Below, piece after piece: positions 1 through 34,440 of a DNA stretch of 34,440 bases (its first letter is position 1; every line of letters begins with the position of its first letter). The translations under genes were made by a program, and so were the position numbers. The notes below the pieces were generated by a model. The model ran no database searches. It saw only the letters and a list, made by a program, of their open reading frames with translations, and was not told the DNA's origin. Location: IMG/VR virus record IMGVR_UViG_3300037502_002272, positions 1-34,440 of that record; one strand, 5' to 3'. The DNA is from a virus.

Positions 1-185
1 TACACACACAAAGTTTTGCACAAGTCGGCAAGGCACCAGCCCAAACGCAAGATCAACGGGGCCGATTCGAGCCGCCAGGGCATCGCTGACGGCACAGTCC
101 GACGCGACGCCCGTCGCGAAAGGTGTCGCAGGACTGGCAGGCCGAAATGGCCCTCATTTGCCTGCGTAGCCGTTACACTCATTTC
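1..185. other. left-end non-coding region, possible cos/packaging side
   Basis: No convincing gene lies here. The stretch ends directly before the first small gene and the terminase genes, which is where the packaging end (cos or pac) of many siphoviruses lies. A perfect dyad, CGCGACG-CC-CGTCGCG, sits at 103-118, and a second, looser one (GCAGGC/GCCTGC) at 137-165. The last window bases end in CCGAC and AAGTCGG occurs near base 22, so joining the ends would create another short dyad; this only matters if the ends really are adjacent. No cos overhang can be read from one strand. Confidence 0.4.
174..179 (+). promoter_or_regulatory. candidate -10 box for a leaderless left-arm transcript
   Basis: TACACT lies so that a transcript starting 7 nt downstream would begin at or next to the ATG at 186. 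Leaderless mRNAs are common in actinobacteria. No good -35 is visible and no Shine-Dalgarno precedes the ATG, which fits a leaderless start but does not prove it. Confidence 0.3.
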
Positions 186-458
186 ATGACCTGCGCCTGG
201 TGCCTTGGCCCGATCCCTCGGGCTGCTCGAGCTGACGCCCGCTTCTGCGGCGGCCGTTGCCGGGTCGCGGCGCATCGGTCGTCGAAGCGGTACGACTCGA
301 GGAAGAAGATCGCCGAGCGTCGGGGCCGGGTGCCCGACTCCGACGTGCGCCGGCACAAGGCTTTGCAGCTGCGCCAGTACGAGGCCGTGTTGGCGGCCGG
401 CGGCGGCACGGATTGGACTCGCGCGAAGGTCGAGTCGCTGAGACTCGAACTGACTTAG
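186..458 (+). CDS. small zinc-finger protein upstream of terminase
   Basis: A protein of 90 residues that begins MTCAWC. The N-terminus has a CxxC pair (C3, C6) followed about 20 residues later by C-GGRC, a four-cysteine zinc site like those of small HNH-like or zinc-finger proteins that often sit just before actinophage terminases. The rest is basic and probably helical. An in-frame GTG at 123 would add 21 residues of poor-looking sequence, so I chose the ATG at 186. There is no Shine-Dalgarno, but a TACACT box lies just upstream. It is followed after 8 nt by the terminase small subunit gene. A DNA-binding role in packaging is possible by position only; no HNH histidines are seen. Confidence 0.6.
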   Translation: MTCAWCLGPIPRAARADARFCGGRCRVAAHRSSKRYDSRKKIAERRGRVPDSDVRRHKALQLRQYEAVLAAGGGTDWTRAKVESLRLELT

Positions 459-466
459 GAGGCTTT

Positions 467-895
467 ATGGCGAGGACTGGTCGCCCGCCGAAGCCTCTTG
501 AGCAGCACAAGCGCACTGGTACTTGGAATGCCACTCGTCATGGGAAGCGCCAGGGCGCCGCTATTGCTGCGGTTGAGCCCGTGGCTTCTGAGCCTTACGA
601 GCACGACGCTGCCCAGGTCTTCGAGGAGATTATGGCCACGGGCTCGCCGTGGCTGGCTCGCACGGATTCGATCCGGCTTGCGATGTTGCGTCAGTCGCTC
701 GAGGAGCGCGCTCGGCTGCTGCCGGTGGCGGAGTCGTCGACTGAGGCGAGGAAGCAGCTGCGGGATCTGAACAAGGAAATCAGCGAGTGGCTGTCGCTGC
801 TCGGTTTTGATCCGACGGCCCGTGCCCGCTTGGGCTTGGCTGAAGTGAAGGCCGCTTCGACGCTGGAGAAGTTGCAGGCGAAGCGCCAGAAGTAG
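467..895 (+). CDS. terS: terminase small subunit (P27-like)
   Basis: A protein of 142 residues that starts MARTGRPPKP with a perfect AGGAGG 4 nt upstream of the ATG. The GRPPKP opening, central helices and a C-terminal motif reading LGFDPTARARLGL are characteristic of the P27-family small terminase subunits. These recognise the packaging site and load the large subunit. The open frame extends upstream to 257, but the ribosome binding site fixes the start at 467. The large subunit follows after 14 nt, giving the usual TerS-TerL order. Confidence 0.88.
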   Translation: MARTGRPPKPLEQHKRTGTWNATRHGKRQGAAIAAVEPVASEPYEHDAAQVFEEIMATGSPWLARTDSIRLAMLRQSLEERARLLPVAESSTEARKQLRDLNKEISEWLSLLGFDPTARARLGLAEVKAASTLEKLQAKRQK

Positions 896-909
896 GGAGC
901 CACCTGCGC

Positions 910-2436
910 ATGGCAGCCCGCAAGATCCCTGGATGGCCGCCGGCGATCCTGACCCCTGTTCCTGCCGCTGATGTGAAGCGCGGGGACGGCCCTTTGGTGA
1001 CTGAGTTCATCGAGGCTTTGTGTCCTCAGGTGAAGGATTCGGTTGGGGGCCGGGCTGGTGAGCCGCTTATTCTGCGGCCTTGGCAGCGCAAGCTCGTGGA
1101 CCAGGTATTTGCTCGGCGTAAGGATGGCCGGCTGAGGGCGAAGGTTGCCCTGGTTGGGCTGCCGCGCAAGAACGGCAAGTCCGCGCTCGGTTCGGGCATC
1201 GCGCTTTATGGATTGTTCATGGGGCCTCGAGGCGGCGAGGTCTACAGCATTGCCGCTGAGAAAGAGCAGGCGCGCATCGTCTTTGGTTCTGCCAAAGCAA
1301 TGGTGGAGATGTCGCCGGAGTTGGCCGAGCAGGCGAAGTTGTATCGAGACGCGATTGAGATCCCAGCGACGGGCTCGGTTTATCGCGTCCTTTCAGCAGA
1401 GAGCTATTCCAAAGAGGGACTAAGTCCGACGCTAGTAGTCGCAGATGAGTGCCATGCGATGCCGACCCGTGAACTGTGGGACGTGATGACGCTGGCCCAG
1501 GCCGCGCGCTATGACGCCTTGACGTTGGCGATCACGACGGCTGGGGTTCGTACTGACATCACGGGGCAGGATTCCATTGCCTACTCGCTGTACCAGTACG
1601 CCCAGCGGGTGGCGGCGAAGGAGGTCGAGGATGCTTCATTCTTTGCTGCCTGGTGGCAGGCGCCGGCGGACTGCGACCATCGCGACCCGAGGAACTGGAA
1701 GGCAGCTAACCCGGGATTTGGTGATCTCCAAGATCCTGAAGATTTTGAGTCGTCGGTAAAGCGGACACCGGAGTCTGAGTTCCGCACGAAGCGGACTAAC
1801 GTTTTCGTCAGCTCGCAGCAGGCTTGGCTGCCGCATGGCACCTGGGATGAGCTGCCGAAGATGGCGCCCGTGGATGACCGCACCCCGGTTGTCCTGGGGT
1901 TTGACGGATCGTTCTCGGGGGACACGACGGCGATTGTTGGCGTGTCGATTGAGGAGCACCCGCGCGTTTGGCTGGTCGATTTGTGGGAGAAGCAGCCCGG
2001 CGACCGTGATGACTGGCGGGTTGACATTGGCGGGGTTGAGGCTCGGATTCTTCAGACGTGCGGTGAGCTCAACGTGGTTGAGGTTGCGTGCGACCCGTAC
2101 CGCTGGCAGCGCAGTATGGAGGCGCTTGCCGAGGCCGGCGTTCCGATTACTGAGTACCCATCGTCGAGCCCAGCTCGCATGGTGCCAGCCACGGCCAAGT
2201 TTTATGACGCGGTGGTATCAGGCCAAGTGTCGCACGATCATTCTCCCGCTCTTGCCCGGCACCTATCAAACTGCGTCATCAAGACGGACCAGAAGGGTCC
2301 GCGCGTAGTCAAGGAACACCGCGGTTCGCCGCGCAAGATTGACGCCGCTGTCGCGGCCCTTATCGCTTTCGACCGGGCTACGCATCGCCGCGAGGCGGAG
2401 CCTGAAGCACCGGTCGCCGGATTCTTCTCAGTCTAG
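910..2436 (+). CDS. terL: terminase large subunit
   Basis: A protein of 508 residues: the ATP-driven DNA packaging motor and nuclease. The N-terminal ATPase shows a Walker A-like GLPRKNGKSA at 83-92, a Walker B TLVVADECHA at about 174-183 and a coupling motif TLAITTAG at about 205-212. The C-terminal RNase H-like nuclease has its first acidic residue in LGFDGSFSGD (D332), a second near DPYRW (D395) and a third in KIDAAVAAL (D478). The length is normal for the family. The ATG at 910 lies in CACCTGCGCATGG, a sequence resembling the starts of other genes in this window. An in-frame CTG at 904 aligns with the TTG starts of those genes. Confidence 0.95.
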   Translation: MAARKIPGWPPAILTPVPAADVKRGDGPLVTEFIEALCPQVKDSVGGRAGEPLILRPWQRKLVDQVFARRKDGRLRAKVALVGLPRKNGKSALGSGIALYGLFMGPRGGEVYSIAAEKEQARIVFGSAKAMVEMSPELAEQAKLYRDAIEIPATGSVYRVLSAESYSKEGLSPTLVVADECHAMPTRELWDVMTLAQAARYDALTLAITTAGVRTDITGQDSIAYSLYQYAQRVAAKEVEDASFFAAWWQAPADCDHRDPRNWKAANPGFGDLQDPEDFESSVKRTPESEFRTKRTNVFVSSQQAWLPHGTWDELPKMAPVDDRTPVVLGFDGSFSGDTTAIVGVSIEEHPRVWLVDLWEKQPGDRDDWRVDIGGVEARILQTCGELNVVEVACDPYRWQRSMEALAEAGVPITEYPSSSPARMVPATAKFYDAVVSGQVSHDHSPALARHLSNCVIKTDQKGPRVVKEHRGSPRKIDAAVAALIAFDRATHRREAEPEAPVAGFFSV

Positions 2437-2444
2437 GAGCCACA

Positions 2445-2585
2445 TTGCGCATCGCTCTCGCTTTGCAGATCGCTGGCTGCGCCGCCCTGATTGTGGGTGC
2501 TGCGCTGGTGGCGCCGTGGCTCGGTTTCGTCGTCGCCGGTGTCTGCGGCGTGCTGTTCGGTGTCGCCCTGGAGAGAGGCCTCTAA
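2445..2585 (+). CDS. small membrane protein between TerL and portal
   Basis: A short gene of 46 residues starting at TTG with AGGAG 6 nt upstream; its stop codon abuts the portal ATG (TAAATG). The protein is almost entirely hydrophobic (MRIALALQIAGCAALIVG then VAPWLGFVVAGVCGVLFGVAL) and ends ERGL. It could form one long or two short membrane helices. The tight packing and good ribosome binding site argue that it is real. Function unknown; small hydrophobic proteins at this place are seen in other actinophages. Confidence 0.65.
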   Translation: MRIALALQIAGCAALIVGAALVAPWLGFVVAGVCGVLFGVALERGL

Positions 2586-3920
2586 ATGCTTGCACGATTG
2601 TTTGGCGGCCAGCCGCTCGAGGAGCGCAACCTCTCCTACCAGCAGATCTTCGGCTCAGGCATTGACGTGACCGGGTTCGCGACCTGGTCGGGCACGTCGA
2701 TCAACGAGCGCAACGCGCTCCAGGTGGGCGCGGCCTACGCGTGCGTCCGCTTGCTGTCGGACACGATTTCGAGCCTGCCGGTGGATACGTTCATTCGCCG
2801 GGACGGCAACCGGCTTCCGTATCGGCCGCGGCCGGCGTGGGTGTACGAGCCCGAAGGCCCTGGCTCCAGCCGGATCGAGTATTACAAGCAGATCGTCACG
2901 TCGATGCTGCTGTCGCATGGCGCCGTCATCCAGGTGCTTCGCAATGGCGCTGGCGACGTGGTCGCGCTTCAGCCGCTGGACCCGACGCGGGTTGATATCC
3001 GCCGGAACAAGCAGACGCGGATGCGCGAGTTCGTTGTCGATGGGGGCACCGCGGTGCTGCCTGGTGAGGACGTTCTGTACATCACGGAGATGCGCCGGCC
3101 GGGTTCGCTGAAGGGCGTGTCCCGGGTGGACGAGCTGAAGCAAACCCTCGGCCTGGCGAAGGCACTTGACGAGTTTGCTTCTCGCTACTTCTCCAACGGC
3201 GCTAACACGTCGGGCATGATCGAATTCCCCGGCAACTTGACGCAGGAGCAGGCGAAGGATCTGGTCGACGCGTTCGAGGCTGGGCACAAGGGGCTAAAGA
3301 AGGCTCACCGTCCCGGTGTGCTGTCCGGTGGCGCGAAGTTCGTGAAGACGGGTGCTGACGCGGAACAGGCTCAAATGCTGTCCAGTCGCATGTTCGCGGT
3401 GGAGGAGACGGCGCGAATTTTCCGCGTACCTCCGTCGATGATCGGTTTGAACACTCCCGGCGCGATGTCGTATGCCTCGGTGGAGCACAACGCCATCCAG
3501 TTCACCCGCTACAGCCTGGCCCCACTCATTGCAGCGATTGAGGAGGCCCATAACCGGCTCCTCCCCGGCGATGTGTTTATGCGCGTGAACATGGATGGCC
3601 TGCTGCGCGGCGACTCGGCGACTCAGGCTCAGGTGTTCTCGACCGCGTTGCAGGCCGGCTACATGAGCGTGAATGACGTGCGAGGCCTCATTGACATGCG
3701 CCCGGTTGAGGGTGGCGATACGCCGCGGGTGCCGCTGGCAAATATCGCTGTCGGTTCGGCTGGGATTGTCGAGGAGCGCGAGCGGGTCGAGATGGCGGCG
3801 AAGCTCGTCCAGTCCGGCTATGAGCCTGCCGCTGTCCTGTCGGCGCTTGGCTTGCCGGCCATGCCGCATACGGGCCTGGCGTCGAATCAGTTGCAGCCGG
3901 CCGAAAACGCCCAGGTCTAG
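2586..3920 (+). CDS. portal protein (HK97 family)
   Basis: A protein of 444 residues that would form the dodecameric ring at one capsid vertex, through which DNA enters and to which the tail is joined. Family features include the N-terminal region AAYACVRLLSDTISSLPVD, the LQPLDPTRV and EDVLYITEM strands, and the conserved stretch RMFAVEETARIFRVPPSMIG. The C-terminal part is helical and ends at about the usual family length. It starts immediately after the stop of the small membrane gene, so the two are likely translationally coupled. The prohead protease follows after 8 nt. Confidence 0.94.
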   Translation: MLARLFGGQPLEERNLSYQQIFGSGIDVTGFATWSGTSINERNALQVGAAYACVRLLSDTISSLPVDTFIRRDGNRLPYRPRPAWVYEPEGPGSSRIEYYKQIVTSMLLSHGAVIQVLRNGAGDVVALQPLDPTRVDIRRNKQTRMREFVVDGGTAVLPGEDVLYITEMRRPGSLKGVSRVDELKQTLGLAKALDEFASRYFSNGANTSGMIEFPGNLTQEQAKDLVDAFEAGHKGLKKAHRPGVLSGGAKFVKTGADAEQAQMLSSRMFAVEETARIFRVPPSMIGLNTPGAMSYASVEHNAIQFTRYSLAPLIAAIEEAHNRLLPGDVFMRVNMDGLLRGDSATQAQVFSTALQAGYMSVNDVRGLIDMRPVEGGDTPRVPLANIAVGSAGIVEERERVEMAAKLVQSGYEPAAVLSALGLPAMPHTGLASNQLQPAENAQV

Positions 3921-3928
3921 GAGGGCAA

Positions 3929-4654
3929 GTGTCCAAGATGGAAACCCGCACGTTCACGGTCGATGACCTTGAGGTCCGCGAAGCCCCCGAAGGTATGAGC
4001 TTTGAGGGATACGCGGCCGTGTTCAACTCCCCCAGCGAGCCGCTTCCGTTCACCGAGACCATCGCCCCCGGCGCATTCTCGAGGTCGCTCAAATCCCGCA
4101 ACAACGTCTTCCTGCTTGTCAATCACGACCCGGCCCGCCCCCTGGCATCGACTCGGTCCAAGACGATGACGCTTGAGGAGGACGGTCGCGGCCTGCTCGT
4201 GAAGGCGACGCTGCCGGATACGACCGACGGCCGAGACCTGGCCGTGCTGCTCGGCAGCGGCGGCAACCCGCGCGTCATCGACTCCATGTCCTTTGGCTTC
4301 TCGGTTCCTCGCGGCGGCGACAGCTGGAGCGAAGACGGCGGCCAGCGGACCCTGCAGCAGGTGCGGTTGCATGAAACGAGCATCGTGACGTTCCCGGCCT
4401 ACCGTGCGACGTCAGCGGCCGTGCGCTCGCTGGACATGCTTGCCGAGAAGACTGGTGAAGACGCCGACGCCCTGAACGGTGCCCTCGAGGCCCTGGAGCG
4501 TGGCGCGACGTTGACGCTCGACCAGGCCGGGTTGCTGTCCGCGGTTGTGGCGAAGCTGTCGCCCCAACCCGAGCCCGTCGTTGAGCCCGCACCCCACGAC
4601 CCCAGCGAGATCAACTTGCTGAAGTCGAAGCTCGACCTGGCCTTCAAGGCCTAA
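3929..4654 (+). CDS. HK97-type prohead protease (peptidase S78)
   Basis: A protein of 241 residues that cleaves the capsid scaffold domain during head maturation. The family core is visible: EGYAAVFNSP at about 26-35, a catalytic histidine in LVNHDPAR (H66), the MSFGF motif with S119 and S121 (one is the nucleophile), and HETSIVTFPAY with E149. The start is GTG, 4 nt after GGAGGG that overlaps the portal stop. Residues from about 175 to the end form a separate helical tail that the minimal protease does not need. Portal, protease and capsid in this order is the standard HK97 arrangement. Confidence 0.92.
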   Translation: MSKMETRTFTVDDLEVREAPEGMSFEGYAAVFNSPSEPLPFTETIAPGAFSRSLKSRNNVFLLVNHDPARPLASTRSKTMTLEEDGRGLLVKATLPDTTDGRDLAVLLGSGGNPRVIDSMSFGFSVPRGGDSWSEDGGQRTLQQVRLHETSIVTFPAYRATSAAVRSLDMLAEKTGEDADALNGALEALERGATLTLDQAGLLSAVVAKLSPQPEPVVEPAPHDPSEINLLKSKLDLAFKA

Positions 4655-4769
4655 GACTTCCTGGCCGCGTGAGCCGCGGCTAGGTCTCCCCGCTCTGAGG
4701 AGCCTCGGCGGGATTCGCAAATGAACCACCTGCGCATTCCTCTGAGACCCCAGAAAGGGGTGAACTGTT
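4655..4769 (+). promoter_or_regulatory. intergenic region with hairpins before the capsid gene
   Basis: This 115-nt gap holds several inverted repeats: GCCGCG-TGAGC-CGCGGC near its left end, a nested CCCGC...GAGG-AG-CCTC...GCGGG near 4690-4712, and ACCCC-AGAAA-GGGGT at 4747-4761. The right arm of the last one contains the G-rich ribosome binding site of the capsid gene, so folding could mask it. Between them, ACCACCTGCGCATTC (4725-4739) copies the sequence found at real gene starts elsewhere in this genome but is not followed by a plausible gene here. The region may tune capsid translation or be the scar of a lost gene. Confidence 0.5.
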
Positions 4770-5993
4770 TTGTCCGAGTACCTTCGCAAGCTCGTGGAGG
4801 ACCGCCAGTCGGCCTACCACGCAGCCAAGGCAAAGATGGACGAGGCCGCCGCTGAGAAGCGCGACCTGTCCGCTGAGGAGCGCGAGTTCGTCGACCGCAC
4901 GTTCGCGGAGCTCGACGAGAAGCGCGCCACCATCGACACCCTCATCGAGGCCGAGAAGCGCGAGCGCGAGATTGCCGAGTCCATGCGTGGGCTCGAGGAT
5001 GTCGTGCGTCCCGTTGAGGCCCGTACCGCGGCCGACAACAGCGACGCGGAGATCCTTCGTCAGCTGATCGCTGGCGAGCGCCGCTCCTACAGCTTCCAGT
5101 TTGAGAAGCGCGACCTGAGCAAGGCGTCCACCAGCAACGCCCCGATTCCGACGTCCTTCTCAGATCAGGTCATCGACCAGGCCCGCATGGTGGGTCCCTG
5201 CCTGGACCCCAGCGTTGTCACGGTTCTGAACACCGCGTCCGGTGAGGATCTTGTCCTCCCGTCGCTGTCGGCGTTCTCGACTGCCACGCTCGAGGCCGAA
5301 GCCGACACGATCAACGAGTCTGATCCGGTGTTCGGCAAGACCACGCTGAAGGCCTACAAGTACGCCTTCATCGTTCAGGTCTCGCAGGAGTTCCTGGCCG
5401 ACAGCAACATCGACGTCATCGGTTTCCTGGCTCGCCAGGCCGGCAACGAGCTCGGTGTCCGCGTCAACAACGCCCTGACGATCGGCACCGGCACGGACCA
5501 GCCTCTCGGCATCGCGACCGCTGCTGCTGCTGGCGTCACCGGCGGCACCGCTGTTGCGGGCACCCTCGGCACCGGCGCTTTCACCGCTGACAACCTCATC
5601 GACCTGGTCTACTCGCTCGACGGCGCGGCTCGCCGCCTGCCGGGCTTCGGGATCATGGCGAACGGCTCCAGCATCGGCGCGATGCGCAAGCTCAAGACCA
5701 CGGACGGCGACTACCTGTTCGCACCGAGCCTGTCCGCGGCGGCAAACGACACCCTGCTCGGGTACGGAATTGTCGAGAATCCAGCCATGGCGTCGGTCGG
5801 CTCGGCCGCCCGCTCCGTCCTGGCCGGGCACTTCCCGTCGTACTACGTCCGCACCGTGGGCGGCATCGACGTGGCCCGCTCGGATGACTTCGCCTTCAAC
5901 ACCGGGCAGGTCACCCTCCGCTTCCAGATCCGCGTCGACGGCGCTCTCCCGCAGACGTCGCACGTCAAGCGGTTCACCGGCGGCACCGTCTAG
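4770..5993 (+). CDS. major capsid protein (HK97 fold)
   Basis: A protein of 407 residues. The first 90 or so are highly charged and coiled-coil-like (KMDEAAAEKRDLSAEEREFV), matching the scaffolding delta domain that the upstream protease removes. The mature part starts near the RDLSKASTSNAPIPTSF stretch and carries typical HK97-fold segments such as YKYAFIVQVSQEFLADSNID and a C-terminal DVARSDDFAFNTGQVTLRF. The start is TTG, 9 nt after an AAAGGGG ribosome site that sits in a small hairpin. It is the most abundant structural protein and the likely acceptor if the sugar cassette directly downstream acts on the virion. Confidence 0.94.
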   Translation: MSEYLRKLVEDRQSAYHAAKAKMDEAAAEKRDLSAEEREFVDRTFAELDEKRATIDTLIEAEKREREIAESMRGLEDVVRPVEARTAADNSDAEILRQLIAGERRSYSFQFEKRDLSKASTSNAPIPTSFSDQVIDQARMVGPCLDPSVVTVLNTASGEDLVLPSLSAFSTATLEAEADTINESDPVFGKTTLKAYKYAFIVQVSQEFLADSNIDVIGFLARQAGNELGVRVNNALTIGTGTDQPLGIATAAAAGVTGGTAVAGTLGTGAFTADNLIDLVYSLDGAARRLPGFGIMANGSSIGAMRKLKTTDGDYLFAPSLSAAANDTLLGYGIVENPAMASVGSAARSVLAGHFPSYYVRTVGGIDVARSDDFAFNTGQVTLRFQIRVDGALPQTSHVKRFTGGTV

Positions 5994-6011
5994 TTCCTAG
6001 ACACCCAAGAC

Positions 6012-6051
6012 GTGAGGGGCCCCGCTTTGCGCAGGGGGCGGGGCCCCTCAC
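6012..6051 (+). terminator. strong hairpin after the capsid gene
   Basis: GTGAGGGGCCCCGC (6012-6025) and GCGGGGCCCCTCAC (6038-6051) are perfect 14-base inverted repeats around a 12-nt loop, 19 nt after the capsid stop codon. No T run follows, so it is not a classical intrinsic terminator. It may protect the 3' end of capsid mRNA or reduce read-through into the sugar cassette. It separates the ancestral head genes from the inserted genes. Confidence 0.6.
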
Positions 6052-6077
6052 ACCCCCTGCGCACCCAAGGAGAAACG

Positions 6078-7349
6078 GTGGCCCATGCCACGAAAGCCAC
6101 AAGAAGTCATAACGCGTCACGTTCAGGGAATCCCGCTCGACGTGCCGCCGCCCGAGAGGGAGCAGCTGCTGCGCCTGGGCCTGCTCCACGAAGAATCATC
6201 TGGGCATCAAACTCGCCCTGGGCGCAAACCGGCTACGGCGAACAAACGCAGCAAGCCGTCCGACGCATCAAAGCCGCCGGCTACGAAGTAGCGGTTGCCG
6301 CGAACTACGGCCTCGAGGGCTCCATCATGGAGTGGGAAGGCGTGCAGGTTTACCCTCGCGGCCTCGACGTCTACAGCAACGACGTGATTCCTGCTTACTC
6401 GATGGACTTCGGTAGACCGACGGGCCAGCAGGCCGTCGTCATCACCTTGTTCGACTGTTGGGTGTTCAAAGGTGGCGGCTGGGATGTCCTCGAGCGTGTC
6501 GCCTCATGGGTGCCGATTGACCATTTCCCTGCCCCCCAGCCCGTGATTGACTGGCTGGCGCGCCCGAACGTCACACCCATTGCGATGTCGCAGTTCGGCA
6601 AGGACGCGATCGAGCGCGCCGGCGTGCAGGCCTTGTATGTGCCGCACGCCATCGAGACGAAGATCTTCAAGCCGAACGAGATGATCTCCGGCAGCGACGG
6701 CACGGTGCGGGCCCGTCAATGGATGGGCGTGCCTGAGGACGCTTTCGTCATCGGCATGGTGTCCGCCAATAAGGGCTCTATCGACCGCAAGTCGTTCGCC
6801 GAGTCGTTCCTGGCCGCCGGCATGGTTATGCAGGAACGCGACGACGTCTGGCTCTACCTGCATACGGAGCCGACGCCCGCGATGACGGGACTGGACTTGC
6901 GGGCGCTGCTGCGGGCGACGGGCGTTCCTGAGGAGCGCGTCAAGTTCGTCGACAACTACACCTACCGCCTGGGCAGTATCCCGAAGGAAGCCTTGGCGTC
7001 GATTTACACGGGCATGGATGTTCTGCTGCAGCCGAGCCGCGGCGAAGGGTTCGGCATCCCAGCAGTCGAGGCGCAGGCCTGCGGGACTCCCGTGATCGTC
7101 AGCAACGCCACCGCCCAACCTGAGCTCGTCGGCGACGGCTGGGCTGTCGACGTGCAGCCGTCCTGGGATGTTGCCCAAGGCTGCTGGTTCTTCACCCCCA
7201 TTGTCGGCAGCATCGTGGACGCGCTCAAAGAGGCTTACGACCGGGGCCGAGGCCGGTCTCAGAAAGCCATGGACTTCGCCGCGCAGTACGACGCGGACGT
7301 CGTGTTCGACAAATACTGGAAGCCTGTTCTGCAGGAGTTGACGGCGTGA
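6078..7349 (+). CDS. GT4-like glycosyltransferase
   Basis: A protein of up to 423 residues from the GTG at 6078, which follows AAGGAG by 4 nt. A convincing glycosyltransferase sequence begins only near residue 40 with RIIWASNSPWAQTGYGEQT, the sugar-acceptor Rossmann domain. The donor domain carries the retaining GT-B signature EGFGIPAVE (E323 and E331, the EX7E motif) followed by ACGTPVIVSN. The first 38 residues are Arg/Ala/Pro-rich and look like out-of-frame sequence, while another frame there encodes a better small protein. No start codon lies closer to the conserved domain, so the true start is uncertain. The stop overlaps the epimerase start by 4 nt. It likely transfers a sugar to a phage or host product; the target is not shown by sequence. 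Confidence 0.85.
   Translation: MAHATKATRSHNASRSGNPARRAAAREGAAAAPGPAPRRIIWASNSPWAQTGYGEQTQQAVRRIKAAGYEVAVAANYGLEGSIMEWEGVQVYPRGLDVYSNDVIPAYSMDFGRPTGQQAVVITLFDCWVFKGGGWDVLERVASWVPIDHFPAPQPVIDWLARPNVTPIAMSQFGKDAIERAGVQALYVPHAIETKIFKPNEMISGSDGTVRARQWMGVPEDAFVIGMVSANKGSIDRKSFAESFLAAGMVMQERDDVWLYLHTEPTPAMTGLDLRALLRATGVPEERVKFVDNYTYRLGSIPKEALASIYTGMDVLLQPSRGEGFGIPAVEAQACGTPVIVSNATAQPELVGDGWAVDVQPSWDVAQGCWFFTPIVGSIVDALKEAYDRGRGRSQKAMDFAAQYDADVVFDKYWKPVLQELTA
6085..6291 (+). CDS. small protein overlapping the glycosyltransferase start
   Basis: A 68-residue frame that starts at ATG, 11 nt after the same AAGGAG used for the glycosyltransferase. Its first 35 or so residues (ITRHVQGIPLDVPPPEREQ, then LLRLGLLHEE) look more like a real folded protein than the other frame does. 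The end is rich in Lys, Pro, Ala and Ser, like tails of small head-associated proteins that follow capsid genes in other actinophages. The last 30 codons overlap true glycosyltransferase codons in another frame. Either both proteins are made, or one of the two ends is a non-functional remnant. No slippery heptamer joining the two frames was found. Confidence 0.5.
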   Translation: MPRKPQEVITRHVQGIPLDVPPPEREQLLRLGLLHEESSGHQTRPGRKPATANKRSKPSDASKPPATK

Positions 7350-8278
7350 CCGCTGTCGTCACCGGCGGAATGGGCTTCATCGGCTCGCACCTGGTCGACC
7401 GGCTCCTGCTCGAGGGCATGGACGTCCTGATTGTCGACGACTGCCGGTCCACTCGGCAGCGGGCCAGCGAGCTGTGGCCAGGTGAGGAACGCGTCAAGCT
7501 GCTGATGGCGGACTGCCGCGAGGTTGTCCTGCCGGTCAAGGCGGACGTCGTGTTCCATTTGGCGTCCCCTGTCGGGCCTGTCGGGGTGTTGAACCGCGCC
7601 GGCCGTATCACGCCGGAGGTTGTCGACGGCTCCCTGGCGGCTGCCCGGTGGGCGGTGCGGGACGCCTGCCCCATGATCGACGTGTCCACGTCGGAGGTGT
7701 ACGGCGGCGGCGACCAGGGGCTGTGCGCCGAGTCGATGCCGCGGATCGTGGAGGCCGGTGCCTGGGCGCGCCTGGAGTATCAGACGGCGAAGCTCGCGGC
7801 AGAGGTGATGCTGGTGAACATGCCGGACGTCGACGTCCGCATCATTCGCCCGTTCAACGTGGCCGGCCCACGGCAGTCCTCCGCCGGCGGCTTCGTTCTC
7901 CCCCGACTGGTCGAGCAGGCCCTGACCGGGAACCCGTTGACGGTCTACACGCCAGGGACGCAGCGCCGCGCCTTGACGCACGTTCTCGACATCGTGGACG
8001 GCATTTGGCTGGCTTGGCGTAAGGGCGAGGCGAACCGGGATTACAACCTGGGGAACCCGGGCAACACCTGCTCGATGATGGCGCTGGCGCAGGAGGTCGC
8101 TGACTATGTCGGCGGCGCTGACGTTCAGGTTGTCGACCCGGTGGGCCTGCATGGGCCGGAGTTCCGGGAGGCGGCGGAGAAGTTCCCTGACGCCACGAGG
8201 GCGATGACGGAGCTGGGCTGGCGGCCGTCGAGGTCGCGGGCCGACATTATCGCTGACACGGTGGAGTGGGCGCGATGA
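7346..8278 (+). CDS. NAD-dependent sugar epimerase/dehydratase (extended SDR)
   Basis: A protein of 310 residues. The NAD-binding Rossmann motif GGMGFIG is at 7-13, with the acidic residues D31/D32 after the second strand. The catalytic triad is complete: S114/T115 in DVSTSEVYG, Y145 and K149 in YQTAK. RPFNVAGPRQ and the downstream substrate loop are typical of nucleotide-sugar epimerases and dehydratases. The GTG start overlaps the glycosyltransferase stop, and its own stop overlaps the next start, so the three genes form one translational unit. The exact sugar product cannot be read from the sequence; a modified NDP-hexose for the flanking transferases is the natural inference. Confidence 0.88.
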   Translation: MTAVVTGGMGFIGSHLVDRLLLEGMDVLIVDDCRSTRQRASELWPGEERVKLLMADCREVVLPVKADVVFHLASPVGPVGVLNRAGRITPEVVDGSLAAARWAVRDACPMIDVSTSEVYGGGDQGLCAESMPRIVEAGAWARLEYQTAKLAAEVMLVNMPDVDVRIIRPFNVAGPRQSSAGGFVLPRLVEQALTGNPLTVYTPGTQRRALTHVLDIVDGIWLAWRKGEANRDYNLGNPGNTCSMMALAQEVADYVGGADVQVVDPVGLHGPEFREAAEKFPDATRAMTELGWRPSRSRADIIADTVEWAR

Positions 8279-8934
8279 TCCCGGTGATCGGGGTGCCGGT
8301 GCTGAACCGCGGCGACCTGGCCGAGCGCATGCTGGAGTCGGTCGACGTCGACACAGCCGAGACCCTGGTGATTCTCAATGGGGAACCGGACGACACACGC
8401 GCCATGCTGCGGGGCCGCCTGGTCACCTACATTGACCCGGGCTTCAACCTGGGCGTGGCGGCCTCCTGGAATCTGATTATTCGGGCGAGGCCGTCGGCCC
8501 CGTGGTGGCTGATTGTGAACGCCGACATCGAGTTTGGTGCCGGCGATCTGGCGCGCCTGGTGGAGGCGATGTCGGACCCGGCCGCGAAACTGGCGTGCCT
8601 GTACGAGTTCGGGGCGTTCGCGATCAATCAGGCCGCGGTCGACCAGGTCGGCTGGTTCGATGAGAACTTCCACCCCATCTATTTCGAGGACAACGATTAT
8701 CGGCGGCGCTGTCAGCTCGCTGGCGTCCCTGTGGTGAATTTGATTAGCCGCACTCGGCATGACAATTCGTCGACGATTGCGAGCGGGTTCGCTGCACATA
8801 ATGCGCGCACGTTCCCTCGGAACTTGGATTACTACGTCGCCAAATGGGGCGGCCCACCGAACCACGAGACCGTGACGGCCCCTGGAACGCCCGTGCTGGA
8901 CCGCAGACGGCTTGTCGACAACGCTTGGACATAG
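8275..8934 (+). CDS. GT2-like (GT-A) glycosyltransferase
   Basis: A protein of 219 residues from the ATG that overlaps the epimerase stop (ATGA). It opens with IPVIGVPVLNR, the first strand of GT-A enzymes, then has a GFNLGVAASWN motif and VNADIEF, where N82-A83-D84 fills the place of the metal-binding DXD. A later FDENFHPIYFEDNDYRRR segment resembles the acceptor-side motif of rhamnosyl- and galactosyl-type GT2 enzymes. It is short for the family but the core is intact. An in-frame GTG at 8266 would add three residues. Together with the upstream transferase and epimerase it probably assembles or attaches a glycan. Confidence 0.82.
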   Translation: MIPVIGVPVLNRGDLAERMLESVDVDTAETLVILNGEPDDTRAMLRGRLVTYIDPGFNLGVAASWNLIIRARPSAPWWLIVNADIEFGAGDLARLVEAMSDPAAKLACLYEFGAFAINQAAVDQVGWFDENFHPIYFEDNDYRRRCQLAGVPVVNLISRTRHDNSSTIASGFAAHNARTFPRNLDYYVAKWGGPPNHETVTAPGTPVLDRRRLVDNAWT

Positions 8935-8943
8935 GAGACCCCC

Positions 8944-9570
8944 GTGGCGATTGCGAACGGCTACGCGACCCTGGCGCAGATAAAGAGCGCGCTACGGATT
9001 CCGTCTAACGACGCCACCGACGACACGCTGCTCGAGATGGCTGTCGAGTCGGCGTCCCGCCTCATCGACGCCTACTGCGGCAGGAATTTCATTGCGGGCG
9101 GCACCGCGCCCACGGTTCGGTATTTCAACACCGAGCACCCCTATGTCGTCCAGATCGACGACGCCCGCTCGATCACCTCGGTGCAGACGTCGACGGGCCT
9201 GGACGGCGTGTATGACACGACCTGGACTATCGGCACCGGCGGGTCGGGCGACGCCCAGCCCGAGCCGATCAACGACTACCTGGGCGGCATCGTGTGGCCG
9301 TTCACCAGGATCAGGGCCATCGGCGACTACACGTTCCCCACGGGCGCCGAGAACACGATCAAGGTGACGGCCGTCTACGGCTGGCCCAATATCCCGGTCA
9401 CGGTCACGCAGGCCACCATCCTGCAGTCCTCGAGAATCTTCAGTCGCTTGCAGAGCCCCCTAGGCGTTGCGGGCTTCGGCGACATGGGAATTATGCGCGT
9501 CAGCCGCGGCCTCGACCCGGACGTCGTGCAGCTGGTCGAGGGCTACCGCCGCGTCAACGGTGTCGCATGA
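8944..9570 (+). CDS. head-tail connector / adaptor (HK97 gp6-like)
   Basis: A protein of 208 residues from a GTG with AGGAG 7 nt upstream. The N-terminal helices (YATLAQIKSALRI, then DDTLLEMAVESASRLIDAYCGRNF) are the signature of gp6/gp15-type adaptor proteins that bind under the portal ring. The remainder is beta-rich and ends in a helical part with SRIFSRLQSPLG. It resumes the structural gene series after the sugar cassette. The next gene overlaps by ATGA. Confidence 0.8.
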   Translation: MAIANGYATLAQIKSALRIPSNDATDDTLLEMAVESASRLIDAYCGRNFIAGGTAPTVRYFNTEHPYVVQIDDARSITSVQTSTGLDGVYDTTWTIGTGGSGDAQPEPINDYLGGIVWPFTRIRAIGDYTFPTGAENTIKVTAVYGWPNIPVTVTQATILQSSRIFSRLQSPLGVAGFGDMGIMRVSRGLDPDVVQLVEGYRRVNGVA

Positions 9571-9977
9571 CGACCCTGACCAGCCTGCGGCAAGGCATTT
9601 CCACGAACCTGGCCACCATCCCCGGCCTACGGGCGCTGCCCTACATCCCCGACAATCCGCAGCCCCCCGTCGCCATTGTGATGCCGGGCCGCATCACCTA
9701 TGACACCGCGTTCGGTCGCGGCTCCGACGAATACCAGTTCACCGTCATGGTGATCGTCGGCCGCGTCGCCGACCGCAATTCACAGACCACGCTCGACGCC
9801 TACTGCGCCTCCTCAGGGAGCGCGTCGATCAAGGCGGCAATCGAGCGGGACCGCTACCTCGGCGGTTCCGCTTTTGATTGCCGGGTAACAGAAATGACCA
9901 ACCAGTCGCCTCTGGCGATTGGGGACGTCATCTATCACACGGCCGAGTTCTCGGTCACCGTCATTGCCGCCGGCTAA
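9567..9977 (+). CDS. tail terminator or tail-completion protein
   Basis: A protein of 136 residues, ATG overlapping the connector stop. It begins with a helix (LTSLRQGISTNLATIPGLR), followed by PPVAIVMPGRITYDTAFGRG and alternating beta strands. Size, fold pattern and position just before the major tail protein match the tail terminator/completion family of siphoviruses. A head-tail stopper is an alternative. The next gene lies 12 nt downstream with an AAGGAGAA ribosome site. Confidence 0.6.
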   Translation: MTTLTSLRQGISTNLATIPGLRALPYIPDNPQPPVAIVMPGRITYDTAFGRGSDEYQFTVMVIVGRVADRNSQTTLDAYCASSGSASIKAAIERDRYLGGSAFDCRVTEMTNQSPLAIGDVIYHTAEFSVTVIAAG

Positions 9978-9989
9978 GGAGAATCAGGA

Positions 9990-10418
9990 ATGGCAAAGTT
10001 CATCGGCAAGAATCTTCGGGTGAAGGTCGGCAGTACCGAGCTCACCTCCAGCATCGCAAGCGTCGAGGTCACCGAGACGGTTGACGAGATCGAGACCACC
10101 GCGTTCAACCAGGCGGCCCGCAGCCGCATTGCTGGTCTGAAGGACGCGTCCGTGACGATCAGCTTCCACGCAGGCTTTGAGACCAGCGAGGCGAACACGG
10201 TGCTGAACAGCGTGTTCGGCGGCACGACCAGCGTCGTCATTTACGCGGGCACGGCCACGAATGGCAGCGTCGCCGCAGCTGGCGCGCCGCTTTTCACCAT
10301 CCCCTGCTTGGTGTCGCAAGCCACCCCCGTGAACGGCCAGGTCGGTGACCTGACCACGTTCGACGTGACCTGGCCCGCTGTCGGCGAGATCACCCGGGCC
10401 ACCACCGGCACCTTCTAG
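9990..10418 (+). CDS. major tail (tube) protein
   Basis: A protein of 142 residues with AAGGAG upstream. It is mostly beta sheet: MAKFIGKNLRVKVGSTELTS, then VEVTETVDEIETTAFNQAARSR and DASVTISFHAGF, the pattern of short actinophage tube subunits. The position between the tail-completion gene and the frameshifted chaperones is diagnostic. It would polymerise around the tape measure protein to form the tail tube. Confidence 0.82.
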   Translation: MAKFIGKNLRVKVGSTELTSSIASVEVTETVDEIETTAFNQAARSRIAGLKDASVTISFHAGFETSEANTVLNSVFGGTTSVVIYAGTATNGSVAAAGAPLFTIPCLVSQATPVNGQVGDLTTFDVTWPAVGEITRATTGTF

Positions 10419-10432
10419 GTCAGGAGACCACC

Positions 10433-10714
10433 TTGCGCATCACGTTCCAGATCCAGTACGCCGACGGTACGGCGGCCGAGGCTACGGCCTCGGTCGCCGA
10501 CCAGGTGGCCTTTGAGCAGCAGAACGACCGCAGCATCGCCCGCCTGGCGGACGACTTCCGCCTCACGGACGCCTGCTGGCTTGCCTGGCACGCGCTCTAT
10601 CGCACCAGTAAGACCACGGCGTCGTTCGAGGCGTGGCTTGATTCAGTCGACAACGTGGAGATTGGCGAGTCCAAAATCGCCCCTTTGGAGGGGACGACAG
10701 CGCCCACTGGCTGA
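10433..10714 (+). CDS. tail assembly chaperone, short form (lambda G-like)
   Basis: A protein of 93 residues from a TTG, with AGGAG 7 nt upstream in the recurrent block GGAGACCACCTTGCGCAT. Sequence such as RSIARLADDFRLTDACWLAWHALYR followed by KTTASFEAWLDSVD is typical of siphovirus tail assembly chaperones, which bind the tape measure protein during tail building. A slippery heptamer near the end of the frame leads to a longer product. The major tail gene lies upstream; an HK97 gp10-like gene, then tape measure, follow. Confidence 0.85.
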   Translation: MRITFQIQYADGTAAEATASVADQVAFEQQNDRSIARLADDFRLTDACWLAWHALYRTSKTTASFEAWLDSVDNVEIGESKIAPLEGTTAPTG

Positions 10715-10839
10715 TAGTCCACCTGGCCTACGAGTTCGGTTTGGCGCCTTCGGTTGTGGCCGCGGAGTCGGACCGAATGATCTTCACGATGTCGCGGTAC
10801 CTGTCCTGGCGCGCCCAGCAGGTCAACAAGAGGGGCTAG
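10433..10839 (+). CDS. tail assembly chaperone, -1 frameshifted long form (lambda GT-like)
   Basis: A -1 slip at CCCTTTG (10681-10687) joins the first 85 residues to 50 residues of a second frame that runs to a TAG at 10837-10839, giving about 135 residues. The added part reads GGDDSAHWLIVHLAYEFGL and then MSRYLSWRAQQVNKRG, sequence of the kind found in the T domain of such chaperones. The second frame has no start codon or ribosome site of its own. Frameshifted chaperone pairs before the tape measure gene are a conserved feature of siphoviruses. Confidence 0.8.
10681..10687 (+). promoter_or_regulatory. -1 ribosomal slippery site CCCTTTG
   Basis: The zero-frame codons GCC CCT TTG give a perfect X-XXY-YYZ heptamer, C-CCT-TTG. 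The downstream -1 frame stays open for 50 codons. G-rich sequence (GGAGGGG) directly follows and may add to stalling. Confidence 0.8.
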
Positions 10840-10842
10840 GCC

Positions 10843-11364
10843 GTGGATTATTCGGTGCGCATCGAAGGAGCAGACGAAGCGCTTAAGGCCCTAAGGGTGC
10901 TCGAGCCTACCGTTGCTCGCGAAGTCGGCAAGGAAGTGTCGAAGATCGGCGCCGCTTTAGCAGCGGCTGTTCGTTCTGTTGCACCCACCGAGCCGCCTGT
11001 CTCCGGTTGGCGCGGAACGAGTGGCGCTTCAGGTTCCCGGGGTGGCGCCGGTTGGCCAGCGTGGTCCCAGGTTCAAGCCTCATCTACGCGTCGAGGAATG
11101 ACAGCTCGCGTGCGGACGTCGTCGAACCCGCCAGCCATTGCAAGCCTTGCTGAGTCTTTGGGGCGAGGTACGCGATGGAAGACTCGCGCTGGACTGAATC
11201 TGGTGGCATACGCCCGCACGCGATGGAGCCCAATCGTCAAGTCAGGTCGCAAAGAGGGCCGTGTGGCTCGAGCGGCCATTGCTCAGGAATACCCCGAGGC
11301 AATGCGCGACCTGCAAAAAGCAGTTGACAAAGCCGTTGAAGCAGTGAACCGGAGGATGCCCTAA
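10843..11364 (+). CDS. HK97 gp10-like neck/tail protein
   Basis: A protein of 173 residues from a GTG just 3 nt after the chaperone stop. The opening MDYSVRIEGADEALKALRVLE and the helix EVGKEVSKIGAALAAAVRSVAP are typical of the HK97 gp10 family, which in most genomes sits before the tail terminator. Here it lies between the chaperones and the tape measure, which is unusual. Its base composition is visibly less GC-rich and its codons differ from neighbours (more GCT, GTT, CGA and AAA). The end overlaps the tape measure ATG by one base. Role in head-tail joining or tail assembly is inferred from family only. Confidence 0.65.
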   Translation: MDYSVRIEGADEALKALRVLEPTVAREVGKEVSKIGAALAAAVRSVAPTEPPVSGWRGTSGASGSRGGAGWPAWSQVQASSTRRGMTARVRTSSNPPAIASLAESLGRGTRWKTRAGLNLVAYARTRWSPIVKSGRKEGRVARAAIAQEYPEAMRDLQKAVDKAVEAVNRRMP

Positions 11365-13256
11365 TGGCTGTTGCTGGGTCAGGCAAAGGCATCCAAATTG
11401 TAGTTGGGGCAGACTACAACGACCGCGACCTCAAGCGCGCCCAGCGCGACCTAGACCGACTCAAGCGCGAGGCCGCTCAGACGGCTACGCCAATGCAGAA
11501 ACTTGGCGGCACTATTCGTTCAAGCCTTGGCCCTGCCTTGGCGATGGCTGCTGCTGCCGCTGGCGCCCTCGCGATCAAGTTCGCGGTCGACGGTGTGCGG
11601 GCAGCTGCCGAAGAAGAAGCCGCCCTCATCAAACTGAGCACGGCCCTAGAGAACGTCGGCCAAAGTTTCGCTGAGGCTGAGGTCAACGACTTCATTGACG
11701 ACCTCCAGCGGGCGACTGGAGTCGCTGACGACGAACTCCGGCCAGCGTTCCAGCGCCTTGTCACCGCCACGCGCGACGCCGCCAAGGCGCAGGATCTGCT
11801 GACCCTCGCGCTAGACATCAGCGCCGGCACGGGCAAAAGCCTCGAGTCTGTCACCTTGGCCCTATCGAAGGCGGCGACTGGCCAGGCGTCGTCGCTGCGC
11901 CGCCTCGGCGTCCCCCTGTCCGACGCGGCGATCAAATCAGGCAACCTGAACGACATCACCGACGAGCTGTCCGAGTCCTTTAGTGGCCAGGCGTCAGCGG
12001 CTGCACAGACCTTCCAGGGACAGATCAAGCGCCTCGGCGTCGCCTTCGGTGAGCTGCAGGAGTCTTTCGGCAAGGGATTCCTCGACGCTCTCAGCGACAC
12101 GAATGGCGAGACCGACAGCCTCATGGCGTCAATCGAGGCCCTAGAGCCCGTGCTTTACGACTTGGGCGAGCAGCTGGGCACCATCGCGAAGGCCATGATT
12201 GACCTGGAGGAGAACACGGGAGCCGTGTCGGCCGTGTTCAAGGGCCTGGCCGACGTCACCGGGCCTGTCCTCGACGCCATCCTGTTCCTGTATCGAGTCA
12301 TCAGCCAGGGCGAAGACCCGCTCGAGGCTGCCAAGCAACAGTTCTTCGGATTGGGCGAGGGCCAAGAATCGGCCAGGCTAAGCGCACAGAACCTGAAAGA
12401 CTCGGTGCTGAACACGTCGGGTGCTATCGGCGAGCTTGACGACAGCACTCAGGAAGCTGCCGACCAGCTGAAGATCCTGAACGATGAAATGCAGGAGTTC
12501 TTCGGGTTCCTCGATGACCGCAGCGCGCTTCGCTCCTACGAGGACGCCGTCGACGACCTGCGCCAGTCGTTGAAGGAGAACGGCAAGACCTTCGACACCA
12601 ATACTGAGGCCGGCCGCGCGAACGAGGACGCCCTTGATGGCGTGTTCCAGAATGCGCTGAAGGTGGCCGAGGGTCAGGCCACGGCTGCTCAGAAGATCAA
12701 CACGATGAAGGATGCGGCCCGCGACGCCGCAGCGCAGTTGGACAAAACCAACATGAGCGACGCCGCCAAAGCTCGCCTGCTGGCTCCGTTCGACGACGCC
12801 ATCGCCAAGTTTGAGACGGCTTATACGAAGGTGGACAACCTCAAGCAGGCGATGGAACTGCTACCTCGTGACATTCCCATCAACGTGACAGTCAACACGA
12901 CCTACGTCGGCACACCGCCTCCTGGCGGATACAACACGGGCGCGACGAACGGCTCGGCCTATGGCGGCTATGTGGGTGGGCATGGCGGCTCGAGGGCGGA
13001 TGACGTGCCGGCGATGCTGTCGTCGGGTGAGTTCGTGATCCAGGCTCCGTCGGTTGCGAAGTTCGGGCGCGGCTTCTTCGCCGCGTTGAACCAAGGCGTG
13101 AACCCGCTGGCGGGGATGACGCCGGCGACGCTGCGCAGCGGCGGCGGGTTCCAGATCGGCACCATCAATGTGGCGTCCGCCCCTGGTGAGCGCGCTGAAA
13201 CGTCCCTCCCCCGCGCGCTTCGGCGGCAGGCTTTCCTGGCAGGTGCGAATGTCTGA
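11364..13256 (+). CDS. tape measure protein
   Basis: A protein of 630 residues that sets tail length and occupies the tail tube lumen. The N-terminus has a charged coiled coil (YNDRDLKRAQRDLDRLKREA), then a hydrophobic Ala-rich segment near 54-73 followed by a long helical region with LTLALDISAGTGKSLESV and ALSKAATGQASSLRRLGVP, the hallmark of phage tape measures. The C-terminal part is glycine-rich (YGGYVGGHGG) and ends with the SGEFVIQAPSVAKFGRGFF motif common in such proteins. At about 1.5 angstrom per residue it predicts a tail near 95 nm. It overlaps its neighbours by 1 and 8 nt. Confidence 0.9.
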   Translation: MAVAGSGKGIQIVVGADYNDRDLKRAQRDLDRLKREAAQTATPMQKLGGTIRSSLGPALAMAAAAAGALAIKFAVDGVRAAAEEEAALIKLSTALENVGQSFAEAEVNDFIDDLQRATGVADDELRPAFQRLVTATRDAAKAQDLLTLALDISAGTGKSLESVTLALSKAATGQASSLRRLGVPLSDAAIKSGNLNDITDELSESFSGQASAAAQTFQGQIKRLGVAFGELQESFGKGFLDALSDTNGETDSLMASIEALEPVLYDLGEQLGTIAKAMIDLEENTGAVSAVFKGLADVTGPVLDAILFLYRVISQGEDPLEAAKQQFFGLGEGQESARLSAQNLKDSVLNTSGAIGELDDSTQEAADQLKILNDEMQEFFGFLDDRSALRSYEDAVDDLRQSLKENGKTFDTNTEAGRANEDALDGVFQNALKVAEGQATAAQKINTMKDAARDAAAQLDKTNMSDAAKARLLAPFDDAIAKFETAYTKVDNLKQAMELLPRDIPINVTVNTTYVGTPPPGGYNTGATNGSAYGGYVGGHGGSRADDVPAMLSSGEFVIQAPSVAKFGRGFFAALNQGVNPLAGMTPATLRSGGGFQIGTINVASAPGERAETSLPRALRRQAFLAGANV

Positions 13257-13902
13257 GCAGTATCGCATCGGATCAACGGACGTCACGACGTACCTTCGCC
13301 ATTTGCAGATCATTGATGGTGCTATCGGCATTCCGCCGTTGCAGCAGGACGACTTCGTGGTGCCGGGCCGCACGGGTGTGATTGCGGCGCAGCCGTGGTG
13401 GGGGCCGCGTGTCGTCACCTTCGGTGGGATTGTGACGGGCACTAACCGCACCGCCTACCAGGCGAACCTGAAGGAGTTGGCGAAACTGGTTCACAATGCT
13501 GGCCGCACGTTCAATTTGCAGCGCACCCTGGCGACGGCCGGCACCCCGAGCACGCAGACGACGGTCGCGACGTCCCGCTACCTGGGCGGCCTCGAGCAGG
13601 TCGAGCAGGTCGCGCCGAACGTGGGCCGGGTGGCGTTTGATGTGCTCCTGCTGGACGGCTACTTCTACGATTCGTCGTCGACGGTGCTGGGCACGGTGAC
13701 GGCCACCGGAACGGTGACGGTCGGCGGTGACGCGCCGACGCAGAATGTGTCGTTGACGTATTCGATTGGGGAAGGCTCGCAGCGTATCCGCAACGCCGCC
13801 TACCCTGGCGTGGGCCGGTTGACTCTGAGGCCGGGAGCGAACGTGCTGACCGTGTCTGGTGGCGGCAACGTCGTGGTGTCCGCTAAGGCGGCGTGGCTGT
13901 AA
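13249..13902 (+). CDS. distal tail protein (Dit-like)
   Basis: A protein of 217 residues from the ATG that overlaps the tape measure stop by 8 nt. It is rich in beta strands; PGRTGVIAAQPWWGPRVVTF and the RYLGGLEQVEQ stretch resemble the N-terminal ring domain of Dit-type baseplate hub proteins, and the end (TLRPGANVLTVSGGGNV) matches the C-terminal galectin-like domain. The place directly after the tape measure supports this. It would form the ring linking tube and tip. Confidence 0.75.
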   Translation: MSEQYRIGSTDVTTYLRHLQIIDGAIGIPPLQQDDFVVPGRTGVIAAQPWWGPRVVTFGGIVTGTNRTAYQANLKELAKLVHNAGRTFNLQRTLATAGTPSTQTTVATSRYLGGLEQVEQVAPNVGRVAFDVLLLDGYFYDSSSTVLGTVTATGTVTVGGDAPTQNVSLTYSIGEGSQRIRNAAYPGVGRLTLRPGANVLTVSGGGNVVVSAKAAWL

Positions 13903-15713
13903 TGTCGCTGACCCTGCAGGTGTGGAACCCGAACAACCTGACGTACCTGGGCACCATCGACCAGGCGCTCGAGTCCGAGTTCATCGACGAGTTCAACGCC
14001 CCCGGTTTCGGGCAGGTGACGGTCCCGCTGAATTCGGCGGACGCGGACCTGTTGACGAAAGACGCGGTCGTGCGTGTTCTGTATGACGGGGCGGTCCGGT
14101 TCTCCTGGTTCGTGGAGACTCGTGAACGGACGCTGGCGGACACCGGTAACCAGTTGACGTTGACGGCTGCAGGCCGCGGACTGCTCGGATGGCTCGAGGA
14201 CGCCATCGTCTATCCGCAGGCCGGGCTGCAGGATTTCATCAGCGAAGAGCGCCCCTTCAACTATGCCGCGAAGGACGGCCCCTGGAAGTCATCGGGCAAT
14301 TACACGGCCGCGCAGGGCGTGACCTGGCGCTCAGACTCCACCGCCCGCGCGAAACTGCCAGTCCGGTGGAAAGACCCGTCCGCGCAATGGATCTGGAAAA
14401 CCAACCCCGAGCAGCTCGTCCAACGCGGCACCGTCAACTACTTTTGGCGACAGTTCACGTTGACGGAATCCAAGCGCATCAAGTTCTTCGCCTCATTCGA
14501 TAACGCCGGCGACGTGTACCTCGACGGCACCCTCATCATGTCAAGCAGCGACTTCGACCGTGAGGCCGCGTCGTTCAGCCAAATGGTGACGTTCACGACC
14601 CGCCTCGGTGTCGGCACGCACACGCTGGCGGCCAGGGTCCGTAACGACAAGCCGTGGACCGGGTATGACCTGGAGGTTGACAAGGACACCGACAAGGTGT
14701 CGGCACCGGATCACGGCCTGGCGAACGGTACTGAGGTCACGGTCGTGGAGAAGGACAAGGCTGACGGTCTCACCGTCGGCACTTCGTATTTCGTGCGCCA
14801 GAAGTCGGACAGCGATTTCAAGCTGGCGACGACGAACTCTGACTCCACCATCGTGAACGTCACGAAGAACGGCACCATCGACCTGCAGCTCAAGGCTGAC
14901 AACACGGCCGGTTTCATCCTCACCGGCATCGAACTGGACTCCTCCGGCAAGGAAACGTCCACGGTCGTGGTGCGCACCAATACGGCGTGGGAGGTGTCAG
15001 GGCAGGAGCCGTACCACCGGCCCGCCATGATCCTGCGGACCCTCATCACGGAGGCCGCGGACCGCAGGGTCTACCGCATGCAACGGTTCACGTTCGATTT
15101 CAACAACGGCAGCCCCAGCTCAGGCTCGTGGACGACCGAAGCCACGCTCAGTCTCAAGGTCGGCTCGGACCTGCTCACGGTGCTCGAGGACATGGTCGAC
15201 CTGGGGCACGACTTTTGGGTGAACCCGTCGACGCTGGAACTGAAAGCCTGGGAGTCCCGAGGCACCGACCGGTCCGACACGGTGCTGCTGGACACGGGCC
15301 TGAACCTGATGCGGTTCACGACCCGGGTGGAGCGGCCCATCAAGACGGTCGCCCTGGTGCGGTCGGCGGCTGGCTGGCTTCGCACCGCGAACGACGATCT
15401 GCGGCAGTCGAACGGCTGGCGCGAAACTTTCCTTGAGTACGGCAACATCAAGTCCGATGCGGTGGCCCGTCGGGCAGCGCAGCGGGTGCTGCGGCGCACC
15501 GGCAAGACTCAGGTCGTCGCCTCCGGTGTCGAGGTCGCGGTCGTTGACGGCGCTGTCCCGTACACGGATTTCACGGTGGGCGACGTCGTCGCGATCCCGA
15601 ACCCTGGCGGCGCTGCGTCGTGGAGTAAAGCCCGGGTGCTGTCCATTTCGTTGAAGGACGTCGGCGGCGGCGTGTCCTTTCAGCCGGAATTGGAGGTGCT
15701 GACTGATGCCTGA
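13902..15713 (+). CDS. tail-tip protein (Gp37/Tal-like) with beta-sandwich insert
   Basis: A protein of 603 residues from an ATG overlapping the previous TAA by one base. The N-terminal portion (SLTLQVWNPNNLTYLG, FIDEFNAPGFGQVTVPLN) and C-terminal portion (LLTVLEDMVDLGHDFWVN, VEVAVVDGAVPYTDFTVGDVV) are those of actinophage Gp37-like tail-tip proteins. Between roughly residues 120 and 350 lies an insertion; residues around 190-250 (RIKFFASFDNAGDVYLDGT and GVGTHTLAARVRN) resemble a PA14- or galactose-binding-type beta sandwich, suggesting glycan contact. The next gene overlaps by 8 nt. An in-frame GTG at 13893 is a less likely start. Confidence 0.75.
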   Translation: MSLTLQVWNPNNLTYLGTIDQALESEFIDEFNAPGFGQVTVPLNSADADLLTKDAVVRVLYDGAVRFSWFVETRERTLADTGNQLTLTAAGRGLLGWLEDAIVYPQAGLQDFISEERPFNYAAKDGPWKSSGNYTAAQGVTWRSDSTARAKLPVRWKDPSAQWIWKTNPEQLVQRGTVNYFWRQFTLTESKRIKFFASFDNAGDVYLDGTLIMSSSDFDREAASFSQMVTFTTRLGVGTHTLAARVRNDKPWTGYDLEVDKDTDKVSAPDHGLANGTEVTVVEKDKADGLTVGTSYFVRQKSDSDFKLATTNSDSTIVNVTKNGTIDLQLKADNTAGFILTGIELDSSGKETSTVVVRTNTAWEVSGQEPYHRPAMILRTLITEAADRRVYRMQRFTFDFNNGSPSSGSWTTEATLSLKVGSDLLTVLEDMVDLGHDFWVNPSTLELKAWESRGTDRSDTVLLDTGLNLMRFTTRVERPIKTVALVRSAAGWLRTANDDLRQSNGWRETFLEYGNIKSDAVARRAAQRVLRRTGKTQVVASGVEVAVVDGAVPYTDFTVGDVVAIPNPGGAASWSKARVLSISLKDVGGGVSFQPELEVLTDA

Positions 15714-17349
15714 TGGCGAGATGAGGCGGCCTCCGCAGTTGTGGGAGCAGCGCCTAGCGCGCACCACTTCGGTGCTCGGTGTCGGGTTGTCGAGCTCAGG
15801 CGATGCGACAGCGATTGTGTCGCCGACCCCGCCGCCTGGCGCCGGCGGTGGGGTGGAGCCGGCACCGGTTCTCCCGCCACCTGGCGATTTCATCAAGCCG
15901 TCGACGCCGCAACTCATCGGCGCCGTTCAGGGAATCAGCGTCCTGTGGGACGGGCTGAACTCGGCCGGCGACCTGTGGCCCTATGACACGTCATGGGTCG
16001 AGGTTCACATGTCGACAGCCGGCACCGGGTTCACTCCTGGGACGGCGACGCTGCGCGGTCGACTCGCTCGGCCTGGCGCCCTGTATGTGGGCGGCTTGAC
16101 GGCAGGCACGACGTACCATTTCCGGCTTCAGGGCGTGAACCCTGCTGGGGGCACGACGGAGCCCAGCGACGCCGCGAGCGGCCTGACAGGTTTGACGACG
16201 GCCAGCGACTACGGCACCGCTACCATTGGCAGCGGAGCAGTCTCGTTCAACGCTCGGCAAATCGGTGGCGTGACGAACACGGTCGGCTCGACGGCCCCCA
16301 CGAGTCCCCTGCTGAATGACGTGTGGCTGGACTCCTCCCCTGGGACCGCCATTGTTCACAAGATCTGGAACGGCTCCACATGGGTGACAAACGCCTGGGG
16401 CTCGGCGTCCATCGCCGCCGGCCAGATCACCGCCTTACAGATCGCCACCGGCGCCGTGACAGCTGGTGCTATTTCCGCCGGCGCCATAACCGCAGAGAAG
16501 ATCGACGCGGGCGCAATAACGGCTGACAAGATCGCGGCGCTCACGATCACGGGCGACAAGATCGCGGGCAATACAATCTCGGCTGACAAGATCTCCGCCG
16601 CGTTTATTACTGCCACCGACGTCGGATCAGGTGGAAGTACTGTAATTGACGGTGGCCGCATTACTTCCGGCACAATCACGGGCCGCGTTGTCCAGTCATC
16701 GAGCGGCTCCGCGCGCATCGTGCTCAACAACGCGGACACCCTTGACTTCTTCTCCGGAGGCGTGAAGCGCGGCGACTTCTACGGTGTCACCGTCAGCGGC
16801 CTTGACGGCATTGGCGTGACAGGCGCCCTCGATGTATCCAGCACCGTGTTCTGTCCAGACCTCGAGGTGTCTGACGATGCCAAGGTCACCGGTGACATTG
16901 AAGTCGACGGCGCCTTGACGGACACGTCCACTTCGGTCCCGAACCTTCGCATCAACACCACGACCGGTGTCATCAAGCAGACAACACACGCCAATTCGGC
17001 ACAAAGGTTCAAGCACGACATCATTCCCCTAGATGACACGGCGTTTGGTGGCGCCATCGACCCCAGCAAACTCGGCAACCCTGACGACCAGGCCGTCGAC
17101 CCTTACGACATCCTTGACGTCACGCCCATTCAATATCGCCGCAATGAGGCCCCAACCGTCATTGTCACGGGTTTCCTCGCTGAAGACGTGGAACAAAAGT
17201 TCCCCACGGCGGCGACATATGACGACGACGGACTGCTTGAAACCATCGACGAGCGCGCCATCGTTGCCGCGCTCCTCGCCGTCGTCAAGCAGCAGCAGAC
17301 CGAGATGAACGACCTGCGCGCCCGTATCGAAGCCCTGGAGGCGCCGTAA
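15706..17349 (+). CDS. tail fibre with FN3 domain, repeats and S74 self-cleaving chaperone
   Basis: A protein of 547 residues. After a Pro/Gly-rich linker (about 36-60) comes a fibronectin type III-like domain (about 63-165), then tandem repeats at about 235-300 of the form [10 protein letters not shown], which in phage fibres form trimeric beta-structures. The C-terminal part from about 431 is an intramolecular chaperone of the peptidase S74 family: SAQRFK provides S431 and K436, followed by [28 protein letters not shown] and a terminal coiled coil. In that family the chaperone trimerises the fibre and then cuts itself off. Overlaps the flanking genes by 8 and 1 nt. Confidence 0.82.
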
Positions 17350-19178
17350 TGCCCATGCCAGCGAACGTCACGACCGTCGTCGTGCTCGGCACCTTCCTCA
17401 CCCCCGAAGGCGACCCGTCCACCGGCACCATCAGCTTCACGCCCTCGAGCTGGTTGACGAACTCCGGCGCGAACGTCGCCATCCCGAATTCGACCGTGAG
17501 CAAGACCCTCGGCACGGCCGGCAACTTCTCCGTCACCCTGCCGATCACTGACGACCCTGACCTGTCCCCGTCGGGCTTCATCTACACGGTGTCCGAAGTT
17601 GTCGACGGCGTTTCTCAGAATTACAACATCTCCATTCCGGGAACGATTGCGTCGGGCGGCACCCTGTACCTGGCGGACCTGGCGCCCGTGGCACCAGCCG
17701 GGCCGGAGTATTTGTCGCTGGCCTCAAGCTTGTCTATCGGAACCGTCACGACCCTGGCTGCTGGTTCCGCGGCGACAGCGACCATCACCGGCCTGGCGCC
17801 TAGCCAGACGCTGAACCTGGGCATTCCGACGGGGCCGCAAGGAGCCACCGGCGATACGGGGCCGACTGGGCCGACCGGGCCTCAGGGAGCCACGGGCCCG
17901 ACGGGGCCGCAGGGCAACACCGGCACGCTCGCTGTCGGCTCGGTTACATCCGTCGCCAACTCCGGCACCGCGTCAGTCACTAACGTCGGCTCGTCGACGG
18001 CCGGCACGTTCGACTTCGTGCTGCGCGACGGCCCGACCGGGCCCCAGGGCGCTACCGGGCCGGAAGGTCCGCAGGGCCCGCAGGGAGCCACCGGGCCCCA
18101 GGGGGCCACGGGAGCGACAGGGCCGGCTGGTTCAGCTGCGACGGTCACCGTCGGCAGCGTCACCGCGGTCGCCTTCGGCGGCACCGCGTCGGTCACGAAC
18201 ACGGGCACGAGCGCGGCGGCCGTGCTCGACTTCGTGCTCGTCACCGGCCCCCAGGGCGCCATTGGTGACCTGACCGCCGCCGACCCCATCTCCTACGTCG
18301 GGTCTCAGTTCTCGCTCAAGTACGGCGCTGGATTGGGCACCGCAACTGGCGGCACCCTCGTGGCGGACTTCTTCGACGGCACCCCATCGGCGCTCGCAGC
18401 CGCCGGGTCGGCCGGCACCTCGAGCGAGCTCGCTCGAGGGGACCACGTCCACGCAAGGCCCTCGGCAGCCGATATTGGCGCCGTGGGCACGGCCACGGCC
18501 ATCACGGCCGGCACGGCCCTAGCGGGCGGCGGCGACCTGTCGACGTCGAGGACGCTCGACGTGGTGCTGTCGACTGCGACCCCGGCCGCTCTCGGGGTGG
18601 CAGCTGCGGGCACGGCCAACAACCCGTCCCGAGGCGACCACGTCCACGGCATGCCCAGCGCCTCCGACGTGGGCGCTGTCAGTTCAGCCCTAGTTGACGC
18701 CAAGGGCGACCTAATTACTGCAACGGCAGACAACACCCCCGCAAGGCTGGCGGTAGGTGGCACTAACGGTCACCGGCTTGAGGTGGCCTCGGGTGAATCC
18801 ACCGGACTCAAATGGGCACCTGACCCCGTCGTCCTAGCGGTCGCGGTCAGTGACGAGACTACTTCCATCACGACAGGTACGGCCAAGGTCACTTTCCGTA
18901 TGCCGTTCGCCATGACGGTCACCGCTGTACGGGCGTCCCTGTCTACGGCGTCTACGTCTGGCAACCCGACCTTCGACATCAATGAAGGCGGCACCTCCAT
19001 CCTCGGAGCCAATAAACTCAGCATCGACGCAAACGAAAAGACTTCGACGACGGCAGCCACGGCGACCACGATCAGCGACTCGGCCCTAGCCGACGATGCC
19101 GAAATCACCATCGACATCGACACGGCAGGCACCGGGGCCAAGGGTGCCAAGGTCTACATCATTGGAACAAGGGCATGA
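17349..19178 (+). CDS. collagen-like minor tail protein
   Basis: A protein of 609 residues. After a beta-rich N-terminal domain of about 155 residues come two collagen-like Gly-X-Y blocks (near residues 158-190 and 226-258, such as [16 protein letters not shown]), each followed by the same beta module ([18 protein letters not shown] and its copy). Two HVH-bearing repeats with [11 protein letters not shown] and [11 protein letters not shown] follow. The last 110 residues form a separate beta domain ([19 protein letters not shown]) found at the ends of other phage tail proteins. Likely a trimeric fibre shaft with a receptor tip. The ATG overlaps the upstream stop by one base. Confidence 0.8.
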
Positions 19179-20065
19179 CCGTTCTGTTCATCAACCCGTT
19201 CCTAGTCCAGCCGTCAACGGTTGACGTGCGATACCTCGTCATTGCTGGCGGCGGTGGTGGTGCCGGTGCTGGCGATGCGCTTGGCGGTGGCGGCGGTGGC
19301 GGTGGGTATCGGGCCAACGTTTCTGGGGAGAATAGTGGCGGTGGTGCTTCTGCGGAGGCGGCTTTCTCTGCTGCCTTGAACACTGCCTACGCCCTGACAG
19401 TCGGCGGCGGTGGCGCTGGCGGTGCTGGCGGTAGCACTAACTCAGGCTCAGACGGCTCCAACTCCACTTTCGCCACAGTCACGGCAACAGGCGGCGGTGG
19501 CGGCGGGTCATACAATCAAAACGGGCGTGCTGGTGGATCGGGCGGCGGCGCGGGCGAGCGTTTCGGTGGCGGCTCAAACACGGGTGGTACGGGAACGGCA
19601 AATCAAGGCTACGACGGCGGTGGCGCAAGCAATAACTTCAGGGGCGCGGGCGGCGGCGGTGCGGCTGCGTCTGGCACCGCAGGAGACACCAACATCGGCG
19701 GCACCGGAGGAAACGGAGTCGCGTCGTCAATTACCGGATCAAGCGTCACACGAGGCGGTGGCGGTGGCGGTGGCGGCTTCACCACGCTTGGCTCGGGTGG
19801 TACGGGTGGCGGCGGCAACGGCGCCAAGTACAACCGCAACCCTGCACCTACTGCGGGCAGCACAAACACGGGCGGCGGTGGCGGTGGCACATCAGGCTCA
19901 GGCGCTGGGGCATCCGGTGGGTCGGGCGTTGTCATCCTGTCCATCCCTGAGGCTAATACCGCGACGTTCACCGGCGGTGTTACGCAGTCATCAACCACCT
20001 CGGCCGGTCGTCGCATCTACACGATCACCGCCGCCGGTGCCTCTGACACCGTGACTTTCGCTTAG
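19175..20065 (+). CDS. glycine-rich adhesin-like tail protein
   Basis: A protein of 296 residues; the start overlaps the previous stop (ATGA). After a short N-terminal strand segment ([20 protein letters not shown]), most of the sequence is dominated by Gly runs separated by short Ser/Thr/Asn-rich loops. The end is a small beta domain ([18 protein letters not shown]). Proteins with this YLVIAGGGG motif occur at the tips of many phage tails, and poly-glycine-II sandwiches are known in adhesins such as S16 gp38, which use the loops for receptor contact. This is probably a receptor-binding protein. The glycine tracts make it prone to recombination and copy-number change. Confidence 0.75.
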
Positions 20066-20072
20066 GAGCATC

Positions 20073-20444
20073 GTGGCCCATTACGCATACCTCAATGACG
20101 ACAACATCGTCACGCAGGTCATCGTCGGAAAGGATGAGGGCGAGGACGGCGTGGATTGGGAGCAGTATTACGGTGCGGTGCGTTGCTCGTACAACACGCA
20201 TGGCGGTGTCCATGTCAACGGCGGGACGCCGTGGCGCTACAACTATCCCGGTGAGGGCTGGTCATTCTCGACCGCGCCGGAGTGGTCAGCGCAGGGCGGC
20301 GCGTTTATCCCGCCCCAGCCGTACCCGTCATGGACATTGAATGCCGCCACCGCGTTGTGGGATGCGCCGGTGCCGTACCCGTCCGACGGGAATCGCTACC
20401 GCTGGGACGAGGACACGACCTCGTGGGTCGAGTTCGGAACCTAG
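20073..20444 (+). CDS. small tail-associated protein
   Basis: A protein of 123 residues from a GTG with AGGAG upstream. It reads AHYAYLNDDNIVTQVIVGKD, then VDWEQYYG and a Trp/Tyr/Pro-rich second half with the repeated pattern YPSW/YPSDGNRYRWDED. Similar short proteins follow tail fibre genes in diverse phages and are taken as structural or fibre-associated, but no activity is known. It is the last gene of the virion block; a 468-nt gene-free region follows. Confidence 0.65.
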   Translation: MAHYAYLNDDNIVTQVIVGKDEGEDGVDWEQYYGAVRCSYNTHGGVHVNGGTPWRYNYPGEGWSFSTAPEWSAQGGAFIPPQPYPSWTLNAATALWDAPVPYPSDGNRYRWDEDTTSWVEFGT

Positions 20445-20725
20445 GGTTTGCGGACATTGTTCGGAAAGTAAGAGTTGACGATCCCCGTCCATTACTCAGG
20501 GAACCGTCACACTGAGACCGTCCACTACGACGCTTTGGCCTGCCACTTCTCGGCAAACGGTCCAGCAGCAGCTCGGCAGATGCTCTAGTCCGTTGCACAT
20601 CTGCACACATTTTCGACAAGTTGTCGGGATTGTTTCTCATACCTGGGGTATGACTTCCGGCTATGGGAAGTGGACAAATCTGTCAGCGATCTTTGACATC
20701 TGTCCGGCAATAACTTGCCAATTGA

Positions 20726-20764
20726 CGACACGGCCCGATGTCGGCCAAGCGTGCAACCATGTTG
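20726..20764. repeat. copy A of an imperfect 38-bp direct repeat
   Basis: The block from CGACACGG through ATGTCGGCCAAG to GTGCAACCATG recurs with a few changes at 20859-20896. Both copies contain the CGACA/TGTCG dyad and end in a GTGC(C)AACC sequence. They may be duplicated operator-promoter units. Confidence 0.6.
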
Positions 20765-20858
20765 CTGTGGTTCCCCTATGAAGCGCCACACGATTGGGTC
20801 AAGAAAGGGAACAGCCCAATCACCGACGCCAATAAACCCGCGTCGCTAATCACTTTTC

Positions 20859-20896
20859 CGACACGCCGAATGTCGGCCAGGTGTGCCAACCTGTCC
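20859..20896. repeat. copy B of an imperfect 38-bp direct repeat
   Basis: The copy reads CGACACGCCGAATGTCGGCC then AGGTGTGCCAACC and lies 17 nt before the methyltransferase start at 20913. Its dyad is extended to CCGACA/TGTCGG. The distance between the starts of the two copies is 133 bp. Confidence 0.6.
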
Positions 20897-20912
20897 ACCG
20901 GGGAGGAATACC

Positions 20913-21575
20913 TTGCGCCTACTAGACCTCTACTGCGGTGCCGGAATGGCATCCGACGGCTACCAAGCTGCAGGCTTCGACACTCACGGCGTGGACCTAT
21001 TTGCCCAGCCGCACTACCCCGCGACCTTTGAGCAGGGCGACGCCCTGGCGGTCCTCGCCAGCGACTTCCCTGAGTGGTTCGACGTGATCCACGCCAGTCC
21101 CCCATGTCAGGCGCACACCCGCGCCAAGCACCTCCGCACGGCACAGGGCGGCGTGAGCAAGTTCGACGACCTCCTGACCCCCACCCTGGCCCTACTGCGG
21201 GAGCGGTGGGCGCACAAGGTCTGGATCGTGGAGAACGTCCCAGGGGCGCCAGGGATGGACGGCGCCGCAATCGAGTGCGGCAGCGCCTACGGGTTAGGCG
21301 TCAGGCGCCACCGGCTATTCCTCAGCAACGTGCCCCTAACCGGCTCAGGGTGCAGGCACAAGGAGCAGGGACGCCCCTGGGGCGTCTACCACGTCCCCGG
21401 TGACTCGATCCCCCAAGGCGGGCGCACGGCCCGCAACGCCGAGCACGGGCGCGAGGTCATGGGCGTAGACCGCCCGCTGCCCTGGGACAGCCTCAAGGAA
21501 GGATTCCCGCCCGCGTACACGCGGCACATAGGCGAGCAGGCCGCCCGCCACATTAGGCGCCGCGTCGCGGCCTAG
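20913..21575 (+). CDS. DNA cytosine-5 methyltransferase
   Basis: A protein of 220 residues from a TTG preceded by GGGGAGGAA. Motif I is DLYCGAGMASDGY at 5-17, motif IV with the catalytic cysteine is SPPCQ (C65), motif VI is ENVPG (107-111) and motif VIII is RRHRLF (131-136). The C-terminal region PPAYTRHIGEQAARHI matches motifs IX-X. It is short, with a reduced target recognition domain. No restriction enzyme gene is adjacent, so it likely protects phage DNA against host restriction or marks it. The stop codon overlaps that of the opposite-strand regulator gene in a shared CTAG. Confidence 0.9.
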   Translation: MRLLDLYCGAGMASDGYQAAGFDTHGVDLFAQPHYPATFEQGDALAVLASDFPEWFDVIHASPPCQAHTRAKHLRTAQGGVSKFDDLLTPTLALLRERWAHKVWIVENVPGAPGMDGAAIECGSAYGLGVRRHRLFLSNVPLTGSGCRHKEQGRPWGVYHVPGDSIPQGGRTARNAEHGREVMGVDRPLPWDSLKEGFPPAYTRHIGEQAARHIRRRVAA

Positions 21576-21715
21576 CGGGCGACGTACCGCTCAAGGGCAC
21601 GCCGGATCACGTCTGACAGGGACTCGCCACGCTCCACGGCCTTAGCCATAGCCGTGTGCCACAGGTCGTCAGGGACTCGCACATTGCGGCTGGGCGTCTT
21701 AGGGGCGTTAGGCAT
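21572..21715 (-). CDS. ribbon-helix-helix (CopG/Arc-like) regulator
   Basis: A protein of 47 residues on the minus strand. The sequence RNVRVPDDLWHTAMAKAVE, then RGESLSDVIRRALERYVAR is a textbook RHH domain: a DNA-binding strand, helix A, a turn and helix B. The ATG overlaps the end of the upstream zinc-ribbon gene by 8 nt, so both are translated from one mRNA. Upstream of that mRNA lie two tandem palindromes of the kind RHH dimers bind. The gene runs against the methyltransferase and shares the tetranucleotide CTAG with its stop. It is the best candidate transcription regulator outside the right arm, perhaps autoregulatory. Confidence 0.8.
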   Translation of the reverse strand: MPNAPKTPSRNVRVPDDLWHTAMAKAVERGESLSDVIRRALERYVAR

Positions 21716-22055
21716 TGGCGCACGCCTTGCAGATGAGCACGGGCACGGGGTCAACACCGGGCCGCGTCTGGTCGTCGCCCACCTCAGTCATGGGCTTGTC
21801 CTCGTAGCAGTCCAGGCAGCAGAAGTAGTCCTCAGTCGGCCCGTCGACAACCTCAACCGACAGGTCAAGGCGTGCCCAGGAGCCATTGGGGAACGTCGCC
21901 ACGGGGTACAGGTCGTCCCAGCGGGTGATGGTGCCCACGGTGCGGTCACCCTCGTAGGACGTGAACACGACCTGAGTGCCAAGCCATGTGTCCGTGTACG
22001 CCTTGCCGACCTGGGCAACCTTGGCGCGACTGATGGTGGTGCGGTGGGTCTTCAT
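21708..22055 (-). CDS. zinc-ribbon protein co-transcribed with RHH regulator
   Basis: A protein of 115 residues on the minus strand. The ATG follows AGGGGAGGCACC, a strong ribosome site. The N-terminal half (KVAQVGKAYTDTWLGTQVVF, then GTITRWDDLYPVATFPNGSW) looks like a small beta barrel; the C-terminal half has CCLDC and a later CKAC, a four-cysteine zinc site. I do not recognise the family. The position as first gene of a two-gene operon with a RHH regulator and two upstream palindromes suggests an accessory function switched by that regulator. Confidence 0.65.
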   Translation of the reverse strand: MKTHRTTISRAKVAQVGKAYTDTWLGTQVVFTSYEGDRTVGTITRWDDLYPVATFPNGSWARLDLSVEVVDGPTEDYFCCLDCYEDKPMTEVGDDQTRPGVDPVPVLICKACANA

Positions 22056-22071
22056 GGTGCCTCCCCTAGTT

Positions 22072-22105
22072 GGTGTAGGTACACCGTAACCCCGTGTAGG
22101 TACAC
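22072..22105 (-). promoter_or_regulatory. tandem palindromic operators of the RHH operon
   Basis: GGTGTAGGTACACC at 22072-22085 and GTGTAGGTACAC at 22094-22105 are palindromes whose centres are 21 bp apart, two helical turns, so they face the same side. They lie 17 to 50 nt upstream of the minus-strand start at 22055. Reading leftward, TTGACT/TTGACG elements (about 22105-22116) precede them, so bound protein would cover the promoter. RHH proteins bind such short tandem palindromes cooperatively, which supports autoregulation. Confidence 0.65.
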
Positions 22106-22185
22106 CCGTCAAGTCAAACCGGGAATGTCCGATTAGGGCGAGTCCCGATGTCCGTAACCGCTGCGTTGAGAACAGGGGGCCTGCC

Positions 22186-22428
22186 TTGACGTGCGACTAC
22201 TGCGACACCGAGTTCAACCCCACCGCGACCCGGTGGCTCTGTCCTGCGTGCCATGCCAAACACCCGTGCTGCGACGGGGCACCCCTTCCAGTTACCCAGG
22301 AGACCGAGAGTGGACACCCCGCAGATCGACGACTTCCTACTTTGGGCAGCCGCAGTCGTGATCGCCATCACCGCTATCGCCGGCGGCCTCGCGGCCCTCT
22401 ACCGCCTCCTGACAGCAAGCCTCAGTAA
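22186..22428 (+). CDS. small zinc-ribbon protein overlapping the next gene
   Basis: An 80-residue frame from a TTG with AGGGGG upstream. The first 40 residues look real: TCDYCDTEFNPTATRWLCPAC gives a CxxC...CxxC zinc ribbon and is followed by CCDGAPLP. The second half is Arg/Pro-rich and overlaps the following membrane protein gene by 119 nt in another frame, so it is probably unconstrained. It is divergent from the minus-strand operon. Function unknown. Confidence 0.5.
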   Translation: MTCDYCDTEFNPTATRWLCPACHAKHPCCDGAPLPVTQETESGHPADRRLPTLGSRSRDRHHRYRRRPRGPLPPPDSKPQ

Positions 22429-22594
22429 ACGCCTCGACGACGTGTCCTCCCAGCTGCACCGCAACGGCGGCTCCAGCCTCCGCGACGCCGTCGACCGCAT
22501 CGAGGAGAAGCAGGCCCAAATCCACACCGACGTTCGCGACCTGCGTGAACGCCTCGACGACCACATCTCCTGGCATCTACAGAAGGACAGGTAA
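22310..22594 (+). CDS. membrane protein with coiled coil (holin-like)
   Basis: A protein of 94 residues from a GTG after CAGGAGA. One transmembrane helix (LLWAAAVVIAITAIAGGLAA, about 10-29) is followed by a charged, coiled-coil region (SLRDAVDRIEEKQAQIHTDV). The short size, single membrane span and place directly before a second membrane protein and the endolysin suggest a holin or spanin-like lysis role. The stop abuts the next ATG. Confidence 0.65.
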   Translation: MDTPQIDDFLLWAAAVVIAITAIAGGLAALYRLLTASLSKRLDDVSSQLHRNGGSSLRDAVDRIEEKQAQIHTDVRDLRERLDDHISWHLQKDR

Positions 22595-22861
22595 ATGACA
22601 TTCAAGGAATGGTTCGCCGGAAGCCCCGTCGCCTCCTGGCTGCGCGTCTTCGGCGCCGTGATCCTGTCGGCCGCCGTCGCTGACTGGTCGACGAAGGGCA
22701 CCATCGACCTAACGGCCTGGCAGACGTGGGTGATCGCCGGCCTAGTCTCCGCCCTGCCCACGGCCATGCGCTACCTGAACCCGAATGACGTCGAGTTCGG
22801 CCGCGGCTCCTGGCGTCAGGACCGTTTCGACGTGTTCCTGGAGGAGGACGACGATGAGTGA
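22595..22861 (+). CDS. two-span membrane protein, putative holin
   Basis: A protein of 88 residues with two hydrophobic segments (SWLRVFGAVILSAAVADW near 14-31 and AWQTWVIAGLVSALPTAM near 41-58), a short loop and an acidic C-terminus ending EEDDDE. This matches class II holin topology. It follows another membrane protein with no gap, and two short overlaps lead to the endolysin. Release of the endolysin through the membrane is the likely role. Confidence 0.7.
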   Translation: MTFKEWFAGSPVASWLRVFGAVILSAAVADWSTKGTIDLTAWQTWVIAGLVSALPTAMRYLNPNDVEFGRGSWRQDRFDVFLEEDDDE

Positions 22862-22964
22862 CCCGCAGCTCGATGACGAGCTCGACCCCGGCACCCCTAT
22901 GGCCGACGTGAGCACGGACGACCTGGCCGACCTGGGCCCCGACGATTGCGGAGTGCCGGCATGA
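22854..22964 (+). CDS. small acidic protein before endolysin
   Basis: An ORF of 36 residues whose ATG overlaps the holin stop by 8 nt and whose TGA overlaps the endolysin ATG. The protein is very acidic with about a dozen Asp and Glu residues (SDPQLDDELDPGTPMADV). Tight coupling on both sides supports translation. It may only couple ribosomes between lysis genes, or modulate lysis timing; no motif is recognised. Confidence 0.5.
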   Translation: MSDPQLDDELDPGTPMADVSTDDLADLGPDDCGVPA

Positions 22965-23596
22965 ACCAGCCCACCCCGAAGGAAATCAAGGCCGCGCTGC
23001 GGGACTGGATTCCCGCCCACCTGCTGACCTTCCGGCCTGGCTGGAAGGAGCGTGGCCGGCCGTGGTCCTACGGCATCCGTGGCGTCATGTTCCACCATTG
23101 GGCCGGCACGGGTGATGGCGGCCAGAACTGGATGGAGGCCCGCGACGGCGCCTACCCGTTCTGCAACGCCACGGTGCGCCGCGGCACCGGCACGTCCAAG
23201 GACGGCGAAGTCATGGTCATCAGCGCCCTGTCGGCTTGGCACTCGGGCCTGGGTGGCCCGTGGGGCCGCGCCGGCGTCCCGAAGGACGTCGCGCACCTCA
23301 TGGTGTGGGGCACCGAAATGGAAGGCCCGCTGCCGTCAACCAGGTTCGGGGTCGACGACATGACCGACGCCCAATGGGACTCCGCAATCCGTATGGCGTG
23401 CGCCATCCGCGAAGTCGCCGGACCCGAAGCGTTCCCCAACTTCCAGCGCTGCATCACACACGCAAATTGGACCGACGGCACTAACGGTGTCGCCGCATTC
23501 CAGCTGCCCACGTTCGGTCGAAAGAACGACGTCTGGCGTCCCACGAAGGACATTCGCCGGATGTGCAATCGCGCCTGGCGAGAAGCCGGACGCTAA
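22961..23596 (+). CDS. endolysin, N-acetylmuramoyl-L-alanine amidase type
   Basis: A protein of 211 residues. GVMFHHWAGTGDGG (41-54) gives the first zinc histidine of Amidase_2 enzymes; further conserved parts are SAWHSG (H94), WGTEMEG (E119/E121) and CITHANWT (H167) followed by GRKND (D190 as likely third ligand). It would cut the bond between muramic acid and the stem peptide. There is no signal peptide and no separate wall-binding domain. The ATG overlaps the stop of the small acidic gene. The C-terminus is basic. Confidence 0.85.
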   Translation: MNQPTPKEIKAALRDWIPAHLLTFRPGWKERGRPWSYGIRGVMFHHWAGTGDGGQNWMEARDGAYPFCNATVRRGTGTSKDGEVMVISALSAWHSGLGGPWGRAGVPKDVAHLMVWGTEMEGPLPSTRFGVDDMTDAQWDSAIRMACAIREVAGPEAFPNFQRCITHANWTDGTNGVAAFQLPTFGRKNDVWRPTKDIRRMCNRAWREAGR

Positions 23597-23615
23597 CTCG
23601 ACGAAAGGACAGCTC

Positions 23616-23861
23616 TTGTCCTCCCTGCTCGACAACCTGGCTGACCCGAAATACACCTATCGCAAAGGCCCGGCGTGCTCCGTGGCCCTCACCCTCGACC
23701 AAATGGACGACAGCACGACGAAGAAGTTCAAGGCCGCGATGGCTAACCCGTCCGCGCCGGCAACGCAGATCGCCAAGGCCGTGCAGGAACTCGGCTACAC
23801 GGTCCGCTATGAGGCGATCCAGCGACATCGACGGGGGGCTTGTCGTTGTGACCAGTCTTGA
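23616..23861 (+). CDS. small HTH DNA-binding protein
   Basis: A protein of 81 residues from a TTG with GAAAGGA upstream. The C-terminal half, SAPATQIAKAVQELGYTVRY then EAIQRHRRGACRC, has the form of a helix-turn-helix (helix, turn at LG, recognition helix) and ends in a basic CRC motif known from small actinophage proteins. The end overlaps the metallophosphoesterase gene. A role as a transcription or nuclease-associated factor is possible; the family has no known function. Confidence 0.6.
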   Translation: MSSLLDNLADPKYTYRKGPACSVALTLDQMDDSTTKKFKAAMANPSAPATQIAKAVQELGYTVRYEAIQRHRRGACRCDQS

Positions 23862-25047
23862 CGAGCTCGCAGCAGCTTCACCGGACGGACAGGTGCCCGC
23901 CGCTTCGCTACCAGCGGGATGGGCGCCGTCCGTCGCCTACGACGCCTCCGGTAGGGCGGAGGTCGTCGTATTGGGCACAGGCCAGCCCGGCGACGAATCC
24001 ACCTGGGCTGACGAAGTGCGCGCCCTCGGTGTCGAGATCGAACCGGGCTGGTCTGTGCGTTTGGCGGAGGTCAGGCATGACCCTCGAGCGTGGGTTCGGC
24101 ACGCCCAGGGCGAGAAGGCCACGACCGAGCCGGTCACCCGCCGGCGGTACGTCATCGAGCCAGGACGGCCGGCGGCCGTCGACGTTGACGAGCTCCTGGC
24201 CGCCATCCCTCCGAAGCGACCTGTACGCAAATCCGTACAGACCGACGACCCGTGGGCCTACGTCCACACGATCGCTGACTGGCAGATCGGCAAAACCGCC
24301 TACGGCCTCGGCACCGAGCAAACCGTGCAGCGCATCCTTGACGGCCTCGACGCCTCCCTGGCCCGGCTCAAACGCGAAGGCAAACGCCGCCCCATCGGCA
24401 CCGTCGTCCTCGCCTCGCTCGGGGATTTATGCGAGGGCACCACCAGCCAAGGCGGCGCCGTCCACCTGACCGCCGACCTCGGCCTCACCGAGCAGCTGCG
24501 CGTCATCCGCCGGCTCCTCCTCGAGCACGTCAAGGCGTTCGCCGCCGTGGCCGAGCACGTCATCGTCCCCACCGCCCCCGGCAACCACGACCAGGCCCAC
24601 CGCCTCATGGGCATCACCGCACCCGCCAACGACTCCTTCGCCGTCGACGCCTCCATGCAAGTCGCCGACGCCCTCCACCTGGCCGGCGGGTTCGACCACG
24701 TCCGCATCGTCACCCCCGACGTCGACGACCTCACCGTCACCATCGAGGCCGCCGGCACGATCATCGGCTGCGCCCACGGGCACCAATTCCGCGGACCGGA
24801 CAAAGCCCAGGACTGGTGGGCCAAACAAGGCCATGCCCGACACCGCATCGGCCAAGCCCACCTGCTGCTGTCCGGCCATTGGCACCACTTCCGAGTCTCC
24901 GACGACTCCGGCCGCGTCCACATCGGCTGCCCCACCGTCGACCCCGGTTCGCCCTGGTTCGATCAGCGCAACGGCGGCGGGCCCCAGCACGGCGTACTCA
25001 CCCTGCTCACCCGCGAGGGTGCCTGGACCGGCTTGGAGATCCTGTGA
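23848..25047 (+). CDS. calcineurin-like metallophosphoesterase
   Basis: A protein of 399 residues from the GTG at 23848, preceded by GGGGGG. An ATG at 23809 would add 13 residues and overlap the HTH gene more; the start is uncertain. Metallophosphoesterase motifs appear in order: IADWQIGK (motif I, D-x-Q in place of D-x-H), LGDLCEG (GD), PGNHDQAH (GNHD), AHGH and SGHWHH (GHxH). These bind two metal ions for phosphoester cleavage. The first 130 residues are a separate, family-unassigned domain. Phage enzymes of this kind may act on DNA ends or nucleotides. It overlaps the next gene by 4 nt. Confidence 0.82.
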   Translation: MTSLDELAAASPDGQVPAASLPAGWAPSVAYDASGRAEVVVLGTGQPGDESTWADEVRALGVEIEPGWSVRLAEVRHDPRAWVRHAQGEKATTEPVTRRRYVIEPGRPAAVDVDELLAAIPPKRPVRKSVQTDDPWAYVHTIADWQIGKTAYGLGTEQTVQRILDGLDASLARLKREGKRRPIGTVVLASLGDLCEGTTSQGGAVHLTADLGLTEQLRVIRRLLLEHVKAFAAVAEHVIVPTAPGNHDQAHRLMGITAPANDSFAVDASMQVADALHLAGGFDHVRIVTPDVDDLTVTIEAAGTIIGCAHGHQFRGPDKAQDWWAKQGHARHRIGQAHLLLSGHWHHFRVSDDSGRVHIGCPTVDPGSPWFDQRNGGGPQHGVLTLLTREGAWTGLEIL

Positions 25048-25286
25048 AACCCATCGACAAGACCCTCGCCGAGGAAGCCGTCCAGGTCGTCACCGGCCCC
25101 AGGCAAGCCGCCTACGATCACCCGCGGCGCAACTTCCAGCGCATCGCCGACCTCTGGTCCCCCATCCTCGGAATGAAAGTCACTCCCGAGCAGGTCGCCC
25201 TCTGCTGCGTCCAAATCAAAGTGGCTCGCGAAATCCACGCACACAAGCGCGACAACATCGTCGACGCCTGCATGGAGGACAAATGA
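25044..25286 (+). CDS. DUF6378-like phage protein
   Basis: A protein of 80 residues from a GTG overlapping the phosphoesterase stop (GTGA). The pattern ...GPRQAAYDHPRRNFQRIADLW..., then a VTPEQVALCCVQIKVAREIH stretch and KRDNIVDACMED is the DUF6378 domain. It is all-helical and common in phages next to DNA metabolism genes; the biochemical role is not known. A resemblance to MazG-type helical pyrophosphohydrolases has little support from visible metal ligands here. Confidence 0.7.
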   Translation: MKPIDKTLAEEAVQVVTGPRQAAYDHPRRNFQRIADLWSPILGMKVTPEQVALCCVQIKVAREIHAHKRDNIVDACMEDK

Positions 25287-25513
25287 CGCAGCCGGTCAGC
25301 TTGTGGATGTCGTTGAGATTCGGCCAGCTCGAGGTCAACTTCAGCGCCGACGACGTCTCCCAATACGCCCCCGACGTCGCCAACGACATGGCCCTGCACG
25401 TCGTCAAAGCATTCAGCGAAGGCATCGCCGAACTCAGGGGCCACGGCGTCATCGGGTCCATCGACGAGGAGCTCGCCGACGAGGCTGAAGAAGGCGACGA
25501 GGAAGACGCCTAA
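25283..25513 (+). CDS. small acidic protein of unknown function
   Basis: A protein of 76 residues, ATG overlapping the previous stop. It begins SLWMSLRFGQLEVNFSADD, continues with a helix (ANDMALHVVKAFSEGIAELR) and ends in an acidic tail (EELADEAEEGDEEDA). No family is recognised. It is the last gene before the strong terminator. Confidence 0.6.
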   Translation: MTQPVSLWMSLRFGQLEVNFSADDVSQYAPDVANDMALHVVKAFSEGIAELRGHGVIGSIDEELADEAEEGDEEDA

Positions 25514-25526
25514 CCCGCCAAAGGCT

Positions 25527-25568
25527 GCGGCCCCCCAACCCTCACAAAGGGAAGGGGGGCCGCTTTTT
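25527..25568 (+). terminator. strong rho-independent terminator
   Basis: GCGGCCCCCC (25527-25536) pairs perfectly with GGGGGGCCGC (25554-25563), with a second short CCCT/AGGG pairing in the loop, and TTTTT follows at 25564-25568. It ends rightward transcription of the methyltransferase-lysis-phosphoesterase block and lies between convergent operons. The T run is only on the right, so it works mainly for rightward transcripts. Confidence 0.9.
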
Positions 25569-25576
25569 GGCGTGCC

Positions 25577-25897
25577 CTACTTCTTCAACAGGAAGATCCC
25601 CGCCAGGCCGAACGCGGCCGCCACAGCAAACGCACCCAATGACAGCACGGCCAGCAGGCCAGCGAACTGGTTGCCCTCGCTGTCGAGCGTCCCGAAACTG
25701 ACCAGCCACGAGATGCCCTGCAGCGCGGCGATACCCCCAACGAAGAACGCCAGGATCGCTCCAAGGATTCTCAGGGTCGATGTGCCCTGTGCTGGTGGTT
25801 GCGGTTGCGTCACCGGCAGCCATTCGGTGCCGGTCCACACATGCCCGTTGACGACCTGCCCGGGCTGGTAGGTCGGCGGTTGCGGATTCTCAGTCAT
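25577..25897 (-). CDS. membrane protein downstream of integrase
   Basis: A protein of 106 residues on the minus strand; the ATG follows GGGGGGAAAG. The N-terminal 35 residues are Pro-rich and contain NGHVWTGTEWLPV, a short Trp motif seen in actinobacterial membrane proteins. Two membrane spans follow (ILGAILAFFVGGIAALQGIS near 45-64 and the AVLSLGAFAVAAAFGLAGIF region near 83-102), ending LLKK. It lies 11 nt after integrase, so both are probably co-transcribed and expressed in the lysogen or early in infection. Superinfection exclusion is a reasonable guess, not shown. Confidence 0.65.
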   Translation of the reverse strand: MTENPQPPTYQPGQVVNGHVWTGTEWLPVTQPQPPAQGTSTLRILGAILAFFVGGIAALQGISWLVSFGTLDSEGNQFAGLLAVLSLGAFAVAAAFGLAGIFLLKK

Positions 25898-25908
25898 CTT
25901 TCCCCCCG

Positions 25909-26685
25909 TCAGGAAGCCCACGCGCCCACAGCGGCGTGCAGGTCGTCGTCGTTGATGTGAGTGTAGATCTCCGTCGTGGAAATCGACGAGTGTCCGAGCA
26001 GCTGCTGCACCGCCCGAATATCGTGCGACGCCCGATACACGTTCCCAGCGAAGTAATGCCGCAGGGAGTGCGCCGACCAGGTGCCCGGCAGCGCTCGAGC
26101 GATCCGCCTTCCCATGGCGTCCGGCTTGATGGGGCCACCGTCCACGTTGGGGAACGCGTACCCGCCTCGAGCCTTCACCTCCCGCAGCTGCTCCTCCAGC
26201 AGCGGATGGATCGGCACCCGACGCTCCTTGGAGCCCTTGCCGACTACCGTCAGCATGCGGTCCCCGATCTGGTCGGCGTGCAGGTTCGCGATCTCGGCCC
26301 TCCTGAGCCCGGCGTAGGCGGCCAGCATGATGGCCAGCCGGTCCCGAGGAGCAACCCGCTCCAAGGCCTCCAGCAGGGCCTCTTTCGGCGCCTCCTTGAT
26401 CGACCTTGGCGGCATCTTGATAGGCCGGGTCTTTAGCGTGGGATCAACCTGCACCCGGCCCGCCTCCATGGCCCAGCGGTAATACGACCTCAGGCTGGCC
26501 CTGGCGGACAGCTTCGTGGCCGGCTTCCAGGTCGGGTTGTCCAGCCACTCGATGATGATTTCAGGCGTTGCCGTGTCGAGGTCGTGCTTCTTGCTGAACC
26601 GCTCGAGGTGATGCACTCGCAGGCGGATAGTGCCCTCGCTGAGGTTCCCGGCTCGCAGCCAGGACTGGTACTCAGGGAAGGGCAT
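25909..26685 (-). CDS. int: tyrosine integrase
   Basis: A protein of 258 residues on the minus strand. The N-terminal SAM-like core-binding domain covers about 1-90. The catalytic residues are all present: R128 (AGLRRAE), K150/K153 (GKGSK), H206 and R209 (HSLRH), H232 (LGHSS) and Y241 (EIYTH). It lacks a separate arm-binding domain, which makes it short for a lambda-type integrase. The ATG at 26685 lies 6 nt after a 13-G run that could act as ribosome site. An in-frame GTG at 26772 would add 29 residues read through the G run. It should recombine the tRNA-like attP upstream of it with the matching host tRNA gene. Confidence 0.9.
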   Translation of the reverse strand: MPFPEYQSWLRAGNLSEGTIRLRVHHLERFSKKHDLDTATPEIIIEWLDNPTWKPATKLSARASLRSYYRWAMEAGRVQVDPTLKTRPIKMPPRSIKEAPKEALLEALERVAPRDRLAIMLAAYAGLRRAEIANLHADQIGDRMLTVVGKGSKERRVPIHPLLEEQLREVKARGGYAFPNVDGGPIKPDAMGRRIARALPGTWSAHSLRHYFAGNVYRASHDIRAVQQLLGHSSISTTEIYTHINDDDLHAAVGAWAS

Positions 26686-26691
26686 CAGCTG

Positions 26692-26704
26692 CCCCCCCCC
26701 CCCC
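26692..26704 (-). repeat. 13-base homopolymeric G run at the integrase start
   Basis: The plus strand has 13 consecutive C; on the integrase strand this is 13 G ending 6 nt before the ATG at 26685. Such runs slip during replication. The run can pair with the anti-Shine-Dalgarno at almost any length, but its length sets the frame between the upstream GTG (26772) and the integrase. A sequencing error in run length is possible. Confidence 0.8.
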
Positions 26705-26859
26705 GCTGGGGTGTGGTTCGTTCGTGTCGTCCCATCGGTTTCCCCCCGACGTGTAGTGGATTGAGTCCACAACTTTCCGCCCCTTCGCTAACGCAGGAAC
26801 GTGATTGGCCGAAACCTGATATGGGATATTTCAGAACATGACACGCCCTAGACGCCGAA

Positions 26860-26875
26860 TGTGACATACATCACA
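26860..26875. promoter_or_regulatory. perfect CRP/GlxR-type binding site
   Basis: TGTGA-CATACA-TCACA matches the symmetric consensus TGTGANNTANNTCACA of actinobacterial cAMP regulators (Crp, GlxR), including the central TA. It is about 23 bp from the proposed attP core and 175 bp upstream of integrase. Activation or repression by a host regulator is an inference. Confidence 0.65.
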
Positions 26876-26897
26876 GGCTGTCTAGTTTGCCCTGAAA

Positions 26898-26924
26898 TGC
26901 TCCCGCACCTGGACTCGAACCAGG
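26898..26924 (-). other. attP: candidate attP core: 3' end of a tRNA gene
   Basis: Read on the minus strand, CCTGG-TTCGAGT-CCAGG (26924-26908) is a perfect T-arm with a consensus 7-base T loop, followed by TGCGGGA as acceptor 3' strand and G as discriminator base. The complementary 5' acceptor TCCCGCA is absent upstream, so this is not a full tRNA. Phages that integrate into tRNA genes carry just this 3' part to restore the gene. It sits beside integrase, the usual place. The exact crossover and the tRNA species cannot be named. Confidence 0.75.
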
Positions 26925-27154
26925 AACCACTCGGTTCCTGACAACGAGCCCCGTTCGTAATCACGTTAGGTGGTCGGTCGACCTCCTGGGCCAATGATTA
27001 CACGGCTTTCTGCGTTTTAGGGAGTCAGTCTGTCTTGGCATTACCTGAAGAAATGCACTACCGACGCTCAAAGACTCTGTCAATAACCGAAACACCCGGA
27101 CGCCAATTCGGCCCGCCGCGGCCCGCGTCGACATCGGCTACCAATAACGCACGC

Positions 27155-27179
27155 CCTGCGTTCAACCCCCTGACGCAGG
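27155..27179. promoter_or_regulatory. 7-bp dyad upstream of right-arm genes
   Basis: CCTGCGT and ACGCAGG flank an 11-nt spacer. It stands 8 bp before the larger 27187-27245 dyad. It could be part of an RNA leader or an operator. Confidence 0.4.
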
Positions 27180-27186
27180 ACGCCAC

Positions 27187-27245
27187 GGCGGAGGTGGCCG
27201 AAAGCCTCTCCAGTTGGTCGGTCACCGCAAGCGGCCACCTCCGCC
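27187..27245. promoter_or_regulatory. 14-bp perfect inverted repeat upstream of right-arm genes
   Basis: GGCGGAGGTGGCCG (27187-27200) and CGGCCACCTCCGCC (27232-27245) are exact inverted repeats with a 31-nt loop, ending 21 nt before the ATG at 27267. No T run follows. As RNA this would be a very stable stem just before the first ribosome site of the right arm, suggesting control of early gene expression or a small structured RNA. Confidence 0.6.
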
Positions 27246-27266
27246 CCTATTCGGGAGGGAGGGGGA

Positions 27267-27431
27267 ATGACCGAAGCCATGGCTCTCGCCGCCGGGGTGC
27301 TCGTCGCCGCCGCCGGCATCGCCTACGGGCTGCAGATCCGAGCCGAATACCGGGAGCGGGAACGCCTTGCCAAATTCCAGGAAGCCATGAGGGCCGCCGG
27401 CCGACCCTCCGCCCAGAAGCGGAGGAAGTAG
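27267..27431 (+). CDS. small membrane protein, first right-arm gene
   Basis: A protein of 54 residues from an ATG after GGGAGGGAGGGGG. A hydrophobic N-terminal helix (MALAAGVLVAAAGIAYGLQI) is followed by a basic, charged C-terminal half ending KRRK. It was too short to stand out by length but has a strong ribosome site and is 2 nt from the next gene. Function unknown; a single-span protein of this kind could affect the host membrane. Confidence 0.6.
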   Translation: MTEAMALAAGVLVAAAGIAYGLQIRAEYRERERLAKFQEAMRAAGRPSAQKRRK

Positions 27432-27433
27432 CC

Positions 27434-27658
27434 ATGGACCCTGCCCTGACCGCCGCCCTCATCGCCGCCGGCACCAGCTGCATGTCCGCCTTCGTCGCCT
27501 ACTGGGCCGGAGTCGGGCACGCCGAGAAGCGGCACAAGGCCCGCGAGGCCGTCCTGCTCGACGACCTCGACGACGCCATCTCCGTCCTCACGGACATGGC
27601 CGTGAACCGTCACCCCGCCGGGCGTCACCTGCGCCTGGTCTCACCAGAAGGAGCCTGA
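27434..27658 (+). CDS. small single-span membrane protein
   Basis: A protein of 74 residues. The N-terminal segment ALTAALIAAGTSCMSAFVAY (about 4-23) is a membrane helix, followed by a charged helical part (EKRHKAREAVLLDDLDDAIS) and a basic end. The start sits 2 nt after the previous stop. Two membrane proteins in a row at the start of the right arm suggest early host-membrane functions. No family is recognised. Confidence 0.6.
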   Translation: MDPALTAALIAAGTSCMSAFVAYWAGVGHAEKRHKAREAVLLDDLDDAISVLTDMAVNRHPAGRHLRLVSPEGA

Positions 27659-27661
27659 CCA

Positions 27662-27859
27662 ATGGCAATCAACCTCACCGATCCCACGCCCGACGACGAC
27701 GACACGTTCCCCACCCCCTACAAGGAACTCCTCGAGCCGTCCCAGCCCACCCCGAAGGCCATCCGCGCCTGGGCACTGGAGCGCGGCCTTCCCATCGGCA
27801 AGCGCGGCCGCATCCCCGCCGACGTGCAGCTCGCCTACCAGGAGTCCTTCCAGTCGTGA
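27662..27859 (+). CDS. Lsr2-like DNA-binding domain protein
   Basis: A protein of 65 residues. The second half, TPKAIRAWALERGLPIGKRG then RIPADVQLAYQES, matches the C-terminal DNA-binding domain of Lsr2: a helix, a loop with the minor-groove RGR motif (residues about 49-51) and a second helix. The N-terminal dimerisation domain of host Lsr2 is replaced by an acidic stretch (DPTPDDDDTFPTPY). It could bind AT-rich DNA and compete with host Lsr2 for silenced regions or act on phage promoters. The GTG of the next gene overlaps its stop. Confidence 0.82.
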   Translation: MAINLTDPTPDDDDTFPTPYKELLEPSQPTPKAIRAWALERGLPIGKRGRIPADVQLAYQESFQS

Positions 27860-28200
27860 GCCAGCACCGAAAGCACCGCGGCTACCGGACGCAGCGCGTC
27901 GCAGCCGAACACCTGGCGGCGAACGGGTTCCCGCACGCTGAACCGGTAGGCGCCGGCCGGGCAGGCAGCGACATCGTTGGCCTGCCCGGCATCGACATCG
28001 AGGTCAAGGCCCGACGCGGCCTCAACATCAAAGCCTTGATGGATCAGCTTGACGAGCGCGCCCAGGACGGCCTGCTTGGCATTGGCCTGATCCGCCCCGA
28101 CGGCATGGGCGAGACAACCGTCGGCAAGTGGCCTGTCGTCATGTGCTTCGACGACGCCATCGCCCTCCTGCGCGCCGCCGGGTACGGAGCAAGCCCGTGA
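27856..28200 (+). CDS. Holliday junction resolvase-like nuclease
   Basis: A protein of 114 residues from a GTG overlapping the previous stop (GTGA). The segment GAGRAGSDIVGLPGIDIEVK carries the PD-(D/E)XK core: D39, E49 and K51. Short nucleases of this form in phages are taken as Hjc- or VRR-type resolvases that cut branched DNA before packaging. The C-terminal part has hydrophobic strands (WPVVMCFDDAIALLRAAGYG). It sits with other recombination and replication genes. Confidence 0.72.
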   Translation: MSQHRKHRGYRTQRVAAEHLAANGFPHAEPVGAGRAGSDIVGLPGIDIEVKARRGLNIKALMDQLDERAQDGLLGIGLIRPDGMGETTVGKWPVVMCFDDAIALLRAAGYGASP

Positions 28201-28445
28201 GCGTCTGCGGAGTGTGCAGCGGCAAAGGCTGGAACTACATGCACGACGGCAACGGCTGCGTTGCCAAAGAACCCTGCGACTTTTGTGAGGCCTGGAATGA
28301 CATCGTTCAGCGTCAAAGCAATGCTCGACCCGGTACGGACATCCCGCGAGGAAGGCCGACTCCAGGGCCGCAAGGAAATGCGCGACCAGGTGCGCGACCA
28401 GTTCGCCACCTTCGCGTCGCGCCACCCCGACCCGATCATCTCTGA
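28197..28445 (+). CDS. small zinc-finger protein overlapping the next gene
   Basis: An 82-residue frame from a GTG overlapping the resolvase stop. Residues 1-36 look real: VCGVCSGKGWNYMHDGNGCV, then KEPCDFCEAW, giving a CxxC...CxxC zinc site. The rest is Arg/Pro-rich and overlaps the following gene by 149 nt in another frame. The pattern is the same as for the zinc-ribbon frame at 22186. Function unknown. Confidence 0.5.
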   Translation: MSVCGVCSGKGWNYMHDGNGCVAKEPCDFCEAWNDIVQRQSNARPGTDIPRGRPTPGPQGNARPGARPVRHLRVAPPRPDHL

Positions 28446-28494
28446 CGAGCTGTGGCTGTTCGTCAACTACATCGAGCGCATGGACTTGTCGTGA
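28297..28494 (+). CDS. small helical protein
   Basis: A protein of 65 residues from an ATG with TGAGG upstream, nested in the end of the zinc-finger frame. It is charged and helical (TSREEGRLQGRKEMRDQVRD), with an ending DELWLFVNYIERMDLS that looks folded. Its stop overlaps the GTG of the WhiB gene. I do not recognise the family. Confidence 0.55.
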   Translation: MTSFSVKAMLDPVRTSREEGRLQGRKEMRDQVRDQFATFASRHPDPIISDELWLFVNYIERMDLS

Positions 28495-28844
28495 GTGGAT
28501 GGAACCACCCCGAACCGTGTGCCCGTTGCGGCATCTCGCGTCGTCGACGCTCCGGCGACCAGGCCATGTGCGCGGCCTGCCGCGAGATCCCCAGCATGGA
28601 CATGCCCCGCTGGACCGCCTACGCATCCTGCAAAGACCCCAACTTTGACCCCAACTGGTGGTGGCCGGAGAAGACAGACGACCCGGTCGCGCCTGTCGCC
28701 ATGGCCATCTGTCGCAGCTGCAAAGTCCGCGACCTCTGCCTGGACTATGCGATCCATCACCGCGAGGTCCACGGAATCTGGGGCGGCACCCTGCCGACAC
28801 ACCGCGCCGCACTCGCCGCATCACGCAAACGCAGGAGCGCCTAA
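28491..28844 (+). CDS. WhiB-family regulator with N-terminal zinc ribbon
   Basis: A protein of 117 residues. The C-terminal part is a WhiB domain: cysteines C47, C74, C77 and C83 in the usual C-(n)-CxxC-x5-C spacing bind a 4Fe-4S cluster, and GIWGG (95-99) is the family turn before the basic tail SRKRRSA. Ahead of it sits an extra CARC...CAAC ribbon (C10, C13, C27, C30). Phage WhiB proteins such as that of TM4 interfere with host WhiB2, septation and superinfection. The GTG overlaps the previous stop; the next gene overlaps by one base. Confidence 0.88.
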   Translation: MSGWNHPEPCARCGISRRRRSGDQAMCAACREIPSMDMPRWTAYASCKDPNFDPNWWWPEKTDDPVAPVAMAICRSCKVRDLCLDYAIHHREVHGIWGGTLPTHRAALAASRKRRSA

Positions 28845-29116
28845 TGCCGGCCCTCATCCCCACCCCAGAAGACATCGACCGCATGACACCAGCGCAGAAA
28901 GCGAAGATCCGCCGGTACGTCGCCAAGGTCGCCCTCGAGCTCGACCAGGCCGCCCGCGACACCGTCACGTTGCAAGCCGCCGAACGTCAACGCCAACTCA
29001 TCGAATGGGGCGAAGACGTCCGCCGCCAAGCACGCCTCGCCCTCGCCCAACAACGCCCCGACCCACCGCACGTCACCGCCGCCCGCCGACAAGCGCTACT
29101 CGACGCCACCCGATAG
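28844..29116 (+). CDS. small charged helical protein
   Basis: A protein of 90 residues. It begins MPALIPTPEDIDRMTPAQKA and is almost all helix with many Arg, Gln, Ala and Glu residues (TLQAAERQRQLIEWGEDVRR). The ATG overlaps the WhiB stop by one base; the RecB-like nuclease follows after 8 nt. Likely an accessory replication protein or regulator; no family is recognised. Confidence 0.55.
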   Translation: MPALIPTPEDIDRMTPAQKAKIRRYVAKVALELDQAARDTVTLQAAERQRQLIEWGEDVRRQARLALAQQRPDPPHVTAARRQALLDATR

Positions 29117-29124
29117 GAGCCCGA

Positions 29125-29955
29125 ATGTTCACCCGACCTGCGACCGAAATCCCCCGCGACCGATGGGGCCGCCCACTCATCGACCCCATCGGCGGCGGCA
29201 AACCCGTCCCGTACACGCGCGTCAGCACCCTCGCCAAAGCCCTCGACGACAAGACCGCCCTCACGCAATGGAAGTGCCGGCAGACCGCCATCGGGCTCGC
29301 CAGGCGCCCCGACCTCGTCACCAAAACGTCAGCCGTCGGCGAGGACCGGCGCGCCCTGAACGAAGTCGTCGACGAAGCGCTCGCCGCCGCCGCATCCGAC
29401 CGGGCCGCCAACGTCGGCACCGCCCTGCACGCCTTCACCGAACGCATCGACGCCGGCGAACACCCCGAAGACCTCGTCCCACACACCGACCCCCTGTACC
29501 TCGACCTGTGCGCCTACCGCGAAGCCACCCGGCACCTGGCCATGGAAGCCGCCGAACTGTTCATCGTCTGCGACGAGCTCCAGGCCGCCGGCTCCTTCGA
29601 CCGCCTCGTCACCATCCCCGACGTCGGCATGGTCGTCGCCGACCTGAAAACCGGACAGCACGAGCCCGACTACCCCCACGGCGTCGCCCAGCAGATCGCC
29701 ATCTACGCCCACGGCCACCTATACGACCCCGAGCAGGGACGCATCGCCGCCCTCGCCGACCTTGGGGTGCGCACCGACGTCGGCCTCCTCATCCACCTCC
29801 CCGCCGAACGCGGCGTGTGCGACCTGTACCTGATTGACCTCGACCACGGCTGGGACCTCGCCCAGGCCGCCGTCGCTGTCCGCGCCGCCTACAAGACCAA
29901 GCCCCTCACCAAATTGACAACCCCTGCGCCTGCACCCGCACGCGCATCCGCATAG
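29125..29955 (+). CDS. RecB/Cas4-like PD-(D/E)XK exonuclease
   Basis: A protein of 276 residues from an ATG with AGGAG upstream. The core motifs are GTALHAFTE (H102), AAGSFDRLV (D159), VADLKTG (D173 and K175) and QQIAIYAHG, in the order and spacing of RecB-family nucleases. No iron-sulfur cysteine cluster is evident, so it is closer to phage exonucleases than to Cas4. It may act with the following ssDNA-binding-like protein in recombination or DNA degradation. An upstream extension of the same frame to 28495 is rejected, since the WhiB gene occupies it. Confidence 0.85.
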   Translation: MFTRPATEIPRDRWGRPLIDPIGGGKPVPYTRVSTLAKALDDKTALTQWKCRQTAIGLARRPDLVTKTSAVGEDRRALNEVVDEALAAAASDRAANVGTALHAFTERIDAGEHPEDLVPHTDPLYLDLCAYREATRHLAMEAAELFIVCDELQAAGSFDRLVTIPDVGMVVADLKTGQHEPDYPHGVAQQIAIYAHGHLYDPEQGRIAALADLGVRTDVGLLIHLPAERGVCDLYLIDLDHGWDLAQAAVAVRAAYKTKPLTKLTTPAPAPARASA

Positions 29956-29972
29956 AAAGAGAGATACCCGCA

Positions 29973-30440
29973 ATGACCGTATTCACCGCACCCGCCGCCG
30001 GAGGCGGCTCCGACGTTCGGCCCGCCGACCTCGAAGGACACCTCCTCGTCGTCGAGCCCCTGGAGTACGTCGCCTCCATCCCCACCTCCATGGGCGACAA
30101 GGACGCCGTGCGCGTCACCATCCACGACATCACCGACACCGAAACCTACGAAGACGTGCTCTGGTTCCCGAAGGTGCTCGTCGGCTCACTCAAGGGCCGC
30201 GTCGGACAGAAAGTGCTCGCCGTCCTCGGCAAGGGCACCGCGAAGCCCGGCCAGTCCGCGCCCTGGATTCTCATCGACGCCACCACCGATGACGACTGCG
30301 TCAAAGCCGCCACCGCCTACCTCGACTCCATCGCCGGCAACCAGTTCGCCGCCGCCGAGCCCGAAGTCGAGCAGCTCGCCAAGGAGTCCGGCAACCCGGC
30401 GTTGGCTGCCGCGCTCGGCAAGCTCGGCGCCCGCAAGTAA
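29973..30440 (+). CDS. putative ssDNA-binding protein
   Basis: A protein of 155 residues with AGAGAG upstream. The central part has the strand pattern of an OB-like barrel (HLLVVEPLEYVASIPTSMGD, then VTIHDITDTETYEDVLWFPK and VLAVLGKGTAKPGQSAPWIL). The C-terminal part is helical. A similar protein stands between nuclease and Prim-Pol genes in other actinophages and is listed there as ssDNA-binding. Identity is by position and fold pattern, not by a clear motif. Confidence 0.55.
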   Translation: MTVFTAPAAGGGSDVRPADLEGHLLVVEPLEYVASIPTSMGDKDAVRVTIHDITDTETYEDVLWFPKVLVGSLKGRVGQKVLAVLGKGTAKPGQSAPWILIDATTDDDCVKAATAYLDSIAGNQFAAAEPEVEQLAKESGNPALAAALGKLGARK

Positions 30441-30459
30441 CCCGAGCCCCCCACCCTCA

Positions 30460-30493
30460 ACCTGCGCAGGTGAGCAGCCCGTTCGAGTCGGGC
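30460..30493. promoter_or_regulatory. palindrome and hairpin before the Prim-Pol gene
   Basis: ACCTGCGCAGGT (30460-30471) is a perfect 12-bp palindrome, and GCCCG-TTCGAGT-CGGGC (30477-30493) is a short stem-loop. Both lie in the 85-nt gap before the primase start. The palindrome shares the core ACCTGCGCA with the start-associated sequence found elsewhere. It may be an operator. Confidence 0.45.
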
Positions 30494-30525
30494 GTGGGGA
30501 CAACAGCAACACCGAAGGAGACCCG

Positions 30526-32616
30526 TTGACCATGCCCGACCCTGCCAGCCCACTCCTCGACGCAGCCCGGGCCTGGCACGACGCCGGGTTCTGCGTCATC
30601 CCCAGCCACGAGGACGGCGGCAAGCGACCCTTCGGCCAATGGAAGAAATACCAGCTGCAGCGCCCCGACTGGCCCACCCTCGAAGGCTGGCTGCAGTCAG
30701 GCCGCTACACCGGCATCGGGCTCATCATGGGCCAAGCCTCCGGCAACGCCGAAATGCTGGAGATTGAAGGGCCCGCCGGCGACCTCGCCGGGCGCCTCGA
30801 CGACGTCGTCAACGAAGCCCGCAAATACACCGAGATCGACGCCGACCAGCTCCTCTCCCGCGTCCTCATGGGCTTCACCGAAATCAGCGCCGGCGGCGGC
30901 CTCCACACCATCATTCGCATCACCGACGGCCCCGCCCTGCCCAACACCAAACTCGCCCACGACGGCAACAAAGTGATCGCCGAAACCCGCGGCGAAGGCG
31001 GCTTCGTCATCGTCTGGCCCACCGCCGGACGCACCGGGCACGAACCAGGCGCCGCCTACGTCCTCGAGCGCGGCGGCCCCGACAGCGTCGCCGAAGTCAC
31101 CAGCGAAGACCGCGACCTGCTCCACGAGGTCTTCACCCACGCGCTCGACAAGACCGGCCCGCCCGTCGTCGAAGCCAAACCAGCACCCGCCCCCAGCCCA
31201 GCCCCGGCCAGCAGCGGCCTGTCCCCCCTCGACGACTACGCCCAACGCGTCACCTGGGACGAAATCCTGCAAACCGCCGGCTGGACCTACTCCCACACCG
31301 ACGGCAAACGCGAACATTGGACCCGCCCCGGCAAAAACAAAGCCGACGGGGCCAGCGGCAACATCCTCGACGGCTGCCTGTACGTCCACTCCACATCCGT
31401 CACCGACTTCCCCATCAACAAAGGCCTCAGCAAAGGCCAGGCCTACGCCTGGCTGCATCACGGCGGCGACCTATCCAACGCCACGAAGGCACTTAGGGCC
31501 GCAGGCTACGGCGACGCCCTGCCCGATAACTCCATCACCCTGGCCGAATTCATTGTCGCTTCGCCTACCACCGATAACGAGCCTGGGCGCGAACGCACGA
31601 GCTGGTGGCCCCGCGATCTCGACGGCGTCATCTCCGGTCACGAAACCGAGCCCGACCCCACGCACCTCACCCGTGGCGACGGCCCATCCATGTTCTACTC
31701 CGGCCGCGTCAACGGCCTCATCGGAGAATCCGAAAGCGGCAAAACATGGGTCGCGCTCCACGCCACCAGCCAAGAACTAGCCAAAGGGCAGCCAGTCCTT
31801 TATCTCGACTTCGAGGACAGCGCACCAGGCATCATCAACCGCCTCCGCAAACTCGGAACCACCGACCAGCACCTCACCAACCTCACCTACATCGCCCCAG
31901 ACGAAGGCCTCAGCGTGCCCGCCAAGAGCGACCTCGGGGAGGCCCTAGCCCTAGCCAGCGCGTCCCTGGTCATCATCGACGGTTTCAACGCCGCCATGAC
32001 CCTCATGGGTTTGGACATCAACTCCAATAACGACGCCACCCAATTCGCCCAAGTCCTCCTCAAGCCCATCGCGGCCACCGGCGCCTGCGTCGTCTACGTC
32101 GACCACGTCCCCAAATCCCGTGAGGCTCGAGGCAAAGGCGGCATTGGCGCTCAAGCCAAGCGCGCCATGACCACGGGCTGCGCCCTCACGGTCACCGTCA
32201 CCGAGCCCTTCGGCGAAGGCCAGGCCGGCCGGCTGCACCTCACGGTAGACAAGGACCGGCCAGGCAAGGTGCGCGCCCGCTCCTACGCCGCCAAGCACGC
32301 AGGCGACGTCGTCATCACCCCACACGGCAAAGGCATCCGCATCGCCATCCAGCCCAGCGACGCCACCATTGAGCGCAGCACCGAGGATCGCCGCCTGCAA
32401 GAGAACATCATGGCAATAGTCAAAGCCAACCCCAACATCAGTCGAAATAAGGTCGAGCAGGAGTCAACGGGCAAGGGCACCGCCATTCGCGCGACCCTCG
32501 ACCACTTGACCTATTTGGGCAAATTGCAGGAGACCAAGGCCGGGGGCTCCCGTCGATACATCGTCCTGGAAGATCTCGATGCTCTGCCCGTCTTCGACGG
32601 TGGCGTCGATGACTAG
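30526..32616 (+). CDS. bifunctional primase-polymerase/helicase
   Basis: A protein of 696 residues from a TTG 5 nt after GAAGGAG; an ATG at 30532 is the alternative. The N-terminal Prim-Pol domain is marked by GFCVIPSHEDGGKRPFGQWK (21-40), by MLEIEG at 77-82 where the metal-binding DXD is expected, and by GGGLHTIIRI. After a Pro/Ala-rich linker and a second domain comes a RepA/DnaB-like ATPase with Walker A GESESGKT (about 400-407), Walker B LVIIDG (about 481-486) and a YVDHVPKSREARGKGG region. The C-terminus looks like a winged helix. It should initiate phage DNA replication; iterons lie just downstream. Confidence 0.88.
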   Translation: MTMPDPASPLLDAARAWHDAGFCVIPSHEDGGKRPFGQWKKYQLQRPDWPTLEGWLQSGRYTGIGLIMGQASGNAEMLEIEGPAGDLAGRLDDVVNEARKYTEIDADQLLSRVLMGFTEISAGGGLHTIIRITDGPALPNTKLAHDGNKVIAETRGEGGFVIVWPTAGRTGHEPGAAYVLERGGPDSVAEVTSEDRDLLHEVFTHALDKTGPPVVEAKPAPAPSPAPASSGLSPLDDYAQRVTWDEILQTAGWTYSHTDGKREHWTRPGKNKADGASGNILDGCLYVHSTSVTDFPINKGLSKGQAYAWLHHGGDLSNATKALRAAGYGDALPDNSITLAEFIVASPTTDNEPGRERTSWWPRDLDGVISGHETEPDPTHLTRGDGPSMFYSGRVNGLIGESESGKTWVALHATSQELAKGQPVLYLDFEDSAPGIINRLRKLGTTDQHLTNLTYIAPDEGLSVPAKSDLGEALALASASLVIIDGFNAAMTLMGLDINSNNDATQFAQVLLKPIAATGACVVYVDHVPKSREARGKGGIGAQAKRAMTTGCALTVTVTEPFGEGQAGRLHLTVDKDRPGKVRARSYAAKHAGDVVITPHGKGIRIAIQPSDATIERSTEDRRLQENIMAIVKANPNISRNKVEQESTGKGTAIRATLDHLTYLGKLQETKAGGSRRYIVLEDLDALPVFDGGVDD

Positions 32617-33103
32617 GGAAACGGAACCTCGTCCCGACCTCGTCCCGACCTCGTCCCAGGGGTCATTTGGGCAAAATTCCGCCGATTGGGTCATCCCTCA
32701 CGAATCGACCTCGTCCCTTCGTCCCCGGCCTATGCCGGGACGAGGACGAGGACGAGGCGGTGACCTCGTCCCAACCCCGTCCCTGACCAAGCACTTCACC
32801 GCCTCCACCTGCCGCAAATGCGGAGGCATCACCATCGCCGGCCAAACCTACGGACTGCGCGTCGACCTTGAGCCCCACATGCTCGACGACGAAACCGAAT
32901 ACGCCGCCCTCCTCGCCGGCATCCCCACCTACGACCTCTACCCCGACCGCATCGCCCGACGCCGCCACCTCGAAGAAATCAGCCACCCCGAACGAGTCCC
33001 CCGACACGCCCGCCACTCCTGCGACCGCACCTACGGCACCCGACCCCGCCCCACCCCAGCCGCAACCCCCCGGCCATCCGCCGACGGGCCGCCGCCGTTC
33101 TAG
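32609..33103 (+). CDS. zinc-ribbon protein downstream of Prim-Pol
   Basis: A protein of 164 residues; the ATG overlaps the Prim-Pol stop by 8 nt. Residues 1-65 are low-complexity (including PRPMPGRGRGRGGD) and are encoded by the iteron cluster. The folded part starts at about 68: TASTCRKCGGITIAGQTYGL and then a helix and TYDLYPDRIARRRHLEEIS. Only one CxxC pair is obvious, with a later H/C (HARHSC) possibly completing a zinc site. The end is Pro-rich. Its position suggests a role in replication initiation, possibly binding the iterons, but that is inference. Confidence 0.6.
   Translation: MTRETEPRPDLVPTSSQGSFGQNSADWVIPHESTSSLRPRPMPGRGRGRGGDLVPTPSLTKHFTASTCRKCGGITIAGQTYGLRVDLEPHMLDDETEYAALLAGIPTYDLYPDRIARRRHLEEISHPERVPRHARHSCDRTYGTRPRPTPAATPRPSADGPPPF
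32626..32772. repeat. ACCTCGTCCC iterons: candidate replication origin
   Basis: ACCTCGTCCC occurs at 32626-32635, 32637-32646 and 32648-32657 (exact 11-bp spacing), again at 32708-32717 and 32763-32772, and in the opposite direction as GGGACGAGG with two more GACGAGG units near 32737-32757. A stem-loop (CGTCCCCGGC-CTAT-GCCGGGACG) lies between. The 50 bp between the third and fourth copies are less GC-rich. Direct plus inverted iterons beside a Prim-Pol/helicase gene are what a phage origin would show. Confidence 0.6.
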
Positions 33104-33111
33104 GAGACAAC

Positions 33112-33762
33112 TTGCCCAGCATTTGCCTACTCCCCCACCGCGACCCGCGAGAAGCCCTTGCCGGCGCGCTCGTCTGCCGACACCACCACGGCTGGCTCCG
33201 CGACAGCATCGACGACATCGTCGTCACCTACGCACTCCTCCCCCACTTCTACGAGCCCGGGACCGCCGTCGACGACGGCCACCAGGTCAAAGGCAAGAGG
33301 GTCGACCCCCCAGCCCCCGTCCGCCTCGACGTCGTAGCACTCTGCGACAAGCGCACCGTCGCCCGATACCCCGGCGACATCGTCCCCGTCCTCGCCATCC
33401 TCGAAGCCTGGGCCCGCCTCGTCCGCGAAGAACGCCAGCTCCAGGCCTGCCACCGTCACACCACCGTCACCAGCGAAGCCGGCCTCCTCCTCGCCCACCT
33501 CGATTGGATCATCGGCCAACCATTCGTCGACGAGCTCGCCCGCGAAATACGAGAAGTCAAGTCCGCGTTGCACTCCGCCATCGGCGACCACGCACCCCGA
33601 CCCGTCGGCACCTGCCCCGTCGTGCATCCCGAGACAGGCGAATGCGGCGGCAAGTTGTACCAGGATCGCTACGGCGGAATGTCGGTGACGTGCCGCAAAT
33701 GCGGCGAAGTGTGGGGCGAGACCGAGCTGCGTCGACTCGGTCTGATGCAACAGGCGATTTGA
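33112..33762 (+). CDS. right-arm protein with C-terminal zinc ribbon
   Basis: A protein of 216 residues from a TTG after AGGAGACAAC. The N-terminal part has CRHHHGWLRDSIDDIVVTYA, the middle is helical (VPVLAILEAWARLVREERQL) and the C-terminus forms a zinc ribbon: GTCPVVHPETGECGGKLY, then MSVTCRKCGEVWGETELRRL. Such proteins are common in actinophage right arms; no activity is established. The hydrophobic helical middle with a DNA-binding-type ribbon would fit a replication or regulatory role. Confidence 0.65.
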   Translation: MPSICLLPHRDPREALAGALVCRHHHGWLRDSIDDIVVTYALLPHFYEPGTAVDDGHQVKGKRVDPPAPVRLDVVALCDKRTVARYPGDIVPVLAILEAWARLVREERQLQACHRHTTVTSEAGLLLAHLDWIIGQPFVDELAREIREVKSALHSAIGDHAPRPVGTCPVVHPETGECGGKLYQDRYGGMSVTCRKCGEVWGETELRRLGLMQQAI

Positions 33763-33810
33763 CAATGCCGCTGCTGTCCATCATCCTGGGTTTGGCGAAG
33801 TATGCCTGCA

Positions 33811-33837
33811 CCCGGTTAGCCGACATCGGCTGCCGGG
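33811..33837. promoter_or_regulatory. extended dyad between right-arm genes
   Basis: CCCGG-TT-AGCCGA-CA-TCGGCT-G-CCGGG is an almost continuous inverted repeat (outer arms 33811-33815 and 33833-33837). It is followed by a weakly T-rich stretch (TTCTGTCATTT) and then the ribosome site of the gene at 33861. It could be a weak terminator or an operator. It argues that 33765-33860 is non-coding. Confidence 0.5.
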
Positions 33838-33860
33838 TTCTGTCATTTCGAGGAGAGGAC

Positions 33861-34085
33861 ATGGCGCCCACCACCAAGACCCGCGCCACGCCCGACCCTG
33901 CCGCGCCCATCGTCAGCCTCGAGGAAATCGACGAGGCCCTGGTCTACACGTCACTCAACCCAAAGCGGGACGAGCATTGGCGTCGCTGGACTGACGGCCT
34001 GCTCGACGAGCGGAACCGGATCGCCAGGTCAGGTCCGCGTCGCGAGGTGCGAGTGCTCCACCCCGACGAGTACCCCGAGCGCTGA
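33861..34085 (+). CDS. small protein of unknown function
   Basis: A protein of 74 residues from an ATG with GAGGAGAGGAC upstream. It starts MAPTTKTRATPDPAAPIVS; then SLEEIDEALVYTSLNPKRDE and HWRRWTDGLLDERNRIA are helical and charged. An in-frame ATG at 33765 would add 32 residues but has no ribosome site and covers a strong dyad. No family is recognised. It precedes the HNH gene by 8 nt. Confidence 0.6.
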   Translation: MAPTTKTRATPDPAAPIVSLEEIDEALVYTSLNPKRDEHWRRWTDGLLDERNRIARSGPRREVRVLHPDEYPER

Positions 34086-34093
34086 CCCCGACC

Positions 34094-34390
34094 GTGCGGC
34101 GCCCGTGCTTGGACTGCAACCAGTTGACTGAACGCAAGACCCGCTGCGCTGACTGCCACCGACGTAGGGACCGGGCCCGTGTCCGGCCTCATTACTCAGG
34201 CGATTACGCGCGTCGAGCTCGCGCAGTACGCGAGGCCCCCGGGCCCTGCTGGATCTGCGGCCTGGACACCTTGCAGCCGGGGGACGTGTGGACTGCTGAC
34301 CATCTTGTGCCCGCAGATCCAGCCAGCCCGCTCGCTAAGGCTCATCGCACATGCAATTCGTCTCGAGGCAACCGACCCCTACCCCCGTAG
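34094..34390 (+). CDS. HNH endonuclease
   Basis: A protein of 98 residues from a GTG. An N-terminal zinc site (CLDC, CADC) is followed by the HNH domain: CWIC (C52, C55), TADHLVPAD with D69-H70 as catalytic pair, and HRTCNSSRGNR with H84, C87 and N88. HNH enzymes next to terminase genes help the terminase cut at cos. Here terminase lies at the other end of the window, so the ends are likely joined in the genome or in the circular form. No clear Shine-Dalgarno is visible. Confidence 0.85.
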   Translation: MRRPCLDCNQLTERKTRCADCHRRRDRARVRPHYSGDYARRARAVREAPGPCWICGLDTLQPGDVWTADHLVPADPASPLAKAHRTCNSSRGNRPLPP

Positions 34391-34413
34391 GGAGATCCGG
34401 GACCGGGTCCGAA

Positions 34414-34433
34414 TGTGGACAACCTGTGGACAA
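34414..34433. promoter_or_regulatory. two tandem DnaA boxes
   Basis: TGTGGACAA occurs at 34414-34422 and 34425-34433, a centre-to-centre distance of 11 bp. The complement, TTGTCCACA, is the preferred DnaA box of high-G+C actinobacteria. The pair lies in the non-coding end of the window after the HNH gene. It may recruit host DnaA to the phage end or mark an origin. Confidence 0.6.
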
Positions 34434-34440
34434 GTCCGAC

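Follow-up and report, generated by a model that had tools for sequence, protein, structure and literature searches.

The window analysed here comprises 34,440 nucleotides, positions 1 to 34,440 of the IMG/VR virus record IMGVR_UViG_3300037502_002272. On its plus strand, a cassette of three enzyme genes lies between the gene for the major capsid protein with HK97 fold (4770-5993; Pfam Phage_capsid, 176.6 bits, 9e-52; phrog_10) and that for a head-tail connector or adaptor (8944-9570; Pfam Phage_connect_1, 26.4 bits; phrog_442). Pfam and PHROGs agree on these neighbors, which confirms the placement given in the initial annotation. The first gene encodes a GT4-type retaining glycosyltransferase with GT-B fold and EX7E motif (6078-7349, GTG start, 423 AA), as indicated by Pfam, PHROG, alignment, AlphaFold2 and Foldseek. 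A Shine-Dalgarno sequence, AAGGAG at 6067-6072, is located 5 nt 5' of its start and is kept in relatives. It is followed by an NAD-dependent nucleotide-sugar SDR (7346-8278, GTG start, 310 AA) and a GT2-type glycosyltransferase with GT-A fold and NAD motif (8275-8934, ATG start, 219 AA). The three genes are intact and, as described before, both junctions are 4-nt overlaps. A hydropathy analysis with a 19-AA window found 0 membrane segments in the three enzymes, with no hydrophobic segment above 1.33, so their acceptors are probably cytoplasmic.

The class assignments of both transferases are well supported. The GT4 protein matches Pfam Glycos_transf_1 with 52.8 bits (cut-off 26.4), and its EX7E pair is invariant in 27 of 27 aligned homologs. 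The GT2 protein matches Glycos_transf_2 with 35.6 bits (cut-off 23.3), and the Asp of its NAD motif (Asp84), a DXD-like acidic motif, is invariant in all 30 aligned homologs. Structure prediction, proposed earlier as a check, was run for both transferases with AlphaFold2 on input alignments of window and viral-contig sequences. It confidently returned a GT-B fold for the GT4 protein (pLDDT 90.6), with GT-B proteins as Foldseek neighbors, and a GT-A fold for the GT2 protein (pLDDT 94.3). The two proteins thus belong to glycosyltransferase families 4 and 2, respectively, and the motifs and folds noted from the sequence hold for both. The nearest solved fold to the GT4 protein is B736L of chlorovirus NY-2A (3oy2), at 18 % identity, and the fold neighbors include the envelope enzymes PimA, PimB' and WaaG.

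The SDR scores 119.2 bits against Pfam Epimerase (cut-off 20.9), and its T-G-G-x-G-x-I-G and S-E motifs, Y145xxxK149 and R208 are invariant in 14 aligned sequences. With its GxxGxxG cofactor motif and YxxxK it is an extended SDR of the nucleotide-sugar type, and with cofactor and catalytic motifs intact it is the complete NAD-dependent sugar epimerase/dehydratase that had been proposed. Its best solved matches are UDP-glucuronate decarboxylase 1 chains in the PDB (E-value 5e-38), which lead the next group (5e-21) by about 17 orders of magnitude. The Ser-Glu, the Tyr and Lys of YxxxK and the Arg of the QxRA motif all align with UDP-glucuronate decarboxylase. However, the SDR stays under every curated NCBIfam equivalog cut-off, with 67 bits against the 294 demanded by the best UDP-xylose-synthase (UXS) model, and it is therefore filed as UXS-like only. 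UDP-xylose or a related 4-keto-pentose as its product is a lead and no assignment. Neither a UDP-glucose dehydrogenase nor a pyrophosphorylase turned up in the scan of window genes, on a contig that may be incomplete. Since these genes include no enzyme making UDP-glucuronate, the precursor must be supplied by the host, and the cassette is not self-contained as first described.

Related loci were gathered with capsid, connector and cassette queries, and the best 80 loci per query were retained. Within this set, 54 contigs or contig stretches span the region from capsid to connector, corresponding to 42 distinct intervals, and all 54 carry a GT4 gene in the slot. More than half of the loci were brought in by the capsid or connector queries; remote relatives lacking the cassette could be missing due to the limit of 80 loci per query. 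The GT4 gene is a fixed part of the head operon in the lineage of this phage. From the GT4 stop to the start of the connector gene, the genes present differ between relatives. In the window, the SDR and GT2 genes are the first and second gene of this module, and the connector gene forms its right border. This SDR+GT2 arrangement (type A) occurs in 8 intervals including the window and in 1 further interval with an extra GT17. A different transferase with a different SDR (type B) fills 22 intervals and, with an extra methyltransferase, 1 more; in another, L129, a type B SDR is present, but the transferase frame was not recovered. A methyltransferase alone (type C) was found in 2 intervals, a methyltransferase with a GT2 (type D) in the Pontimonas phage phiPsal1, and a GT2 with a cytidylyltransferase and an unassigned protein, with or without GT17 (type E), in 6. 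Nearly all of these variable genes encode glycan chemistry. In type E modules (L197:7035-7978, L200:6259-7978), the CTP-transferase-like enzyme is accompanied by a 172-AA protein without a Pfam match that has a conserved C-terminal end, KYKGNWGQKP, suggesting a donor of the alditol- or polyol-phosphate type.

Types A and B are interspersed in the trees, where supported branches require type A to have changed at least 5 times for the capsid, at least 3 times for GT4 and at least twice for the connector. Pairwise nucleotide identity between phages of the two types is mostly 70-95 % in the capsid and GT4 genes, drops to 20-50 % past the end of GT4 and is back at about 80-90 % from the connector start. 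Because of this interspersion and the collapse and recovery of identity at sharp borders, the modules have been swapped as units, and the sequence comparison indicates that whole modules are exchanged by recombination between these two positions. The idea that the cassette interrupts an otherwise continuous series of head genes holds in part. Compared with distant phages that have a related connector and no cassette (REQ1, Madraxi and Shagrat), where capsid and connector are separated by 0-2 small genes, and with phiC31, where the same applies between capsid and adaptor, the region is enlarged. Within its own lineage the slot is filled in every spanning contig found, and the suggested comparison of relatives with and without the cassette yielded no cassette-free close relative among the spanning contigs from the best 80 loci per query. 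An insertion into the continuous operon of close relatives was therefore rejected. A separate observation concerns the capsid itself, which is strongly diverged in L007, L008/L168 and L131 (61-67 % identity) while GT4 and connector remain close; for L168 and L131, GT4 identity is 78 %. In L007 and L008 the protease is diverged as well (67-68 %). This pattern points to capsid exchange beside a conserved GT4 gene.

The short region between the capsid and GT4 genes contains an RNA hairpin (6012-6062, plus strand) with arms at 6012-6025 and 6038-6051. The strong hairpin first seen 3' of the capsid gene is real: its stem of 15 pairs is 99.7 % paired in 23 sequences, and 10 of the 15 pairs show changes on both sides. 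The loop at 6026-6037, TTTGCGCAGGGG, is invariant and complementary to a downstream stretch, CCCCTGCGC at 6054-6062, just 5' of the GT4 Shine-Dalgarno sequence. This complementarity is conserved without covariation. A classical H-type pseudoknot was rejected: in this lineage the linker of 2-5 nt is too short to span the 15-bp stem, and the second helix lacks covariation. No Rfam family matched the hairpin. A pattern scan of viral contigs returned 77 stretches. Among the stretches checked, 61 precede a GT4 gene, as does L331, which falls just outside the position rule; of the remainder, two are reverse-strand readings of the same site and one is too short to judge. The divergent phages L020, L033 and L193-L200 share the loop motif GCGCAGG. 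The hairpin may balance the expression of the capsid against that of the downstream genes and is possibly a new regulatory RNA.

A nested small ORF of 68 AA (6085-6291, plus strand) overlaps the GT4 start in the +1 frame. Its ATG is present in 48 of 48 relatives, and a motif of about HVLGTPLDVPPPEREQLLRLGLLHEE is conserved. By contrast, the first ~37 residues of the GT4 protein are not conserved as enzyme, and the conserved core begins at about codon 38. The third-position pattern shows that selection acts in the frame of the nested ORF over its first ~36 codons. In the later part of the stretch from GT4 codon 1 to about 38, the third positions of the nested ORF are the most variable (0.35 vs. 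0.15-0.19), whereas in the GT4 core this is the case for those of the GT4 frame (0.29 vs. 0.11-0.15). The GT4 start codon is GTG in 47 of 48 sequences and TTG in one, and stops are absent from the GT4 frame. Since both starts are kept and the GT4 frame has no stop, the two frames overlap in a dual-coding region. The joint chance of the GT4 frame being open with the amino acids of the small ORF fixed is about 5e-7, a rough value as the 15 sequences are not fully independent. The N-terminal extension of the GT4 protein thus looks like a by-product of the overlapping frame. A frameshift from the nested ORF into the GT4 gene is unneeded given the kept GTG or TTG start with its Shine-Dalgarno sequence and the stop-free GT4 frame. 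The nested ORF has no Pfam or PHROG match, and no homology to gp12 of Shagrat or to a Pfam family was seen.

Outside the lineage, GT4 homologs were found 3' of capsid genes belonging to several capsid PHROGs in at least 17 further phage-like contigs, so that transferase genes are linked to virion genes in these as well as in the 54 spanning contigs. Their genomes are assigned to Actinomycetota, Chloroflexi, Planctomycetes (Pirellulales), Proteobacteria and others, although these host labels are weak since many are MAG fragments. The full order GT4-SDR-GT2 recurs in two Chloroflexi contigs (L216 and L219) at 38-54 % identity. In the same slot, phiPsal1 (MG835450, genes 010-012) has capsid, GT4 (45 %), methyltransferase, GT2 (42 %) and neck protein genes, the methyltransferase lying on the opposite strand where the window has its SDR; these genes are annotated, and the paper does not discuss them (PMC6106888). 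The Microcystis phage Mae-JY09 likewise has, at 9787-12508, a GT4 (37.5 %) and an SDR (35 %) downstream of its capsid gene, but with a different ORF between the two and a 132-AA ORF between capsid and GT4. The position of the cassette is not absolute, as S-CBS4 has a related GT2 gene upstream of the capsid gene, and a cassette with weak similarity precedes the terminase in the Tetrasphaera phage TJE1.

Functional precedents come from mycobacteriophages, whose transferases are reported to glycosylate capsid and tail tube of the phage itself (PMC12363180, PMC4351075, PMC12619734), with glycosylation of both described for Che8, Corndog and Myrna (PMC12363180, PMC11256854). Corndog gp35-38 comprise an O-methyltransferase and three transferases in the head operon (PMC4351075), and Che8 gp108-110 are three consecutive transferase genes. 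The assumption that actinophages with glycosylated virion proteins usually carry a lone transferase is therefore not supported. These sets resemble the window cassette in co-encoding several small soluble transferases. They differ from it in listing no SDR, and the Corndog set is located between portal and protease rather than between capsid and connector. Che8 gp108-110 gave no significant BLASTP or profile match to the cassette, and homology was rejected; as the proteins are unrelated in sequence, the cassette would have reached the same outcome independently. Chloroviruses such as PBCV-1 and NY-2A also glycosylate their own major capsid protein with their own transferases, although they are eukaryotic giant viruses with N-glycans.

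We consider the locus to be a virion-glycosylation operon, in which a constant GT4 adds the first sugar, likely to the capsid, and an exchangeable module provides donor and extension, and assign this reading a probability of about 0.62. Enzymes that are soluble, draw on nucleotide sugars and are encoded together with late structural genes should have a cytoplasmic phage product as acceptor, and the GT4, being the constant member tied to the capsid gene, would most simply make the first linkage to a virion protein. It would do so in the cytoplasm, with the capsid as its probable acceptor, judging by gene order. The UXS-like SDR would turn a nucleotide sugar of the host into another donor, which the GT2 would add, resulting in a particle glycan that differs between phages, and recombination would replace the module as a unit from GT4 stop to connector start. 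A glycan of two or more sugars, as proposed initially, is plausible for a multi-enzyme cassette with an SDR. Virion-linked glycosylation thus stands as the best reading of a multi-enzyme cassette with a sugar-modifying SDR, without the self-contained donor supply and the contrast to lone transferases, and with insertion retained in part. The sequences establish what the genes are, that their catalytic motifs are intact and their folds soluble, that GT4 is constantly linked to the capsid gene and that modules are exchanged; which product is glycosylated, with which sugars, in what sequence of steps and to what advantage, be it antigenicity, adsorption, particle stability or protection, is inferred. 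Another possible glycan acceptor in the window is a collagen-like or tail-fiber protein of 609 AA with 25 % Ser+Thr (17349-19178). The variation of the capsid in L168 and L131, while GT4 is held, weakens the case for the capsid and leaves a GT4 specificity for it putative. GT4 is also a huge family, which weakens the virion reading. The low identity of the B736L fold match, whose acceptor is unproven, weakens it as well (PMC9614988).

Targets in the host wall or in DNA are less likely than a virion target. If the enzymes altered the envelope of the host, whether its wall teichoic acid, a glycolipid or the capsule, in lysogens or towards the end of infection, other phages could be kept from adsorbing, and phage transferases are capable of such seroconversion. 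The envelope enzymes among the GT4 fold neighbors fit this explanation, as does an integrase-like gene (25909-26772, minus strand; phrog_1), due to which the phage is probably temperate. However, gtr-type seroconversion cassettes need a membrane flippase or membrane-bound transferases, whereas the module encodes neither a membrane transferase nor a flippase or polyprenyl-phosphate enzyme and its proteins lack membrane segments. The location within the head operon, following the capsid gene, and the MAG bins from several phyla with differing cell-wall types also make an envelope target unlikely. It is even less probable that the three genes have no virion target and form a 'moron' set, mobile or metabolic, that happens to do no harm between capsid and connector. 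Free exchange of the module part would agree with this, but the GT4 gene is always present in the lineage, embedded in the head operon, and is kept beside capsid genes far outside it. Glycosylation of the phage DNA as a shield against host nucleases is a frequent reading of phage transferases, e.g. in Nanopelagicales phages (PMC10202952), and a DNA methyltransferase is encoded elsewhere in the window. We regard it as the most improbable target, since the genes are grouped with the capsid rather than with replication genes, the modules of relatives include O-methyltransferase-like proteins and a cytidylyltransferase, and the window genes scanned, on a possibly incomplete contig, include no hydroxymethylpyrimidine synthase or kinase. 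The window also contains two different exonuclease-type genes (23563-25047, phrog_284; 28495-29955, phrog_466) and an ORF with a DUF6378 domain (24429-25286).

The constant/exchangeable architecture and its spread are new here; the literature consulted on virion glycosylation in Che8 and Corndog does not describe a constant GT4 with an exchangeable module. The repeated replacement of modules suggests that these phages re-dress their own particles in different sugar coats. A more tentative proposal, which we consider possible but doubtful, is that capsid-linked anchoring GT4s with exchangeable glycan modules are a widespread and previously undescribed architecture of tailed phages, whose surface 'serotype' is switched by module swaps as bacteria switch O-antigens. 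To our knowledge, a few mycobacteriophages are the only phages for which virion glycosylation has been demonstrated. If the virion-glycosylation reading is true, this would be a second virion-glycosylating lineage, without sequence relation to the Che8 genes and present in phage-like contigs from several bacterial phyla. The natural swaps, with the same anchor enzyme and different sugar genes, would then form a comparison set that makes the role of virion glycans testable in environmental phages, which have no antibody to evade.
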